DNA of 64,000 bases from contig NZ_CH902583.1 of assembly GCF_000152965.1 (NCBI RefSeq), positions 2,919,694-2,983,693 on the forward strand, in the 5' to 3' direction. The position numbers and the translations under genes are program-made. This DNA comes from Roseobacter sp. MED193 (GTDB taxonomy: Bacteria; Pseudomonadota; Alphaproteobacteria; Rhodobacterales; Rhodobacteraceae). Positions 1 through 64,000 of this stretch are shown here, piece after piece; the stretch's first letter is position 1; each line of letters starts with the position of its first letter. The notes under the pieces were generated by a model. The model saw only the letters and a list, made by a program, of their open reading frames with translations, searched no databases and was not told where the DNA came from.

Positions 1-445
1 CGACCCACCATTCCTTTGGGATGGTTCTGTCAGTTTGATCAGCAAGCACTTTCGAAGTGTTTGCTCATCCAACTGGATGAATTGATATCGTAAAGAGAGA
101 AACAATCAACAACACTGTTGATCGCCCCGAGTGTGGGGATGATCTCAGAATGGTGCTGCGTGAGATCTTCGGATTTTGCAAAGCGAGCTTTGGAATACGT
201 CTGTTTCCTCGGACGTCCCAGGGTCTGCCGCTCTGAAACGACAGAGTTGTCCAAGTCAAGTACACTAACCCGGTTCTAATTCCGCAAGGTTTTAGAGCCA
301 ATTGTGCTTTCTTCGGGTCTGCGACCGACATCACAGACCGTATCGAAGGAAGCGCGGGAAAGTATGCTTTTTGGTTCAGAGATTGTGGTCCAGCTACTTA
401 CCAGCGGCTGGATCCTGATAGTTTTGGCTATCTGTTTCTGGATCA
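1..445 (+). other. 3' part of the 16S-23S internal transcribed spacer
   Basis: This stretch precedes the 23S 5' end and shows no protein-coding or tRNA structure. The usual spacer tRNAs (Ile, Ala) are not present here and would lie upstream of the window. The short open frames in it have no credible start signals and are not annotated. Confidence 0.7.
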
Positions 446-3274
<2,829 letters not shown>

Positions 3275-3319
3275 TCTAGTAATAGACAGCCAAGAACCAA
3301 ATAAGCACCACATGAACTT

Positions 3320-3377
3320 GTGACATAACAAAGGTGCAGCAACGTGCATTTGCCCGGCAAATACACTGCCTGCTGCG
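3320..3377 (+). repeat. Spacer stem-loop repeat, copy 1
   Basis: First copy of a duplicated element beginning GTGACATAAC. It folds as GCAGCA/TGCTGC, then GTG/CAC, then ATTTGC/GCAAAT around a short loop. The second copy is at 3444-3502 and keeps the same fold with different outer stem bases. Confidence 0.7.
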
Positions 3378-3382
3378 TGACA

Positions 3383-3402
3383 GACTTTACTTGCGTAAAG
3401 TC
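3383..3402 (+). other. Perfect 8-bp hairpin in the 23S-5S spacer
   Basis: GACTTTAC and GTAAAGTC flank a TTGC tetraloop. It lies between the two copies of the spacer stem-loop repeat. A role in pre-rRNA processing is plausible but not shown. Confidence 0.5.
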
Positions 3403-3443
3403 GTCAGTGTTGATTGTTTCCCTGCGATCTTGGAAATGTCCTC

Positions 3444-3502
3444 GTGACATAACTGGGGTGCGGTCTCTCGGGCATTTGCGATGCAAATACCCTGCCGACC
3501 GC
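3444..3502 (+). repeat. Spacer stem-loop repeat, copy 2
   Basis: Second copy of the element, again beginning GTGACATAAC. The stem is GCGGTC/GACCGC, GGG/CCC, ATTTGC/GCAAAT. Compared with copy 1, the outer and middle stems changed on both sides together, so pairing is kept. That covariation indicates a structure maintained at RNA level. Confidence 0.7.
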
Positions 3503-3510
3503 CAACCAAA

Positions 3511-3543
3511 AAAATCCAAGAACCGCAGGTTCTTGGATTTTTC
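3511..3543 (+). terminator. Terminator-like hairpin between 23S and 5S
   Basis: AAATCCAAGAACC and GGTTCTTGGATTT form a 13-bp stem with a GCA loop, directly followed by a T-run. It looks like an intrinsic terminator but lies inside the rRNA operon, just before 5S. rRNA antitermination would have to read through it, or it acts as a processing hairpin. Confidence 0.5.
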
Positions 3544-3546
3544 TTG

Positions 3547-3663
3547 GTTTGGTGGCGATAGCGAGAGCAAAACACCCGGTCCCATCCCGAACCCGGAAGT
3601 TAAGTGCCTTTGCGCCAATGGTACTGCGGCTTAAGTCGTGGGAGAGTAGGTCACTGCCAAACC
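3547..3663 (+). rRNA. rrf: 5S ribosomal RNA
   Basis: Recognised by the alphaproteobacterial 5S sequence: GTTTGGTGGCGATAGCGAGA at the 5' end, CCCATCCCGAACCCGGAAGT in the middle, and the complementary CTGCCAAACC at the 3' end. It follows 23S by about 270 bases, in the normal order. Confidence 0.95.
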
Positions 3664-3710
3664 TAGTAAAATCCAAAAAATCTCTAAACGATATAAACTT
3701 CCGACACTGA

Positions 3711-3787
<77 letters not shown>

Positions 3788-3842
3788 GCTCTACTTGTAA
3801 AGTAGAGCCCACCGACAAAGCCCCTTCGGGGGCTTTTGTCGT
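3788..3842 (+). terminator. rRNA operon terminator region
   Basis: Two hairpins follow the tRNA. GCTCTACTT/AAGTAGAGC (3788-3808) comes first, then a GC-rich GACAAAGCCCC/GGGGCTTTTGTC stem with TTC loop (3813-3840) and trailing T-rich sequence. The second is the likely intrinsic terminator of the rRNA-tRNA operon. Confidence 0.75.
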
Positions 3843-4058
3843 TCTACCGCTAAGCTCTTGATGCACTGGTTGAAGTTTAGAAAGCTCCGCTGCAATGCGG
3901 ACGCTTTCCGATGAAGTTGCAACCGACAGAATGCCTGCCAGATCGCCAATCAGATCAACCGTCAATTCTTCACCCGTCTCGTTGGGGGTGAGGACTACTT
4001 GGTCGATCATGGCGCGCAGATGCTGTGAGGCTTCTGCACGTGTCTCTGAGTTGTTCAT
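3843..4058 (-). pseudogene. C-terminal remnant of a large serine recombinase
   Basis: The minus-strand frame reads LRAMIDQVVLTPNETGEELT followed by VDLIGDLAGILSVA. This resembles the extreme C-terminal region of large serine recombinases common in roseobacters. The catalytic and zinc-ribbon parts are absent, and the frame runs on into the antisense of the tRNA, so this is a fragment. It abuts the VirD4 fragment upstream, which suggests a recombination or deletion junction near 4060. The family call is from memory of similar proteins. Confidence 0.55.
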
Positions 4059-4061
4059 GGT

Positions 4062-4419
4062 CTGTCAGGTAGGCCAGCAGCATGAACAGCCGAGTCTCGG
4101 CAAAGGGGTGGGTTCGGCTTGTCTCTTTGCCGCGTTCTTCCCGTTCGGTGATATCCACGTCACCGGGTTTGAGCCAATCCAGTGGATTGAAGCAGGCTGC
4201 ATCAAACCCCTCGACATTGGCGATGTTCCAGGGATCGACGATTTGCACGTCCTGTCCCATCGCCATGCGGGCGGCTGCAGTGATCTTGGCGTTCTCTCCT
4301 TTCGGGTCGATGATTACGGTGGAGCCCTTGTAGGTCAGCAGGTTCGGGATGATCTGGGTGGTGCCTTTGCCCGAACGAGTGGGGGCAACGGTCAGGCAAT
4401 GGCGGTCGCCCTTGGACAA
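4062..4419 (-). pseudogene. VirD4/TraG coupling protein fragment
   Basis: A minus-strand fragment of a type IV secretion coupling ATPase. The Walker A region APTRSGKGTTQIIPNLL is followed by GSTVIIDPKGENAKI and DPWNIANVEGFDAACFNPLD, which match the family. Full-length proteins are about 600 residues or more; only about 100 residues are recognisable here, and both the N-terminal membrane part and the C-terminal two thirds are missing. It is evidence of a former conjugative or mobilisable element and cannot be functional. Confidence 0.75.
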
Positions 4420-4613
4420 AGAGCAAACGTGCGCTGCAGCGTGATGGGTGTACTCAGACGCGGAAATTTGCTGCCATTTGCCCGTACAACCCTAGCTCAT
4501 GCAGACAGCTCCCCCGCTCGCAATGGCATATCCTTGTAGCGAAAGAACTTTGCGTTTTGTTCATTAGACGGAACACGAAAGAATAGTGGCTCGCAAATTT
4601 CGCCTTTTGCGCT

Positions 4614-4742
4614 ATAATCCAAAATTATTTCACAGCCTGAGGTTGTTGCGACAGGGTCACATTTTGACGTGACCGCCCGACATTTAGTCTTTTTACCTTG
4701 TGTCGAGTCGCAATATATTGTGCGTATATCAATCCAAGGAGG
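4614..4742 (+). promoter_or_regulatory. Candidate promoter, operator and Shine-Dalgarno of the protease operon
   Basis: A consensus -10 hexamer TATAAT lies at 4614-4619 without a good -35. An inverted repeat GGTCAC-N8-GTGACC follows at 4655-4674 and could be an operator. AAGGAGG at 4736-4742 is a strong ribosome binding site six bases before the ATG at 4749 and decides that start. The rest of 4420-4748 shows no gene. Confidence 0.4.
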
Positions 4743-4748
4743 TACCTA

Positions 4749-5912
4749 ATGTGCTTAGACATTTTTCGTGCCAAGCTTTTGGCTAATAGTTTCCTTTCAT
4801 TCGCGTCTGTAGCGGTGGCATTTTTGACCAGCGATGCGGTGCTTGCGCAAACGTCCATTGAAGAAACGAAGGCGGCGCTTAGCGCTGCAACTACGACGCT
4901 TGCCAGTTCACAGGCCAAACCCGACCAGATAACAAAAGAGCTTACAGCGCTGAAAGCTCAGATTGCTGAGATGGAGGAACGCAGCGCACCCGAAGCGCTG
5001 CGCGCAGACGCAGCATCGGTTCTGACGCTGGTTGAACTTTTACGCTATGCGCGCACTGATTCAAATGTAATAGACGCAATCGCCGATCTACGCAGTGCTC
5101 TGGCAATCTACGACGCACCGGACCCGGTTGGAACACTTGCGGTGTTGCGGACGCGGATTGAATCGCTTGACCCAGACAAAACCGTCCCGCCAACAGCCAC
5201 TGGCGTCCAAGAGGCGCTTGTCAAGATTTTGGAAGAGGCGCTGGCGTTGGAGGCAAAGTTGCCGAATGCCGCCGCAGTCGCACGCGCCAAACATCTGGCG
5301 GATTTGATCGAAAGCCAAAAAAGCGCTTTGTTACAGTCGTCAGTTTCAACGGCTTTTGAAACACTAGCAATGGCTCTACCGCCGCTAATTTACCGCAAAC
5401 CGGCCGAGGCTGCTGGCGCGCAAATCGATGCGCTGGAGGGTACGCTGACCGAGTTGAACGATGAAGCCAATGAAAACCTCGTCACCGCGAAAGGAGACAA
5501 ACTGCGCTCGCTGGCTGTAAAGATTGACAAGGTCCTTGGGACCGCCGATCCGCGGCTGGTGATCGTGTCTGCCCGTTTTGGCGATTTCCGTCCCGGAGTT
5601 GACATCGGCCGGACCTGTAATGCTACAGCTCAGGTGCGTTCGAAATGCACAGGTAAGAATTCCTGCGTACTTGAGGCCGAATTCAGCGACGCCGATAAAT
5701 TGTGTGGCTATAACCCAGCTCCGACTGCGCCGGAAGGTGCCCTGACACTGCGGGCGTCCTATGGCTGCGAGGCTGCAACACGCGCGGAATGGCTGGCTCT
5801 GATGGCCTATCCTGGCACCCTTTCTGACGATCGTGCGCCGACCCAAAGGATTTACCCAGGCCCGCTGGGCACAATTGCCTGCGCGCCTAACCGTCCGAGT
5901 GTTCTCGAATGA
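4749..5912 (+). CDS. Exported protein with C-terminal SUEL/galactose-binding-lectin-like domain
   Basis: A 387-residue protein with an N-terminal signal peptide (hydrophobic core to about residue 27, then AQT). A long alanine/leucine-rich helical region (about 30-265) with heptad-like segments follows. Residues about 270-340 contain ARFGDF, GRTCNATAQ, KCTGKNSCVLEAEF and LRASYGC. The cysteine spacing resembles the rhamnose/galactose-binding SUEL lectin domain (Gal_Lectin); this is pattern recognition only. The ATG at 4749 is chosen for its AAGGAGG site over an in-frame ATG at 4698. It is the first gene of five that all overlap by four bases, so it is very likely co-translated with them. A binding or adaptor role in the periplasm or at the surface is inferred. 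Confidence 0.75.
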   Translation: MCLDIFRAKLLANSFLSFASVAVAFLTSDAVLAQTSIEETKAALSAATTTLASSQAKPDQITKELTALKAQIAEMEERSAPEALRADAASVLTLVELLRYARTDSNVIDAIADLRSALAIYDAPDPVGTLAVLRTRIESLDPDKTVPPTATGVQEALVKILEEALALEAKLPNAAAVARAKHLADLIESQKSALLQSSVSTAFETLAMALPPLIYRKPAEAAGAQIDALEGTLTELNDEANENLVTAKGDKLRSLAVKIDKVLGTADPRLVIVSARFGDFRPGVDIGRTCNATAQVRSKCTGKNSCVLEAEFSDADKLCGYNPAPTAPEGALTLRASYGCEAATRAEWLALMAYPGTLSDDRAPTQRIYPGPLGTIACAPNRPSVLE

Positions 5913-7303
5913 TGCGCGGGCTGATTTTCGCGCTAGGGGTGTGCGGGGTGCTTGCCGCGTGCCAGACAGTCATGGAATCAAACGCAGTGGGTGTTGGGCA
6001 AGCAGGCAGCTGCGCGTCGCATCTGGGATCTTACCAGCTTGCGACCTCGCGACTGAAAATCACCGTCAGTGCAAGCGATGCCGAGGGCTCGGTCAAGACC
6101 TTTCTGGATGAGCTCGAGGCCGCACCGCGCGCGGATTCTAGCCGGATCTACTGCCTGAATCACCTCGCTTCTGGCACCGCCAATGACAAGGTCGTGGTGC
6201 GCCGCTCCAAGCGGGTGGATGACCAAGCTGCGTTCATTGACACCCCGCTTCGAACTAGGCGTGAGGCGTTGGCGAATGACGAAATCCCAGACGCGGTGGG
6301 CCAAGACACCAGCATGCTGCAGCTGATCTCAAGCCGAGCCATAGACCAGTCCGCGCTAATTGCGCGCAAATTTATCCGCACGGGAGTTGCGATCCACACC
6401 AACCGGGTTTCAAAAAGCTTGGGCACATTTTCCCTGCGCGCGGCCGGGGTGCCAGACAAACCAAAGTCATTCGAGATTGACCCGTTTAACCCTGTGAAAA
6501 TGGCACAAATCAACATGGCCCTGCGCGATTTCGGCTATTGTGTTGCCTTCGGCAATTACACCGTCGCTGATACGTCGCCCGCGGGGCTTGCGCGCTATTG
6601 CAAAGACCCGCAGGGCACAACGCGCGCAGCCTATCCGCCGCGCGCCCGTATCGCGGCGCCCGAACCGCCTGCAAACAAGTCCCAAGGCGTGTTCTACCGT
6701 CCGCGTCAGCCCTATTCGGTCTATGTACTGGCTAATCCGGACCCATACGGACTAGGACAGTGGGCGCCCGTTGCTGTGCGTACAGTGGCAATGGAAAACC
6801 GCGCGCCTGTTCTGTCGGTGGGCGTGGACCGCGCGACCTTTGCTGCCCGTCAGACGGCGTTGGTGTTTGACAACGGCGCGTTGACCGATGTGTGTATGGC
6901 TAAGGGTTCCGAGGTTTTGGGCGCTATTGAAATCCCGATTGAACTGGTCAGCGGAATTGTACGCTCCCCGATTACCGCCATTCGGCAAGCCACTAATGTC
7001 GCAAGCGCCCGCGCGGAGCTGGCCAAGATCGAAACCACGGTCATTAAACTTCAAGAAGCGCAGATCGCGCTTGAGGCGGAACGCGCGACAACGGAGCAAC
7101 AGGCTCTGCTGAATCAAGTCCGCGAGCGCAACGTAGATGCGCCGCTGGCCGGACCTATCAGCGATTTGTCCCCGCTGCAGATCGACACCAGCGATTTGGT
7201 CGCACCAACGACCGGACTGCAGAAGGGCGACAGGCTGCAGGACCTTTGCGCCAGTCTTTTTGCCGCAAGTGATTTCGCAGCAGCTCCGGCGGAAAGCCAA
7301 TGA
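5909..7303 (+). CDS. Lipoprotein paralog 1 of the protease operon
   Basis: A 464-residue predicted lipoprotein. The signal peptide ends in a lipobox LAAC with Cys18 and Gln at +2, which favours the outer membrane. The middle contains DPFNPVKMAQINMALRDFGY and PDPYGLGQWAPV, and then VDRATFAARQTALVFDNGAL; all are echoed in the next gene, so the two are tandem paralogs. Residues about 370-405 are charged and alanine/glutamate-rich (ELAKIETTVIKLQEAQIALE) and probably form a coiled coil. The start overlaps the previous stop (ATGA); a second ATG follows immediately at 5912. I do not recognise a named family. Confidence 0.8.
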   Translation: MMRGLIFALGVCGVLAACQTVMESNAVGVGQAGSCASHLGSYQLATSRLKITVSASDAEGSVKTFLDELEAAPRADSSRIYCLNHLASGTANDKVVVRRSKRVDDQAAFIDTPLRTRREALANDEIPDAVGQDTSMLQLISSRAIDQSALIARKFIRTGVAIHTNRVSKSLGTFSLRAAGVPDKPKSFEIDPFNPVKMAQINMALRDFGYCVAFGNYTVADTSPAGLARYCKDPQGTTRAAYPPRARIAAPEPPANKSQGVFYRPRQPYSVYVLANPDPYGLGQWAPVAVRTVAMENRAPVLSVGVDRATFAARQTALVFDNGALTDVCMAKGSEVLGAIEIPIELVSGIVRSPITAIRQATNVASARAELAKIETTVIKLQEAQIALEAERATTEQQALLNQVRERNVDAPLAGPISDLSPLQIDTSDLVAPTTGLQKGDRLQDLCASLFAASDFAAAPAESQ

Positions 7304-8598
7304 TGCGGTGGCTCCTTTACAGTATTGCACTGTTATTCTTGGTCGGCTGTTCGGGTCCTTTGCAGACCGTGGGCAGCATTGGCGCCGGTGGGGTCTGCTT
7401 GGACGGCGACGGCGGCTATCAGATGCCGCAGCGGAACCTAGTCTTTGCTGTTACTGAAGAGACAAGCACTCAATTTGCTTTCAGTTATGAGCTTGGCGCA
7501 GCCATGGGTGATGATGGCGATGTCTACTGCTTGGCCTATCGGGGCTCGGGAACAGCCTCGGACCAAATCGCGCTGGACATCAAAGACGGCCTTTTGCAGC
7601 GGGTCTATTCCAAAACTATCGACCAGACAGTCGGCATCGCCGCGCGCGTGCGCGAAGGTTTGGCACAGGCTGCAGACCGGGAGTTCTCGCTGAACCTTGA
7701 AGGAAAGCCAAGCGTCCGGCAATTGGAGGTCGATCCCTTCGACCTAGAGGCAATGGTTTTTGCCAACGCGGCGCTGCGTCCTTATGGCTATTGCGTCTAC
7801 CTTGATGCCTCAAACGACCCTTACGTGCCTCGGTGGTCAAATGCCCTTTGCCCGCAGCCCGGCTCAGCTGGTCAAGCCATGGCGGGAAGCTTTAGAGCCG
7901 GCGCGGACGGCAAACTGGGCAAAGGTGGGCTTTCCGACACTGACTTGGATGGAACGAATCTGCGATCCTTGACCACCGACCCGATCGACGGTGTGCTCTA
8001 TAAGCCGAACCTAACCCATGACCTAGTCGTTCTGCGCAGCCAGGACCCCAGCGGTCTAGGGTCGTGGAAGCTTCATTCCGTTGCGCCCATTCGACTACCT
8101 AATGCGGCACCAACGCTGATCGCCCGGATCGACCGCGGCGCCTTTGTCACACGCGAAAGCGAGCTTGTGTTCGAAGACGGCGTGCTGGTCGATGCAGCGC
8201 TGGAAAAAACATCAGAGGTGAACGCGGTCGTCGACCTGACGATAGAGGTGTTCAACACAATCTTCTCGATCCCGGTCCAAATCCTAAAGCTTGAAGCCAA
8301 TGAGGCCGCGAACCGTCAAGGCCTCATCGCCGCAAACGCGCAGCTTTTGGAGGAAACGCGCAATTACCGCGAAGCGCTTGAGTCGCTTGACGCGACCGAG
8401 AAGGAGATCGTCGAAGAGCAAGCGGTCGAGGCGCTGGAGGCGCGCCTAACAAAAGCATGCGAAGAGGGCATTCAAAATGAAGGCGATGACGAAGACTATC
8501 AATCACGCGTTACAAGCTGCTTGTTAGAGGCCAAAAAATGCGCTCCGGAAGATGAGTCGTGTATCGCGGAAGCTGTCAGGGAAGCTGATTCACTATGA
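7300..8598 (+). CDS. Lipoprotein paralog 2 of the protease operon
   Basis: A 432-residue predicted lipoprotein with lipobox LVGC (Cys17) and Ser at +2, again suited to the outer membrane. It shares DPFDLEAMVFANAALRPYGY, GVLYKP, QDPSGLGSWKLHSVAPIRLP and IDRGAF..ESELVFEDGVL with the preceding protein. The C-terminal part (about 325-400) is a likely coiled coil, followed by a cysteine-containing acidic tail with CLLEAKKCAPEDESC. It overlaps both neighbours by four bases. No known family is recognised. Two lipid-anchored paralogs next to two secreted proteases suggest anchoring, chaperoning or inhibition, but that is inference. Confidence 0.8.
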   Translation: MMRWLLYSIALLFLVGCSGPLQTVGSIGAGGVCLDGDGGYQMPQRNLVFAVTEETSTQFAFSYELGAAMGDDGDVYCLAYRGSGTASDQIALDIKDGLLQRVYSKTIDQTVGIAARVREGLAQAADREFSLNLEGKPSVRQLEVDPFDLEAMVFANAALRPYGYCVYLDASNDPYVPRWSNALCPQPGSAGQAMAGSFRAGADGKLGKGGLSDTDLDGTNLRSLTTDPIDGVLYKPNLTHDLVVLRSQDPSGLGSWKLHSVAPIRLPNAAPTLIARIDRGAFVTRESELVFEDGVLVDAALEKTSEVNAVVDLTIEVFNTIFSIPVQILKLEANEAANRQGLIAANAQLLEETRNYREALESLDATEKEIVEEQAVEALEARLTKACEEGIQNEGDDEDYQSRVTSCLLEAKKCAPEDESCIAEAVREADSL

Positions 8599-9794
8599 CT
8601 CGCACAGCGCTCAACCTTTTCCTGTGCTTGGCTCTTGCCCTGCCCATATCCACAGCGGCCCAAGACTTTGCGATCTCGGATCGAGCCAGCGCTGAAGAGC
8701 AGGCGATGCTAGAGGCGCTGATTGCGCGCGCAGAAGAGGCCTCAGGCGCGGGCACGCCGGACTATGACCCGAGCGTCTACTACGCGACGTTAGAGACCGG
8801 GCTTATGCGCCTGATGGGCCAAGCCGGTGCCGAAGCGCGCAGCGCAAGCGTCCTGTCACTGGATCCATCGACCATCCATGCCAGCGATGCTGCCATCGAA
8901 CGGGTCAGCGACGACACGGAATTACAAGACTCACTAAACCAGATTGTCGAACGCATCCGCGCAGGCCTGCGCGTCATTGGCGGGCAGACAGCCAAGGCGG
9001 GCCAGTTTACCAGTGCGGTAGCATTGGTTTCTGGGAACAACAACACAGGCTGCAGCGGCGTAGTGATCGAAGCGGGCTGGATCCTGACCGCGGCGCATTG
9101 TTACTGCGATTTTCGGCTAGACCAAGACCGTGTCGTTCGGGCGGTCTTTGCCAATCCCGTGATCACCCAATCTACTGATGATGCGTTCGTCCTGAAGGGC
9201 GAGATGATGGATGACGATTTCTGCGACAAACGGGACAGTGGATCGATCTGCTCACCAGACCTCGCGCTATTGCGTTACACGGTGACGGACACGCCCGATT
9301 ACGTTATCCCTGCCAAGATTGCCGATGCCGCTGAGGCCGCGGCCCATGTCGCTGTAGGGGGGACGCGCGGTTCTCTCCTCGTAGGCTTTGGCGCGACTCG
9401 GCCGCAGTCCTCTACTTCCGGGGTGGGGGCCCCGTGGAGCCCACAGCGCGCCAACCCAAAAACTTGGGGCCTGATCCCCCGGGTTTTGTCCTGCAAAAAG
9501 GCAAAATCCTGCACAGCAGGTAACGACCCCCGCGGCTGCGCCTTGGATATTGATGTCGAAATGATGGACGCCACTGCCCGGACTCCTGGCGACGTGACCG
9601 ATGCCTGCCACGGGGATAGCGGAGGGCCAGTCTACTTACCCCGCTCTGCAACCGACAACCCGCGCATCTTTGCCATCACCTCTCGCGCGGCGGATCAGAA
9701 TGGGCACTGCGGCGAAGGTGCGATTTACCCCAAAGTCTACACGCAAAGCGTGCGAAATTGGATTGATGATGCCAAAGGGAGGCTTTCGCAATGA
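8595..9794 (+). CDS. Secreted trypsin-like serine protease (S1 family) zymogen
   Basis: A 399-residue protein with a signal peptide (to about 22), a pro-region of roughly 104 residues, then a chymotrypsin-fold domain. The catalytic triad is His168 in LTAAHC, Asp222 in SPDLALL and Ser342 in CHGDSGGP. Asp336, six residues before Ser342, corresponds to Asp189 of trypsin and predicts cleavage after Arg/Lys. The domain begins GLRVIGGQTAKAGQF. Arg126-Val127-Ile-Gly-Gly is the classic activation site, where cleavage frees a Val-Ile-Gly-Gly N-terminus. Paired cysteines are consistent with folding in the oxidising periplasm or outside. It overlaps both neighbouring genes by four bases. The activating protease is unknown; self-cleavage or the caspase-like neighbour are both possible. 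Confidence 0.92.
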   Translation: MTRTALNLFLCLALALPISTAAQDFAISDRASAEEQAMLEALIARAEEASGAGTPDYDPSVYYATLETGLMRLMGQAGAEARSASVLSLDPSTIHASDAAIERVSDDTELQDSLNQIVERIRAGLRVIGGQTAKAGQFTSAVALVSGNNNTGCSGVVIEAGWILTAAHCYCDFRLDQDRVVRAVFANPVITQSTDDAFVLKGEMMDDDFCDKRDSGSICSPDLALLRYTVTDTPDYVIPAKIADAAEAAAHVAVGGTRGSLLVGFGATRPQSSTSGVGAPWSPQRANPKTWGLIPRVLSCKKAKSCTAGNDPRGCALDIDVEMMDATARTPGDVTDACHGDSGGPVYLPRSATDNPRIFAITSRAADQNGHCGEGAIYPKVYTQSVRNWIDDAKGRLSQ

Positions 9795-11794
9795 CGCAAG
9801 TCCAAGCAAAGCTGTATACCGTTCTGATGGCGACCTTGGTTTGGGCAGCGGCTGCGCCTGTGGGCCATGCTCAAGACACTGGCCTCTGCGGTGACCTGGA
9901 AAACTGCTGCGATTATGCCATTAACGACCAATGCAGCGCTGCCCAGTATACGGGGGACCGACTATCATTGGTTGTAGGTGTCGACCTCTATGACACCGGG
10001 ATCGCACAGATTTACTACAACGACTTGCAGAATGCTGTGAATGACGCGCGCGAGATCGGAAAAGTGATGTCCGCATCTGGGGTCCAGACGCGTTTTGTCT
10101 TCAACCCTAGCCTTGCCAAGCTTAACCGGGAGCTATTGACGCTCGCGCTTCATGTTGGCGAACGCGAAGACTATGTGCGTGCCAGCGGATACGATGAGAG
10201 GCCATTCGTCAAAGTCTATTTTGCCGGACATGGTCTGCGTGGTGAGGACGCACGCGACTACCTGATCCTTCCGATTACACAGCCCGGCTTTACTGCTCGC
10301 GATGACTATCTTTTGGCGACAGATGCGGTAGCGGGCTACTTTTCTGGGCTTAAACAGTTCGACTTCACCTTTGTATTTGACGCTTGCCGCACCTTTGTCA
10401 GTCTGCCAGCCGATAGCCACAGCGCCGGACGCGGTGTCGGGCGGGCATTTGGATCGCCAAACTTTTTCAACGCAAATGTCAGTCAATACATGACGGTGTT
10501 ATCAACCTCGCCGCTGACCGCGGCCAGCGATGTAGCTCCCGATCGCGACGACATGGGACTGTTTGCACGTTACTTTACCTACTTCCTGTCGAAACCCGGA
10601 CTACAATTCGCGGACGTCGTGGCGCTGACCGGCTGGTTTGTCAAAGCAGCCAATCCCGGGCAGGAACCGGTGACCAACAGTTCTCCCGCGCCGGGGATCA
10701 ACGGACGGCGGCTGACCGATGTAGCGGGCACAGATACCTGCAGCATGGCTGAGTTGACGCTGTTTGACGAGTTGAAGAATGCGCAAATGTGCGGTACCTA
10801 TTCGCCCGGCCAAAATCGCGCTTGCGTTAACCGCATAGCAACGGTCCTGATCCAGGGCGCGGCCGCAGAAGGCATTGATTTGAAGAGGCTTTTGCAGAAA
10901 TGCCCAATCCTGGAAGAAAGCCTAGCTCTTTTGGATTCGGATGACCTAATAGTATCCGCGTCGGAGACTCTGGAACCGTTAATTTCGGAACGCGCAAACG
11001 CTCCCCTCCCTACGATCCGCGCGGACTTTCTGATGCCCGGCAGCATCGCGCTTGATGGCAGCTCATATGCTGGTTCACCAGGCTGGAACAACTCGACTGC
11101 CCCAGAGCGCCACGCACTGACCTCGCTTTACGCTTTTGCAGGCCAAGGCCAGTCGGCCCAGGCCTATCTTGGCACTCGAGGCAGCGCGCTTTTAAACCCG
11201 CCGAGCTTGAGTGACACAACCCGATTTGGCAATCTCAGCGACAGCGTTGAACGCTTGGCTGGCGTTCCTATCGAAGTACCTGGCACACTTGATATTCTTC
11301 GCGCGCCCAGCCCGGATGCCGACCGGATCTTTGAACGCCTGCCGAGGGGCGGAACCGCGCGTCTAGATTGCGTCAATGTTCAATGTGACGGTGAATTTTT
11401 AGGCATCACAGTTTACAATGATCGTGGCGGTTTGGTCCGAGGCTTTGTTGCGGCCGAAGAACTGTATGCTAAAGCAATTCCACCGGCGGAGGCAGAACGG
11501 TATCTGGTAAGGTTTGAGGATGGCGTCTTTGATCCTCGCGCCGATCAGATCGACGCGCTGGCCGATGTGCTGCGTAGCGCGCCTTTGGATGCCACGGTCG
11601 CAATTTGGTCGGTACAGTCGCAAGGGTCGACCAATGAATTTTTTGAGACCCGCATCCGGACCGAACGCGTTCTAGAACAGCTGGAAGCTCTAGTGCCTGA
11701 ACAGACGAATCTGCGCAACCGCGTGTCCGAGCTAACGTTGGCAGAATCGGGATTTGGACCGGACGCGTTTGTTGTCGAGCTGATCTACAACTAA
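9791..11794 (+). CDS. Secreted caspase-like (C14/metacaspase-type) cysteine protease
   Basis: A 667-residue exported protein (signal peptide ending near VGHAQ, about 28). Residues 57-300 form a caspase-like domain: LSLVVGVDLYD, DAREIGKVMSASGVQTRFVF, the histidine motif VYFAGHG (His147) and the cysteine motif FVFDACR (Cys199). The middle region (about 310-490) is unassigned. Residues about 495-560 look like a small beta-rich (SH3-like) domain with DCVNVQCDGEFLGI. The end (about 570-667, from VRFEDGVFDPRADQIDALAD) resembles a degenerate OmpA-like peptidoglycan-binding fold, which is a weak call. Bacterial caspase-like proteins often cut after Arg/Lys, which would fit activation of the trypsin zymogen encoded just upstream. 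It is the last gene of the operon; no clear terminator follows. Confidence 0.85.
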   Translation: MTQVQAKLYTVLMATLVWAAAAPVGHAQDTGLCGDLENCCDYAINDQCSAAQYTGDRLSLVVGVDLYDTGIAQIYYNDLQNAVNDAREIGKVMSASGVQTRFVFNPSLAKLNRELLTLALHVGEREDYVRASGYDERPFVKVYFAGHGLRGEDARDYLILPITQPGFTARDDYLLATDAVAGYFSGLKQFDFTFVFDACRTFVSLPADSHSAGRGVGRAFGSPNFFNANVSQYMTVLSTSPLTAASDVAPDRDDMGLFARYFTYFLSKPGLQFADVVALTGWFVKAANPGQEPVTNSSPAPGINGRRLTDVAGTDTCSMAELTLFDELKNAQMCGTYSPGQNRACVNRIATVLIQGAAAEGIDLKRLLQKCPILEESLALLDSDDLIVSASETLEPLISERANAPLPTIRADFLMPGSIALDGSSYAGSPGWNNSTAPERHALTSLYAFAGQGQSAQAYLGTRGSALLNPPSLSDTTRFGNLSDSVERLAGVPIEVPGTLDILRAPSPDADRIFERLPRGGTARLDCVNVQCDGEFLGITVYNDRGGLVRGFVAAEELYAKAIPPAEAERYLVRFEDGVFDPRADQIDALADVLRSAPLDATVAIWSVQSQGSTNEFFETRIRTERVLEQLEALVPEQTNLRNRVSELTLAESGFGPDAFVVELIYN

Positions 11795-12238
11795 TCACGT
11801 CGGACAGGGAAGGAAATTTGCGCTTTTTTCAGAGAGCGTCGAAACCTTGAAACGTGCCGCCAAGATTTGTGAAATTCATGACCTCAATACAAAGTGTGCA
11901 TAGCTAGTTGGCTTTTGTTGATGGTGGCTCTATGCCACGACCTGTGAACTCCTCGCCAAAACTTCGCGGTACCATAAACGAATGGCGGCGATCTCTTCCG
12001 CCGCGCAGCATTGATTATCGAGCACTGGCAGCAATTTCCGCGCTGCGCGCGCTCGCAGCGAGAATACTGAATGCACAGGTTGGGCTCCGACGGTGAATTC
12101 GCCGCGCCGCACTTGAAGGGCAGCTATCCCGCAAGCGGTCTCCAATCGACGGGTTATCGGTCTGCCTTGCTAAGACTGCCGTATCAGTAATGTGAGAACG
12201 TAGTACGCAATCACTTGAGATTATGCTGAAAACCGCTG
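11795..12238. other. Gene-free stretch after the protease operon
   Basis: About 440 bases without a convincing gene. The short frames on either strand lack ribosome binding sites and recognisable motifs. It lies between the convergent ends of the protease operon and the relaxase gene. Confidence 0.5.
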
Positions 12239-13510
12239 TTACCTTGAAAGCCCGCGTGTGCGCCTGCGCTGGCGATCTCTCTGCAACTGGTGCGGATCGC
12301 GGAGCCTGCGCAAGCTGGCGATGACATTGCGCATCATGATGTGGCGGTCTTTTTTCTGATCCTCGCGGAGCGTCTGCATCCTTTTCTGCAGTTTCTTGCG
12401 TTCTTTCATCTGGGCAATCACCAGCCGGTCCCGTTGGGCCTGATCCCGTTTGGCGCATCTGTAGGACTCGCGCTCATTCTTGCTTCGGGTGAGTTTGGCG
12501 GCTCCCGTCAGGCGGTCAAAGAGGCCGCGCAATCCTTTGTTGAGCTTGGCGGACCGGGCCTTTGTTTCTTCCTGCCAGCGTTTGGCCTGTCCCTCTTTCA
12601 GTTTTTGCCGTTCGCGGCGGTGCTCTGCCTTCAGGACGCGGTGCTCTGAACTCAGCGGTTCGCGGGCCTGAGCTTGGTTGGATTTGATCTCCTCAATATA
12701 GCCGCGCATCTGCTGGGTGATTTTGCGATTCAATTCCGCACGGGTCTCGAGAACCGAGGGCAGCGACCCCGGATCACCAAAACGGGCCTTCACCTCTTTG
12801 GCTTTCATTCCAGCCCACTTGGGGATCGAGTAGACATTCCCGTCCACGTCCAGGGCGACAAAGCCGCGCCGGTCGCCTTGGGCCAGGAAGTACCCCCGCT
12901 CTTCCAAGGCATTTTTGAAACCGACCTGACTGTCTGATCTTTCCCAGGCGGCTTGAAACAGCTGTTTGATCTCTCTGGGATCAATGCCGATGCGCTTGGC
13001 CTGCTGCCACTCAGCAAGGGTGAAATTCAACGGGCTCTTTGCGCCATAACTTTGCAGCCCTTTGGGCAGTTCCCAGCCATGATCGAGAAACAGATCGCGC
13101 GACATGTCGCGCAGTTTGTTTTTAAAGTGCGGTAGATTGATTGCTTTCAGCTCTTCCCCGTTAATTCGGGACCAGACAACATGGGCATGGCGTCTTCCCT
13201 CTTTCTCATGGATGACAATGGCCCGGGGCTGGCCGCCAAGGCCAAGCTGGTCTTCGATGCGCTCTGCAGCATTCAGACATTGCTCTTCGCTGGCGACATG
13301 ATCCTGGGGCGGGTTCAAACTGAGAGAGAACAGATACTGGCGGCAACGCGTTGCTTTGGAAATTGCATAGGCTTCAGCAAAGGCGCCATGCAGATCCTCT
13401 GCCATGAACCCGCGTGTTTCCAGCAGCTCAATGTGATCATTGTCGAGGCTATTTGTCAGATGGTCTGCCAGAGCGGCAGCACCTGAACGCTGGGAAGCTT
13501 TGAGGATCAT
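12239..13510 (-). CDS. Relaxase/mobilisation nuclease (MOBP-like)
   Basis: A 423-residue plasmid or element mobilisation protein that would nick DNA at an oriT. The N-terminus MILKASQRSGAAALADHL and the HxH metal motif in GRRHAHVVWSRIN (about residues 106-118) are typical of relaxases found on roseobacter mobile elements. The C-terminal third is highly charged (KERKKLQKRMQTLREDQKK) and is probably a coiled or DNA-binding tail. The start overlaps the mobC stop by four bases. No intact coupling protein or secretion genes lie nearby; the VirD4 piece at 4062-4419 is on the other side of the protease operon. Transfer would therefore need help in trans. Confidence 0.85.
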   Translation of the reverse strand: MILKASQRSGAAALADHLTNSLDNDHIELLETRGFMAEDLHGAFAEAYAISKATRCRQYLFSLSLNPPQDHVASEEQCLNAAERIEDQLGLGGQPRAIVIHEKEGRRHAHVVWSRINGEELKAINLPHFKNKLRDMSRDLFLDHGWELPKGLQSYGAKSPLNFTLAEWQQAKRIGIDPREIKQLFQAAWERSDSQVGFKNALEERGYFLAQGDRRGFVALDVDGNVYSIPKWAGMKAKEVKARFGDPGSLPSVLETRAELNRKITQQMRGYIEEIKSNQAQAREPLSSEHRVLKAEHRRERQKLKEGQAKRWQEETKARSAKLNKGLRGLFDRLTGAAKLTRSKNERESYRCAKRDQAQRDRLVIAQMKERKKLQKRMQTLREDQKKDRHIMMRNVIASLRRLRDPHQLQRDRQRRRTRGLSR

Positions 13511-13887
13511 GATTTTGCCCCCAGCGCCTGCAGCAAGGTGCTGCGTATCCAGGTAACTTCAGTGGCAGCGGCTTTCAAGTCGCTGTCCAAATCGGGATCA
13601 ACAATCAGAGTTCCTTGGTTCAGGTGTTTGGCAATCTGATTGAGATTGCTGGCCATGCGGGAAGCACCGAGATGGGCAAGCAGTTCTGCCAGTAACTTTG
13701 CATCCAGCTCCGGTGTTTGGCGGCGCGATCGGTAGCGCGGTGCATTGTCAGTAAAGACAATAGACTTGATGTAACCGGCCAAAGACAGACAGCCCGCGCG
13801 CTGTTCCAGCAGCGCGCGTTCCTCTGCCGTGAGGCGGATGGACAATGGAGGAATGCGTTTTGATTGTGTGCTCTGTGCCTGATCCAT
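13507..13887 (-). CDS. mobC: MobC-like relaxosome accessory protein
   Basis: A 126-residue protein. The N-terminal part contains PPLSIRLTAEERALLEQRAG, a ribbon-helix-helix-like segment, and SLAGYIKSIVF. The C-terminal part contains LGASRMASNLNQIAKHLNQG, the MobC signature region. Such proteins bind near oriT and help the relaxase open the DNA. The gene is immediately upstream of, and overlaps, the relaxase gene on the same strand, the usual mob order. oriT would be expected upstream, at 13890-14240, but I cannot pinpoint it. Confidence 0.8.
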   Translation of the reverse strand: MDQAQSTQSKRIPPLSIRLTAEERALLEQRAGCLSLAGYIKSIVFTDNAPRYRSRRQTPELDAKLLAELLAHLGASRMASNLNQIAKHLNQGTLIVDPDLDSDLKAAATEVTWIRSTLLQALGAKS

Positions 13888-13896
13888 TGCTGCCCA

Positions 13897-14160
13897 TTAG
13901 GGGAATGTCAGCGTTGGCAGACCCAGCAGAGCATCATAATCGATCTCTGTCTTTGGCCGCTGTACCGCTGATAAATCCCATGCTGCGTGCAACAAGGAGC
14001 GCTTACGGCGGGCCCCCGCAACCAGCGCTGCTTGCGCTGGCGTCAGAGGAAATTCCGGATCCGGCAAGCCGCGCTTAAAGCGAGCTCCCGCAACCAGGTC
14101 GGAACGGCCTGCAGCATAACCCTTCGAGACCGTTTCTTTGTGACCCTGACTCAGACTGGC
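13897..14160 (-). other. Unassigned open frame with an internal repeat, perhaps a mob-associated remnant
   Basis: The minus-strand frame shows two copies of a short motif, LVAGARFKR and LVAGARRKR, separated by GLPDPEFPLTPAQAA. It ends KTEIDYDALLGLPTLTFP just before mobC. The composition looks coding, but no clear start or ribosome binding site is visible and the frame runs back into the antisense of queF. It may be the tail of a truncated gene of the mobilisation module. The surrounding 350 bases hold nothing else recognised. Confidence 0.3.
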
Positions 14161-14239
14161 TCTGTTAACATGGCCGACATTGGAAGTTCGCCGCGAGGTG
14201 CTCCAATGTCGGCAATAGCCAGGGCCAGTTTTGTAGTTT

Positions 14240-14704
14240 TCAGCCCCTACCCCGATAGGGAGGAACACCTTGATCTGGGATCCAAACCCCTTCTGGCACG
14301 GGCCCTGTTTGCCAGAAAACATCGATCGGGATACCTCCGCGCGGATACCAGTAGCCCCCAATCCGCAGCCATTGCGGATCTAAGAAATCGGCCAGGCGCC
14401 GGGCAATGGAGATGGTGCAATCCTCATGGAAAGCGCCATGGTTACGAAAGGAGGTCAGGTAAAGCTTGAGAGATTTTGACTCGATTAGCCAGGGCCCTGG
14501 AACATAGTCGATAACAAGATGGGCAAAGTCTGGCTGACCGGTCATCGGGCACAGCGAAGTGAACTCGGGTGCGGTGAAACGCACGTTATAGGCCACATCG
14601 GCCTGAGGGTTGGGCACCCGCTCCAATTCAGCCTCTTCGGGGCTGGTGGGGATGCGGGTTTCGCCGCCCAGCTGCTTGAGATTACTGTAGATGTCTTCAG
14701 ACAT
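14240..14704 (-). CDS. queF: NADPH-dependent 7-cyano-7-deazaguanine reductase QueF
   Basis: A 154-residue short-type QueF that reduces preQ0 to preQ1 in queuosine synthesis (cytoplasm). The active-site Cys is in [18 protein letters not shown], with the catalytic Asp in the same segment. The QueF motif follows in [20 protein letters not shown], which contains the substrate-binding Glu. The length fits the single-domain form. The ATG at 14704 (protein [14 protein letters not shown]) has GGAG upstream and is preferred to an ATG 27 bases earlier. The gene directly upstream is a truncated queE, so the queE-queF pair has been broken at its 5' side. Confidence 0.95.
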
Positions 14705-14720
14705 GGAAGTCTCCTTCTGG

Positions 14721-14985
14721 TCAGACGCCACGCTTATTGCCCCAAATCAGGACATGAAGCCGCGGCAGAATACGGGGGGCGAACCAGCCATCGGCCATCG
14801 CCTTGGCAGTGAGCCAGCCCAGCCGGTCAGTCAGAGCGTGCAGATCAACCGGTATGTCTGGCTCGACCTCCGGGTTGCCAGGCTGAAGGTAGAGCGGAAG
14901 GTCGCTGTAACGCGCATGGACCTCTTGTGCCCATTGGTAGTCAGCCTCGTCAAAAATCACGATTTTCATAACCTGCTGGCGCGCG
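14721..14985 (-). pseudogene. queE: Truncated 7-carboxy-7-deazaguanine synthase (queE 3' end)
   Basis: Only about the last 85 codons are present: KIVIFDEADYQWAQEVHARY, LYLQPGNPEVEPDIPV, and the conserved end [15 protein letters not shown]. The radical-SAM N-terminal part with the CxxxCxxC cluster is absent. Homology stops near 14985, where a truncated DUF1772 gene begins on the opposite strand. This copy cannot be functional; another queE would be needed for queuosine synthesis from this pathway. Confidence 0.85.
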
Positions 14986-14997
14986 CGGGAGCCAAGC

Positions 14998-15267
14998 TTG
15001 CGACCCGCCGGAACGCTGATCATGCTGGCTGGGCTGGTCTATCTTGTCGGCTGTTTCGGCGTGACCGTCTTCTTCAATGTCCCGATGAATGAGGCCTTGG
15101 CGGGAATGGAGATGTCGTCCGACAGCACCCGTGAGTACTGGCTTCGGACCTATGTTCCCCGGTGGACGTTCTGGAATTCTGTGCGGGCCGTCGCCTGTAT
15201 CGTATCAGCCGCAATGCTTCTCTTCGGGCTGTTCTGGATGATCCAGATCCAAACACAACCGGCGTGA
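14998..15267 (+). pseudogene. Truncated DUF1772 (anthrone-oxygenase-like) membrane protein
   Basis: The C-terminal part of a DUF1772 protein: YLVGCFGVTVFFNVPMNEAL, then YVPRWTFWNSVRAVACIVSA and a final membrane segment. The family usually has about 150-160 residues with four membrane helices; here about 89 codons remain, opening with TTG at 14998. The missing N-terminal half meets the missing half of queE, so both were lost in one rearrangement. Confidence 0.7.
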
Positions 15268-15486
15268 TGCGGGCTCAAAGCCGATAGGCCCGCGCCGTCC
15301 GGTATGGCCCACCAATCACTTTTCACTTTGCAATCAAAAATCGCGAGTTCCGCAAAGCGGTCATTCTCTGCGACTTGAAGAATGTGCTACTCTGGGCTCG
15401 GTACCGACCAACGCCGCATTCATGGCATTCCTCGACTCGATGGCCCGCATAATGCGACGTCTCACTCAAACTGATCGAAAGCAACA

Positions 15487-16374
15487 ATGGACAAGCTCTC
15501 CGTCATGAACGCCTTCCGCCGTATTGTCGAGCGTGGCAGCTTTGCGCGTGCGGCGGAGGATCTGCGTGTGTCACCCGCCCTTCTCAGCCGTGAGATCAAG
15601 CTTTTGGAGGAGAGCCTGGGCACGGTATTGCTCACTCGCACGACCCGTTCGATGTCACTCACCGATGCCGGTCAGCTCTTCTATGACGAAGCTTCAGGGA
15701 TTCTTGATGCCGTATTCCAGGTCGAGACCCGCATCCGTGACGGCGCCGGGGAAATACGCGGTCATCTCAAGGTGAACGCTTCCAGTTCCTTCGGTCAGAC
15801 CGTCATTGCGCCGATCCTGCCCGGGTTATTCGACGCCTATCCCGACCTACGTCTGACGCTGTCGCTGGACGACCGGGTGATCGACATGGTGGAGGGCGGC
15901 TTTGATGTTTCCATTCGGATTCGGGCGGCCATGCCGGATTCCGCGCTTGTGGCGCGCAAGCTGGGGAGGACGCGGCAACAGGTTTTTGCCGCGCCGTCTT
16001 ACCTGGAAAGTGTCGGTGCTCCGCAAAAGCCGCAGGACGTTGTCAATCACCGTGTCATCGGTTTTTTGCTTGCCGATCATCTCTCCGCCTGGACCCTTCA
16101 TAGTCCGTCAGAAACAGTGACCGTGGATCTTGATCCACCCATCCGCGTCGGCAACAGCCTTGTCCTGCGCGATCTGCTGATCGCCGGCCAGGGCATCGGC
16201 ACCTTGCCGGATTTCGTTTCAAAGGATGCGGTCGCGCGCGGTGAGCTGGTCCGCGTGCTGCCCGATTGGGAACTGCCTGCACCGGAAATCTACGCGGTGA
16301 CGGCCTCGCGTCTCGGTATGGATGCGAAGGTCACGGCGTTTCTCGATCATCTGTGCGAGGCGCTGCGCCCCTGA
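15487..16374 (+). CDS. LysR-family transcriptional regulator
   Basis: A 295-residue regulator with an N-terminal winged helix-turn-helix (MNAFRRIVERGSFARAAEDL, VSPALLSREIKLLEESLGT, residues about 6-50). A periplasmic-binding-like effector domain follows (about 88-290, from GHLKVNASSSFGQTV). It is close to the CrgA-type LysR group by the first-helix motif. It lies directly upstream of, and co-directional with, the wrbA-like gene, which it may control. The effector is unknown; the neighbouring quinone reductase and DsbA-like genes suggest redox or electrophile stress, as inference. Confidence 0.9.
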   Translation: MDKLSVMNAFRRIVERGSFARAAEDLRVSPALLSREIKLLEESLGTVLLTRTTRSMSLTDAGQLFYDEASGILDAVFQVETRIRDGAGEIRGHLKVNASSSFGQTVIAPILPGLFDAYPDLRLTLSLDDRVIDMVEGGFDVSIRIRAAMPDSALVARKLGRTRQQVFAAPSYLESVGAPQKPQDVVNHRVIGFLLADHLSAWTLHSPSETVTVDLDPPIRVGNSLVLRDLLIAGQGIGTLPDFVSKDAVARGELVRVLPDWELPAPEIYAVTASRLGMDAKVTAFLDHLCEALRP

Positions 16375-16481
16375 CATTCTTCAACCCACGTAAAGAGTGA
16401 AGTGAAAGCGGGCCGGTTATTCCGGACCGCCTCATCCGCGATCTTCTCAGGTGACGAAACCCATATCTTTGAGAGGATCCC

Positions 16482-17105
16482 ATGACCCGTGTTCTTGTTC
16501 TTTACTATTCCAGCTACGGCCATGTGCGCGCACTTGCCGAGGCTGAGGCCGAAGGCGCACGTTCGGTGCCCGGCACCCATGTCGATTTGCGGCGCGTGCC
16601 TGAAACCCTGCTTGCAGATATCCGGCAGAAGGCCGGATTCGCAGCGGATGAAACGCCAGCTGCGACCCCTGCTGATCTAGAAGATTATGACGCTATTATC
16701 TTCGGCACCCCAACGCTGTTCGGCATGATGGCCGGCCAGATGAAATCGTTCCTCGATCAAGCAGGCGGCCTGTGGGCGCGGAATGCGCTGGTTGGCAAGG
16801 TCGCGGCCGTCTTTGCCTCCACTGGCTCGCAGCATGGTGGTCATGAGGCAACGCTGCTGTCGACCCAGATCCCGCTTCAGCACTTCGGAATGCTGATCGC
16901 AGGCATGCCCTACACGTTTGCTGGTCAGAAGACGGGCGAGGAAATCGTAGGCGGCGCACCTTATGGTGCCGGCACCATCGCCGGGGCCGACGGGTCGCGC
17001 ACACCGTCCGAGACCGACCTTGCAGGCGCGCACTTCCAAGGCGCGCACGTCGCCCGGATCGCCGCGCGCCTGTCGGGGGTAGATTGGCAAGAGGAGGCCG
17101 CGTGA
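16482..17105 (+). CDS. wrbA: WrbA-type NAD(P)H:quinone oxidoreductase
   Basis: A 207-residue flavodoxin-like protein that binds FMN and reduces quinones by two electrons, avoiding semiquinones. The FMN loop is YYSSYGHVRALAEAEAEGA. GTPTLFGMMAGQMKSFLDQ and STGSQHGGHEATLLS are characteristic of the WrbA family. AGGATCC precedes the ATG. Its TGA stop overlaps the ATG of the DsbA-like gene by one base, so the two are an operon. Confidence 0.92.
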   Translation: MTRVLVLYYSSYGHVRALAEAEAEGARSVPGTHVDLRRVPETLLADIRQKAGFAADETPAATPADLEDYDAIIFGTPTLFGMMAGQMKSFLDQAGGLWARNALVGKVAAVFASTGSQHGGHEATLLSTQIPLQHFGMLIAGMPYTFAGQKTGEEIVGGAPYGAGTIAGADGSRTPSETDLAGAHFQGAHVARIAARLSGVDWQEEAA

Positions 17106-17743
17106 TGGCGTCCCTTACCATAGATTTCTTCCACGACGTCGTGTGCTGCTGGTGCTTCAACATCTCGTCGCGGATGCGTGACCTTACCGACGAGTTCGAC
17201 CTCGACATCCGGCACCGGACCTTCGTGCTGCAGGCCAGCCGAGCCGAGATGGCCTCGCGTTGGGGCACGCCAGAGCAAGCCCGCGAGACAATCCTGGGTC
17301 ATTGGGAGGTGTGCCGACAGGTCAGCGACCGGCCCGAGTTGGTCGACATCGAGGCAATGCGCGCGGCTCCGTTCGATTATCCGCATGGGCTGACCGCTGC
17401 CGTTGGCTGCAAAGCGGCCGAGCGTATCAGCGGACAGGCCGCCCATTGGGACATGTTTGACCGGCTTCAGCGCGCGCATTTGACCGAGGCACGCAATATT
17501 GCCGACCCCGAGGTCGTGCGGAACGCGGCCCGCGAGATTGGCTTGGCACCCAAGCGTTTCGCAGAGATCTTTGATGATCCGGCGACGGTTCAGGCAGTTG
17601 AGGCCGACCGTCAACGCGCCCGGTTGCTCCAGGTTCAGTCCGTTCCCACACTCATCATCCGGGAAACCGGGGCGCGTCTGGTCAATGGGCCACGCGAAGA
17701 CCTTGCCGCACAAATCCATGCCGCAATGCGGCTCCTGGCCTGA
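17105..17743 (+). CDS. DsbA-family oxidoreductase (FrnE-like, cytoplasmic)
   Basis: A 212-residue thioredoxin-fold protein with an inserted helical domain. The redox motif is CCWC in DVVCCWCFNISSR near the N-terminus. The end has the cis-Pro loop VQSVPTLIIRETGARLVNG. No signal peptide is present, so it acts in the cytoplasm, like FrnE and related 2-hydroxychromene-carboxylate-isomerase-type proteins. The start at 17105 overlaps the wrbA stop and has AGGAGG just before it (17092-17097). Substrate unknown; the wrbA linkage suggests redox defence. Confidence 0.85.
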   Translation: MASLTIDFFHDVVCCWCFNISSRMRDLTDEFDLDIRHRTFVLQASRAEMASRWGTPEQARETILGHWEVCRQVSDRPELVDIEAMRAAPFDYPHGLTAAVGCKAAERISGQAAHWDMFDRLQRAHLTEARNIADPEVVRNAAREIGLAPKRFAEIFDDPATVQAVEADRQRARLLQVQSVPTLIIRETGARLVNGPREDLAAQIHAAMRLLA

Positions 17744-17755
17744 AAGGAGACCGAC

Positions 17756-17824
17756 ATGAAACCCCTGCTGATCCGACTGTTCAAACCATTGCGGTTGCCG
17801 CACCCTTCGCGCTGCGATCTGTAA
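17756..17824 (+). CDS. Possible 22-residue peptide
   Basis: A short ATG frame with a good AAAGGAGA site begins 12 bases after the dsbA-like stop. It starts MKPLLIRLFKPLRLP. It is basic and proline-rich with no known relative. It could be a leader peptide, a decayed gene or chance. Confidence 0.25.
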   Translation: MKPLLIRLFKPLRLPHPSRCDL

Positions 17825-17921
17825 CCTCACCTGCGCCGGGATATGGGGCTGCCCCTATGTCCCTAGCGTCTGCAGCTGAAAATCCACACCCTGTGGTAAT
17901 CCGCCAAAAAGGAGCATCGCT

Positions 17922-18821
17922 ATGTCCCGCTCGACTGACATCTTCCTGACCGCCCTTGCGCCAGCTGTCTGGGGCAGCACTTACCTGGTCACCACCGAAG
18001 CCCTGCCGGAGGGCTACCCAATCACGCTGGCTGCGTTGCGCGCACTGCCCGCCGGACTGCTGCTTTTGGCAGTGACACGTTGCCTGCCACCACGCGCCTG
18101 GCTGGGGCGAACCTTTCTCTTGGGTAGCTTCAACTTCGCGCTGTTCTGGGTGCTGCTTTTCGTGGCTGCCTACCGGCTGCCGGGCGGCGTGGCGGCGACC
18201 TTGGGGTCATTGCAGGCGATGATCGTGATTTTCATGGCGCGCGGCTGGCTGGGCACACCGATCCGGGCCTGTGCGGTGATCGCCGCAGCGGTAGGGGTAC
18301 TTGGCGTTGCATTGCTTCTGGTCAGTCCCGAGGCGCGTCTGGACCCAATCGGCATCGCCGCCGGTGTCGGCGGAGCCGCCTCGATGGCAGCAGGCACCGT
18401 GCTTAGCCGAAAATGGCAACCACCGGTGTCTGCTCTCAGCTTCACCGCCTGGCAGTTGACGGCGGGTGGCCTGATCCTCTTGCGATTGGCGTTGATCACC
18501 GAACCGCCGTTACCGTCCCTGACGGCAACCAACCTCGCCGGGCTGGTATGGCTTGGTCTCATTGGGGCCGCGGCAACCTATGCGCTTTGGTTCCGGGGCG
18601 TGGCGCGGATCGAGCCTGGAGCCGTTGCCATGCTGGGCATGATGAGCCCGGTGACCGCAGTGGTTCTTGGCTGGGTCTGGCTGGGCCAGTCGCTGTCGCT
18701 GGTTCAGTTCCTCGGCGCCGTGATCGTTCTTGGTTCGGTCTGGGCTGGACAATGGGCGAACCAACCGCAGACGCTGCAGAAGATCCGCTCGGCCCGACAA
18801 CATACCAAGGCCGTCGCCTGA
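17922..18821 (+). CDS. EamA/DMT-family transporter
   Basis: A 299-residue membrane protein with about ten hydrophobic segments in two EamA repeats (for example APAVWGSTYLVTTEALPEG in the first and WLGLIGAAATYALWFRGVAR in the second). The family exports amino acids, metabolites or drugs in exchange for protons; the substrate cannot be told. AAGGAGC precedes the ATG. It follows the LysR-wrbA-dsbA genes on the same strand after about 100 bases. Confidence 0.88.
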   Translation: MSRSTDIFLTALAPAVWGSTYLVTTEALPEGYPITLAALRALPAGLLLLAVTRCLPPRAWLGRTFLLGSFNFALFWVLLFVAAYRLPGGVAATLGSLQAMIVIFMARGWLGTPIRACAVIAAAVGVLGVALLLVSPEARLDPIGIAAGVGGAASMAAGTVLSRKWQPPVSALSFTAWQLTAGGLILLRLALITEPPLPSLTATNLAGLVWLGLIGAAATYALWFRGVARIEPGAVAMLGMMSPVTAVVLGWVWLGQSLSLVQFLGAVIVLGSVWAGQWANQPQTLQKIRSARQHTKAVA

Positions 18822-18939
18822 CGGCCGCCGACACAGGAGTTTGCCATGCACCAACTTCAAATGATCCCGGCCGTGGCGTGCGATGTGCGATTTGCCGGCC
18901 TGCTCACCGGGTGGCTGTTAGTGTCGCGCGTGGATATGC

Positions 18940-19369
18940 TGGCCGAAGACCACCGTGATCTGGCTTTCTTCAATCTTGCCATTGACAGCAAGCTAGCGTG
19001 GCTGCGACTTGATGAAGCTGAAGGTCGTCGATGTCATGGCATCAGGTCAAATCAAGGAGCGCGCATCGGTTCTGCAAAGCAAGCCCCAGAAACCTGTGCG
19101 CTTTGAAAGCTCCGAAGGCACCCGTGCTTCGTTGGCAAGGTGGATGCGGGAGCTGCTTATGGTCGGGCCGGAATACCTTTGGCTGGGAGGGCAGCACCTA
19201 CGGCACGCTCTCGATGCGACGCACCAAGGTTATCCAGATTTACTAGACGACAGGCAACCTTCGCTCTGTTCAGCTCTTGGTAGGCCACACCAAGATGGAC
19301 AGCACTGTCCGATACCTCGGCGTTGTGCTTGAGGAGGCACTGGCTATCGCCGAATCCATCGAAATCTAA
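18940..19369 (+). pseudogene. Decayed tyrosine recombinase
   Basis: The pieces of a site-specific integrase are spread over three frames. FFNLAIDSKL comes first, then KVVDVMASGQIKERASVLQS with EGTRASLARWM, and then YGTLSMRRTKVIQIY. A TAG stop follows, and then TTGNLRSVQLLVGHTKMDST and RYLGVVLEEALAIAESIEI. The order matches a well-known proteobacterial tyrosine recombinase, here with at least two frameshifts and one nonsense codon. The catalytic region (HxxR equivalent SMRR, GHTKMDSTVRYLGV) is still recognisable. The frame that opens at an ATG at 18846 (MHQLQMIPAV) leads into it but is not integrase-like at its start. Confidence 0.75.
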
Positions 19370-19464
19370 AGGCATGGGCCGCCTTCACAAGCGGTCCAAT
19401 GTCGACATTGACTGGTGATCTGTATTGCTGCAGTGCGGCCCGTCATTCCGGGCATTCATGCAGA

Positions 19465-19608
19465 TCAGCAGCTTTCCTGCAGTGATTTTTTTAAAAAGAG
19501 TTTTTCTATTGGTATGATCACAAAAAAAGCCGCCAAAATGAACAAATGGAGCAGGGCGACGGCGACGGGATGTAGCCAGAATTCGCCATTCTGAGCCAAA
19601 CGTTGCAT
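19465..19608 (-). CDS. Possible 47-residue membrane peptide
   Basis: A minus-strand frame from ATG 19608 encodes a short protein with one long hydrophobic stretch (VAVALLHLFILAAFFVIIP) and a lysine-rich end (EKLFLKKSLQESC). There is no clear ribosome binding site. It lies downstream of the sulfonate operon on the same strand. It may be real or a remnant; the rest of 19370-19792 shows nothing recognisable. Confidence 0.3.
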   Translation of the reverse strand: MQRLAQNGEFWLHPVAVALLHLFILAAFFVIIPIEKLFLKKSLQESC

Positions 19609-19792
19609 GATGATTGACGGGACAGGAAAGGGATTGACTGGGCAGTCACTGACCGCCTCTGTTCAAAGGGTCTGTTCGAGAATTCCTCTGGTCGGGCGAA
19701 GTCGCTGGTTTTGAAAGATGAAGGGTTCACGAAGGCCAAAGCCGCGTTTTGGTGTTTGAGACATTCGCGTGAATTTCTTCGTGGCCACGATC

Positions 19793-20953
19793 CTATGTTA
19801 CTGGTGTGATCAGCTGTTCGCCGGCGTTTTCTGGAGGCCATAAGTGATAGGCATTCTTCAATTCTGCGATGGTTGTGACACCCAGTTGAGCCATTGCAAG
19901 ACTGACTTCTTGGCTTAGAATATCCCAGAGCGCCCGCAGTCCTTCGATGCCGCCTGCTGCGATTGCAAATAACAAGATTCGGCCGAGGAAAACAAAATCT
20001 GCCCCCATCACATAGGCTTTGACGATATCTTCGCCTGTGCGAATGCCAGAATCGAAGAAAAGTGGAAACTCTGGACCTAATGTTTCGCGAATTTTTCGCA
20101 GGGCAAAGATCGCAGGTGGTGCGCTTTCCAGTTGGCGGCATCCATGGCTGGAAACCTGAATTGCGTCGACGCCAGCATCGCGTAGTCGCAAGGCGTCCTC
20201 TGGGTTTAGGACGCCTTTGACAACCAGTTGGCCGGGCCAAGCCTGACGTAGGACATCAAGATATGCCCAATCTGCTGCTGCGCGGCTTTCTGTGCGGTCA
20301 AAGATGTAGTTCTTGCCATCAAAGTTAGCCAATTTGGGGCTGCCCTTTGCAAGCGATGACAGAGACCAACCCGGATGCATTGCGAAATCCAAAAACTGCC
20401 GAGGTCCGATGCGAAACGGCATCTTGAAACCATGGCGCAACTCACGTGGACGTCGCCCGACTTCAGGAACATCTAGCGTTAAGATCAATGTCCCATAACC
20501 GGCCATTTTAGCGCGTTCTACAAGCTTCATCGTGCCGCTGCCGTCGCCACTGAAATACAACTGGAACCAAGCGGTGCCGCCGGACGCCTTGTGGAGGGTC
20601 TCGAGGTCGGTAGACGCCACTGTCGATACCCCATGTGGCACCCGGTATTCTCGGGCGATTTTGGCCAGCATCAGATCAGCCCCAGGAGCGGCGAGGTTAC
20701 ACATGCCCATTGGGCTGACGCCAAAAGGGCGCAACATCAACCTGTCAAATTGGGTCACTGACAGGTCGCGCTGAGCCACATTGCATAGGACACGTGGCGT
20801 AAGCCTGATATCCTGCAGCGCTCTTTGGTTCAAAGCTGCACCATGCTCTTGCCCCGCCGCTCCGTCTATATAGTCAAATACCATCCAAGGTAGACGTTTG
20901 CGCGCCAATCGGCGCGCATCCGCAGATGAGTGAATACCAGTGTCAAACAGCAT
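19793..20953 (-). CDS. FMN-dependent alpha-hydroxy-acid oxidase/dehydrogenase (LldD-like)
   Basis: A 386-residue TIM-barrel flavoenzyme that oxidises 2-hydroxy acids to 2-oxo acids. Family features: the N-terminal ARRLARKRLPWMVFDYIDGA, the FMN-binding lysine in QLVVKGVLNPEDA, and the C-terminal SSHGCRQLESAPPAI, FFDSGIRTGEDIVKA and VFLGRILLFAIA. The common form of the substrate motif is S(N/H)HGGRQLD; here it reads SSHGCRQLE, a Gly-to-Cys and Asp-to-Glu change. It follows comDE directly and is the last gene of the sulfonate operon. Oxidation of sulfolactate to sulfopyruvate, the ComDE substrate, is therefore the likely role, by inference. The start at 20953 is chosen because it lies just after the comE stop and begins the family-like N-terminus. 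Confidence 0.8.
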   Translation of the reverse strand: MLFDTGIHSSADARRLARKRLPWMVFDYIDGAAGQEHGAALNQRALQDIRLTPRVLCNVAQRDLSVTQFDRLMLRPFGVSPMGMCNLAAPGADLMLAKIAREYRVPHGVSTVASTDLETLHKASGGTAWFQLYFSGDGSGTMKLVERAKMAGYGTLILTLDVPEVGRRPRELRHGFKMPFRIGPRQFLDFAMHPGWSLSSLAKGSPKLANFDGKNYIFDRTESRAAADWAYLDVLRQAWPGQLVVKGVLNPEDALRLRDAGVDAIQVSSHGCRQLESAPPAIFALRKIRETLGPEFPLFFDSGIRTGEDIVKAYVMGADFVFLGRILLFAIAAGGIEGLRALWDILSQEVSLAMAQLGVTTIAELKNAYHLWPPENAGEQLITPVT

Positions 20954-20961
20954 GTGGTGCC

Positions 20962-21516
20962 CTAGGCCCGCACTGTTTTCATAAACCTGTCTCGGATCAC
21001 CACTGGATCCATGGTGATCACCGGCACCGGTATATTTCCGCTTTTGCATTTGGCTACGATGATTGTCATCTGGTTGCCCTTGATGGCCTCCTGCAGAGCT
21101 TTTCCGGTATCTTCGGCAGCCACTTCAACGACGTTTTCGCAGCCACAGGCACGGGCTACAGCTGCGAGGGAGGTCTTTTTCCCCGCATAGGTTGGCTGAT
21201 CGCCAGTCGATCCATAGCTGCCATTGTCGATGATCAAGAGGATATAGTTGTCTCGGGCGTTATTGGCTATCGTCGGTAGAGTGCCAAAATTGGTCAGAAC
21301 CGAGCCATCCCCGTCGATAGAAATCACCTTTTTGTCTTGAGCCAATGCCAGCCCAAATCCGATTGAGGATGAAAGGCCCATGGTGCCGAGCATGTAAAAG
21401 GTGCTTGGCTGATCGTCGATCATATGCAGCTCCTGGCTTGGCAGGCCAATGTTGCAGACCACCAGTTGGTCGCGCAGAATGGGGGCAATGTCTTTCAGAA
21501 TATCAGAACGGATCAT
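20962..21516 (-). CDS. comE: Sulfopyruvate decarboxylase, beta subunit
   Basis: A 184-residue TPP-binding half of a two-subunit decarboxylase that turns sulfopyruvate into sulfoacetaldehyde and CO2. The TPP/Mg motif is IDGDGSVLTNFGTLPTIANN with LLIIDNGSYGSTGDQ. GTMGLSSSIGFGLALAQDKK is typical of the C-terminal domain of these enzymes. The ATG at 21516 overlaps the comD stop (ATGA), so the subunits are translationally coupled. Phosphonopyruvate decarboxylase is the nearest alternative, but the neighbourhood of sulfopropanediol genes favours sulfopyruvate. Confidence 0.85.
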   Translation of the reverse strand: MIRSDILKDIAPILRDQLVVCNIGLPSQELHMIDDQPSTFYMLGTMGLSSSIGFGLALAQDKKVISIDGDGSVLTNFGTLPTIANNARDNYILLIIDNGSYGSTGDQPTYAGKKTSLAAVARACGCENVVEVAAEDTGKALQEAIKGNQMTIIVAKCKSGNIPVPVITMDPVVIRDRFMKTVRA

Positions 21517-22019
21517 TGGTCGCCGTAGCCTCCCCAGAAATTGGCATCGGTCAGAATTGCGACCGGCTTGTTGCACATGAATGTGTACTTTAGGATGTTG
21601 TCGAATTCATCCGCATCGGATTGCTTGTGAAAATGATAAGTTGGGATATTCATCTGGGCGAGCAACGCCTTGGTGTGAACGGCCATTTCAACCTGGCAGG
21701 CGACGGGTTCTCGCAGCTCACCGCGATATGAGATCAGCATAGGCAGGGGCATCCGGTAGTACTGGATCAGGGTGGCAAGCGTATTGATGGTTACGCCGAT
21801 GGCGGTGTTTTGCATGATGATGGCAGGTCGCTTTCCTCCCATCCAGGCCCCTGCACACAACCCCATGCCCTCGTCTTCTTTGTTTGAGGGGACGTGAAGA
21901 ACACCTGGGCGGGCTTCGATCTCGTCGATGACGCCTGCTAATTGCTTACATGGGACTGTCGTGACGAAACTGATGTCATTTGCGACCAGATCATCAACAA
22001 GTTTTGTGTTGATAGACAA
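21513..22019 (-). CDS. comD: Sulfopyruvate decarboxylase, alpha subunit
   Basis: A 168-residue TPP-enzyme pyrimidine-binding domain. It contains FVTTVPCKQLAGVIDEI, HVPSNKEDEGMGLCAGAWMG (with the catalytic Glu in KEDEG) and IMQNTAIGVTINTLATLIQ. It forms one enzyme with the ComE product encoded next. AAGGAGA lies before the ATG. Sulfoacetaldehyde made here would go to sulfoacetaldehyde acetyltransferase (Xsc), which is not in this window. Confidence 0.85.
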   Translation of the reverse strand: MSINTKLVDDLVANDISFVTTVPCKQLAGVIDEIEARPGVLHVPSNKEDEGMGLCAGAWMGGKRPAIIMQNTAIGVTINTLATLIQYYRMPLPMLISYRGELREPVACQVEMAVHTKALLAQMNIPTYHFHKQSDADEFDNILKYTFMCNKPVAILTDANFWGGYGDQ

Positions 22020-22046
22020 AAGGGGGTCTCCTTTGGGGGTGAAAAA

Positions 22047-22451
22047 TCAACGCAGTACAATGACCGCGCATGATGCTTGGCGAACAATTCGGGCGGCGGT
22101 GGTGCCCAGAAAATAGTCTCGCAAGCCAGGTTTATGGGAACCAACAATGATTGCATCGGCGCCTATCTCAGCGGCATAAGCCGTGATGGTGCGACTTGAA
22201 TGCCCTTTGAGGATCACAGGCTTTACGTTTGCGACCCCATTGACCCGTGCCGCCAACATGCGCTTGGCGTCATTGTAAGCCTTTTGAACGAGATCGTCGT
22301 CGAGGTAGGTGCTGACAGATCCGCTGAGCGGCTCGTAGACATGCAGGGCAATGATTTCAGCGCTTTTGCCACCTAGGCGTTGTGCTGTCTCAATTGCCTG
22401 TTCGGCAAATCCATGTTCCAGAGACAGGGCGAGGATTATCTTGTCATACAC
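22047..22451 (-). CDS. Universal stress protein (UspA) domain protein
   Basis: A 134-residue single UspA domain. It starts MYDKIILALSLEHGFAEQAI, with the ATP-binding pattern GxxxGxxGS-type near the end read as IIVGSHKPGLRDYFLGTTAA, then VRQASCAVIVLR. Usp genes often travel with TRAP transporters in roseobacters and halophiles (for example TeaD with TeaABC), where they modulate uptake. Here it sits inside the operon that also holds dctPQM. Confidence 0.9.
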   Translation of the reverse strand: MYDKIILALSLEHGFAEQAIETAQRLGGKSAEIIALHVYEPLSGSVSTYLDDDLVQKAYNDAKRMLAARVNGVANVKPVILKGHSSRTITAYAAEIGADAIIVGSHKPGLRDYFLGTTAARIVRQASCAVIVLR

Positions 22452-22454
22452 GGG

Positions 22455-23453
22455 TTAGCTCCTTTCCGGCGCGGTTTCAGGTTGCAAAAGAACCTTCGGT
22501 GCAGCAACAACATCGCTGCGAATGTCCGAAAAGGCGTTTGCGCCATCCGCAAGCGGTCTGATTTCGGTCCAATCCAGAGACCCAAGGCGTCCATCAAAAA
22601 TGGCCTGTGCAGTCTGTTCAAAATCTTTGGCGGTGTAGGTATAGGTACCGATAAAGGTGATTTCCTGTAGGGTCATCCGGCGAATATCCAAACCGCCGCC
22701 ATCCTCTCCCAATCCGATATGTCCGATCACCCCGCCGGGACGAACGCAGGAAGATGCGGTGGCCCGTGTTGCGGCATATCCGACACCATCTATGACGAGA
22801 TCGAACAGATCACTATCCGGCGCGACAGCCAGGACAGACTGTGCGCAGACATCAGCCAGGTAAGCGCGTCGAAGCGGATTTGGTTCGACGATTGTGACGC
22901 TATCAACCCCCTGCGCTTTCAGGCTCAACGCTGCGCCCAGCCCAATGGCGCCGCCGCCCAAAACCAGAGCCGTGCTGCAGGAGCCAGAGAGGGTAGCCAA
23001 GGACAGTTTCACTGTATGCCATCCACAGGCGATGGGCTCGGCTAGAGCCGCTTTTGAAAGCGCAATGTCTTCCGGAACCGTCACCAGGTTTCTGTTTGGT
23101 ATTGCAACCAGATCGGCAAATCCACCTTCGCGCGGCGGCATGGAGATAATTTGCCGCTCTGGGCAAAGGTTGTCACGGCCCTCCGTGCAGGCATCACATG
23201 TACCGCAAGTCACCAGAGGATTTACTGTTACCCGCTCACCATTGCGCGCTCCGCCCTCAATAACTCCTGAAACTTCGTGGCCAAGGATCAAAGGCGCGGG
23301 GCGACGATTGTCATGGCCAAGATAGGCATGCATGTCCGACCCGCAGATCCCCACATAGGCAATTCTTATCAGCTGGCTTCCCAGCTCAAGCGCAGGTTTC
23401 TGAACATCTTGATACCTCAGCTTTTCGGGACCTAGATAAACTAAAGCCTTCAT
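22455..23453 (-). CDS. Zinc-dependent (MDR) dehydrogenase, probable dihydroxypropanesulfonate epimerising enzyme
   Basis: A 332-residue medium-chain dehydrogenase. The catalytic zinc region is GICGSDMHAYLGHDNRRPAP with GHEVSGVIEGG. The structural zinc site is the four-cysteine cluster CGTCDACTEGRDNLC. The Rossmann motif is LVLGGGAIGLGAALSLKAQG. The context (SDR partner, HpsN, TRAP transporter, ComDE) matches the HpsO/HpsP pair that converts (S)- to (R)-2,3-dihydroxypropane-1-sulfonate by oxidation and re-reduction. I cannot tell which of the two names applies. The start overlaps the SDR stop by four bases. Confidence 0.8.
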   Translation of the reverse strand: MKALVYLGPEKLRYQDVQKPALELGSQLIRIAYVGICGSDMHAYLGHDNRRPAPLILGHEVSGVIEGGARNGERVTVNPLVTCGTCDACTEGRDNLCPERQIISMPPREGGFADLVAIPNRNLVTVPEDIALSKAALAEPIACGWHTVKLSLATLSGSCSTALVLGGGAIGLGAALSLKAQGVDSVTIVEPNPLRRAYLADVCAQSVLAVAPDSDLFDLVIDGVGYAATRATASSCVRPGGVIGHIGLGEDGGGLDIRRMTLQEITFIGTYTYTAKDFEQTAQAIFDGRLGSLDWTEIRPLADGANAFSDIRSDVVAAPKVLLQPETAPERS

Positions 23454-24211
23454 TTTGCTGTAAAACCCCCATCCACCATCAAAACCTGACCAGTCACATA
23501 GGCCGAGGCATCAGAACACAAGAAGAGAAGTGGTCCGTCCAAATCCTCTAGCTCACCGTTACGACCAATACAGGTCTGAGCCGCATTGCCGGCCGCACGT
23601 GTGGGGTCTTTAAAAACAGCCGCTGTCAGTTCAGTCTGAAAGAAGCCGGGACCTATTGCGTTGGCAGTAATGCCAAATGGCGACCAAGCCTCTGCCATCG
23701 CGCGGGTCAATTGTCCGATCCCTGCTTTGCTGGCCCCATAGGCAATACCACCGGGGAAGGCCCGCGTGGTCTGTAGTGACGCGAAGTTTATAATCCGACC
23801 CCAGCCCTTGTCCATCATCGACGGTACCAGATGTTGGCTCAGAAAAAATGGGGCCGTAAGATTTAAACTCAAAGTGGCATCCCAGCCTTCCGGGGTGACG
23901 TCATCGGCGGCTTGTCGGGTGTTGATCCCGGCTGCATGAACCAAGATATCCGGGGCACCGAAGGGTTTAATCAGCTCATCCGCCAGGTCCGCCAATTTGT
24001 CACGGTCGGAAACATCGAATGTGATCGCTGCGGTGTCACCGTCAGCGTTTGCCCGCCAATCAGCCAGCGCATCCGATCGGCGGGCCACGCCGATCACACG
24101 TGCGCCAGCCTGAGCCAGAACCGTAGCTGCTTGACGACCTAGCCCCGAACTGGCTCCGGTCACGCAGGCGACTTTGCCGCGCACAGAAAACAGATTTTGC
24201 AGCTCAGCCAT
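23450..24211 (-). CDS. Short-chain dehydrogenase (SDR), probable sulfopropanediol 2-dehydrogenase
   Basis: A 253-residue classical SDR with the cofactor motif TGASSGLGRQAATVLAQAG, the structural motif LVHAAGIN and the active site Ser in INFAS with YGASK. It ends YVTGQVLMVDGGFTAK as most family members do. It probably works with the MDR enzyme next to it to interconvert the enantiomers of dihydroxypropanesulfonate. It overlaps hpsN by eight bases upstream and the MDR gene by four downstream. Confidence 0.8.
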   Translation of the reverse strand: MAELQNLFSVRGKVACVTGASSGLGRQAATVLAQAGARVIGVARRSDALADWRANADGDTAAITFDVSDRDKLADLADELIKPFGAPDILVHAAGINTRQAADDVTPEGWDATLSLNLTAPFFLSQHLVPSMMDKGWGRIINFASLQTTRAFPGGIAYGASKAGIGQLTRAMAEAWSPFGITANAIGPGFFQTELTAAVFKDPTRAAGNAAQTCIGRNGELEDLDGPLLFLCSDASAYVTGQVLMVDGGFTAK

Positions 24212-25511
24212 TTGCGGTCAGATCAAAAGTTTCATCTGGGAAGTATTTCGCCAACCGCACGTCGGCAGCACGGGCATGTCCTTCCATGCCTTCCAGCCGG
24301 GAAATTCGCGCTGTGGCTTCGGCTACCGGTTTGGAGCCTTCGCGCGTGGCTCGCTGCCAAGTAACGATTTTCATATACTTGTGGACAGACAGGCCCCCAG
24401 TGTAGTTGGCCGCACCAGAGGTGGGTAATACATGGTTGGTCCCTGCTGCCTTGTCGCCATAAGACACCGTCGTTTCTTCACCAAGAAACAGTGAGCCATA
24501 GCATGTCAGACGGTTTAGCCACCAATCCAGATCGTCAGCCTGAACCGTCAGATGTTCGGGAGCGTAATCGTCTGACGTCGCGGCCATCTCCTCGCGATCC
24601 GCACAGACGATGACCTCAGCATAGTCGCGCCAGGCTGCCGTGGCATTCTCACGGTTCACCTGGGGTAAATCGTCAATCAGCTCTGGTACACGGGACATAA
24701 CGTCTTGGGCTAGGTCCCGATCATCCGTGACCAACCAGACGGGTGAGTTGTAGCCGTGTTCTGCCTGACTAACGAGATCGGTGGCAACGATATGCGGGTC
24801 AGCAGTTTTATCCGCCAAGATGAGGCTATCTGTGGGTCCAGCGATCATGTCGATACCAACCCGACCAAAGAGGATGCGCTTTGCTTCCGCCACAAACTGG
24901 TTGCCGGGTCCAACCAGAATATTGGCCTTGGGCAGACCAAACAAACCAAAGGTCATTGCCGCCACGCCCTGTACGCCGCCCATGGCCATGATCTTGTCTG
25001 CCCCGCAGATATGCGCGGCATAGACTATTGCCGGTGCAATCCCAATGCCGGGACGAGGTGGAGAACAGCACGTGATATGCTTGCAGCCTGCGACTTTAGC
25101 AGTCGTCACTGTCATAATTGCGCTGGCCACATGGCTGTAGCGTCCTCCGGGCGCGTAACACCCGGCAGCATCCACAGGTATTGCCTTTTGACCTGCGACA
25201 AGCCCCGGAACGATCTCGTATTCCACATCTGCGACAGTGGATTTCTGTTTCTCTGCGAACCGCTTAACATTGTCGTGGGCGAACTGGATGTCAGCCTTCA
25301 GCTTGTCTGGAACCAAGGCGCAGGCCGCTTCGATCTCTTCCGCTGACAGCAAGACACTGCCGTTGTATTTGTCGAACTTGGCCGCATAGTCCAATGCAGC
25401 GGCATCGCCGCCTGTCTCGATGTCAGACAGGATCTTTACGACTGTGTCATGCACATCCGACGCATCGGATTTCGACGTCAAGGTTGCTCTTTTGAGGTAT
25501 TCACGAGCCAT
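24204..25511 (-). CDS. hpsN: Sulfopropanediol 3-dehydrogenase HpsN (HisD family)
   Basis: A 435-residue HisD-like NAD+-dependent dehydrogenase. It would oxidise (R)-2,3-dihydroxypropane-1-sulfonate to (R)-sulfolactate in two steps. Family landmarks: YAPGGRYSHVASAIMTVTTA, LVGPGNQFVAEAKRILFGRV, AGPTDSLILADKTADP and VSQAEHG with the metal-binding Gln/His. The C-terminal motif is NHVLPTSGAANYTGGLSVHK, where true histidinol dehydrogenases usually have a LPTGGTAR..SGLS form. That difference and the location between TRAP transporter genes and sulfonate enzymes point to HpsN and not to histidine synthesis. Confidence 0.85.
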   Translation of the reverse strand: MAREYLKRATLTSKSDASDVHDTVVKILSDIETGGDAAALDYAAKFDKYNGSVLLSAEEIEAACALVPDKLKADIQFAHDNVKRFAEKQKSTVADVEYEIVPGLVAGQKAIPVDAAGCYAPGGRYSHVASAIMTVTTAKVAGCKHITCCSPPRPGIGIAPAIVYAAHICGADKIMAMGGVQGVAAMTFGLFGLPKANILVGPGNQFVAEAKRILFGRVGIDMIAGPTDSLILADKTADPHIVATDLVSQAEHGYNSPVWLVTDDRDLAQDVMSRVPELIDDLPQVNRENATAAWRDYAEVIVCADREEMAATSDDYAPEHLTVQADDLDWWLNRLTCYGSLFLGEETTVSYGDKAAGTNHVLPTSGAANYTGGLSVHKYMKIVTWQRATREGSKPVAEATARISRLEGMEGHARAADVRLAKYFPDETFDLTANG

Positions 25512-25520
25512 TTTTGGATC

Positions 25521-26849
25521 CTATTTGTAGATATCGGGAAGCAGGGTTGTTGAAATCGCGGGCACATAGGCGATCAACAGGACAACCAAGAGCATAAAGA
25601 AGACAAAGGGGACTGCGCGCGCGGCAATCTTGAGGATCGATTCACCAGTGATCCCGGACACGACAAAGAGATTAAGTCCAAGCGGTGGTGTGATAAAACC
25701 GACACCCAGTGCAGTGATCATCATGATACAAAATTGAATCTCATTCATACCGATGTTGTCGGCCAAAGGCTTAAGGATCGGTGCGAGGATCACGATATTC
25801 GGTGTGGTCTCCATCACACAGCCAGCGGCTATCAATATGCCGATCATCAGCAAGATCAGCACATAGGGATCTTCGGTCAACGAAGTTACTGCGGTCACAA
25901 ACCCCTGTGGCACCCCCATGATCGCAAGGGCCTCCGCTAAAGGCGCAGAAAATGCAATGATCGGCAAAATGATCCCGTTCACCTTTGCTGAACTCACGAG
26001 CATTGCCGGGAAGTCTGCCAGTTTTAACGTGCCGAGTAGGAACCCCATGATGATGGTGACGACGACTGCAGTTGCGCCTGCTTCCGTGGGGGTCAGGCGG
26101 CCGGAAAAGATGCCGTAGAAAATGATGCCGGGCACAATGAATGCATACCAGTCCGAGGCCAGCGCCCGGCGGAGGTTCGTGAACCACTCGCCTATGCTTA
26201 TGTTGCTGCCCCCTTCATATCCGTAGACCCGGTTCACCACGATATTGGTCACAAGGATTGAGACCAGGATGGCCAAACCTGGGATCAGAGCCGCCAGAAA
26301 CAGGGTTGATGCAGAAATGCCCAACACAAGACCGATGATTATATAGGCGATGGAGGGCGGGATGAGGATGCCGGTGCAGGCCCCTGCTGCCACCAGGGCG
26401 CAGGCATAGGGACGCGGGTAGCCACTTTCGACAAGGCGGGCGATCGTCATCCTCCCAACAGCAGCTGCACCTGCTGCGTCAGAGCCAGAGATTGCCGCAA
26501 ACATACCGCATACGAGAACTGTGGCCGACCCAAAGCCACCTTTGGCCCAACAGGTCAGCGCCTCGGCGACATTCAGGAATTTTCGACTTAGACCAGTGCG
26601 TACCAACACGTCTCCGGTCAGGATAAACAGAGGAACGGCAGTCAATGCAAAGGCGTCGATGCCGGTGAACAGGCTCTCACCTACAAGGCTGAGCGGCAAA
26701 TCCCCTGACATAACCAGCATCAAGATTGCCGCGGCTCCGATAGAGGCCCAGACCGGCACGGCCATTGCGATCAGCCCGACGAAAAGCAGAACAGGCAGAT
26801 AAAAGTCCCAGCCGAGTTCGACCGTTTGTTGAAGATTGTTCCAGAGCAT
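25521..26849 (-). CDS. dctM: TRAP transporter large permease (DctM)
   Basis: A 442-residue integral membrane protein of about twelve helices. Typical DctM segments include FILTGDVLVRTGLSRKFLNV, GSATVLVCGMFAAISGSDAA and GILIPPSIAYIIIGLVLGIS. It forms the sodium-driven import pathway with DctQ and the periplasmic DctP. The ATG at 26849 is preferred, with GAGGGA eight bases upstream, over a TTG at 26864 that would overlap dctQ. Substrate by context: dihydroxypropanesulfonate or sulfolactate (HpsKLM role). Confidence 0.9.
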   Translation of the reverse strand: MLWNNLQQTVELGWDFYLPVLLFVGLIAMAVPVWASIGAAAILMLVMSGDLPLSLVGESLFTGIDAFALTAVPLFILTGDVLVRTGLSRKFLNVAEALTCWAKGGFGSATVLVCGMFAAISGSDAAGAAAVGRMTIARLVESGYPRPYACALVAAGACTGILIPPSIAYIIIGLVLGISASTLFLAALIPGLAILVSILVTNIVVNRVYGYEGGSNISIGEWFTNLRRALASDWYAFIVPGIIFYGIFSGRLTPTEAGATAVVVTIIMGFLLGTLKLADFPAMLVSSAKVNGIILPIIAFSAPLAEALAIMGVPQGFVTAVTSLTEDPYVLILLMIGILIAAGCVMETTPNIVILAPILKPLADNIGMNEIQFCIMMITALGVGFITPPLGLNLFVVSGITGESILKIAARAVPFVFFMLLVVLLIAYVPAISTTLLPDIYK

Positions 26850-26860
26850 TGTGTCGTCCC

Positions 26861-27373
26861 TCAATCAAACAGCTTGTCGCCTTCGTAGACGGGAGTGCCG
26901 TTACGAAGAGATCTGAGGTCCCGCAAAAGGGATTGCGAAAGCCGGAAAATCATCAAAGAGAAACCCAAGGGAACTGCCGCAAGGAACCAGACTTTTGAGA
27001 TCCGGAGGCCATCCGTTACGGAGCCAAATTTGGCCGAGACCAAAACGGTTTCGAAGGACCAGTACAGCGCCACCAAAGCTACTGCGAACATCACCAGATC
27101 ACCAAAGATATAGACAATCGCCTTGGGACGATTTCCGAGGTAATGCAGCAAGACGTCAATACGGATATGGGCCCGTTCTTTTACCGCAGCGGCGGCGCCG
27201 ATCCAGGCTAGATAGATAAAGGAATACCGGACGATTTCTTCGCCCCATATCGAAGAATATGAGAAAACCTCGCGCCGCAGCACTTCGATTGCCATGGTGA
27301 CGACAAGCATCACGTAGAAGACCAAGAGGAGCCAGCGCTCGGCGTTCTCATCAATATTTCTCAGAAATGACAT
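26861..27373 (-). CDS. dctQ: TRAP transporter small permease (DctQ)
   Basis: A 170-residue four-helix membrane protein. Features include YSSIWGEEIVRYSFIYLAWI and the conserved-type GAAAAVKERAHIRIDVLLHY. It lies between dctP and dctM on the same strand, the standard TRAP order, and its stop is 12 bases from the dctM start. Confidence 0.9.
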   Translation of the reverse strand: MSFLRNIDENAERWLLLVFYVMLVVTMAIEVLRREVFSYSSIWGEEIVRYSFIYLAWIGAAAAVKERAHIRIDVLLHYLGNRPKAIVYIFGDLVMFAVALVALYWSFETVLVSAKFGSVTDGLRISKVWFLAAVPLGFSLMIFRLSQSLLRDLRSLRNGTPVYEGDKLFD

Positions 27374-27471
27374 AACAGGCCTCGACGGCTATTGCGCAAA
27401 GGGTCGGGGTCTTCACCAACGCCGGTTGTGGGAAAAAGTGGGAGCCCAATGCGGGCCCCCAAGGGAGTGAT

Positions 27472-28620
27472 TTAGGCGTCGTGGACGAAGTACTTTCCTT
27501 GCGTACCGGCGGCCTCTTCCAGCTTTGCAAACGCATCCATGGATCCTGCGAGTTCTTTTTTGAACTCATCCCATTCAGGTCGCTGATAACCACCTGCCGC
27601 CTGCCATTCCGCCAGTTGATCATCACTAAGAGAATGGAATTCCACGCCAGATTTAGCCAATTCAGACATCGCATAGGACCGCGCGGATGGGACTTTGGAA
27701 AGGTTCTGATGTGCGGTCATTTCAGAGCCCCACATAACGCCCTCTTGTACCTCTGCAGGCAGGTTGTTGAACCATTCCAGATTGCAAGAATAAACTTGGC
27801 TGTCAGGCACGGCTTGGGTGAAGGTCACATGGCTGAGGATGTCTTTGAAGCCAAAGACGTAAAGCGCGCCAACTGAAGGGTCGAGCGCATCTGCCACACC
27901 CTGTTTGATCGCCGAGGGTGTCTCGCCCCAGGCCACCGGAGTTGGGTTCGCCCCCACAAGGCGGTAGTATTGCTGCAGCATCTTGGATCCGGGGACCCGG
28001 AATTTTACGCCGCTCAGATCTCCGGGAGACAAGACTGCACCGGCCCCACCTTTGCGGACAGCCACTACACGGGGGTCAATGTTCACATAGAACAGCGCCT
28101 TAAACCCAGCGGCTTCGACCTTGGGGTGGACTTCGGTTTTCCAATGGTTAGAGTTCACTAGGTTGGTAAAGCGCTGATTGGAACCGCACAGATAAGGCAT
28201 GTTGATTAGATCAACCGTAGAGGCGAAGGGTGCAAAATTGGAAAGCGAATGCTGAGCTGCCTGAATGGTTCCGCCTTGAACTTTTTGCACCAACGCCCCG
28301 CCAGCACCCAACTGCCCACCCGGAGCCAGTTTCACGTAAACCTTTCCATTGGTGGCGTTTTGAATGTTCTCTTTGAGATCCAGTTGCATGATCGGATAGC
28401 TGCGTGATGCTCCTAACACATAGGCCGTGGCCAAGGTCATAATGTGATCAGCTGCCTTCTCGCGCTCGCGTTCTTCTTTATTCGTCTGCGCAACGGCCTC
28501 TGTAGACCAAAGCGTACCAGCTGCCCCAGCGACCAATGCTGCTGTAAAGCTGCCCGTCCCGGCCAGTTTTAGAAAATTCCGGCGTGACGCCGAGGCAAGT
28601 TCTTTGTTGTTCCGGTCCAT
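27472..28620 (-). CDS. dctP: TRAP transporter substrate-binding protein (DctP), Tat-exported
   Basis: A 382-residue periplasmic binding protein. The N-terminus has a twin-arginine motif SRRNFLKLAG before a hydrophobic stretch ending TEAVAQ, so export as a folded protein is likely. The mature part carries DctP features such as GGQLGAGGALVQKVQGGTIQ, FRVPGSKMLQQYYRLVGANP and WGETPSAIKQGVADALDPSV. It would capture a C3 sulfonate for DctQM, by context. The 98-base gap to dctQ could hold an attenuating hairpin, as is common after binding-protein genes. Confidence 0.9.
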   Translation of the reverse strand: MDRNNKELASASRRNFLKLAGTGSFTAALVAGAAGTLWSTEAVAQTNKEEREREKAADHIMTLATAYVLGASRSYPIMQLDLKENIQNATNGKVYVKLAPGGQLGAGGALVQKVQGGTIQAAQHSLSNFAPFASTVDLINMPYLCGSNQRFTNLVNSNHWKTEVHPKVEAAGFKALFYVNIDPRVVAVRKGGAGAVLSPGDLSGVKFRVPGSKMLQQYYRLVGANPTPVAWGETPSAIKQGVADALDPSVGALYVFGFKDILSHVTFTQAVPDSQVYSCNLEWFNNLPAEVQEGVMWGSEMTAHQNLSKVPSARSYAMSELAKSGVEFHSLSDDQLAEWQAAGGYQRPEWDEFKKELAGSMDAFAKLEEAAGTQGKYFVHDA

Positions 28621-28641
28621 GTTTTCCTCCCGATGGACAGT

Positions 28642-28833
28642 TCAGCGCTGTTGCTCTTTGGCAATTTTTTCAGCCGCTTCTCTTTGCAAGATTGCTGCGA
28701 CAAATGAGATCGAGGCAGCGAGCAAAAATAGCATTTCGGACACATCCCCCAGGAACCCTCCCATACCCAGCGACCCCAAAGCCACATTTGTTCCGAACAG
28801 GGCAAACAGACAAAGAGTTAGGATCAAGAGCAT
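28642..28833 (-). CDS. Small two-helix membrane protein of the sulfonate operon
   Basis: A 63-residue protein from an ATG at 28833 with GGAG six bases upstream. It has two hydrophobic segments (LLILTLCLFALFGTNVALG and MLFLLAASISFVAAILQ) and a charged C-terminus. It is the first gene after the LacI-type operator and precedes dctP, so it belongs to the operon. I do not know its family; a role with the transporter is only a guess. Confidence 0.6.
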   Translation of the reverse strand: MLLILTLCLFALFGTNVALGSLGMGGFLGDVSEMLFLLAASISFVAAILQREAAEKIAKEQQR

Positions 28834-28877
28834 TGGTTTCTCCGGGCAAACAGCGAAAGGCTCGATTCGCAAAATCA

Positions 28878-28915
28878 ATGTAAGCGCTTACATGGCGATT
28901 ATGCAAGCCCTTACA
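28878..28915. promoter_or_regulatory. Pair of LacI-type operators
   Basis: ATGTAAGCGCTTACAT (28878-28893) is a perfect 16-bp palindrome with the central CG typical of LacI-family operators. A second, imperfect copy TGCAAGCCCTTACA is at 28902-28915, with centres 23 bp apart. They lie between the divergent sulfonate operon and the LacI-type gene, so they probably mediate both repression of the operon and autoregulation. Confidence 0.75.
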
Positions 28916-28990
28916 TTGACGGCAACCAACCTAGACACTTAGGCTTTGAGATGGGGTGTAAAAATCTCAGAAATGCGATACTGAGCCAAA

Positions 28991-30019
28991 ATGACGACTG
29001 ACCACAATAATATGGGCCGAACCCCAACCCTGGCTGATGTGGCAGGGCTGGCTGGTGTCTCGACAGCCACAGTGTCCCGCTGTCTGAACTCACCAGACCA
29101 GGTTGTCGAAAGAACGCGTAAAAAGGTCGAGGATGCCGTTCTCAAATTGGGATACGCTCCAAATTTTAACGCGCGTGCTCTGGCGGCCAAACGTACCAAC
29201 ACCATTGGTGCGATCATTCCAACGATGGAAAACGCCATTTTTGCGCGCGGCCTACAGTCATTTCAAGAGGAACTGGGACGCAGCGGGGTAACTCTTTTGG
29301 TCGCGTCCTCCTCGTATAGCACTGATCTAGAGGAAGAACAAATCCGCACCCTGGTTTCTCGCGGTGCCGACGGGATTCTGTTGATCGGGTTGCATCGAGA
29401 CCCAAAGATTTATGAGTTTCTCAAACGTCAAAATGTCCCAGTTGTTGTCGCCTGGGTCTTTGATCCGAATGCCAAGGTTCCAACAGTTGGCTTTGACAAT
29501 TTCTCAGCAATGAAGGCTTTGGCGGACAGGGTGATCAGCATGGGTCATCGTCGCCTTTCAACAATCACCGCCAGCCCTCAGGGCAACGACAGGGCCAGTG
29601 AGCGTCTAAGGGGGATTTATGCCTCCATGATGGAAGCAGGCATTCCTAAAACGGAGTTGTCGATCGTTGAAGCCGAATACGGGATAGACGAAGGAGGTGC
29701 TGCGCTGGAACAGCTCTTGCGCCAGACGGTTCGGCCATCAGTAGTTATGTGCGGCAATGATGTTCTTGCTGTTGGAGCTATCGCCAAAGCACAGGAGCTC
29801 GGATTGAGCGTCCCTAACGATATTTCGGTGACTGGATTTGACGATATTGAGATCGCGAAAATCTCATCGCCAGCGCTGACCACTGTTCATGTCCCGCACC
29901 GGCGAATGGGCAAGGAGGCTGCCAAATTGCTTATCAATCTAGTCAATGCAGCGAAGAAGCAAAACAGTATTTTGATCGAGACATCATTGGTGGTTCGTGC
30001 CTCACTGTCTAGTGTCTGA
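28991..30019 (+). CDS. LacI-family transcriptional regulator of the sulfonate operon
   Basis: A 342-residue repressor. The helix-turn-helix and hinge are PTLADVAGLAGVSTATVSRC and AVLKLGYAPNFNARALAAKR. The ligand domain follows from TIGAIIPTMENAIFARGLQS, with the typical GFDDIEIAKISSPALTTVHV near the end. It is divergent from the sulfonate operon with a perfect palindromic operator in between. The start may be 28991 or the in-frame ATG at 29012; neither has a strong ribosome binding site. The inducer is unknown. Confidence 0.9.
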   Translation: MTTDHNNMGRTPTLADVAGLAGVSTATVSRCLNSPDQVVERTRKKVEDAVLKLGYAPNFNARALAAKRTNTIGAIIPTMENAIFARGLQSFQEELGRSGVTLLVASSSYSTDLEEEQIRTLVSRGADGILLIGLHRDPKIYEFLKRQNVPVVVAWVFDPNAKVPTVGFDNFSAMKALADRVISMGHRRLSTITASPQGNDRASERLRGIYASMMEAGIPKTELSIVEAEYGIDEGGAALEQLLRQTVRPSVVMCGNDVLAVGAIAKAQELGLSVPNDISVTGFDDIEIAKISSPALTTVHVPHRRMGKEAAKLLINLVNAAKKQNSILIETSLVVRASLSSV

Positions 30020-30453
30020 GGTGAGATCAAGGATAGAGAACTTAACGCCCTTGAAAGGTCGCTAACTAGGCGAAATGTCTATGGCTTGCACTAGCAGCGA
30101 ATGTCGGCACTCCGGCCTGGTGACCCATATGCCGCGCTATGCTGCACCCAGCACGAATGTCGTAGAAGGGCTGGCTGCAGTCACCCACAGCTCTTAACGG
30201 TTCGCGTGACAATCGCGGTGCATGAGTGGGGAAAAATCTGTCGTGCCCTAGAGTGGGCTCGCGATGGTGAAGTGGTGTCGAAGATTGGCATCAAGGCTGA
30301 GCAAGGCTCATTGTCTTGGACTACGCTCTGCAAAACCCGCAGAGGTTTGTGGATCCGAAATCGGAGTAGGTGTCAAAAAGTGGAGCTTTGACCTGTGCCC
30401 TTTTTGGCATAGGGTGCGGAAGTCGGACTTCTCAGTCATATTTAGGTCCGAAT
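30020..30453. other. Gene-free stretch left of the IS element
   Basis: About 430 bases with no supported gene. The missing end of the integrase interrupted at 31685 is not found here, which indicates that sequence next to the IS was deleted. Confidence 0.5.
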
Positions 30454-30491
30454 TGGACCTGTCGCGTTTTAGTGCCGCCCCAAGTGCTCGT

Positions 30492-31349
30492 TTAAGCCAC
30501 CTTTCGTTCGAAGGCGACAGGGCTTTTCCAGCCCAGTGCTGAGTGACGGCGGCGTGGATTGTAGAACCCGTTTATGTATTCGAAGATCGCCATTTCAGCC
30601 TTCCGACGGGTCTCCCAAGGATGCCGCCAGATCAGTTCAGCTTTGATGGTCTTGAAGAACGTCTCGACGGCGGCGTTGTCGTAACAATTACCCTTACCGC
30701 TCATCGATACTTTGAAGCCGTTCTGGCGCAGGATTTTCTGGTAGTCATGGGAACAATATTGCGACCCGCGATCCGTATGATGGATGCAGCCTTTGGGCGG
30801 CTGCCGGAACGCGATGGCCATATTCAACGCCCGGATCGCCAAGTCGCGTTTCATCCGATTGCTCACGGCCCAGCCGATAACACGCCTTGAATGCAGATCG
30901 AGGATCACGGCCAGATACAGCCAGCCTTCGCGGGTCCAGACATAGCTGATATCCCCCGCCCACTTTTGATTTGGCAGGTCAGCTGAGAAGTTTCGATCCA
31001 GCAAGTTCGGCGCGATATTGAACTTGTGGTCACTGTCTGTCGTGACCTTGTGTTTGCGTGTTCTGACAACAGATATCCCGTTCTGGCGCATCAACCTGCC
31101 AACACGACGGTGGCCCACGTTCAAACCGATCTCCTTCAACTCTTCGGTCATTCGTGGGCGGCCATAGCTCCCCAAACTAAGCCGCGACTGCTCTTTGATA
31201 TGAGCCAGCGTGACCAGATCAGATCGCTGCCTACGACTGGCTGGGCGACTGCGGAATGCGCGTAACCCGCGTGCGCTGACACCGACGACCTCGCACAACC
31301 GGGCGGCTGGAAAGCTGCCCCTGTGTTCTTCGACAAACCTAAATCTCAT
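30492..31349 (-). CDS. IS3-family transposase OrfB (DDE integrase domain)
   Basis: A 285-residue rve-type catalytic protein. The helical N-terminal part contains GSYGRPRMTEELKEIGLNVG. The DDE core has WAGDISYVWTREGWLYLAVI (first Asp), HHTDRGSQYCS (second Asp) and DNAAVETFFKTIKAEL (Glu). It sits in the -1 frame of OrfA; the active transposase is probably an OrfAB fusion made by frameshifting on the A7 run at 31379-31385. Confidence 0.95.
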   Translation of the reverse strand: MRFRFVEEHRGSFPAARLCEVVGVSARGLRAFRSRPASRRQRSDLVTLAHIKEQSRLSLGSYGRPRMTEELKEIGLNVGHRRVGRLMRQNGISVVRTRKHKVTTDSDHKFNIAPNLLDRNFSADLPNQKWAGDISYVWTREGWLYLAVILDLHSRRVIGWAVSNRMKRDLAIRALNMAIAFRQPPKGCIHHTDRGSQYCSHDYQKILRQNGFKVSMSGKGNCYDNAAVETFFKTIKAELIWRHPWETRRKAEMAIFEYINGFYNPRRRHSALGWKSPVAFERKVA

Positions 31350-31621
31350 TGCTTTAGGCCCGCAAAGAACTGGGTGGCTTTTTTTAAGATCTCCCTCTCC
31401 TCCTTCAGGAGCCGGTTCTCCCGTCGAAGTCGATCATTCTCTTGAGCCAGGCTCAAATCCTCTTTGGAAACCACGTCTGTGTCTCGGTGTGCAGTGATCC
31501 ATTTGTTCAACGTCGACATGCCAACACCCAGATCGTCAGCCACCTGCTTACGCGTCAGCCCACTGGTTAATGCGATGCGCACCGCATCTTGTCGAAATTC
31601 GTCTGTCCGTTTCAGTCCCAT
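31346..31621 (-). CDS. IS3-family transposase OrfA
   Basis: A 91-residue helix-turn-helix protein (DEFRQDAVRIALTSGLTRKQ, LGVGMSTLNKWI) with a C-terminal leucine zipper-like segment (ENDRLRRENRLLKEEREILK). AGGAGA precedes the ATG. The slippery A7 stretch near the end of the frame and the four-base overlap with orfB are as expected for this family. Confidence 0.95.
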   Translation of the reverse strand: MGLKRTDEFRQDAVRIALTSGLTRKQVADDLGVGMSTLNKWITAHRDTDVVSKEDLSLAQENDRLRRENRLLKEEREILKKATQFFAGLKQ

Positions 31622-31684
31622 AGTTCATCTCCTTTGTTGCAGTAAATGCTATCAAAGGAGCGGCATCAAACCGTGACAGGTCCA

Positions 31685-32766
31685 GAGCCTACTTTATGCG
31701 CAAGGCTCATTTCTGCGACTTCACGTGAGGCATTGGCTACTTCTGAGGCCCAGTCGCGGAACGTAGATCTGAACCCGTGGACGGTGGCATCTTCGACGTC
31801 CATACGGCGCAACAGCATCAGCATCGCCATATTGGATAGAGGCCTATGTCGTTTCTGCCCTTCAAACACAAAATCAGATTCCATTGCCTTTAGTGGTTCG
31901 ATGATCTCTAGCATTTCATCAGTCAGCGGCACGCGGTGGTCATCGCCGGTTTTCATTCGCGCCGCAGGGCAGGTCCAAAGCCGTGCTTCAAAATCCAGTT
32001 CGGTCCAACGCATCCCAAGCACCTCGCCAGTGCGTGATCCAGTCAGGCAGGTGAACATCAGGGCCTTTGCGGCCATCGCGTTGCGTTCGGAGAGGTCAGA
32101 ATAGAATGCGGGGATGTCTTGCCAGCGCATAGCTTTATGGTGTTTTGGCTTTTTGACGACCTTTGGCAAGACGCCAGCATCTTTGATTGCTGTTACAGGG
32201 TTTTCACCAGATCGAAGGCCTTTTGACTTTGCTACGTCCAGTACGGTCTTGACCCGTTGTGCCAGCCGCCGTGCCGTTTCGTGTTTTTCTGTCCAGATAG
32301 GCGAGAGGCACATGAGAATTTCGGGCTGGTCAATGCTATCGACTGGCATTCGCCCGATCTTGGGGAAGGCATAATCGCGCAGAGTGTTGATCCATTGCTG
32401 CCCATGTTTGGCGTTTTTCCAGGTCGGCATCCGATCAATATGCACTTGTTGCGCAATTTCTTCGAAGGTCGGGATTTCGCGCTGGGCATTGAAGCGTGGG
32501 TTTAGTCCCTGTTTCGCCATCCGCCGATATTCCAAGGCGCGATCACGGGCTTGGTGCAGCGAGATAATATCGGCCCCGCCTAGCCCGAAATCAGTCCGCA
32601 GAGGTCCGCCCTTTTTGTTCTTTTGTCCTTTGACGACAACCCGAACGATCCAGCGGCGTGCGCCCGAGAGGTCTACCACAAGATAAAGCCCGTTGCCGTC
32701 ACCATGCCGCCCCGGTCCGAGGTTCTCAACCAGCTTCTTCGTCAGCTTTCCAGTGAGTGCCGCCAT
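31685..32766 (-). pseudogene. P4-type tyrosine integrase truncated by the IS
   Basis: About 360 codons of an integrase with the N-terminal DUF4102-type domain (DGNGLYLVVDLSGARRWIVR). The catalytic domain has Arg in CLTGSRTGEVLGMRW, HGFRSTFRDW and the third histidine in SLAHKVG. The frame then enters the IS and stops, so the tyrosine nucleophile is lost. Its start lies about 150 bases from the att copy at 32915, facing outward from the tandem islands. It is therefore probably the integrase of a third element at the same tRNA. The remaining end is not found on the other side of the IS. Confidence 0.85.
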
Positions 32767-32914
32767 ACAACATACCACATTTTATACCACTCATGGAAAG
32801 CATATGGGGGAGATCGAAAGAAATCCAACAAAAAGAATGAAGCGAGTAAGTAGAGGGAAATAAATGAAAAAGGCCGTGCAAGGCGACCCGTTCAATGCCA
32901 GCAAAAAGGTATGG

Positions 32915-32931
32915 TGGCGGAGACGAAGGGA
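32915..32931. repeat. att copy 1 (distal)
   Basis: TGGCGGAGACGAAGGGA, identical to the 3' end of tRNA-Ser(GCT) including the CCA complement. It separates island A from the older remnant with the truncated P4-type integrase. Confidence 0.85.
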
Positions 32932-32994
32932 AGCTCCACCAACGACCCCTAAGCCATTTTAATCGTTGAATATCATATGCTTCCAGACTAGCAA

Positions 32995-33017
32995 TTGGTC
33001 AATGGCGTTGGTCAATG
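32995..33017 (+). repeat. Direct repeats TTGGTCAATG, left arm of island A
   Basis: Two exact copies at 32995-33004 and 33008-33017, 13 bp apart, just before the integrase gene. Matching copies lie at the other end of the island (38023-38055). They are candidate arm-type binding sites of the island A integrase. Confidence 0.65.
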
Positions 33018-33027
33018 AGGTGCTGAT

Positions 33028-34413
33028 ATGGCAGTAAAATCCAACCGCTCGGAGCGCTTACTCTCCCTCAGGGGAAACGTCTGGTGGTACCGTCAGGGCA
33101 TCCCTCAGGCTGTCCGTAAGGTGACCGGCGGGCCAAAGTTTATCCTCATCAATCTGCGTACCTCTGACATTGCAGAGGCCAAGCGGAGGCGCGATGAAAT
33201 CGAGCGCGCCACAAGCGCCCAGTTCGATGAAATCAAGACAAGCCGTAGGCTCTCCCTCGCTCTTGATGGCTGGGGGGATAGCAGTGGCGTAAGGAGTGCA
33301 GCCCTGTCCCCAGCCGATAGGGGCACCGTCACACGCGCCGCTCTGGACGCTTCAGAGGATACCGATGAGCGCCATCTCATCATCACCGCAGCAGAAGCCG
33401 AAGCAGAAGCCATGCGGCCCGCCCAGCGCAAAGCCTTCGAGGATGCAATGGCGGGTAAAGTAGAGGTCGAGCACCACCTTGAGACCTATCTGACCCTCGC
33501 AGAGCTGGCCCCTAAGACCACCAATGAGCGGCGTGGGATTATCATGATGTTTGCCCGTTGGTGCCGCGAGAAGGGGAAAACGCTGGACAGGGTAGATAGG
33601 CGTTTGGCGGGGCAATACGCTGCTGAGTTTCTGGACGGGAAACACCACGTCACACAAGGCAAGCACCTCTCGGCATTGCGCCAGTATTGGATTTACCTTG
33701 CCCGCAGGGGGCACGTCACACCACCCGCAGGGGAAGCTGTAAACTCCGGCTGGCCTTGGAACGATCAAGCCATAGAGAAGAAGGGAAAGCGTGTCGAAAG
33801 AGGCGCGCAGAGCGCCGAGGAAAGGCCGTTCACTGACGATGAGGTCAAAACCCTCATCACCGCAGAATACCCCTTCAAGGCCGCTGACGCACAGGTAATG
33901 AAGGACGTTCTGTTGACCTCATTGCTATCGGGTATGCGCCAAGCTGAGATTGTCACCTTGTGGGTGCAAGAGGTTGTGGAGGAAGGCGGAGAGCTATTCT
34001 TCGACATCCAGCATGGCAAGACCGCCGCCGCTGCGCGTAAGGTTCCCGTTCACAGTGCCCTTGCGGCTATGGTTCGGAAGCGTCTAGCGGGCAAAGGACC
34101 GCAGGATATGCTGTTCGATGAGCTGGCAAGTGCAAGCAATCCTTCTGACACCTTTGGCAAGAGGTTCAAAAGGTGGCGTGAGGCGGTTGGAGTTGCTGAT
34201 AGCCGAGAGGGCGTGAGGCGTTCACTTGTCAACTTCCATTCTGCGCGGCGCTGGTTCACCACCAAGGCGCGCCATGCGGGACAGTCCAAGGAAACCATCG
34301 CTGACGTGATCGGCCACCGCCCAGACAAACAGGACGTGACCTTTGGCGTCTACGCGCGGCAGGCATCTCAGGGCCAAAAGAGGGCCTGTGTGGAGGCTGT
34401 TACGCTGCCCTAA
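33028..34413 (+). CDS. Tyrosine integrase of island A
   Basis: A 461-residue site-specific recombinase. The N-terminal part SLRGNVWWYRQGIPQAVRKV is a DUF6538-like beginning. A SAM-like core-binding domain lies around 150-230. The catalytic residues are Arg in LLSGMRQAEIVTLW, HSARRW, the histidine in VIGHRPD and Tyr in TFGVYARQ. All are present, so it should be active. It begins about 100 bases inside att copy 1; GAGGTG precedes the ATG. It would recombine the 17-bp tRNA-Ser sequence. Confidence 0.92.
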   Translation: MAVKSNRSERLLSLRGNVWWYRQGIPQAVRKVTGGPKFILINLRTSDIAEAKRRRDEIERATSAQFDEIKTSRRLSLALDGWGDSSGVRSAALSPADRGTVTRAALDASEDTDERHLIITAAEAEAEAMRPAQRKAFEDAMAGKVEVEHHLETYLTLAELAPKTTNERRGIIMMFARWCREKGKTLDRVDRRLAGQYAAEFLDGKHHVTQGKHLSALRQYWIYLARRGHVTPPAGEAVNSGWPWNDQAIEKKGKRVERGAQSAEERPFTDDEVKTLITAEYPFKAADAQVMKDVLLTSLLSGMRQAEIVTLWVQEVVEEGGELFFDIQHGKTAAAARKVPVHSALAAMVRKRLAGKGPQDMLFDELASASNPSDTFGKRFKRWREAVGVADSREGVRRSLVNFHSARRWFTTKARHAGQSKETIADVIGHRPDKQDVTFGVYARQASQGQKRACVEAVTLP

Positions 34414-34635
34414 CGGCCCCCGGCAGGTTCACCACCGGGGAGGCCATTCATGCCGCCCAGCACCCCCACAGTGGTCACCTGCACTAATCTACGTGGTGGA
34501 AGCTATTCGCGGGAAGACCCATGTTCTGAGCATGGGACAAGGGGAGCACCCTTACTAAGTGTAAAGGTGCACCTATAGCTCAGAACTGGCGGTGCCCCCA
34601 ACAACCCCGCAGTGGCCACCTACAGTTTCAACGGA

Positions 34636-34785
34636 ATGGACCTGAGGGTTGTCGAGATCGACGGCGACCCGTCTTACAGCAACCGCAGCTTCAATGCTGG
34701 CAGGCGCACGGCGCGGGAGGAATACATCCCGCTATTCCCTAAGCGCACCCCGGCCAAGTGGAACGGGACGCTGACCCTCAAATGA
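34636..34785 (+). CDS. Small unassigned protein of island A (49 residues)
   Basis: An ATG frame encoding MDLRVVEIDGDPSYSNRSFN and ending PAKWNGTLTLK. The frame is also open for some codons upstream (YSFNG). Its stop overlaps the ATG of the next small frame (ATGA), which supports both. No family is recognised. The stretch from 34414 to 34635 shows no other gene, only a partly similar sequence upstream (PPSTPTVVTC against PPNNPAVATY in frame). Confidence 0.4.
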   Translation: MDLRVVEIDGDPSYSNRSFNAGRRTAREEYIPLFPKRTPAKWNGTLTLK

Positions 34786-34949
34786 CCCAGCAGGGGCCTT
34801 CACTGGCCCCGCTCTATCCCCTTGCGGTTCCCTCTACGGGTGCCGCTCTCTGCCCTCTGGCGGAGCACCTGAAGCTGACGACAGGCGCAGTCCCTTCCGT
34901 CTTTTCCGGTTCCCCTAATCCTTCAGACAAATCGGGTTGTTCTGTTTGA
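34782..34949 (+). CDS. Small unassigned protein of island A (55 residues)
   Basis: It starts at the ATGA overlap with the preceding small frame (MTQQGPSLAPLYPLAVPSTG) and is proline- and serine-rich. Coupling to its neighbour is the only support. No family is recognised. Confidence 0.35.
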   Translation: MTQQGPSLAPLYPLAVPSTGAALCPLAEHLKLTTGAVPSVFSGSPNPSDKSGCSV

Positions 34950-35013
34950 CCGGAACGGCGGCTGAAGGTGCTCCCCCAGAGCGCAGAGCTCTATCCCCCA
35001 AAATCCCGAAAGA

Positions 35014-35952
35014 ATGGACAACATCATGGAATATCGACACAACGTAGACCCCGCAAACCCCTCTGGCAGCAACCTCGCATCTGGCCCAATGGGCTTCATC
35101 GCAACGGTTGGCGGAGGTTCTCTTGAGGTTACTAGCGGCCACGGCATGACCCGCAGCGGCGGCGTAGAGCACACCGCGCGTCCAATCGCAGACCCCTCCA
35201 CCGGCCTGACCTTCAGCACCGAAGCGGGCCTCCCGGTCCCCGGCGGCAATCCCCGCCCGAATGATCTGGTCGAGATAGGCGGTATGCGCGTAAAGGTCGC
35301 TCAGGCTGTCCGCGATGGGCTTATCATGGACCCCTCACGGGGCCTGCTCAATGCCCCTGAGAGCGGCCATAACGCTGACCCGCAGGTAAACCCTCACGCT
35401 GCCCGTGAAGGCGCTGTGGAGGCCCCTGAGAGCGTGGCAGATAGCTTCACCAATGACGTGCTGTCGCGCGTATCACCCTCCACAATCTCTTCTATCGAAG
35501 CTGACCTGAATGAGGGCCAGTTCTCCGAGAAGACGATGGATTACCTGATGCTTGAAGGCGGGCAAAGTGCAGAGGAATTGAGCGCTGTTCGCGATGCCTA
35601 CGCCGCCAAAGTTACCGCCGCTACCGGCATGGATGAGGCTGAGCTGCAAGAGCTGTGGCAAGACAACCGACAAGCCTTCAATGCGGCGGCGAGTGAGATG
35701 CTTAAGACCGGCAGCACCGCCGCCTTCCAAGACCTCGCAGCCAAGGCAGACGCCGCAGCATGGACCGCTATGAGCACCGATGAGGCCACTGAAGCATGGA
35801 AATCCCAGGACTTCCCTCAGGCTTTGCTAGACGCTGGCCTAGAGCCAAGTTTTGACGGTGGCGTGGTCTCGATCAACATTCCCGGCATGGGTGTTGTTCC
35901 GTGGGCCGAAGCGGTTCAGCGCGGGCTTGTGAAGGTGTCGCGCCATGGCTGA
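35014..35952 (+). CDS. Unassigned 312-residue protein of island A
   Basis: A soluble protein without signal peptide or membrane helix. The first third is glycine/serine/proline-rich (GSNLASGPMGFIATVGGGSL). The middle is helical and rich in Ala/Glu/Asp (IEADLNEGQFSEKTMDYLML, ATGMDEAELQELWQDNRQAF). The end has a beta-like GGVVSINIPGMGVVPWAEAV. I do not recognise the family. The composition recalls virion or capsid-accessory proteins of small phages and satellites, which is only an impression. An in-frame ATG at 35026 is an alternative start. It overlaps the next gene by eight bases. Confidence 0.7.
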   Translation: MDNIMEYRHNVDPANPSGSNLASGPMGFIATVGGGSLEVTSGHGMTRSGGVEHTARPIADPSTGLTFSTEAGLPVPGGNPRPNDLVEIGGMRVKVAQAVRDGLIMDPSRGLLNAPESGHNADPQVNPHAAREGAVEAPESVADSFTNDVLSRVSPSTISSIEADLNEGQFSEKTMDYLMLEGGQSAEELSAVRDAYAAKVTAATGMDEAELQELWQDNRQAFNAAASEMLKTGSTAAFQDLAAKADAAAWTAMSTDEATEAWKSQDFPQALLDAGLEPSFDGGVVSINIPGMGVVPWAEAVQRGLVKVSRHG

Positions 35953-36181
35953 CCCCAAGGCAAACCAGCAGGGCCAAGTTACCACCTTTGGCTGGCCCTC
36001 AGCGGCTGATGTAGCGGCTCAAATGCAGGCGAAACATGCGGCCTACCGGGCGCAGCAAAAGAAGCTGGAAGAGGCGACTGCTAAGGCCGAGGCCGAACGT
36101 GCCCGCGAAGGTGAGGCGAAAGCGGCCCGAACGCGGGAAGCCACACAGACCAGCTTGTTCTGGCATGACATCAAGCAATGA
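35945..36181 (+). CDS. Unassigned 78-residue charged protein of island A
   Basis: It overlaps the stop of the preceding gene, so it is likely co-translated. After GQVTTFGWPSAADVAAQMQA it is almost entirely Ala/Glu/Lys/Arg-rich and probably a single long helix, ending TQTSLFWHDIKQ. No family is recognised. Confidence 0.6.
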   Translation: MADPKANQQGQVTTFGWPSAADVAAQMQAKHAAYRAQQKKLEEATAKAEAERAREGEAKAARTREATQTSLFWHDIKQ

Positions 36182-36346
36182 AATCAAGGAGTGGTTGACC
36201 GGGCGGAAGTAGAGCGCCGCCTGTCATCCCCAACAAGAAGGAGGTATCCGGGAGACCGGGCACCTCCAAATATTTTTGTGCAAAAATTCGTGCCGGTGAA
36301 ATCATATAGTAGGCCGCAAAAACTCCCCCGGTGGGGAGGGGGGGGC

Positions 36347-36520
36347 TCAGTCCGCCTTTCCCTGCCGCTCAAGAGCCAATGCCGCAACTGCTAGTACGAT
36401 GAACGTCACGCTGGCGATAAGATTGCCGGGCCATGGCGGCGTTGACTGATGTATCAGCACGGGGAGTACAAAGGTGGAAATCGCTGTGATTGGATAGGGG
36501 CGTAACAGCTTCCTGAACAT
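36347..36520 (-). CDS. Possible small membrane protein of island A (57 residues)
   Basis: A minus-strand frame from ATG 36520 with AGGCGAGG upstream. It has two hydrophobic segments (YPITAISTFVLPVLI and LIASVTFIVLAVAALALE) and a charged end. It is divergent from the serine recombinase gene. The gap 36182-36346 shows no gene. Confidence 0.4.
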   Translation of the reverse strand: MFRKLLRPYPITAISTFVLPVLIHQSTPPWPGNLIASVTFIVLAVAALALERQGKAD

Positions 36521-36664
36521 GAATACCTCGCCTGTAAATATCGTCAGCGTATCCAGCGGCAGCGTGGCGGTCAACGGTTCCCCTTTCTGTAACACTCACA
36601 ACGTCCTTTGACATTTGCAACACTCTGCCTTATCTCCTCTCACAAGCAGAAGGAGCTGGGCAGA

Positions 36665-37330
36665 ATGAAGCGCTATGTGATCTATCGCCGGGTATCGACC
36701 GATGAGCAGGGCAAGTCTGGGCTGGGCCTTGAGGCGCAGGACAGGGACATCCGCCTGTTTCTCGAAGGTTACAGCGATCAGCCCTTTGAAGTGGTTGCTG
36801 AGTTCACTGAGGTGGCATCAGGCTCCGATGACCGTAGGCCAGAGCTGACCAAGGCCCTCGACATGGCCCGCAAGCATGGCGCTGAACTACTCGTTGCCAA
36901 GCTCGACCGCCTGTCCCGTAAGGTGTCCTTTATCTCTTCCCTTCTGGATGACCGGAAGGTGCAGCTTCGCGTGGCAGCTATGCCACAGGCGGACAAGTTC
37001 CAGCTTCATATCTACGCCGCATTGGCTGAGCAGGAGCGGGAGTTCATCTCGATCAGGACCAAGGCAGCACTCAAGGAAGCCAAGGCCCGTGGCGTGAAGC
37101 TGGGCGGTGCCCGTGACAAGACCATGAAGCGGAACCAAGAGGTCCAGCGTAAGGCCGCTGAACGCGCACAAAACGTGGCTGGCCTAATTCAGCCGCTGCG
37201 GGAAGCCGGGAAGAGCCTCAGGGAGATTGCTGCGGAGTTGAACCGAGCGGGGGTGCGAACGGCCCGTGGCGGTGAATGGCAAGCATCGCAGGTCAAGCGG
37301 ACCATAGAGCGACTTGAGCGGCGCGCATAA
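36665..37330 (+). CDS. Serine recombinase (resolvase/invertase family) of island A
   Basis: A 221-residue protein. The catalytic domain begins MKRYVIYRRVSTDEQGKSGL with the nucleophile Ser in RRVSTDEQ. It continues FTEVASGSDDRRPELTKALD and LLVAKLDRLSRKVSF with the catalytic arginines. A helix-turn-helix at the C-terminus reads REAGKSLREIAAELNRAGVR. GGAG precedes the ATG. It could resolve or invert DNA, or regulate the island; its site is not identified. Confidence 0.92.
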   Translation: MKRYVIYRRVSTDEQGKSGLGLEAQDRDIRLFLEGYSDQPFEVVAEFTEVASGSDDRRPELTKALDMARKHGAELLVAKLDRLSRKVSFISSLLDDRKVQLRVAAMPQADKFQLHIYAALAEQEREFISIRTKAALKEAKARGVKLGGARDKTMKRNQEVQRKAAERAQNVAGLIQPLREAGKSLREIAAELNRAGVRTARGGEWQASQVKRTIERLERRA

Positions 37331-37392
37331 GCAGCGCGACACCGATATTCATGCAGACGAACGCGCTGGGGTGTATCAGTTCTTTTTGGCCC

Positions 37393-37932
37393 CTAGACTG
37401 CAAGCCCCATCACATCAGTAATGCCCCATCTTATGCAGTCATGTGGGGCCGCGTCATCGTTGTCACAAAACTCAAGATCATCGAGCTGGTCGCTATCAAG
37501 CTCAGGCAGGTCCACGTGGAACTCAGCTTTACCCAAGGGGTCTATCCAAATCTGAGTTTCAGCGGTGAACTCCTTTTCGTTCCCGTCTGCATCGACAATA
37601 CCTACAACCACACGTATCCAAGTTGTTACGTAGTCTGGTGTTTTGTTCTCCAGCTCACCACCCCAGCCGATTGAGCGCAGATCACCACGCGGCCCTGCAC
37701 GGCCTACAGCATGGTCGCGTCCATAGAGACGCTTTTGAAAAGTCGATACACAGGTTGCCTTAATCGCCTCTGGAGAGATCAAGTCGCTGCGAGAATAAGC
37801 AACGCAATTCTCTGCACCTTTCAAAGTGCCTTGATTGATTGCCTCGTTTAAACCTTTCTGAATAGGTTTAATGCCAATGATTAAGGCGGCGACAAGACAT
37901 ACAAGCCCCCCAATCAGATAGTTCTTTACCAA
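37393..37932 (-). CDS. Unassigned membrane-anchored protein of island A
   Basis: A 179-residue protein from a TTG start at 37932 with GGAGG five bases upstream; a longer frame from ATG 38043 would run through the TTGGTCAATG repeats and lacks such a site. One N-terminal membrane helix (YLIGGLVCLVAALIIGI) precedes a soluble domain with four cysteines, for example GAENCVAYSRSDLI and LEFCDNDDAAPHDC. No family is recognised. Confidence 0.6.
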   Translation of the reverse strand: MVKNYLIGGLVCLVAALIIGIKPIQKGLNEAINQGTLKGAENCVAYSRSDLISPEAIKATCVSTFQKRLYGRDHAVGRAGPRGDLRSIGWGGELENKTPDYVTTWIRVVVGIVDADGNEKEFTAETQIWIDPLGKAEFHVDLPELDSDQLDDLEFCDNDDAAPHDCIRWGITDVMGLAV

Positions 37933-38022
37933 TGCTACCTCCGTACGGTTGCTTAAGTAATGCGCCGCTACACTGACGGCCCTTTGGTATTTCAGCAATC
38001 GGATGTTTGAACTGAATTTTAA

Positions 38023-38055
38023 TTGGTCAATGTTGTTTGTCAATGTTGGTCAATG
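38023..38055 (+). repeat. Direct repeats TTGGTCAATG, right arm of island A
   Basis: Copies at 38023-38032 and 38046-38055 are exact; the one at 38036-38045 has one change (TTTGTCAATG). The first two are 13 bp apart, as on the left end. They lie 41 bases from att copy 2. Confidence 0.65.
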
Positions 38056-38095
38056 CCAACACCTAACTCATTGATAATAATAGAAATAGGTATGA

Positions 38096-38112
38096 TGGCG
38101 GAGACGAAGGGA
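38096..38112. repeat. att copy 2 (between islands)
   Basis: TGGCGGAGACGAAGGGA, identical to att copies 1 and 3. It is the shared boundary of islands A and B. Confidence 0.85.
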
Positions 38113-38237
38113 GACGATCTCATTTCGAACAGCCTCAATAGTTTCAGACACTTACATGCACTTTGTGGTACACAACGCGCTTAAGTTCAAGATGGACCAC
38201 ACAAACATCCATTGCAATCTACCCGAACGACCAGACG

Positions 38238-38633
38238 TCAAAGCCGGGGAACCGAAGTGATGAAACCACGGATCACAGTTTCGTCGTCCACCTCCACTCG
38301 GCATACGACTTCGAACCGCTCACCGGGTCCGCTGTGTTCCTTGATGAACTTCTCCGCTTCCTGCTTCTCATTCCCCTCAGGAGGTGTGCAGAAAGCCCAC
38401 GCGTCTTCGATGTAGAACGGGACGTCTGCCGTGTAGCCAAAGTAGCGACGGGTCTCTTTCTCGTTCGGCACCCCTACCAGTATGGCCCTCAAGCCGTTCT
38501 TGTACGAGATCGAGAAGGCTCCCGGCGGCATGTCCGGTCGTGTATGCAAGTCAGCTCGGTAGTAGTCGTATGCTCCGTAGCCGACAAACGCGACTACAGC
38601 CACGACCAAGACCCTTCCTATCCACTTCCACAT
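38238..38633 (-). CDS. Unassigned membrane-anchored protein of island B (131 residues)
   Basis: The N-terminus MWKWIGRVLVVAVVAFVGYG is a membrane anchor or signal. The rest is a small soluble domain with two cysteines (AWAFCTPPEGNEKQEAEKFI and FEVVCRVEVDDET). No family is recognised. It is the last gene of a likely operon with the next upstream small membrane gene. The 125 bases from att copy 2 to its stop hold no gene. Confidence 0.6.
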   Translation of the reverse strand: MWKWIGRVLVVAVVAFVGYGAYDYYRADLHTRPDMPPGAFSISYKNGLRAILVGVPNEKETRRYFGYTADVPFYIEDAWAFCTPPEGNEKQEAEKFIKEHSGPGERFEVVCRVEVDDETVIRGFITSVPRL

Positions 38634-38643
38634 GTTCCCGCTC

Positions 38644-38877
38644 CTAGCTGCTTTGTGTCCGTTGCTTTTCCTTGAGTTTCTGCCCCCAAGTGATCAAAGC
38701 TATGCCGGGAGCAAGGGTGATAGCCGTTACGATGAAGTTGGATACATTGAACGGGCTGAGCATCTGAAGTGCCGCCCAAAGCCCTTCCTTCACTGCGATG
38801 CCCGCAAGGCCGAGCAGCACCAATGCGCCCCCTCCTGCGAGAAGCACCCAACCCAAGACCGTCACTACTCTAGCCAT
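38644..38877 (-). CDS. Small membrane protein of island B (77 residues)
   Basis: It starts MARVVTVLGWVLLAGGGALV and has two or three hydrophobic segments and a charged end KLKEKQRTQSS. The start at 38877 is chosen because the upstream extension of the frame is highly charged and unlike a membrane protein start. It lies 10 bases from the following gene. Confidence 0.55.
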   Translation of the reverse strand: MARVVTVLGWVLLAGGGALVLLGLAGIAVKEGLWAALQMLSPFNVSNFIVTAITLAPGIALITWGQKLKEKQRTQSS

Positions 38878-38979
38878 TGTTTTCGTTTCCTTTTCATCTT
38901 TGGCGTGAAACACAAATGCGAGATAAATGGAAAAGGTGAGTGATTGCAAGGGCCATTCCGCCCTTCCATGCAGCGCGGG

Positions 38980-39615
38980 CTACAATGCCCATCTGGCTAA
39001 GGCTTCTTCAGCCGACGCAGGGTCCTTTCGGATGCGTAATACGGTTTGGCGTGTCAGCCCTGTTGCCTTAGCTATCTCCGATGCACCCGCTCCACTGCCC
39101 AGCATGTCCACGACAACACCTAGCGTCTCTCGGTCATAGCTGGGCTTCTTGCCTCGGTACTTGGTGTCGTCCTGCTTTGCAGCCGCTATACCCGCCTTCT
39201 GAGCCTCCTTCGTGGCCTCTGCCTGCGCCTGTGCCGTCGCGGCCATGAAAGCTATCAGAGCGTCGCGTACGGCTTCCTGCATGGGGTCCCGTGTGGCCCC
39301 GTCGAATGTCAGCCCATTGATTACCGTCTTCACCACGACACCCTGCCGCATGAAGTGGCGGATCGTGTCCGTAACATCTTGGTAGTTGCGGCCCAGTCGG
39401 TCCACCCAGCGGACCACAAGCGTGTCATCGTGGCGGAGCTTGTCGTACAGCCGCTTCCCCTCAGGCCGCTCCTGCAGCGTCGTGCTAACGCCTGAGACCC
39501 CGTGGTCCGCCACCACCTCGTCGATCACAAAGCCTGCTGCCTCTGCCTGCGCCCTCTGGTGGTCTAGCGTTTGGTCCGTGGTGGAAACTCGTGCGTACAG
39601 GATGGTCTTGCTCAT
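38980..39615 (-). CDS. Serine recombinase (resolvase family) of island B
   Basis: A 211-residue enzyme: MSKTILYARVSTTDQTLDHQ with the nucleophile Ser, DHGVSGVSTTLQERPEG, LVVRWVDRLGRNYQDV and a C-terminal helix-turn-helix GASEIAKATGLTRQTVLRIR. The order is that of Tn3-type resolvases and DNA invertases. Repeated TGTCCG/CGGACA and TGTACGTT elements lie immediately upstream (39628-39740) and may be its site. Confidence 0.93.
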   Translation of the reverse strand: MSKTILYARVSTTDQTLDHQRAQAEAAGFVIDEVVADHGVSGVSTTLQERPEGKRLYDKLRHDDTLVVRWVDRLGRNYQDVTDTIRHFMRQGVVVKTVINGLTFDGATRDPMQEAVRDALIAFMAATAQAQAEATKEAQKAGIAAAKQDDTKYRGKKPSYDRETLGVVVDMLGSGAGASEIAKATGLTRQTVLRIRKDPASAEEALARWAL

Positions 39616-39627
39616 GTTGTCCTCATG

Positions 39628-39740
39628 TGTCCGATTGGGTTATGTACGTTGATAATAGTGTACGATGATGCATGTCAACCCTTACGGACACCCCTGCGGA
39701 CATGGACCTATTTGTACGTTAACCTATGCCCTAACGGACA
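39628..39740. promoter_or_regulatory. Candidate res site upstream of the island B recombinase
   Basis: TGTCCGATTGGGTT (39628-39641) is mirrored by AACCCTTACGGACA (39677-39690), matching at 11 of 14 positions. TGTACGTT occurs at 39643 and 39713, and CGGACA again at 39697 and 39735. A run of such half-sites directly before a resolvase gene is what a multi-subsite recombination or operator region looks like. Confidence 0.5.
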
Positions 39741-39824
39741 AAGGGAGATTGGGCCGTGAGCTGAGTCAGGTTGTCGCAGAGTCTTTCTCGTCCCCTACTG
39801 CTACTCGTCAGGGCAAGGTGATCT

Positions 39825-40085
39825 ATGCAAGTTGGCATTGGTTTCAGAGCCTTGCGTCGTCAAAACCAACTCGGACACGCAAACATGACAGACATTCTCT
39901 ACCTGCCCATTCCCTTCCTTGGCCGCATCTATGCCCAGCGCGACACGGTCACCACACGCCGCATCGAATGGGAAGTCTTGCACGGCTCCAATGGTAGGGA
40001 GTATCTTCTCTGCCTTGGTAGCCTTCGGGTCTACCTGACACCAGCTCATGTCGTGGCTGTGGAGAGACACACGGAGCATCGCTGA
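39825..40085 (+). CDS. Possible unassigned protein of island B (86 residues)
   Basis: An ATG frame with AAGGTG upstream. The latter half (LYLPIPFLGRIYAQRDTVTT, EWEVLHGSNGREYLLCLGSL) reads like a compact beta-rich protein. It is divergent from the serine recombinase. A second possible start is the ATG at 39885. The GC-rich 150 bases that follow, to 40236, show no gene. Confidence 0.4.
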   Translation: MQVGIGFRALRRQNQLGHANMTDILYLPIPFLGRIYAQRDTVTTRRIEWEVLHGSNGREYLLCLGSLRVYLTPAHVVAVERHTEHR

Positions 40086-40236
40086 GCGCGGTGAGGGCGG
40101 GCTGTCCTTGCGGGTGGCCCACCCCCCCCCTAATCGTCTGCCCCCACACCCTCGGCGCAACCCCATGGGGGAGAAAGCCCATCTGCCGTGTATGTGGTAA
40201 GCAGCTGAGATTTTTGCAGTTCAAACAAGCTGCGGT

Positions 40237-40995
40237 TCAGAACGGGAGGTCTTCTTCGTCCTCGTCGTCTTCACGCAGCTCGTCAACGACGTAAGCCAGC
40301 ACCTGCTTTGACAGTCGCCACTCAAGGACGCGGGCAACTGCTTCCCATTGGCGGCTTCCCATACGCCCAAGCTCTTTGCCTATCGCGTCGTCCAGTGCCT
40401 TCGCCCTTGTTTCGATCGCCTGCTCTTGCATGTCCTCGTCCCATTCCTCTTGCTCGATACCCTTCACGGCCCGCATTGCCATCCACCAAGAATCAGGAAG
40501 CTCGGCCTCTTGATCGTCCAATACCGTTCGATGTCGTCGCATCTTGGCGACGGTCCCATCGCTGACGCCCGTTGCTTTGACGGTCTGCGCCCTTGAGAGC
40601 TTGTGGTCGGAACAGACCAGACGCCATGCCGCGTTGTCGCGCTCCGTCTTGGTCATGGGCAGCTTGGTCTTCGTGTTCTCGTTCAGCGCCAAGAGTACAG
40701 CGTCGGTTTCGCTGCATTCGTGGACAACGACAGGGACAGCTTTTGTGTGTCCAGCTCGGATGTAGGCTGCGTGGCGGTGGTGTCCGTCCACTACAACATG
40801 ATCAGCTTCACCTCGCTTCCAGACCGTCATTGGGTCCAACACATGTCCCGCCTTGATCGCATCTGTCAGGCTGCGCACGTGGTCCTCGACCGTCTCAAAC
40901 TCGCGGAACTGGAACGTGTCAGGCTCTGTTGTCAGCTGACTGAGGGGCAAGCGCATACGCTTGGGGCGATTAACCCCTTGTTTTTCTTTAGTCAT
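40237..40995 (-). CDS. ParB/Srx-type nuclease-like protein of island B
   Basis: A 252-residue protein. The N-terminal ParB-like domain contains RLPLSQLTTEPDTFQFRE, GHVLDPMTVWKRGEADHVVV, DGHHRHAAYIRAG and VLLALNENTKTKLPMTKTER. A helix-turn-helix-like segment follows (LSRAQTVKATGVSDGTVAKM). The C-terminus is very acidic (ELREDDEDEEDLPF). No parA is nearby, so it is more likely a regulator or DNA-binding island protein than a partition protein. The ATG at 40995 gives the family-like start. Confidence 0.8.
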   Translation of the reverse strand: MTKEKQGVNRPKRMRLPLSQLTTEPDTFQFREFETVEDHVRSLTDAIKAGHVLDPMTVWKRGEADHVVVDGHHRHAAYIRAGHTKAVPVVVHECSETDAVLLALNENTKTKLPMTKTERDNAAWRLVCSDHKLSRAQTVKATGVSDGTVAKMRRHRTVLDDQEAELPDSWWMAMRAVKGIEQEEWDEDMQEQAIETRAKALDDAIGKELGRMGSRQWEAVARVLEWRLSKQVLAYVVDELREDDEDEEDLPF

Positions 40996-41221
40996 TTCTG
41001 GGTTTCTCTTCGGTTCAGTGGGTCCAAATCGCTGGTCCCAGCCTGTGCAGAATGCACAGTCAGTAGTTGCACACCTAAGCGATGGCAAAAGCCCTGCCTC
41101 AGGATCCCGCCGAAGCTATCACGCCTCGTCCACGGGAACCCGAAGCAGAAGCCACGGACCAGCCGAAGAGACCAGCGAGGCGTCACACCGGAGCCGTCAC
41201 TCCGAACACCTGCTGGTTATC

Positions 41222-41290
41222 TTCAATGGTGGAACTCAGTTTGATGGTGGAACCTAACCCCTTGGTGTCATGGGGCAGCTTCAATGGTGG
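41222..41290 (+). repeat. Three TTCAATGGTGG-like repeats beside the integrase end
   Basis: TTCAATGGTGGAAC, TTTGATGGTGGAAC and TTCAATGGTGGG occur in a row near 41222, 41240 and 41280, in the gap between the ParB-like and integrase genes (40996-41296). No gene is supported in the gap. They may be protein-binding repeats or decay products. Confidence 0.4.
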
Positions 41291-41296
41291 GGGTTA

Positions 41297-42709
41297 TCAG
41301 AACGCCTCAAGGTATCCGGCCTCCTTCAAGGCGTCCCAGACCGTTCTCTGGACATCCTTAAGCAGCTCCTTGGTTAAGCCGTGGTCATACACTTGCGAAG
41401 CATTTCTTGGCCCCTCCCAGCCTCCTACCTCGTAGATACGATCTTCCGGCACCCCGGCCCTCCTAGCAGTTGTCCTCCACGTATGCCTAAAGGAGTGCAT
41501 CGCCAACTTGCCGTTTGTCTCTTCGCCCAGCACTTTGCGCCTGTAGCGTGTGAACCACTGCGAAGCTGAGTTGACCTTCTGTGTAGAAGGCTTCAGGGGC
41601 CACTCTGGGAAAAGCCGTTGCTCCGCGAAGTGTATTCCCGTCTGCATCTCCCTGACCATGTTGATACGCTGTGTCATAAGGCGCTGGGCGTCATCCACCA
41701 GCGGAATGAACCGCTGTGCGTTGTCTGTCTTCCCCTTCATCACGTCAAAGCCGGAGCCGTCTTCTTCGACGTGCTTCAGCATGAGTGAGCCGACCTCATC
41801 CACTCGGCATCCGGTCGCCAACGCCAGCCGTAAGAGGTCTCCTTGCCTGCTGCCCCACTGCGGGAACCCAGAGAACAGCTTAGTGACCTGCTCGGACGTG
41901 AACGCTGTCCTTGCGTCCTCCGGTTTTTTCTTGGTCGCTTTCTTCTTGGGTGTCCCTTTCTCTTCGATGATCCACGGGTTGCGGATTGGTCGTCCACTCT
42001 TCGTCTTGAGCAGTTTCTTGTCAGCGATGGCCCATGCCCACATCCCCCGAAGCAACGTCATGTGCTTGGCAATCGTCCCTGCCTTCACCTTGACCACAAG
42101 CGGCAGGTACTCCGTTCTGAACTGGAACACCTTGTCAGGGGTCACGTCGTGTAAGGTAGGCTGCTCAACTCCCAAGAACGCTATCAGGTACTTCACCGAT
42201 GAGCGGACATTCAACGCTGTTGTGATGGCGAGAGGGTCGTAGCCAAACGGATTGCCTTCAGCTCTTTCCTCTAGGTACATCTCCAATGCTTGATCTAAGG
42301 GGACAGCACCCCTGAACACGATCTTGGCGAAGGTGTTGACCTGCTCAACTAGTCCAGCTGCGGCAGCCTTGTCCAACTGGTCTGTGAGAACGTGATCTAA
42401 GGCATCAAGGTCTTCGGCTTCATTGCGCATCTGCCGCCACTCAGAAGCACTTTCAGGAGACAAGTCGATGATACGACCAATGCTCTTCTTCCCAGTGTCA
42501 GCAAGGGCATCAGCTTCAAGCTGCCTTATCTGGCCAATACGAACATCCCTCAAGCGAATAGCCTCAGCGTGGCTTCTGGTGTTTAGCCCGAGTTTGATTT
42601 CTCGTCCGAACTTCCTGCCTGTCCAAGGATTTCCTGTGCCGATCAGCACTTCTGGAGTGACCATGCGAAGAGAATACCCCCGCCCTCGGGGCTTGATGAG
42701 ATACTGCAT
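41297..42709 (-). CDS. Tyrosine integrase of island B
   Basis: A 470-residue recombinase from the ATG at 42709, whose start MQYLIKPRGRGYSLRMVTPE is typical of this integrase group; the frame is open to 42799. The catalytic residues are Arg in LATGCRVDEVGSL, HSFRHTWRT, Trp in place of the third His in VGGWEGPRN and Tyr in SQVYDHGL. It is located directly next to the tRNA-Ser gene that it would use as attachment site. It is not closely similar to the island A integrase, so the two islands were acquired separately. Confidence 0.92.
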   Translation of the reverse strand: MQYLIKPRGRGYSLRMVTPEVLIGTGNPWTGRKFGREIKLGLNTRSHAEAIRLRDVRIGQIRQLEADALADTGKKSIGRIIDLSPESASEWRQMRNEAEDLDALDHVLTDQLDKAAAAGLVEQVNTFAKIVFRGAVPLDQALEMYLEERAEGNPFGYDPLAITTALNVRSSVKYLIAFLGVEQPTLHDVTPDKVFQFRTEYLPLVVKVKAGTIAKHMTLLRGMWAWAIADKKLLKTKSGRPIRNPWIIEEKGTPKKKATKKKPEDARTAFTSEQVTKLFSGFPQWGSRQGDLLRLALATGCRVDEVGSLMLKHVEEDGSGFDVMKGKTDNAQRFIPLVDDAQRLMTQRINMVREMQTGIHFAEQRLFPEWPLKPSTQKVNSASQWFTRYRRKVLGEETNGKLAMHSFRHTWRTTARRAGVPEDRIYEVGGWEGPRNASQVYDHGLTKELLKDVQRTVWDALKEAGYLEAF

Positions 42710-42762
42710 GTCAGGCTCTTGAATACCTGACGCGCTTAGTGAGGGCTTCATGTGGTCCATCA

Positions 42763-42787
42763 TGTACCACGCAATAGGGTGTACCAC
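42763..42787 (-). repeat. TGTACCAC repeats between integrase B and tRNA-Ser
   Basis: TGTACCAC occurs at 42763-42770 and 42780-42787, and its complement GTGGTACA at 38165-38172 just inside the other end of island B. These could be arm-type sites of integrase B. The evidence is weaker than for island A. Confidence 0.35.
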
Positions 42788-42826
42788 ACCCATTTTCAAC
42801 CATACAAATCAATAGCTTAGATGTGA

Positions 42827-42843
42827 TGGCGGAGACGAAGGGA
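42827..42843. repeat. att copy 3 (in the tRNA-Ser 3' end)
   Basis: TGGCGGAGACGAAGGGA on the plus strand is the complement of the last 17 tRNA bases and is repeated at 32915 and 38096. Confidence 0.85.
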
Positions 42844-42916
42844 TTCGAACCCTCGAGACCCTTCCGGGCCTACTCCCTTAGCAGGGGAGCGCCTTCGACC
42901 ACTCGGCCACGTCTCC
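42827..42916 (-). tRNA. tRNA-Ser (anticodon GCT)
   Basis: A 90-nt class II tRNA with encoded CCA. The acceptor stem is GGAGACG/CGTCTCC, the anticodon loop CTGCTAA, the long variable arm is present, and the T-loop is TTCGAAT. Its last 17 bases are the att core used by the islands lying downstream of it. The gene remains complete, so the islands restored its 3' end on integration. Confidence 0.97.
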
Positions 42917-43043
42917 GTTGACCCGTATATGTCTGGTAATCGGAGGTGACAAGGCCCAAAAATGAGGGTCGCACCATTTTTTTGCCGAAGGCTTGGTCAA
43001 GTCATATCTCATCTTGCAGCAGGGCAAGCTAATAGGCTGTCGA

Positions 43044-43076
43044 GCCAGCCCGTTGCTTTGCGGGCTGGCGTGTTTT
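43044..43076 (+). terminator. Strong hairpin between the aminotransferase and tRNA-Ser genes
   Basis: GCCAGCCCG (43044-43052) and CGGGCTGGC (43061-43069) form a 9-bp GC stem followed on the plus strand by a short T-rich stretch. No plus-strand gene ends here, so it may mainly separate the minus-strand aminotransferase from the tRNA. Confidence 0.4.
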
Positions 43077-43106
43077 CAATGGGATATGGTGTTCTGGTGA
43101 GCGGTT

Positions 43107-44483
43107 TTAGCCGGGGAGGACTGTCTCTACCGCGCGTTTGGTGGCGGCGACCACAGTGTCAGCCTCGCTGCGGCTGAGGCAGAAGGGAGGGGCAAAGCCG
43201 AGGATGTCTCCCTGGGGCATGGCGCGGGCAATGACACTGTCCTGTGCCAGCAGAGTCGCAGAGATCTGCGGGCCGATCTTATCTGCGGCGTCAAAAAAGC
43301 GGCGGCTGTCGCGATCCTGAACAAATTCCACTGCGCAGAGCATGCCTTCGCCGCGAATGTCACCAACATGGGGGTGATCGCCCAGGGCTTCGCGCATGGT
43401 CTGCTGCAGGTAGGCGCCGGTGGAGCTGGCGTTCTCGATCAGGTTCAGTTCGTCAATCAGCTTGAGGTTGGCCACCCCGGCTGCGGCGCCAATGGGATGT
43501 GCGGAATAGGTCCACCCATGGCCGATGGGGCCGTTTTCATCGGTGCCCTGCTCCAGTACTTTCCAGACCTTGTCAGAGACGATGGATCCGGACAGGGGGG
43601 CATAGGCCGAGGTTAGGCCCTTGGCGATGGTAATGATATCGGCCTCCAGACCATAGTGGTCAGAGCCAAACATGGAGCCAAGCCGCCCAAATCCAGTTAC
43701 CACTTCATCGGCGACGAGTAGGATGTCGTGTTTTTTCAGAACCGCCTGAATGGCGGGCCAATAGCCTGCGGGGGGCGGGACAATGCCACCGGTGCCCAGC
43801 ACCGGCTCGCCAATGAAGGCGGCGATGGTGTCGGCGCCTTCGCGTTCAATCATGGCTTCCAACTCAGCGACACAATGGGCGACAAACTGCTCTTCGCTCT
43901 GGTTCAGGTCATCGCGGCGGAAGTAATAGGGCGCTTCGGTGTGGATAACCTGAGCCAGTGGCAGGTCGAACTTCTTGTGAAACAGCTCCAACCCGGTGAG
44001 CGAGCCAGTGACCAGCCCTGAGCCGTGATAACCGCGCCAACGCGAAATGATCTTTTTCTTTTTAGGGCGGCCGAGGATGTTGTTGTAATACCAGATCAGT
44101 TTGACGTTGGTTTCATTGGCGTCGGAGCCGCCGAGGCCAAAATAGACCTTGGACATATTGGCCGGTGCCCGGTCCAGGATCATTTTGGACAGGGTGATTG
44201 AGGCCTCAGTGCCGTGGCCCACATAGGAGTGGTAATAGGCCAGCTCTTTAGCCTGGGCGGCAATGGCTTCGGAAATTTCCGGGCGGCCATAGCCGACGTT
44301 AACACAGTAAAGTCCGGCAAATGCATCCAGCAGCTGGTTGCCGTCGCGATCTTCGATGTGGACGCCGCTGGCGGTTTTGATCACTCGCGAAGGGCTTTCA
44401 CCACGGGCATGCTGAGCCAGATGGGTGGAGGGGTGAAAGAAGTTGTCGCGGTCCCAGCTGTCTAATTGATCGTTCTTCAGCAT
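43107..44483 (-). CDS. Class III PLP-dependent aminotransferase
   Basis: A 458-residue omega-type aminotransferase. It contains DAFAGLYCVNVGYGRPEISE, the cofactor region YFGLGGSDANETNVKLIWYY, the Asp that binds the pyridine ring in LLVADEVVTGFGRLGSMFGS, and the PLP lysine in IITIAKGLTSAYAPL. The family transfers amino groups from GABA, putrescine, beta-alanine, taurine and related amines to pyruvate; the substrate is not readable. It is divergent from the M24-M20-GntR operon with two GntR-like operators between them, so it is probably part of the same pathway. Confidence 0.9.
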   Translation of the reverse strand: MLKNDQLDSWDRDNFFHPSTHLAQHARGESPSRVIKTASGVHIEDRDGNQLLDAFAGLYCVNVGYGRPEISEAIAAQAKELAYYHSYVGHGTEASITLSKMILDRAPANMSKVYFGLGGSDANETNVKLIWYYNNILGRPKKKKIISRWRGYHGSGLVTGSLTGLELFHKKFDLPLAQVIHTEAPYYFRRDDLNQSEEQFVAHCVAELEAMIEREGADTIAAFIGEPVLGTGGIVPPPAGYWPAIQAVLKKHDILLVADEVVTGFGRLGSMFGSDHYGLEADIITIAKGLTSAYAPLSGSIVSDKVWKVLEQGTDENGPIGHGWTYSAHPIGAAAGVANLKLIDELNLIENASSTGAYLQQTMREALGDHPHVGDIRGEGMLCAVEFVQDRDSRRFFDAADKIGPQISATLLAQDSVIARAMPQGDILGFAPPFCLSRSEADTVVAATKRAVETVLPG

Positions 44484-44520
44484 TATTTTTTCCCGTAGTT
44501 GTAGCGTAGAATTTACGCAA

Positions 44521-44613
44521 TTGTGTACAACGGCAAATGAATCACTTGCCTTTGTGGGGAAACTTGGCAGTAATCTTGGGAAAACTCCATGATGTTTTTG
44601 CTGTTGTATACAT
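44521..44613. promoter_or_regulatory. Two GntR (FCD/FadR-type) operator-like palindromes
   Basis: TTGTGTACAA (44521-44530) and TTGTATACAT (44604-44613) lie in the 163-base gap between the divergent aminotransferase and M24 genes. Both resemble the TTGTATACAA-type sites bound by many FCD-class GntR regulators, one of which is encoded downstream at 46991. Confidence 0.55.
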
Positions 44614-44646
44614 CACAGCTCTTCATACCCCAGGAAGGATACCCTA

Positions 44647-45831
44647 TTGGCCCCAGGAAATGCCCCGTTCAGCCGCGCTGAATACGACCGTCGTATCGCA
44701 AAGACCCGTGCGGCCATGCAGCAGGCAGGGATTGAGCTGCTTTTTGTGACTGATCCGTCAAACCAGGCTTGGCTGACCGGCTATGATGGCTGGTCCTTCT
44801 ACGTGCACCAGGGGGTGCTACTGGGGCTTGAAGGTGAGCCGATCTGGTGGGGGCGCCATATGGACAGTATCGGGGCAGGGCGGACCTGCTGGATGTCCGC
44901 AGAGAACATCCACGGCTACGGCGACCACTATGTGCAATCGACCGAGCGCCACCCGATGCAGGATTTGGCTGGCCATATTTGCGCGCTTGGTTTTGAAGGC
45001 GCCCACATTGGAGTCGAGATGGAGAATTACTATTACTCCGCCAAGGCCCATGCTGTACTGGTGGCCGAGCTGCCGCAGGCGCAGATGCACGATGTTACAG
45101 CTCTGGTCAATTGGCAGAGGCTGGTAAAATCCGAAGATGAGATTGCCTTTGTCCGCAAAGCTGCGCGCATCTCGGAAAAGGTCATGGCAACCGCGATTGA
45201 ACGGGCTGCACCGGGGGTGCGCAAGAATGATCTGGTGGCGGACATCTATCACGCGGGTATCACCGGCGTTGGCGATGACTGGGGCGATTACCCTGCCATT
45301 GTGCCGCTGACGCCCTCGGGGCTGGATGCAACGGCGGCGCATCTCACCTGGAATGGAGCGCCGATGCGCGAGGGAGAGGCGACCTTCTTTGAGCTTTCCG
45401 GCTGCTATCGCCGCTATCACGCGCCGCTGTGCCGGACAGTCTATCTGGGCACCCCGCCAGAGAATGTACTGCGGGCCGAAGCGGCGCAACTGGAGGGTAT
45501 CGAGGCGGGCCTGCAGGCGGCACGGGCAGGCAATCGTACCTGTGATATCGCCAACGCCTTTATTGATGTCTTGAAAGGCCATGGTATCCACCGCGAAGGG
45601 CGTTGCGGCTATCCTATCGGGCTCAGCTATCCGCCAGACTGGGGCGAGCGCAGTGCCTCAATCCGCAGCGAGGACACCACTATGCTGGAACCGGGCATGA
45701 TCTTTCACTTTATGCCGGCCCTGTGGATGGACACTTGGGGGTTAGAGACCACCGAGACTATTCTGATCACCGAAGACGGTGCTGCGGAGACACTGTGCGA
45801 TGTTGAGCGCAAGCTCTTCATCAAAGGCTAG
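44647..45831 (+). CDS. M24-family pita-bread hydrolase, ectoine-hydrolase/creatinase-like
   Basis: A 394-residue two-domain protein. The C-terminal domain reads GEATFFELSGCYRRYHAPLC, SYPPDWGERSASIRSEDTTM and GMIFHFMPALWMDTWGLETT, closest in memory to ectoine hydrolase DoeA/EutD. Four of the five metal ligands of aminopeptidase P are replaced (first Asp by Glu, second by Pro, His lost, first Glu by Met). Metal-free hydrolysis of a C-N bond, as in creatinase, is therefore likely. The start is TTG at 44647 with AGGAAGG eight bases upstream. It is the first gene of an operon with an M20 deacylase and a GntR regulator. No typical ectoine TRAP genes are adjacent, so the substrate may differ. Confidence 0.8.
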   Translation: MAPGNAPFSRAEYDRRIAKTRAAMQQAGIELLFVTDPSNQAWLTGYDGWSFYVHQGVLLGLEGEPIWWGRHMDSIGAGRTCWMSAENIHGYGDHYVQSTERHPMQDLAGHICALGFEGAHIGVEMENYYYSAKAHAVLVAELPQAQMHDVTALVNWQRLVKSEDEIAFVRKAARISEKVMATAIERAAPGVRKNDLVADIYHAGITGVGDDWGDYPAIVPLTPSGLDATAAHLTWNGAPMREGEATFFELSGCYRRYHAPLCRTVYLGTPPENVLRAEAAQLEGIEAGLQAARAGNRTCDIANAFIDVLKGHGIHREGRCGYPIGLSYPPDWGERSASIRSEDTTMLEPGMIFHFMPALWMDTWGLETTETILITEDGAAETLCDVERKLFIKG

Positions 45832-45835
45832 GGCG

Positions 45836-46990
45836 ATGGAATTGCGGGCACGCACCTGCGAGATCCTGAGGGATCTCATTGCCTTTCCCACCCTGTCCAG
45901 CGACAGCAATCAGGTCTTGATTGCCTATGCGGCGGGGCTGCTGGAGGACTGCGGCGCTCGGGTTGATCTCTCCTCGTCGCCCTGTGGGGCCAAGGCCAAT
46001 CTCTTTGCCACACTGGGGCCAGAGGTGGACGGCGGCATCTTGCTGTCTGGCCATAGCGACGTGGTGCCGGTGACGGATCAGGACTGGAGCAGTGACCCCT
46101 TTGTGATGGAAGAGCGGGACGGGCGGCTGTATGGCCGTGGCACCTGCGACATGAAGGGTTTCATTGCGGCCTGTCTGGCCATGGCACCGACCTATGCGGC
46201 ACAGGTCAGCACCCGGCCGATGCATTTTGCCTTTACCTACGACGAGGAAATCGGCTGTTTTGGCGCCCAACACCTGGCGACGGATCTACGAGCGCGGGGT
46301 CTGACCCCGGGGGTGGCCATCATTGGCGAGCCCACGGAGATGCGGGTGATTGAGGGCCACAAAGGGTGTTATGAATACAGCACCCATTTCCATGGGCTAG
46401 AGGGGCATGGGTCGGCGCCGGATCTGGGCGTCAACGCGGTGGAATATGCGGTGCGCTATGTGGCGGAACTGTTGCAGCTGAAACAGCGCCTGCGCGATAT
46501 GGCCCCTGCAGGGGGGCGGTTTGAACCGCCCTGGACGACTGTCAATGTAGGGGCGTTGCAGGGCGGTGTGGCCCATAATGTGATCGCCTCAAAGGCGCAG
46601 GTGGATTGGGAAATGCGCCCGGTCACAGCCCGTGATGCCGATTTTGTAAAAACCGCGCTGCGCCAGCTCTGCGAGGAGGATTTGTTGCCTGCAATGCGCC
46701 AGATCCACCCAGACGCGGGCATTACACTGGAAACCATAGGTGAGGTTGCCGGGCTGGAACCCATGGCGGAAAACGAGGCGCGCCAGATCATGTTGGAACT
46801 CACAGGGGCCAATGGGGCGGATCTGGTTGCTTTCGGCACCGAAGCGGGTATTTTCCAGGCTCTTGGCATGAATGTGGTGGTCTGCGGCCCGGGCTCGATT
46901 GCTCAGGCGCATAAGGCGGACGAGTACCTGGCCTTGGATCAATTGGAACAGTGTCTGACTGTATTGCAGCGACTTGGGAGACATTTGTAG
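45836..46990 (+). CDS. M20-family deacylase, ArgE-like
   Basis: A 384-residue dinuclear zinc amidohydrolase. The metal ligands are His in SGHSDVVPV, Asp in YGRGTCDMKGF, Glu-Glu in TYDEEIGCFG, Glu in IGEPTEMRVIEG and His near the end in SIAQAHKADEYL. The dimerisation lid follows GLEGHGSAPDLGVNAVEYAV. Annotation by homology would be acetylornithine deacetylase. Beside the M24 enzyme and aminotransferase, however, it more likely removes an N-acyl group from a catabolic intermediate. The ATG at 45836 follows the M24 stop by four bases, with AGGG upstream. Confidence 0.88.
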   Translation: MELRARTCEILRDLIAFPTLSSDSNQVLIAYAAGLLEDCGARVDLSSSPCGAKANLFATLGPEVDGGILLSGHSDVVPVTDQDWSSDPFVMEERDGRLYGRGTCDMKGFIAACLAMAPTYAAQVSTRPMHFAFTYDEEIGCFGAQHLATDLRARGLTPGVAIIGEPTEMRVIEGHKGCYEYSTHFHGLEGHGSAPDLGVNAVEYAVRYVAELLQLKQRLRDMAPAGGRFEPPWTTVNVGALQGGVAHNVIASKAQVDWEMRPVTARDADFVKTALRQLCEEDLLPAMRQIHPDAGITLETIGEVAGLEPMAENEARQIMLELTGANGADLVAFGTEAGIFQALGMNVVVCGPGSIAQAHKADEYLALDQLEQCLTVLQRLGRHL

Positions 46991-47722
46991 GTGACTGATA
47001 CGCCCTCACCGCAAGAGGCTTTGGAAGACACAGGGCTGACGGTGCGGGATCGTCATGCCTTGATGCATCATGAAATCCGCCAACGCATTTGCCTTCTGGA
47101 CTACCTGCCAGGCAGCCGCCTCTCTGAGGCTGCCCTCGCGAAGGAGTTCGGCACCAGCCGTACCCCAATTCGCCGGGTTCTCGCGCGGTTGGAGGACGAA
47201 GGCCTGGTGCAATCAGTGCATGGGGTCGGCACTGTTGTCACCGATGCCGATCTTGCCGAGCTGGAGCAAGTCTACCGCCTGAGGGTCGAGCTGATTGCCT
47301 TGACCGCTCGGCTGGATCCGATCCTGCCAGATGCGACTTTTATCGCCGCGTTTGATCAGCTGGTGGAGCGCGGTGCGGTGATCGTCGCCCATGGAACAGC
47401 CCGGGCATTTACTCAGTTTGACATTGATGTGTTTCAGGTGCTGCTGCGCCTGACCGCTAACCAACCCCTGCGCGAGACGCTTGAACGCTATTATTTCCAG
47501 ACCAAACGGCTCTGGCTGCGCGCGGCCGAAGAGGCGCAGTTGGATTTGGAAGAAGAGTTCCGCATTTTTCAGCACGAACTGGAAGCCATCCAACTGGCTC
47601 TGCGCGCTGGCGATGTCGAGGCTGTGGCCCATATCCAGCGGGCGCATATCTCCATGAGCTTGAAGCGTCTGCAACTCAAGAGTGGCTTGGGAAAAGGGCT
47701 GGCGCCCAGCATGATCTGCTAG
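46991..47722 (+). CDS. GntR-family transcriptional regulator (FCD type)
   Basis: A 243-residue regulator that starts with GTG immediately after the M20 stop. The winged helix is at about 25-85 (MHHEIRQRICLLDYLPGSRL, LAKEFGTSRTPIRRVLARLE). The helical ligand-binding FCD domain is at about 95-225. It probably binds the TTGTATACAA-like sites in the 44484-44646 divergent promoter and responds to a pathway intermediate. Confidence 0.9.
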   Translation: MTDTPSPQEALEDTGLTVRDRHALMHHEIRQRICLLDYLPGSRLSEAALAKEFGTSRTPIRRVLARLEDEGLVQSVHGVGTVVTDADLAELEQVYRLRVELIALTARLDPILPDATFIAAFDQLVERGAVIVAHGTARAFTQFDIDVFQVLLRLTANQPLRETLERYYFQTKRLWLRAAEEAQLDLEEEFRIFQHELEAIQLALRAGDVEAVAHIQRAHISMSLKRLQLKSGLGKGLAPSMIC

Positions 47723-48455
47723 GGTGGCAAGAATGAAAAGCCCAAACTGGCAATTCGGAAGCAGGCACCTGTAGGGAATCGATACAAATAGCCGCCGGGC
47801 TATGGCTGCATTTTGCCCACATTGCGTGGTCATGTGGAGCGCTCTTAGGGGGCTGAACTGCGCATTTGTGCTCGTTTTTCTTGCTGCTCTGGTATGGATA
47901 TCGGCTGATTGCATGCTACGAGAGAAGATCAACCTAGCTTATTGGCGCATCGGCCCTTGGGTCGGTTTGGCTCTATTGCCCTCTTGTCTTTTGTCCTGAC
48001 TGTGGCGTGGATGCTCTGGGCAATTCATGCCTAAAGATCTGGCTGTAACTCACGCTAAGTAAATGATAAAAAACAATATTACATGATCTCTTCCCTAGTG
48101 GAGCGGCATTCTTTTTATTCCTTGTAGCAACGAGTTTTTGAGGATGTGTCGTGCTCGGTGCGCGCCTTAGGTGAGACGTGCACTGGTGGTTTTGGGGCCC
48201 AGTCGGCGAGCTGATCTCGAAGTTATTTTAAGGTTATATATTTTAATCTTGAAATAATGATCGCATGCCGTCTACAGTTTTGCATTAGACCCGCCTTGCA
48301 AAGAAAGGGGTGCCTCGTGTTTCGCGGGGATCGCTTTGGGAATGCATATTCGGGCAAGAAAAACTGGCGCCTCCCGTTTGATCTGGAGATAGTAACGTCA
48401 TGGCACCTGTGATCAACGCGGGGCAAGCACACAAAGAACACTGGGAGAATGTGAA
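47723..48455. other. Long intergenic and leader region before the Liv-type operon
   Basis: About 730 bases without a firm gene. Between about 47832 and 48031 there is a possible decayed small membrane protein. MWSALRGLNCAFVLVFLAAL opens one frame and a second hydrophobic segment, IALLSFVLTVAWMLWAIHA, ends another. A frameshift would join them. The part after 48040 is AT-rich and probably holds the promoter of the transport operon. CTGGGAGAATG lies just before the start at 48456. Confidence 0.4.
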
Positions 48456-49592
48456 ATGAATATCCTTAAATCACTTGCGATGGCGACGGCTGTGTCTACG
48501 CTGGCGCTTGCAGCACATGCCGATACAAAAATTGGCATGATCACCACCCTCTCCGGCGGTGGCGCGGGGCTAGGCGTGGATGTACGTGATGGCTTTATGC
48601 TGGCGATAGAGGCTGCGGGGCGTGATGACGTGGAGGTGGTGATCGAGGACGACCAGCGCAAACCCGAAAGCGCGGTGCAGATTGCCGACCGCATGATCCA
48701 GTCGGAAAAAGTCGATATCATGACCGGCATCATCTGGTCCAACCTGGCCATGGCTGTCGTGCCAGCGGCGACGGCGCAGAATGTGTTCTATCTCTCTCCT
48801 AATGCGGGGCCTTCGGTTCTGGCGGGTAAGCGCTGCCACAAGAACTATTTCAACGTCGCCTGGCAGAATGATAACCTGCATGAGGCCGCTGGCGCCTATG
48901 CCAATGACGCTGCGCTGAAGAACAGCTTCATCCTGGCGCCCAACTATCCAGCGGGCAAGGACGCGCTGACCGGCTACAAACGCATGTATGGCGGCGAGCT
49001 GGCCGGTGAAATCTACACCAAACTGGGCCAGACCGACTATGCCGCCGAGATCGCGCAGATCCGCGCCTCCGGTGCGGATTCGGTCTATTTCTTCCTGCCT
49101 GGTGGCATGGGTATCTCCTTCCTCAAGCAATATGCCGACAGTGGTGTAGACCTGCCGGTAGTTGGCCCAGCCTTCAGCTTTGATCAGGGTATCTTGCAAG
49201 CCGTGGGCGCCGCAGCGCTGGGCATCAAGAACACCTCGCAGTGGAACAAGGACATCGACAATGCGGCTAATGCGGCCTTTGTGGCAGATTTCCAGGCCAA
49301 ATACGGTCGTCTGCCCTCGCTCTATGCCAGCCAGGGCTTTGACACGGCCAACCTGATCCTCAGCGCGCTGGACAAAGCCGATGTTTCGGATCAGGACGCC
49401 TTCCGCGCAGCCCTCAAGGCGGCTGAGTTTGACTCCGTGCGTGGTGACTTCAAGTTTGGCGACAACCACCACCCGGTGCAGAATATCTATGTGCGCGAAG
49501 TGATCCAGGAAGGTGATGTTTTCACCAATAAGATCATCGCCACCGGTCTGTCCGATCACGCGGACGCCTATGCGTCCGAGTGCAATATGTAA
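48456..49592 (+). CDS. Liv-type ABC transporter substrate-binding protein
   Basis: A 378-residue periplasmic protein with a signal peptide ending LAAHA. The mature part begins DTKIGMITTLSGGGAGLGVD, a type I binding fold (LivJ class). A strong GGGAGAATG region precedes the start. It is the first gene of an operon with two permeases and two ATPases. The ligand is probably an amino acid or amide processed by the nearby aminotransferase/M24/M20 enzymes, by context only. Confidence 0.9.
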   Translation: MNILKSLAMATAVSTLALAAHADTKIGMITTLSGGGAGLGVDVRDGFMLAIEAAGRDDVEVVIEDDQRKPESAVQIADRMIQSEKVDIMTGIIWSNLAMAVVPAATAQNVFYLSPNAGPSVLAGKRCHKNYFNVAWQNDNLHEAAGAYANDAALKNSFILAPNYPAGKDALTGYKRMYGGELAGEIYTKLGQTDYAAEIAQIRASGADSVYFFLPGGMGISFLKQYADSGVDLPVVGPAFSFDQGILQAVGAAALGIKNTSQWNKDIDNAANAAFVADFQAKYGRLPSLYASQGFDTANLILSALDKADVSDQDAFRAALKAAEFDSVRGDFKFGDNHHPVQNIYVREVIQEGDVFTNKIIATGLSDHADAYASECNM

Positions 49593-49633
49593 GGTCCCAT
49601 CCGGGAGGGCTCTGCTCTCCCGGATCATCCGAA

Positions 49634-49921
49634 ATGAGTGTTTCCCGCTGCATCGTATTGAAGTTGCCGTTGTCGACTGAAGCAGATCTCGCTGCTTTTG
49701 TAGACAACTGCTTTGCCTCAACAGTTGAACTCATCGCGCTTTGCGGAGAGGGGGGCTCAGATGTTGAAGATGAATTGGATGACCTTATCATCGCTCATGA
49801 TCTTAGTCGCTCCCATATGATCGTTACTGCGACTCACGCGACCGAAAACGGTGCAATCGAACTCGCTGTCGATTGGGCAAAACGAAACTCTTGCGGCAAA
49901 GCTGAGGTCGTTACTCTCTAA
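49634..49921 (+). CDS. Small unassigned protein within the Liv-type operon
   Basis: A 95-residue soluble acidic protein from an ATG at 49634: CIVLKLPLSTEADLAAFVDN, CGEGGSDVEDELDDLIIAHD, and ATENGAIELAVDWAKR. It sits between the binding protein and the first permease and touches the permease start (49921). I know of no such component in characterised Liv transporters. It could be a regulator of uptake or an unrelated insertion. Confidence 0.65.
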   Translation: MSVSRCIVLKLPLSTEADLAAFVDNCFASTVELIALCGEGGSDVEDELDDLIIAHDLSRSHMIVTATHATENGAIELAVDWAKRNSCGKAEVVTL

Positions 49922-50841
49922 TGTCACTTATTCTCATTCTTGAGCAGGTCCTGAACGGTTTACAGTTTGGGGTCATGCTCTTCCTGATGGCTGCTGGTCT
50001 GACCCTGGTCTTTGGCGTCATGGGGCTGATCAACCTCGCCCATGGTGCGCTCTATATGGTGGGGGCCTTTGCCGCCGCTGCCGTTGCGGGCTGGACCGGG
50101 TCCTTTGTGCTGGCATTGATGGCCAGTCTGGCGGCCGCCGCTGCGGCTGGTGCGCTGGTCGAGGTCACAGTCATTCGGCGTCTGTACGACCGGGATCATC
50201 TGGATCAGGTACTTGCGACCTTTGCGCTGATCCTGATCTTTTCTGAGGGCACCCGCTGGCTGTTTGGCTCCTTTCCGCTGTTTCTGGACGTGCCGAGCTA
50301 TCTGTCCGGGCCGGTGACCCTGCCGGGAGGCATCCAGTATCCGCTCTACCGTCTGGCGATTATTGTCATCGGTCTTGTGGTTGGCGCCGGACTGTTCTGG
50401 CTGATCGCCCGCACCCGCATCGGCGTGCAGATCCGCGCTGGTGAAGCCGACCGTGAGATGATCGCGGCACTGGGCGTGGATATCTCCAAACTCTACACCC
50501 TGGTCTTTGCCCTGGGCGCCGCCCTCGCCGGGCTTGCCGGGGCACTGGTGGGCGCGATCCAGTCGGTTCAGGTCGGTATGGGCGAGCCGGTGTTGATCCT
50601 GGCCTTTGTGGTCATCGTCATTGGCGGAATTGGTTCGATCAAGGGCGCATTGGTTGGCGCACTGTTGGTGGGGCTAACGGATACTCTGGGCGGCGTGTTT
50701 CTGCCGCGGCTCTTCGCACTCATGATGGAGCCCGCAAGCGCTGCATCCTTTGGGGCGTCACTTGCCTCTATGCTGATCTATATCCTGATGGCAGCTGTGC
50801 TTTTGGTGCGCCCATCCGGTCTATTTGGAGGGAGCGCATAA
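49921..50841 (+). CDS. livH: Liv-type ABC permease, LivH family
   Basis: A 306-residue permease with about eight helices: LNGLQFGVMLFLMAAGLTLV near the start, GLINLAHGALYMVGAFAAAA, and the coupling EAA-like region GEADREMIAALGVDISKLYT. It pairs with the next permease to form the channel. Confidence 0.92.
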   Translation: MSLILILEQVLNGLQFGVMLFLMAAGLTLVFGVMGLINLAHGALYMVGAFAAAAVAGWTGSFVLALMASLAAAAAAGALVEVTVIRRLYDRDHLDQVLATFALILIFSEGTRWLFGSFPLFLDVPSYLSGPVTLPGGIQYPLYRLAIIVIGLVVGAGLFWLIARTRIGVQIRAGEADREMIAALGVDISKLYTLVFALGAALAGLAGALVGAIQSVQVGMGEPVLILAFVVIVIGGIGSIKGALVGALLVGLTDTLGGVFLPRLFALMMEPASAASFGASLASMLIYILMAAVLLVRPSGLFGGSA

Positions 50842-50842
50842 G

Positions 50843-51826
50843 ATGGGGCGCGAAAGAATTTTTAACGCAGGAATATTGTTGGCACTGTTGCTGGTGCCGC
50901 TTATGGCCTGGAAAATGGATGAGCCCTTTCTCATCACCCTGGCGACCAAAGTGACCATTCTGGCTTTGGCCGGGGTTGGGTTGAATATCGCTTTGGGTCT
51001 GGGCGGGCTGGTGAGCCTGGGGCATGCGGCCTTTTTTGGTATCGGTGGCTACGCCATGGGGATTCTGGCCTCTCATGCGCAGAACTATGAGCCGCTGTTT
51101 TCCTGGCCCTTCCTGTTTGAAGGCAGTAACCAGATGCCATTGATATGGCTAGTCGCGGTTCTGGCAAGTGCTGCCGCTGCTCTGGTGATCGGGGCGCTTA
51201 GCCTTCGAACCTCTGGCGTCTATTTCATTATGATCACCTTGGCCTTTGGCCAGATGCTTTACTATTTCACTATCAGCTGGTCCGCCTATGGCGGCGAAGA
51301 CGGGCTGTCGATCTGGGTGCGCAACGAAATGCCAGGGGTGAATACGCTGGACCCAATCCAGTTTTTTGCCGTTACCTTTGTCATTCTTTGCCTCACATTA
51401 TGGTTTGCTGCCCGCGTGGCACAATCGGCTTTTGGCTTGGCTTTGTCGGCGGCGCGCCAGTCAGAGGAGCGCGTGGAAACCGTTGGATTAGCGCCGTTTA
51501 AACTCCGTCTCATAGCCTTTGTGATCTCCGGAGCCATCACAGGGCTGGCGGGGGCGCTGTTTGCGGATCTCAACCGTTTTGTCAGCCCGACCATGTTGAG
51601 CTGGCACACTAGCGGCGAGATCATGATTTTTGTCATCCTCGGCGGCGTGGGGCGGCTCTATGGCCCAGTTGTTGGTGCCGCGGTCTATATCCTGCTCGAG
51701 CATCTCTTGGGTGGGATCAGTGAATATTGGCAGATTTTTCTTGGCTTGTTGCTGCTTGGCATGGTGCTTTTCGCCCGTGGCGGCTTGATTGGTGCCCTGC
51801 TGGGCCGGGAGGTGGCGCATGACTGA
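50843..51826 (+). CDS. livM: Liv-type ABC permease, LivM family
   Basis: A 327-residue permease. GVGLNIALGLGGLVSLGHAA and SARQSEERVETVGLAPFKLR are characteristic. The ATG at 50843 has GGAGGGAG upstream and follows the livH stop by one base. Its end overlaps the first ATPase gene by eight bases. Confidence 0.92.
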   Translation: MGRERIFNAGILLALLLVPLMAWKMDEPFLITLATKVTILALAGVGLNIALGLGGLVSLGHAAFFGIGGYAMGILASHAQNYEPLFSWPFLFEGSNQMPLIWLVAVLASAAAALVIGALSLRTSGVYFIMITLAFGQMLYYFTISWSAYGGEDGLSIWVRNEMPGVNTLDPIQFFAVTFVILCLTLWFAARVAQSAFGLALSAARQSEERVETVGLAPFKLRLIAFVISGAITGLAGALFADLNRFVSPTMLSWHTSGEIMIFVILGGVGRLYGPVVGAAVYILLEHLLGGISEYWQIFLGLLLLGMVLFARGGLIGALLGREVAHD

Positions 51827-52574
51827 TCCGGCTCTAAGAGTAGAGAACCTGTCCAAAAGCTTTGGCGCACTGAAGGCGAGTAATGACATTTCGCTGGATC
51901 TGCGCCCTGGTGAAATTCACGCGCTGATTGGCCCTAACGGGGCGGGTAAATCGACCCTGATCAAACAGATCTCTGGCAGCCTGAAGCCGGATACCGGTCG
52001 GATTGAGGCGCTGGGGCGGGATATCACTGCACTGGACACCGTTGCGCGGGCACGTTTGGGCCTGGGACGGACCTTTCAGATTTCGTCACTGGCGATGGAA
52101 TTCTCGGTCCTGCAGAATGTGGTGCTGGGGGCGCTGGGCGCGCGCGGCAAGGCCTACGGGCTGTTTCGCAATGTGATGAAGGACAAGGCGCTTCTCACCA
52201 CCGCGCAGGAGGCCCTGAAACGGGTCGGGCTGCAAGAGGCGGCGCAGCAGCGGACCTCTGACTTGTCTCACGGGCAACGCCGCCAGCTGGAAGTGGCCGT
52301 CGCTCTGACTCTGAAACCACGTTTATTTCTAATGGATGAACCCATGGCGGGACTTGGCGCCAGTGGATCAAAGGACCTCACCGCGTTTCTCGATAGTCTG
52401 CGCCAAGAGGCACCGATCCTATTGGTCGAACATGACATGGATGCGGTGTTTGCCCTGGCGGATCGTATTTCAGTGCTGGTCTATGGAGAGGTGATCGCCA
52501 CCGGTTCAGCGGATGAAATCCGCAACAATCCAGAGGTGCGCCGCGCCTATCTTGGCGAAGAGGATCTGGCATGA
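51819..52574 (+). CDS. livG: Liv-type ABC ATPase, LivG family
   Basis: A 251-residue ATPase with Walker A GPNGAGKS, signature LSHGQRRQLEVA, Walker B RLFLMDEPMAGLG and the switch histidine in LLVEHDMDAVF. The ATG at 51819 has GGGAGG upstream. The end overlaps the next ATPase gene by four bases. Confidence 0.93.
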   Translation: MTDPALRVENLSKSFGALKASNDISLDLRPGEIHALIGPNGAGKSTLIKQISGSLKPDTGRIEALGRDITALDTVARARLGLGRTFQISSLAMEFSVLQNVVLGALGARGKAYGLFRNVMKDKALLTTAQEALKRVGLQEAAQQRTSDLSHGQRRQLEVAVALTLKPRLFLMDEPMAGLGASGSKDLTAFLDSLRQEAPILLVEHDMDAVFALADRISVLVYGEVIATGSADEIRNNPEVRRAYLGEEDLA

Positions 52575-53260
52575 GTCTTTTGAATGTTCAGGGGCTTACC
52601 GCCTCCTATGGTCCGTCGCAGGCGCTGTTTGGCGTCGATCTTGCCCTTGATGAAGGGGAAGTGCTGGCGCTGATGGGCCGCAATGGCATGGGCAAAAGCA
52701 CCACGATCAAGGTGATCTGCGGCATGTTGGCGGCCTCGGACGGGGTTCTGGACTTTGCCGGGCGCGATTTGCGGCAGATGAAATCCCATCGGATTGCCCA
52801 GCTCGGCATTGGTCTGGTGCCTGAGGGGCGCCGCTGCTTTGCACCGCTGACGGTAGAGGAAAACCTGACTGCCGCCGCCCGTGCGGGGGAATGGGATTTT
52901 GCCAAGGTGGCTGAATTGTTCCCGCGTCTGGCCGAGCGTCGCGATCAAAAGGCCGCCTCGCTCTCCGGGGGCGAGCAGCAGATGCTGGCGATTGGCCGCG
53001 CCCTGATGACCAACCCGCGCCTGTTGATCCTGGACGAAGCCACCGAAGGCCTGGCCCCGGTGGTGCGGCAGGAAATCTGGGCCGCCATTGGCCAGCTGAA
53101 ATCGCAGACCGGCATGGCGATCCTGGTGGTCGACAAGACCCTAAAGGAGCTGGCGCAGGTGGCTGACAAGGCCGTTATTCTTAACAAGGGGGAGACCGTC
53201 TGGTCTGGCGGGATGGCAGAACTGACGCCAGAGATGACAGATCGATTCCTCGGCGTATGA
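52571..53260 (+). CDS. livF: Liv-type ABC ATPase, LivF family
   Basis: A 229-residue ATPase with Walker A GRNGMGKSTTIK, signature LSGGEQQMLAIGRAL and Walker B RLLILDEATEGLAP. The usual switch histidine after Walker B (VEQN/VEHD-type) reads LVVDKTLKEL here, as in some LivF proteins. It is the last gene of the transport operon. Confidence 0.93.
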   Translation: MSLLNVQGLTASYGPSQALFGVDLALDEGEVLALMGRNGMGKSTTIKVICGMLAASDGVLDFAGRDLRQMKSHRIAQLGIGLVPEGRRCFAPLTVEENLTAAARAGEWDFAKVAELFPRLAERRDQKAASLSGGEQQMLAIGRALMTNPRLLILDEATEGLAPVVRQEIWAAIGQLKSQTGMAILVVDKTLKELAQVADKAVILNKGETVWSGGMAELTPEMTDRFLGV

Positions 53261-53294
53261 ACGCTCTAGGTGAGCAGGCTGGGGGTTGAAACGC

Positions 53295-53867
53295 TTACTG
53301 GAAGGCCTCTCGCATCTGCTGTTTGATCGCGTCGAATTTGCGGATGCTAGATTTTCGATTCCCGTTGCTTGAGAAACGCAACTTTACATAGCAATTGTTG
53401 ACCACACCCACGGTCAGGAAGTCATTTGTCACCAGGGCCCCTTGTGGTTCAAAGAAGATCTCATACTCTACTTGAATCACTGAGGGAAAATCCCCTGTCT
53501 CCTTGATGTTGACGGGTCGTTCTTGGTCAATTTTTGTCCCATCTTCCATTTGAGCAAAGGACAGCAGGCGCTGCCGCATGACGTCGGTTCCCGCTTGAGT
53601 TGCTTCCTTGATTACATGGGGCTCTCGGATCTTCCTGCGCCGCTGGTCATAGAAAAACAGGGTTGCCCAGCTCTTTCCAATTTTGCCAAATTGCAGTGCA
53701 TAGCCCGCGCCCCGCCTATCCTTTTCGTAGTTGTTACTATCAGTTAGGGAAAGCCCGCCCAGTTGCCGGGGAGCAGCAGAATAGAGGGACTGGCATTGTT
53801 TGAGATCCGCGAAAGCCGGCGCTGCTAGGCAGGAAAGAGCGCCCAGGCAAGTGAACAGTTTCTTCAT
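53295..53867 (-). CDS. Exported protein of unknown function
   Basis: A 190-residue protein with a signal peptide (MKKLFTCLGALSCLAAPAFA). The mature part is a small beta-rich domain, with GAGYALQFGKIGKSWATLFF, QVEYEIFFEPQGALVTNDFL and YVKLRFSSNGNRKSSIRKFD. I do not recognise a family. It is convergent with the Liv-type operon. Confidence 0.7.
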   Translation of the reverse strand: MKKLFTCLGALSCLAAPAFADLKQCQSLYSAAPRQLGGLSLTDSNNYEKDRRGAGYALQFGKIGKSWATLFFYDQRRRKIREPHVIKEATQAGTDVMRQRLLSFAQMEDGTKIDQERPVNIKETGDFPSVIQVEYEIFFEPQGALVTNDFLTVGVVNNCYVKLRFSSNGNRKSSIRKFDAIKQQMREAFQ

Positions 53868-53974
53868 TTAATATCTCTGCTTGAAAATTTCGTCCATAAA
53901 CAACCAAAGATTGATTTTTTGCGAGCGGCTTGTAAAGTGAAAAGCTTTGAAAAGGCAGAGAATGAAGGCGGCGG

Positions 53975-55264
53975 TTAAACCGGGCTGACAACGCCATGAC
54001 GCCGTCTGACCTTGCCGGAACGGCTGGGCAAAGACAGATCCGCGTCTCCACGGGGTGTGCGAGAGATAATTCGCCCCTTGGAGACCACAGCCAGACGGGC
54101 CGGGCGCAGGCGGACCGCCTCGGTGGGATTGCTGGCGTCCAGCACCACCAAAGAGGCCTGTGCGCCGACCCTCAGGCCATAGTCCTGCGCCCCGGTGATC
54201 TGGGCATTGGTCTCGGTCACCATGGTGAAACAGCGCGCCATCTCATCCGGGTGGGTCATCTGCGCCACATGAAGCCCCATAAAGGCGACATCCAGCATGT
54301 CGCCGGTGCCAAGCGAGTACCAGGGATCGCGCACGCAGTCCTGGCCCCAGCCGACCGGGATACCCAGCGCCTGCATCTCTTTCACCCGCGTCAGCCCACG
54401 ACGTTTGGGATAGGTATCATGGCGTCCCTGCAGCACGATATTGATCAGCGGATTGGGGATGGCGGAGACCTCGGCCTCGGCGATCAGCGGCAGTAGTTTT
54501 GAGACATAGTAATTGTCCATCGAATGCATTGAGGTCAGGTGACTGCCCGCAACCCGGCCTTGTAAACCCAGCCGTTGGGTCTCATAGGCGAGGGTCTCGA
54601 TGTGGCGCGAGTGCGGATCATCGCTTTCATCACAATGCATATCGACCATCAGGCCACGGCTGGCGGCAATCTCGCAGAGATCCCGGACCGAGGCCGCCCC
54701 ATCCGCCATGGTGCGTTCAAAATGGGGAATGCCACCCACCACCTCAACGCCCATATCCAGCGCGCGCAGTAGGTTGTCCCGTCCGGTCGGGCTGCGGTAG
54801 AGCCCGTCTTGCGGAAAGGCGACCAGTTGCAGGTCGATGTAATCCTTCACTTTTTCGCGCACCTCCAGCATGGCGGTCACGGTGTTGAGGTGGTCTGGCG
54901 TGGTATCCACATGGCTGCGGATTCTGAGCAGACCAAGGCTGGCGGCCCAGTCACAATAGGTGAGCGCACGCTCGACCATCTCTTCAACCGTGGCCTGATC
55001 GCGCAGCTCGCCCCAAAGGGATATGCCCTCCAGCAATGTGCCAGAGGCATTCACCCGGGGCAGCCCATAGGACAGTGTCGCATCCAAATGGAAATGCGGA
55101 TCGACAAAGGGTGGGGAAACCAGATCGCCTGTTGCGTCGATTACCTCGCAGGCCTGCGTTGCGATCTTGGGCTCGATAGCGGCAATGCGGTCGCCTGCGA
55201 TGGCAATATCGCGCTGGTTTCCATCAGGCAGAGTGCCGCCCTTGATCAGCAGATCAAACATCAT
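53975..55264 (-). CDS. Cytosine-deaminase-like amidohydrolase
   Basis: A 429-residue TIM-barrel amidohydrolase of the CodA group. The first metal motif is VDPHFHLDATLSYGL. FPQDG matches the substrate-binding Gln of CodA, and DMHCDESDDPHSRHIETLA contains a metal His and the catalytic Glu. WGQDCVRDPWYSLGTGDMLD carries the last metal Asp. In E. coli CodA that segment reads GHDDV; here it is GQDCV, so the residue that contacts the cytosine amine (Asp314) is Cys. A different base, pterin or creatinine-like substrate is possible. The start overlaps the permease stop (ATGA), so it is co-transcribed with a nucleoside-type ABC importer. Confidence 0.85.
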   Translation of the reverse strand: MMFDLLIKGGTLPDGNQRDIAIAGDRIAAIEPKIATQACEVIDATGDLVSPPFVDPHFHLDATLSYGLPRVNASGTLLEGISLWGELRDQATVEEMVERALTYCDWAASLGLLRIRSHVDTTPDHLNTVTAMLEVREKVKDYIDLQLVAFPQDGLYRSPTGRDNLLRALDMGVEVVGGIPHFERTMADGAASVRDLCEIAASRGLMVDMHCDESDDPHSRHIETLAYETQRLGLQGRVAGSHLTSMHSMDNYYVSKLLPLIAEAEVSAIPNPLINIVLQGRHDTYPKRRGLTRVKEMQALGIPVGWGQDCVRDPWYSLGTGDMLDVAFMGLHVAQMTHPDEMARCFTMVTETNAQITGAQDYGLRVGAQASLVVLDASNPTEAVRLRPARLAVVSKGRIISRTPRGDADLSLPSRSGKVRRRHGVVSPV

Positions 55265-56205
55265 CTCTCTCCCTTGTTGAACGGCACCATCAGTGCTGCG
55301 GGGATTTCGGCGCGGCGGGACATTACCACCAGGGCCAGAATGGACAGGAAATAGGGCAGCATCAAAAAGACCTGATAGGGTACCACGGCCCCAATGCCGG
55401 TCTGTTGCAGGCGGATCTGGAGCGCGTCAAAGGCGGCAAACAGGATGGCACCCAGCACCGCCTTGCCCGGTTTCCAGGCTCCAAAGACCACCAGAGCAAT
55501 ACAGATCCAGCCACGGCCGTTCACCATGTCAAAAAAGAAGCTGTCAAAGGCCGAGAGAGTCAGGAACGCGCCGCCCACCGCCATGAAGCCAGAGCCCACA
55601 ATCACGGCTCCCATACGGATGGCGGTAACAGAAAGACCCTGTGCCGCCACCGCCGAAGGGTTCTCACCCGCGGCGCGCACCGCCAGGCCCAGTGGTGTGC
55701 GATAAAGCACTACCGCAGTCAGCCCGGCCAGGATGAACCCCGCATAGGTGAGCGGCGTTTGCGAAAACAGCGCAGGACCAACAATTGGCAGGTCCGACAG
55801 CAGCGGGATCTCATAGGGTTGAAAGGCGGTGATCTTGGGCGGGGATGACACCTCGGGCAGGACCACGCGGTAGGTGTAGAAGGTGAGCGAGGTGGCCAGC
55901 AGTGTGAGCCCAATGCCTACCACATGTTGGGAAAGACCAAAGGGCACGCTGAGGATGGAATGCACAAGTCCCAGCATCATGCCAGTGATCATGGCGACAG
56001 CAACGCCCCCCCACAGCGGCAGGCCTGCCCAGACCGCAATCCAGCCGGCAAAGGCGCCAGCTACCATGATGCCCTCAATCCCGAGGTTCAGCACCCCGGC
56101 GCGCTCGCAGATCAGTTCACCTAGGGTGGCAAAGATCAGCGGCGAGGCGATGCGGATAGCAGCAGCCCAGAAACTGGCAGAGAGCAGAATGTCGAACAGA
56201 TCCAT
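55261..56205 (-). CDS. ABC permease, BMP/nucleoside-type importer (second permease)
   Basis: A 314-residue membrane protein of the RbsC/NupQ-like branch: ATLGELICERAGVLNLGIEG near the start is the hallmark, then AAQGLSVTAIRMGAVIVGSG. The start at 56205 is one base from the first permease's stop region. It works with the neighbouring permease, ATPase and BMP lipoprotein-like binding protein. Confidence 0.9.
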   Translation of the reverse strand: MDLFDILLSASFWAAAIRIASPLIFATLGELICERAGVLNLGIEGIMVAGAFAGWIAVWAGLPLWGGVAVAMITGMMLGLVHSILSVPFGLSQHVVGIGLTLLATSLTFYTYRVVLPEVSSPPKITAFQPYEIPLLSDLPIVGPALFSQTPLTYAGFILAGLTAVVLYRTPLGLAVRAAGENPSAVAAQGLSVTAIRMGAVIVGSGFMAVGGAFLTLSAFDSFFFDMVNGRGWICIALVVFGAWKPGKAVLGAILFAAFDALQIRLQQTGIGAVVPYQVFLMLPYFLSILALVVMSRRAEIPAALMVPFNKGER

Positions 56206-56206
56206 T

Positions 56207-57256
56207 TCAGTCTCTCCGCACACGGAATTTGGTCAGCAAGATTGCCAGCACCATAAACAATAGGGCCGAGGCCAGCATGATATCTGCAATATAGCTGGGC
56301 ACGCCGGCGGCGCGGCTCATGCTATCGGCGCCCACGAATATGGCAGCGACAAACAGTGCGGCAACCACCACACCCAGGGGATGCAGCAGGGCCAACATGG
56401 CGACAACGATGCCGGTGTAGCCAAAGCCGGGCGACAGATCGAGCGTCAGTGCGCCTTTGAGCCCGGAGACCTCGGAGAAGCCGGCAAGCCCGGCCAAGCC
56501 GCCAGAGAGCAGCGCGGTTTTCAGGATGACGCGGGTGACGGGAATGCCAGCAAAGCCTGCGGCCTCGGCATTCTGGCCCACCGCGCGCATCTCGTAGCCC
56601 AGGGTGGTGCGGGTGTTGATCACCCAGACCAGCAAGGCGGCGGTCAGCGCGAGGGCAAAGCCCCAGTGTAGGCGCAGTCCTTCGACAATGCGGGGCAGGC
56701 GGGCCTCGGATGTCAGGCGCGCGGATTTGGGCCATCCCATGCCCATGGGGTCTTTCAGCGGACCTTCCAGCAAATAGGAGATAAAAAGCAGAAAGATGAA
56801 GTTGAACAAGAGGGTTGTGACCACCTCGTCCACGCCCAGCCGGGTTTTGAGTAGGGCGGGCCCAAGCAGCAGTAGCGCGCCGGCCAGCATCGCAGCAAGG
56901 GCGCAAAGTGGCAGCATTAGATAGCTGGGTAGGCCAAGTGCCCCGGTGCCTAAGATCACGGTAAGGACGGCTCCGGCGTAGAGCTGCGCTTCGGCGCCGA
57001 TATTCCATAGTTTGGCGCGAAAGGCGACGGCAATGGCCAGCCCGGTGAAAATCAGCGGCGTGGCGCTGTTGAGTGTCTCTAACAGGGCAAATTTGGAGCC
57101 AAAGGCCCCAGTCAGGATCAGGCCAAAGACGGCAAAGGGATTGCCCCCTGCAATCAGCGCCAAAGCGGCGGCGACCAGAAATGTCGCGGCCATGGCCAGC
57201 GCAGGGGGCACAATCCGGCGTGCCGGGCTGGGGGCCTCAATTGGTTCAAGCCGCAT
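56207..57256 (-). CDS. ABC permease, BMP/nucleoside-type importer (first permease)
   Basis: A 349-residue membrane protein of the NupP-like branch with FTGLAIAVAFRAKLWNIGAE, LLFNFIFLLFISYLLEGPLK and MRAVGQNAEAAGFAGIPVTR. The ATG at 57256 lies inside the end of the ATPase gene (11-base overlap), which supports coupling and the start choice. Confidence 0.9.
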   Translation of the reverse strand: MRLEPIEAPSPARRIVPPALAMAATFLVAAALALIAGGNPFAVFGLILTGAFGSKFALLETLNSATPLIFTGLAIAVAFRAKLWNIGAEAQLYAGAVLTVILGTGALGLPSYLMLPLCALAAMLAGALLLLGPALLKTRLGVDEVVTTLLFNFIFLLFISYLLEGPLKDPMGMGWPKSARLTSEARLPRIVEGLRLHWGFALALTAALLVWVINTRTTLGYEMRAVGQNAEAAGFAGIPVTRVILKTALLSGGLAGLAGFSEVSGLKGALTLDLSPGFGYTGIVVAMLALLHPLGVVVAALFVAAIFVGADSMSRAAGVPSYIADIMLASALLFMVLAILLTKFRVRRD

Positions 57257-58790
57257 CAGGGGCCTCCGCGTCAAACCCATTGCCGGCCATCCAACCGCCC
57301 AGTTCTTCTGGGCGCATGCTGCCCCGGGCAAAGCCCGGGCTGAGCCGCCCTTCCGAGATCACATGGATCACATCCGACAATTGCATGATTTCATCCAGAT
57401 CCTCGGAGATGAGCAAAACAGCGGCGCCGCGATCGCGGGCCTTGGCCAGTTGTTCGTGTACATAGTTCACCGCACCAATATCCAGGCCCCGAACGGGTTG
57501 ATTGGCCAGAATGATCTGCGGTTCTTCTTCCAACACCCGGCCCAGGATCAATTTCTGCATATTCCCACCCGAGAGCAGGCGAATGCGGATATCAGGGCCA
57601 GGGCAGCGCACGTCATAGGTCTGGATCAGATCTTTGGTAAAGGCGCGGGCGCGGGCCCAGTCCATCCAGCCGCGTCGGCTGAACCTGCTGGCATAGGTTT
57701 CCAGGATGGCGTTTTCGGTCAGGTCAAAATCGGCAATGGTACCAGTTTTGTGGCGATCTTCGGGAATGCGAGCGATGCCTTGGGCGATGGCCGAACGAGG
57801 CGACCAGGAGGCTACCGGCGCGCCAGCCAGTAACAGCTCGCCTTTTGTGGGGCTGATCAGCCCAGAGAGCAGATCAGACAGCGCCGCCTGACCATTGCCC
57901 GACACTCCGGCCAATCCGGTGATCTGGCCTGCCGCCAGGGTGAGGTCCAGCGCTTTCAGCCCTGGGGCTGCGCCTTGATCGGGGGTTGAGACCTGATGCA
58001 ATGACAAAAGCGGCGCTCCTGGCGCGCGGCTTTCGATGCTGGGCGCTGAGACCTCAGCCCCGACCATCAGCGCAGCCAGCTCTTCGCGATTGGTGGCGTG
58101 TGTGGCGCGTTCGGCAACCAGCTTGCCATGGCGCAGCACCAGGACTCGATGTGAGATCGCCATGACTTCATGTAGTTTGTGGCTGATAAAGATCACCGAC
58201 AGCCCGGTGGCAATCGCTTCTTCAAGCGTCGCAAACAAATCCTTGGCCTCTTGTGGGGTCAGTACTGCGGTGGGTTCATCCAGGATCAGAATCTTGGCGT
58301 CCCGGTAGAGCGCCTTGAGAATCTCGACCCGTTGGCGTTCACCCACCGTCAAGCGGCCAACTTTGGCCTCAGGATCGACCTTGAGATGGAACTGCTCCGA
58401 CAGGGTGCGAATGCGGGATTTCACCTGCCTGGGCTTAAGCGACAAGGTAGAGAGATGATCAACGCCCAGAACGATATTCTCCCAGACCGTCAGGTTGTCG
58501 GCCAGGGTGAAGTGCTGATGCACCATTCCAACGCCCGCATCCAGCGCGGCTCGGGGCGCGCCGGGCGGCAGCGGTTGGCCAAAGAGCTCAACCTCGCCGG
58601 CATCGGCGGTGTATTGGCCAAAGAGGATATTCATCAGTGTGGTCTTACCCGCACCATTTTCGCCCAATAGCGCGATGACTTCGCCTCGGTGCAGGTCAAA
58701 GCTCACCTCCTCATTGGCCGTGACCGGACCAAAGCGTTTGGTAATGCCTTGAAGGCGCAGGACAACCTGCGCCTCTGTTTCGGTGCTCAT
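57246..58790 (-). CDS. ABC ATPase with two nucleotide-binding domains, BMP/nucleoside-type
   Basis: A 514-residue duplicated ATPase. The first domain has Walker A LLGENGAGKTTLMNILFG, signature LTVGERQRVEILKAL and Walker B ILILDEPTAVLTP. The second is degenerate, with GVSGNGQAALSDLLSG in place of Walker A and LLSGGNMQKLILGRVL. This is the usual arrangement for sugar/nucleoside importers of this class. Confidence 0.93.
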   Translation of the reverse strand: MSTETEAQVVLRLQGITKRFGPVTANEEVSFDLHRGEVIALLGENGAGKTTLMNILFGQYTADAGEVELFGQPLPPGAPRAALDAGVGMVHQHFTLADNLTVWENIVLGVDHLSTLSLKPRQVKSRIRTLSEQFHLKVDPEAKVGRLTVGERQRVEILKALYRDAKILILDEPTAVLTPQEAKDLFATLEEAIATGLSVIFISHKLHEVMAISHRVLVLRHGKLVAERATHATNREELAALMVGAEVSAPSIESRAPGAPLLSLHQVSTPDQGAAPGLKALDLTLAAGQITGLAGVSGNGQAALSDLLSGLISPTKGELLLAGAPVASWSPRSAIAQGIARIPEDRHKTGTIADFDLTENAILETYASRFSRRGWMDWARARAFTKDLIQTYDVRCPGPDIRIRLLSGGNMQKLILGRVLEEEPQIILANQPVRGLDIGAVNYVHEQLAKARDRGAAVLLISEDLDEIMQLSDVIHVISEGRLSPGFARGSMRPEELGGWMAGNGFDAEAPDAA

Positions 58791-58805
58791 GCGATCAGGC
58801 CCGGA

Positions 58806-59831
58806 TCAAGAGGATTTGGGCTCTTCGTCGTTGATGGCAACCGTATAGGAGCCATCCTTGATCGCTGCGGTGCGCTCGGCCACCAGATCAAGGGCTGCCT
58901 GCGGGATCTTGCCCTCAAAGGTGCCATAGGGTGCAAGGGAACAACCGCCTTCGGCCATGAAGGAATAGATGCCGTAGTCTTTGGCGGTAAAGCTACCAGC
59001 CTGCACCGCAGCGATGGCGGCGTCCAGGGTAGGCTCAAAATGCCAGATCGCCGAGGCCACAACCGTGTCAGGGTAGTCAGACTGGGTGTCGATCACATTG
59101 CCAATGGCCAAGAGCCCCTTTTCCTTGGCCGCATCAGAAACACCAAAGCGTTCAGCATAAAGCACATCGGCGCCATTTTCAGCCATGGCAAAGGCGGTTT
59201 CCTTGGCCTTGGGGGGATCAAACCAGGAGCCGATAAAGGAGACCTGGAACTTCATCTCCGGGTTCATCTCTTTTGCGCCGGCCATGAAGGCATGCATCAG
59301 GCGGTTCACTTCCGGGATCGGAAAGCCCCCAACCATGCCGATATTTCCGGATTTGGACATCGCCCCGGCGATAATACCCGACAGGTAGGCCGCATCCTGG
59401 ATGTAATTGTCAAACACAGAGAGATTGGGCAGGGCGGTGTCTTCTTTGAAGGAGGAGCCCATCAGGAAGGCCACCTCCGGGTAGTCGGCCATGACTTCTC
59501 GGGCCTCGGCCTCGACGCCAAAGATTTCACCGATGATCATCGTGTAGCCGCTTTCAGCATATTCACGCATCACCCGGGTGTAGTCAGAGTTCGAGGTGTT
59601 TTCGGAATAGGTGTAGCTGATATCGCCGCGATCCTGCGCTGTCAGCGCGGCCACATGGATGCGGCTGACCCATTGCTGTTCAACCGGGACGGTATATATG
59701 CCTGCGACTTTGATCGGCTCTGCTGCCAGCAGTTTGGTCGGTGAAAGTGCAGTACCAACGGTGAGGGCCGCTGCGGCGCTAGTAGTCAGAAAATGACGGC
59801 GCGATAGCCCGCCGAAAGTGGATTTGGTCAT
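58806..59831 (-). CDS. BMP-family substrate-binding protein, Tat-exported
   Basis: A 341-residue binding protein. The N-terminus has a twin-arginine motif LSRRHFLTTSA before a hydrophobic segment ending KLLAAE. The mature part follows the BMP (PnrA-like) family, for example GIYTVPVEQQWVSRIHVAAL, SGIIAGAMSKSGNIGMVGGF and NPEMKFQVSFIGSWFDPPKA. The start at 59831 has GGGGGAAAA upstream. The ligand is likely a nucleoside, base or related ring compound handled by the linked deaminase. Confidence 0.9.
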   Translation of the reverse strand: MTKSTFGGLSRRHFLTTSAAAALTVGTALSPTKLLAAEPIKVAGIYTVPVEQQWVSRIHVAALTAQDRGDISYTYSENTSNSDYTRVMREYAESGYTMIIGEIFGVEAEAREVMADYPEVAFLMGSSFKEDTALPNLSVFDNYIQDAAYLSGIIAGAMSKSGNIGMVGGFPIPEVNRLMHAFMAGAKEMNPEMKFQVSFIGSWFDPPKAKETAFAMAENGADVLYAERFGVSDAAKEKGLLAIGNVIDTQSDYPDTVVASAIWHFEPTLDAAIAAVQAGSFTAKDYGIYSFMAEGGCSLAPYGTFEGKIPQAALDLVAERTAAIKDGSYTVAINDEEPKSS

Positions 59832-60350
59832 CAGTTTTCCCCCGAGTTGAAAAGTCGATCCTTGGCGGATCTTGTCCAAAGGGTAAAAATTCTGCCTCCC
59901 GCTGGCAAGGACGCATTCCCGGATCTGGTAGTCTCTTGGGAAGATTGACCAATTTTTACCCATCTCTCAACGGAATTGGGAATTTTGTGCGCCTGACAAA
60001 CTTTTTCAACAAATTCACTTGTTCGCAGCTGTGCATTGCCGAGGTTGGAGAGGCTGCTGACAGGGAGGGGGACGTGCCTGTGCGGGTGCCCCACCAGGAC
60101 GGTGCTAACGATTCGAGGTTCTTTTACGTGAACGCGGGCGGAATGCAGCTGGTCTTGGGGGAGGTCTAGGCGATTTGGATTTACACTACCAATGGTCGGC
60201 GCGGATTATCTGTTGGGCTTCTGCGGACAAACAGGTCAAACTCTCTGCAACGGAAATGGCAAGGGGCTGCGTTTAGGACCAGAAGCCTCCTTTATATGAG
60301 GGGGTGTGCCTGGCCAAAATACGCCTAAGCCTGACAAAAAGGTAGCTGCA
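59832..60350. other. Intergenic region between the BMP importer and the RND genes
   Basis: About 520 bases that should contain the divergent promoters. A plus-strand open frame at 59936-60169 has no ribosome binding site and no recognisable features and is not called. Confidence 0.4.
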
Positions 60351-61718
60351 ATGAACCTTCGCCCTCTCCTTGTCTTGCCACCTCTCGCTTTGGGTGTTCT
60401 GGGTTTTCTCTGGATGACCTCCCGGTCGGAGCCTGTGCAGACGACCCCGCCTGAGTTTGAGCTGGCCGTTCGGGTGCAACCTGTGGAGCGCCGAGAAATT
60501 GTGGCGCAGGCCGAGGGGTTTGGTCGGGTGGAGGCCGAACACAGCTGGACAGCAATTGCCGAGGTTGAGGGGCGTGTGCTGCGCGTGGTCTCGGGCTTGG
60601 ACATTGGAAGTATCGTAGAGGCGGGAACCGTCTTGGTCGAGATGGACCAAACCGACTATGAACTGTCGCGGCAAAAGACACTGGCCAACATTGCAGCCGT
60701 TGAGGCTGATCTGGCGGAGCTGGACCGCGAGGAAGAGAATGCGCAGCGGCTGCTCTTGGTGGAGCAACGTATCCTCAAGGTGGCTGAGGCTGAGCTGGCG
60801 CGAGTGCGGTCCTTGCTGGATCGTGGGGCAGGCACGCAGGCCACGGTTGATACCGCAGAAAAGTCCTATCTGGCGCAGCAGACTTCTGTCACCAGCCTCA
60901 CCAACACACTGTCGCTGTTCTCGGCGCAACGCGATGCGCTGAAGGCGACGCAGGCGGTGCGGCAAGCAGAGCTGGCCGAAGCCGACCGTGCGTTGGAGAA
61001 ATCTGTCATCGCGGCTCCATTCCGAGGGCGGGTGGCAAGTATGGATATCGATGTCGGACAATTCGTCAGAACCGGTGATACGCTGCTGTCTCTGGACAGC
61101 ACTGCTGCCGCTCAGGTGACGGCAGAGGTTCAGCCCAGCAGTTTTGGACCAATCATCTTTGCAGACGTCCAGAGTATGTTTCCACAAAATGCCAGTTTTG
61201 ACACCAGCCAGTTCACCGAGGCCATGCAGCAGGCTGGTGTGAGCGCTGTTGTGGAACTCTCCACCCCAGAACCATTTCAGTCCTGGGAGGCAGAGATTGT
61301 CCGGCTGCGGGGGACCATGGATGCAGATACAGGAACGATGGGGATTGTTGTCAGGGTTGCGGACCCTCTGGTGTTACACCCTGGTCAACGCAGGCCGCCC
61401 TTGCATGCGGGCAGCTTTGTTCGAGTGGTTTTCTCCAGCGCCCCCAGGCCGGACAGTATTGCGGTGCCGCGTCATGCGCTGCATGTCAGTGATGCGGGAC
61501 AGCCCTTTGTCTATCTGGCCAACGCAGAGGATCGCTTGGCCATCCGGGAGGTCGTTCCAGGACAGGTCATCGGGAGTGAGGTTATCATTCAGTCTGGTCT
61601 AGCGGGCGGAGAAAGCTTGGTTCTGGGGTTGCCGACACCTCCGGTTGCCGGGGTGAAATTGGCACCAGTGCCAGTGCTTACTCCGCGCCTGCTGTCGGAT
61701 TCTGGGGATGGCAACTGA
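60351..61718 (+). CDS. RND efflux periplasmic adaptor (HlyD/AcrA family)
   Basis: A 455-residue membrane-fusion protein. An N-terminal signal or anchor (LLVLPPLALGVLGFLWM) is followed by the lipoyl half GRVLRVVSGLDIGSIVEAGT, a long coiled-coil hairpin (about 110-230), the second lipoyl half SVIAAPFRGRVASMDIDVGQ and the beta-barrel. The ATG at 60351 with AAGG upstream is preferred to a GTG at 60306. It is coupled to the pump gene that follows almost without a gap. Confidence 0.9.
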   Translation: MNLRPLLVLPPLALGVLGFLWMTSRSEPVQTTPPEFELAVRVQPVERREIVAQAEGFGRVEAEHSWTAIAEVEGRVLRVVSGLDIGSIVEAGTVLVEMDQTDYELSRQKTLANIAAVEADLAELDREEENAQRLLLVEQRILKVAEAELARVRSLLDRGAGTQATVDTAEKSYLAQQTSVTSLTNTLSLFSAQRDALKATQAVRQAELAEADRALEKSVIAAPFRGRVASMDIDVGQFVRTGDTLLSLDSTAAAQVTAEVQPSSFGPIIFADVQSMFPQNASFDTSQFTEAMQQAGVSAVVELSTPEPFQSWEAEIVRLRGTMDADTGTMGIVVRVADPLVLHPGQRRPPLHAGSFVRVVFSSAPRPDSIAVPRHALHVSDAGQPFVYLANAEDRLAIREVVPGQVIGSEVIIQSGLAGGESLVLGLPTPPVAGVKLAPVPVLTPRLLSDSGDGN

Positions 61719-61719
61719 T

Positions 61720-64000
61720 ATGATTTCCTATTTTGTGCGCCATCCGGTTGCCGCCAATCTGATCATGGCGCTGCTCTGCGTTCTGGGGGTTGGCGTCCTT
61801 AGCAATTTTGAGCGTGAAACCTTCCCTGAGTTCACCGCAAAGACAGTGGCCGCTTCGGTTCTCTACCCTGGCGCGTCAGCGCGAGATGTGGATGAGGAAA
61901 TCTGCACACCGCTGGAAGCGGCGCTCACAGGCACCTCTGGCATGACCGAGCTGACCTGTCTTTCTGTTGACGGTAGAGCAACTGCCACAGCGGAGTTAGA
62001 GGAAGGCGGTGATATCACGCTGTTCTTCAACGATGTCTTTTCTGCTGTGTCCAGCATCAATGATTTCCCTGCGAATGCAGAAACGCCCACTGTGGAAATC
62101 CAGGCGCGCAGCGATCTGGTTGCCCTAATTGCCGTCTCTGGGATCGCAGGAAAACAGGGGCTGATCGAATATGCCGATCAACTGGCCGACCGGCTGCGGG
62201 GCGTGTCTGGCGTAGCTGAAATCTCTGTTTCGGGCCTTACCGATCGCGAGTTGCAAGTGGCCTTTGATCAGGAGGCCCTATACCGGTTTGGCCTGTCGCC
62301 GCGCGATATTGTGGATGCAATCCAGGCGCGAAGCCTTAGCCAGCCCCTGGGCAGTGCCGATATGGAGGAAAACAGCCTGGTACTGCGCTATACAGACTCC
62401 CGGCGTTCGGTGGCGGATCTCGAAGACCTGATCGTGTTGCAAAACGCCTCCGGCAGTTTTGTAAGGCTGCGCGATCTGGCTGAGGTTCGGATGATGGATG
62501 CCGACGAAAATGTCGCCTCTTATATAGATGGGGATCAAGCGGCGATCCTGTCTGTTTCTAAATCCAAAAACACCGACAGTATTCGGGTGTTTGAAGCGGT
62601 GGACAAGATCCTGAGCGCAGAACGCGCAGCCTATCCCGATCCGTTTCGGCTGACCGTAACCAATAATATGACAGAATTGGTCGAAGAGCGCCTAAACCTG
62701 ATTGTCGAGAATATCGCCATCGGGCTGGTTCTGGTATTCTTCACAATGTGGCTGTTCTTTTCCCTGGGCGAGGCACTGTGGATTTCTGCGGCTCTGCCGG
62801 TATCCTTCCTTGGGACCCTATTTGTCATGAGTCTGCTGGGCATTACCATTAATATGATCACCCTGGTGGCGCTGTTAATGGCGGTTGGGCTGATCATGGA
62901 CGATTCCATCGTCATTGCGGAAAACATCGACAAATGGCGGACCCGCGTTGGCCCCGCTGAGGCTTCGGCGCGGGGGGCGCTAGAGGTCTTGCCCGGTGTC
63001 ACCTCTTCCTTTCTGACCACTGCTTGCGTGTTTGGACCCTTACTGTTCCTTGCAGGGGATATGGGACAAATTTTGCGATTTATCCCGATGGTGCTGCTCA
63101 TCACGCTGGCGATTTCACTGTTTGAGGGATTTTTCATTCTTCCGCACCACCTCAGTCAGGGCAAAGCGGGACAATCTAAGGCGCAAAAGCCTCGCCTGGC
63201 AGAACGCGGCCTGGAATGGGTAAAGGAGCGATGTGTACTGCCTGTTGCCACCTGGCTGGTATCCTGGCGTTATCTGACGATGGGTTCGGTCTTTGCCGTG
63301 TTAATTCTGTCGGTCAGCCTTATTGTCGCGGGATCGGTGAAGATGATCGGGTTCCCCTCTACCGAAAGCGACACGCTAACGATCCGCTTCTCCCTGACCT
63401 CTGGGATCAGCCGGGACCGCACCGTCGAGACCGTCGAGCAGTTGCTGGCGGGATTGCGGCAGGTGGATGAGGATCTCTCCCCAAATACCGAGGGAGGCGC
63501 TCCTTTGGTGGAGCGAGTTTTGGTCCGCTATGGGGTCAATTCCGAGGTCTATGACAATGGATCCAACACGGCCACGATCACCGTGGACCTGCTCACCAGT
63601 TCTGCCCGAAATGTCACGGCAGATGCAGTGCTTGAGGCCTGGCGCCTGGCTGCGGGTCCTTTGCCGGATCTGGTCCAGTCGTCTTTCTCGCAATCCGAGG
63701 TTGGCCCCGGCGGCTTTGATCTGGATGTGGAACTCACTGGCTATGATCTCGAAGAATTGGAGGCTGCCTCGACGGTGCTGCGCAATGACTTGCTGGCGCG
63801 CGCTGACGTGGTTGAAGCCTTTCAGGATTTTTATGGCGGCCGACAGGAAGTGCAGCTTACGCTGAATGAATATGGCTATCTCGTTGGGCTTACACCGCAG
63901 ACCCTGTCAGACCAGCTGCGCAGTGCTTTTGAGGGCACCGAGACCGACAGCTTCCGTTCCAATCAATCCGACATGGCGGTGCGGGTCGAACTGGGGGACA
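61720..64000 (+). CDS. RND efflux pump, AcrB family (5' part)
   Basis: At least 760 residues, running off the window; the family is about 1030 long. It starts MISYFVRHPVAANLIMALLC. The first porter domain includes ASVLYPGASARDVDEEICTP. The fourth helix has the proton-relay pair in LLMAVGLIMDDSIVIAENID. The second half restarts near WRYLTMGSVFAVLILSVSLI. An in-frame ATG at 61708 is possible but lacks a ribosome binding site. The substrate is unknown. Confidence 0.92.
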   Translation, partial: MISYFVRHPVAANLIMALLCVLGVGVLSNFERETFPEFTAKTVAASVLYPGASARDVDEEICTPLEAALTGTSGMTELTCLSVDGRATATAELEEGGDITLFFNDVFSAVSSINDFPANAETPTVEIQARSDLVALIAVSGIAGKQGLIEYADQLADRLRGVSGVAEISVSGLTDRELQVAFDQEALYRFGLSPRDIVDAIQARSLSQPLGSADMEENSLVLRYTDSRRSVADLEDLIVLQNASGSFVRLRDLAEVRMMDADENVASYIDGDQAAILSVSKSKNTDSIRVFEAVDKILSAERAAYPDPFRLTVTNNMTELVEERLNLIVENIAIGLVLVFFTMWLFFSLGEALWISAALPVSFLGTLFVMSLLGITINMITLVALLMAVGLIMDDSIVIAENIDKWRTRVGPAEASARGALEVLPGVTSSFLTTACVFGPLLFLAGDMGQILRFIPMVLLITLAISLFEGFFILPHHLSQGKAGQSKAQKPRLAERGLEWVKERCVLPVATWLVSWRYLTMGSVFAVLILSVSLIVAGSVKMIGFPSTESDTLTIRFSLTSGISRDRTVETVEQLLAGLRQVDEDLSPNTEGGAPLVERVLVRYGVNSEVYDNGSNTATITVDLLTSSARNVTADAVLEAWRLAAGPLPDLVQSSFSQSEVGPGGFDLDVELTGYDLEELEAASTVLRNDLLARADVVEAFQDFYGGRQEVQLTLNEYGYLVGLTPQTLSDQLRSAFEGTETDSFRSNQSDMAVRVELGD

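Follow-up and report, generated by a model that had tools for sequence, protein, structure and literature searches.

Introduction

In animals, zymogen serine-protease cascades are begun by pattern-recognition proteins, as in the complement lectin pathway and the clip-protease cascades of insects. The cassette described here resembles these cascades in encoding an S1A trypsin with a zymogen-type site (R|VIGG) and a lectin-like partner in a predicted extracytoplasmic setting, but it adds a caspase homolog and lipid anchors, and the S1A similarity is generic. The lectin fold of MBL and the ficolins also differs from that of the lectin-like protein of the cassette. In bacteria, the MoxR-vWA-VMAP, STAND/EAD and NucA-trypsin conflict systems place a trypsin or caspase beside putative sensors, including C-type lectin folds, as the cassette does (PMC7159879, PMC10907252). 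As described in the available parts of these sources, they rest on NTPases, EAD/Trypco adapters or nucleases, whereas none of these was found in the cassette and its five products seem to be exported. In Canu caspase-nuclease loci, with their MALT1-like caspase, and in trypsin-nuclease pairs, the available part of PMC12799240 describes a protease that activates an adjacently encoded proenzyme. This idea is shared; however, the Canu proenzyme is an MBL-fold nuclease, while the candidate proenzyme of the cassette is a trypsin with predicted export. According to a 2012 survey of bacterial caspase homologs, four Rhizobium strains carry a metacaspase operon that includes a protease, and this may be the same locus as the cassette; the available part of the survey leaves the genes unnamed and mentions neither a pair of lipoproteins, a lectin-like protein or a zymogen nor mobility or export of the set (PMC3501461). 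Our search of the open-licence literature found no description of the lectin-like/lipoprotein-pair/trypsin/caspase set.

Five Overlapping Genes for Predicted Exported Proteins

The window, a stretch of 64,000 nucleotides from Roseobacter sp. MED193, carries a five-gene operon with the following features.

4736..4742 (approximate, to within a base or two), + strand: ribosome-binding site AAGGAGG 5' of the P1 gene, read in the sequence
4749..5912, + strand: P1 (P0001), 387 aa; begins with a signal peptide, followed by a probably helical part and, at the C-terminus, a cysteine-rich lectin-like domain
5538..5786, + strand: SUEL/RBL-lectin-like domain of P1, residues about 264-346; six Cys, sub-threshold Pfam SUEL match, low-confidence model
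5909..7303, + strand: P2 (P0002), 464 aa; putative lipoprotein, lipobox LAAC
7300..8598, + strand: P3 (P0003), 432 aa; putative lipoprotein paralogous to P2, lipobox LVGC
8595..9794, + strand: S1 (P0004), 399 aa; trypsin with predicted export, triad H168/D222/S342, S1-pocket D336
8970..8984, + strand: candidate zymogen activation site R126|VIGG of P0004, from the motif; the Pfam Trypsin match begins at residue 127
9791..11794, + strand: C14 (P0005), 667 aa; caspase homolog with predicted export, dyad H147/C199, C-terminal part of about 390 residues

An earlier note, made from the letters of this DNA, had claimed a four-base overlap at every junction, and ATGA was indeed found at all four. The same overlap type occurred in 5 of 30 other same-strand pairs at most 150 bp apart in the window (simple gene caller), a background that gives a chance of about 8e-4 for ATGA at four of four junctions. 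Such junctions represent translational coupling, which is usual in operons; the fixed product ratios that had also been expected do not follow from the overlap alone. The claim that all five products carry export or lipoprotein signals held as well: visual inspection gave Sec-type N-termini for the products of genes 1, 4 and 5, and lipoboxes were identified by motif at residues 15-18 of P2 and 14-17 of P3, export being a prediction from these N-termini.

Recurrence of the Gene Set

In Rhizobium we found the five genes in the same order three times, on two plasmids and on one contig; at each of these loci a sixth gene encodes a second trypsin. With the window counted, all five are present in order at four loci, and the first four at one further locus, a Mesorhizobium contig on which no caspase gene was seen beside them. 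The ordered co-occurrence that the earlier note had set as a check was therefore observed: the five genes form a real, conserved module with predicted export, and the catalytic residues are kept (see below). The constant core consists of the lectin-like protein, the two lipoproteins and the trypsin. One lipoprotein and one trypsin make up a smaller related unit, found as a pair on Agrobacterium pAt and, more weakly, in genome G017; no caspase is annotated within 6 kb of this unit. Genome G515 carries a cluster of a lipoprotein, two trypsins and a WD40-caspase, and relatives of the lipoproteins occur in G004, G616 and G1075, where visual inspection of the surroundings revealed neither a trypsin nor a caspase.

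The WSM1325 and R634 loci shared a single BLASTN segment, 7068-14552 of locus L008, which spans the six genes and nothing else. For these genes, in order, rough dN/dS values between the two strains were 0.12, 0.07, 0.03, 0.12, 0.13 and 0.13, with dS of 1.2-2.9. The six-gene Rhizobium cassette thus appears to be under purifying selection, with sharp edges and unrelated flanks. Within the genus, a DNA search of 12 genomes located the cassette of the window in one. The genome search sampled genomes and scored few first-look candidates in each, and the contig scan used two patterns only; therefore, these counts may understate the spread of the set.

Lectin-Like Protein and Lipoprotein Pair

A SUEL-like lectin domain had been proposed for P1. 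The Pfam SUEL profile (PF02140) matched the whole protein at E 0.088 and the domain alone at E 0.013 (16.3 bits, against a curated cut-off of 31.4), and it gave 13.2 bits for the Mesorhizobium domain and no line for the three Rhizobium domains. In a structural re-alignment with a model of mean pLDDT 60, SUEL/RBL lectin domains occupied the top nine of the 18 rows listed, with Z of 5.1-6.0 over 67-72 residues, although the tool warns that Z below 8 can reflect merely a common arrangement. Foldseek with this model yielded no match below E 1.5, and the domain had no PDB sequence match. The likeness in fold thus gained modest support from a low-confidence model, while the Pfam assignment stayed below threshold; because the profile score is below the curated cut-off, the domain is here termed lectin-like and not a PF02140 member or rhamnose-binding lectin. 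Its six Cys are invariant at all five loci, and P1 found homologs at the four other loci at E 2.8e-12 to 9.8e-9 (phmmer). The sugar-binding motifs seem altered relative to those of RBLs. At E 0.01, lectin-like domain matches were obtained in 10 of 372 genomes, own genome counted; four of the nine other neighbourhoods were inspected, and by eye none of these four showed a protease among the genes drawn by the gene caller, which missed cysteine-rich genes. P1 of R634 had no match in phage records.

P2 and P3, described earlier as lipoprotein paralogs, matched each other at 1.2e-33 (phmmer), each with a lipobox, and neither had a Pfam hit. In a 17-row lipoprotein tree, the P2 proteins of all five loci grouped together (support 100/99), and the P3 proteins of all five lay together (85/82), which places the duplication before the split between the window and rhizobial copies. 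A low-confidence model (pLDDT 59.9) gave the pair beta-rich heads and helical tails, and structure comparison of this model produced no standout match for the fold.

Trypsin and Caspase Homolog

The presence of two proteases of different classes was confirmed by Pfam matches above the cut-offs, with catalytic residues intact: Trypsin (PF00089) on P0004 at E 8.8e-18 (65.4 bits, cut-off 20.6) and Peptidase_C14 on P0005 at E 2e-7 (31.4 bits, cut-off 21.4). The trypsin triad and S1-pocket Asp are invariant in ten of ten aligned proteases, namely five operon trypsins, one each from Agrobacterium and Pseudomonas and three second trypsins; the trypsins of G515 and G017 and the second Agrobacterium trypsin were left out of this alignment. 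The S1-pocket Asp suggests that P0004 is Arg/Lys-specific. By our own reading, eight of the ten have a basic residue just before the position where the mature protein should begin, the Agrobacterium and Pseudomonas trypsins being without it. The operon trypsins carry N-terminal extensions, and R126|VIGG of P0004 is a candidate zymogen activation site. In the PDB, the trypsin profile matched cascade zymogens best: a 'Gram-positive specific serine protease', a Drosophila immune protease, came first, and plasma kallikrein and factor XI were also among the top matches; the profile matches 551 sequences, and this S1A kinship is generic. In phmmer, P0004 matched its positional partner in Rhizobium hardly better or worse than it matched the second trypsin there, and branches in the trypsin tree are too long to place the window trypsin.

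P0005 combines the profile match, the His-Cys dyad and the Asp two before the Cys of a clan C14 metacaspase-type protease, and H147, D197 and C199 are kept in all four operon caspases. A profile of the rhizobial and window caspases gave weak matches (E 0.01) to MALT1 and to the metacaspase MCA2, and both of these enzymes are Arg-specific. From the D-x-C motif and this weak kinship, P0005 would cleave after Arg/Lys. With P0005 as query, phmmer retrieved no rhizobial operon caspase at E 0.01. The four operon caspases came together in none of 200 bootstrap trees (16 rows), and their single origin was not rejected (AU p 0.259, 15 rows); the trees were built without L053, L054 and L057 (no ORF with a hit) and L055, and the AU test also without the G515 row. 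The caspase is the least constant part of the module: none was seen beside the Mesorhizobium copy, and orthology of the window and Rhizobium caspases is not demonstrable. Caspase-domain matches occurred in 11 of 388 genomes of the family, own genome counted, and three other plasmid caspase loci inspected had no annotated trypsin alongside. A by-eye impression of an OmpA-like or SH3-like C-terminus of P0005 was dropped, as Pfam and PDB gave it no support.

Genomic Surroundings and Defence-Related Searches

Plasmid or mobile-element surroundings were seen at four of the five loci, the Mesorhizobium contig being outside this count. The window has a relaxase, a MobC-like gene and a VirD4-type fragment, R634 an integrase, WSM1325 an IS66 TnpB, and R. 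johnstonii a split HmaB and an HmaC piece, a broken Hma defence locus about 2.3 kb from its copy. The cassette is most likely a mobile accessory element. A clean tRNA-integrated island was considered for the window and rejected. The 3' end of the tRNA is touched by a 20-nt repeat whose two copies, at 3778-3797 and 14015-14034, are 90% alike, and which may be due to chance; the 25-nt tRNA end proper has no repeat at up to three mismatches, similarity beyond the repeat is poor, and no integrase was recognised between the two copies. To the right of the cassette, from about 14150, the window shares a backbone with five relatives, in which this backbone adjoins neither a tRNA nor the rRNA part of the window, the contig of one of them (G777) ending 0.5 kb away. 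No empty site came to light.

PADLOC 2.0.0 gave no line with E below 0.02 for any of the five cassette proteins, the weak lines being LmuA/LmuB at 0.021-0.026 and Avs1b at 0.075. At the Pfam and NCBIfam cut-offs, no NTPase, adapter or nuclease family appeared in the five products, nor a nuclease family in the second trypsin of R634, and no pore-former or nucleotide sensor was found in the cassette. By these searches it has neither the NTPase core with EAD or Trypco adapters of the MoxR-vWA and STAND systems nor the adjacent MBL-fold pro-nuclease of the Canu and trypsin-nuclease loci. PADLOC was also run on ten neighbour proteins (four from L007, three from L011 and one each from L008, L044 and L020; those of the window and Mesorhizobium were left out). 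Clear defence hits were confined to L007, and L020 gave weak ones of TIR type. In genome G516, a lipoprotein relative has a TIR-AAA gene at a distance of about 1.8 kb.

Discussion

We prefer the hypothesis, at a probability of roughly 0.4, that the set is a mobile accessory cassette encoding an envelope-tethered proteolytic module with a trypsin zymogen, whose likeliest benefit is protective; we infer the order of the cascade, its ligand, target and benefit. In this reading, the lipoprotein pair P2/P3 would hold the protein set at the outer membrane, and the lectin-like P1 would bind a glycan or protein ligand. The trypsin would start out as an inactive zymogen until it is cut at R126|VIGG, either by P0005, a metacaspase-type enzyme expected to cut after Arg/Lys, or by trypsin itself, given its S1-pocket Asp. 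Active trypsin may then cut foreign or damaged proteins in the envelope, and the gain would lie less in nutrition than in shielding the cell surface from a biological attack, be it by phage, a competitor's protein or a cationic peptide. Several observations weigh against this hypothesis: the Mesorhizobium core with no caspase seen beside it, the failure of P0005 to retrieve a rhizobial operon caspase, the similar match of P0004 to both rhizobial trypsins, the Agrobacterium and Pseudomonas trypsins without the basic residue, the lack of a standout fold match for the lipoproteins, the PADLOC result for the five products, the plasmid caspase loci without an annotated trypsin, and the sugar-binding motifs that seem altered. 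A bolder version, which we regard as a long shot, is that immune proteolysis in these bacteria is triggered by a lectin and takes place outside the cytoplasm: tethered to the outer membrane through a lipoprotein heterodimer, an RBL-type lectin would recognise a foreign surface and turn on the exported caspase, which would cut the trypsin zymogen at R126|VIGG, and in Rhizobium also a second zymogen after Lys, in an amplifying manner. Such a surface cascade would stop phages or rivals before entry, on a 7-kb cassette moving between alphaproteobacteria.

Constitutively active envelope or surface hydrolases might instead degrade Arg/Lys-rich peptides such as antimicrobial peptides and bacteriocins, or scavenge protein, with no cascade at all, the lipoproteins merely anchoring or chaperoning them. 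The caspase preference for Arg/Lys would suit this explanation, and so would the Arg/Lys-preferring kind of the aligned trypsins, the lipoprotein-trypsin unit with no caspase annotated nearby, and the cationic peptides that rhizobia meet at roots and in hosts. Hydrolases of this sort need no lectin-like protein or caspase, yet P1 is kept at all five core loci, and the trypsins of the operons are extended at the N-terminus and carry a basic residue where activation would occur; we consider this explanation possible but rather unlikely. A system directed specifically against phages or conjugation, placed in the periplasm or outer membrane, would have a phage or mating-pair component as its ligand, and proteolysis would block entry or kill the infected cell. 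The plasmid and island settings, the broken Hma locus and the TIR-AAA gene would be in keeping with it, and the available parts of PMC12799240 and PMC7159879 describe defences activated by trypsins and caspases in other contexts. However, the five products had no reliable PADLOC hit, the cassette offers no nuclease, pore-former, NTPase or nucleotide sensor, and clear defence hits among the neighbours scanned were confined to L007, which makes a dedicated system of this kind unlikely.

It is hardly probable that the proteases form an antagonistic or self-destructive effector set, released from or turned on the cell envelope in a toxin-like manner or in programmed lysis. Two proteases with a possibly target-binding lectin-like protein could act in this way, and caspase homologs are discussed in bacterial cell death in the available part of PMC3501461; but no secretion apparatus, immunity gene or lysis gene was recognised among the five products, whose signals, by eye, are ordinary Sec and lipoprotein ones. 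Chance neighbours without joint function are strongly disfavoured: each family is also found apart, as the lipoprotein relatives and the scattered caspase and lectin-like matches show, but members of two bacterial orders have the genes in the same order, and in Rhizobium the cassette has sharp edges between unrelated flanks and is under purifying selection. Chance gene order was rejected on these same-order homologs and the cassette-bounded Rhizobium homology.

The set points to an undescribed envelope protein-cutting system, partly on transmissible plasmids, as well as to a bacterial domain resembling RBL lectins and a family of lipoproteins that Pfam does not recognise. The immune uses of bacterial caspases and trypsins in the available parts of PMC7159879, PMC12799240 and PMC10907252 rest on NTPases, adapters or nucleases, and the compact cassette offers direct experimental access to possible bacterial signalling or immunity by proteolysis outside the cytoplasm. 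Bacterial caspase homologs are numerous and mostly without a known role or location, and the available part of PMC3501461 counts 529 of 671 as lacking localisation information.

The Five Genes Form a Tightly Overlapping Operon

The five open reading frames proposed in the earlier note for the cassette (4749-11794, plus strand) were recovered at exactly those positions, in the order lectin-like protein (P1), paralogous lipoproteins (P2 and P3), trypsin (S1) and caspase homolog. A ribosome-binding site of good quality lies upstream of the first ORF, and the next ORFs past the operon found by a simple gene caller (12239-13887) are on the opposite strand. An ATGA overlap occurs at every junction of the cassette, as compared with 5 of the 30 close same-strand pairs in the rest of the window, and such a run is unlikely to arise by chance. 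The four-base overlaps thus stand as described, but the fixed product ratio deduced from them goes further than the observation, as such overlap commonly marks translational coupling.

Pfam assigned gene 4 to Trypsin and gene 5 to Peptidase_C14, each above the cut-off, and genes 2 and 3 to no family. NCBIfam and PADLOC (anti-phage profiles) scans of the five products gave nothing reliable beyond the Pfam matches. Read by eye, the N-termini of the products of genes 1, 4 and 5 resemble Sec-type signal peptides, and lipoboxes are present near residue 15 of the products of genes 2 (LAAC) and 3 (LVGC). Four cysteines following the lipid cysteine (C33, C77, C165 and C184 in P3) are kept in all six lipoproteins of alignment A11, which would suit an oxidising compartment.

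The Cassette Recurs and Is Inherited as a Unit

A tblastn search of 72,556 plasmid records with P2 found two, R. johnstonii pRlX4 and R. leguminosarum WSM1325 pR132503, each carrying P1, P2, P3, the S1 peptidase and the caspase in order, plus one further serine protease. A two-pattern scan of 84,980 species, one genome per species, returned two loci. The one in Rhizobium sp. R634 has the complete set of six; the other, on a Mesorhizobium MAG contig, has cassette genes one to four, and no caspase was recognised by eye in this 21-kb locus, after the trypsin or elsewhere. The proposed co-occurrence is therefore borne out, with the five-gene order on pRlX4, on pR132503 and in R634, and its first four genes in Mesorhizobium.

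With the window proteins as phmmer queries, homologs were detected in all four other loci for P1 (E 2.8e-12 to 9.8e-9), P2 (5.4e-52 to 7.6e-45), P3 (2.3e-44 to 2.8e-42) and S1 (1e-9 to 1.5e-7), and the window caspase retrieved no rhizobial operon caspase at E 0.01. Since the second rhizobial trypsin matches the window trypsin about as well (E 9e-11 to 1.1e-8) as the positional partner does, the orthology of the window trypsin rests on position. The P1/P2 and P3/S1 junctions show four-base overlaps in all four homologous loci, bar the P2 start of Mesorhizobium, which is uncertain because the codon at the overlap position is CTG.

When 17 lipoproteins were placed on a tree, the P2 proteins from all five loci formed one group (support 100/99) and the five P3 proteins lay together (85/82), indicating that the lipoprotein duplication predates the divergence of the rhizobial copies from that of the window and that the two paralogs have stayed next to each other. 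At the DNA level, the WSM1325 and R634 loci share just one segment, from about 40 bases before P1 to the end of the sixth gene; the remainder of these loci showed no DNA likeness, and the same held for R. johnstonii. Between WSM1325 and R634, dN/dS was 0.12 for P1, 0.07 for P2, 0.03 for P3, 0.12 for S1, 0.13 for the caspase and 0.13 for the second trypsin, values that are rough owing to dS of 1.2-2.9, near saturation.

Protease and Lectin-Like Domains

Across ten aligned trypsins, H168, D222, S342, the S1-pocket D336, C338 and C372 are invariant. The Pfam match of the window trypsin begins at V127 of LR/VIGG, a putative zymogen-type N-terminus, and by eye a basic residue precedes the corresponding mature start in eight of the ten (exceptions, Agrobacterium and Pseudomonas). 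The caspase residues H147, D197 and C199 are kept in all four operon caspases; outside the caspase domain the window and rhizobial proteins show little likeness (19-23% overall). A four-row caspase profile weakly matched MALT1 and the metacaspase MCA2 (E 0.01), and the window caspase alone matched no PDB chain at E 1. In a tree, free-standing caspases from the same bacterial family as the window were closer to the window caspase than the rhizobial operon caspases; a single operon-caspase clade was not rejected.

The SUEL match of P1 was under the Pfam cut-off: the window domain gave E 0.013 and that of Mesorhizobium 0.12, and the three Rhizobium domains gave no match line. A five-sequence domain profile found nothing at E 5 among PDB sequences. 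Built from three sequences, an AlphaFold model reached pLDDT 60, and its best Foldseek match, at E 1.5, was not a good one. Re-alignment of Foldseek's 36 candidates placed nine SUEL/RBL lectin domains (latrophilins, CSL3) on top, with 67-72 residues aligned at Z 5.1-6.0. Malaria proteins came next (4.2-4.7), then zona-pellucida-type modules, none above 2.5; according to the tool's own warning, Z values of this size may reflect mere common arrangement. Together with the cysteine pattern, this structural re-alignment suggests that the P1 domain likely has a SUEL/RBL-type fold and may bind sugar. Elsewhere, a stretch of G569 (C30, 9335-10507, within L071) contains three tandem matches to the lectin-like domain profile A10 (best E 5.9e-8), downstream of genes that appear by eye to be chemotaxis-type.

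A Possible Envelope Zymogen Module

What is observed directly is gene order, conservation and active-site residues; export is predicted from the sequences. We propose that the module may be an envelope-tethered zymogen set, whose Arg/Lys-type caspase and trypsin zymogen could switch on themselves or one another, with the lipoproteins and a lectin-like sensor in control. How the proteins assemble, in what order they are activated, what they bind and cut, and what the cell gains are matters of inference. Protection against biological attack would fit the mobile, patchy distribution; a defence locus (Hma) was a neighbour in one case.

Our search of the open-licence literature found no description of this gene set. 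A 2012 survey (PMC3501461) notes a metacaspase operon that includes a protease in four Rhizobium strains, which may correspond to this cassette. The bacterial caspase/trypsin systems in passages of PMC7159879, PMC12799240 and PMC10907252 are built on NTPases, adapters or nucleases. We regard the system as categorically new by composition and location, each protease fold being familiar and the function putative; weighing the proteases above the set would make it a variant of known ones.

Rarity and Mobile Surroundings

Of 12 genomes from the genus, a DNA search found the operon in one. The lipoprotein family occurs in 3/394 genomes of the family sample (query P2), 4/385 of the class sample (profile A1) and 2/398 of the phylum sample (profile A7, E 1e-4); these samples share genomes, the own genome is part of every count, and the number of candidates scored per genome was small. 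The window copy is bordered on one side by a 23S-5S-tRNA-Met end and a truncated VirD4-type gene, and on the other by a relaxase and MobC-like pair; these three genes are remains of a mobilisable element:

3970-4419, minus strand, truncated T4SS coupling-protein (VirD4-type) gene
12239-13510, minus strand, relaxase gene
13507-13887, minus strand, MobC-like gene

Both pRlX4 and pR132503 are conjugative by PLSDB typing, IS66 TnpB adjoins the WSM1325 copy, and the R634 copy has a Phage_integrase gene some 770 bases downstream. The Hma defence locus lies upstream of the R. johnstonii copy and looks broken:

L007 (R. johnstonii locus) 1802-4881, HmaB split into two ORFs, of which the second continues into an HmaC piece

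Between this remnant and the cassette, L007 5102-5950 gave weak PADLOC lines (LmuA 3.8e-4, RT-Protease_XI 5.3e-4), and its product might be an additional protease. In R. johnstonii (L007 14862-16541, minus strand) and R634 (L011 6205-8163, minus strand), the cassette is flanked by an exported protein of 559-652 aa with a CxxCH motif. The two are related (phmmer 6.7e-46) and lie at opposite cassette sides; that of R634 has no Pfam match. The protein is possibly an occasional cassette partner. Upstream of the core in Mesorhizobium, and on the opposite strand to it, lies a trypsin-like ORF (L012 5580-6434, minus strand) that matches the second trypsin of R. johnstonii (phmmer 3.4e-18).

Partial Relatives

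On Agrobacterium Ach5 pAt, a lipoprotein (phmmer 6.9e-12 to P2) overlaps by one base a trypsin similar to that of Mesorhizobium (2.7e-18); four plasmid records carry this type of lipoprotein. Genome G515 has a family lipoprotein beside two trypsins and a WD40-caspase protein, and G017 has a family member with a weak Trypsin_2 gene (22.3 bits, against a cut-off of 27.6) after it. Near the relatives in G004, G616, G1075 and the second G515 copy, no trypsin or caspase was recognised by eye, and the protein upstream of a Pseudomonas plasmid trypsin is not detectably of the lipoprotein family. The WSM1325 caspase matched 136 plasmid records, with at least 80% coverage in two, both cassette plasmids; no annotated trypsin adjoined the caspase in three other plasmids examined.

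A TIR-AAA/TPR protein (L020 9210-12026, minus strand) was seen about 1.8 kb from a distant lipoprotein relative in G516. The window itself holds a second island-like stretch (31346-42799) adjoining tRNA-Ser (42827-42916), in which integrase- and resolvase-like ORFs were recognised by eye.
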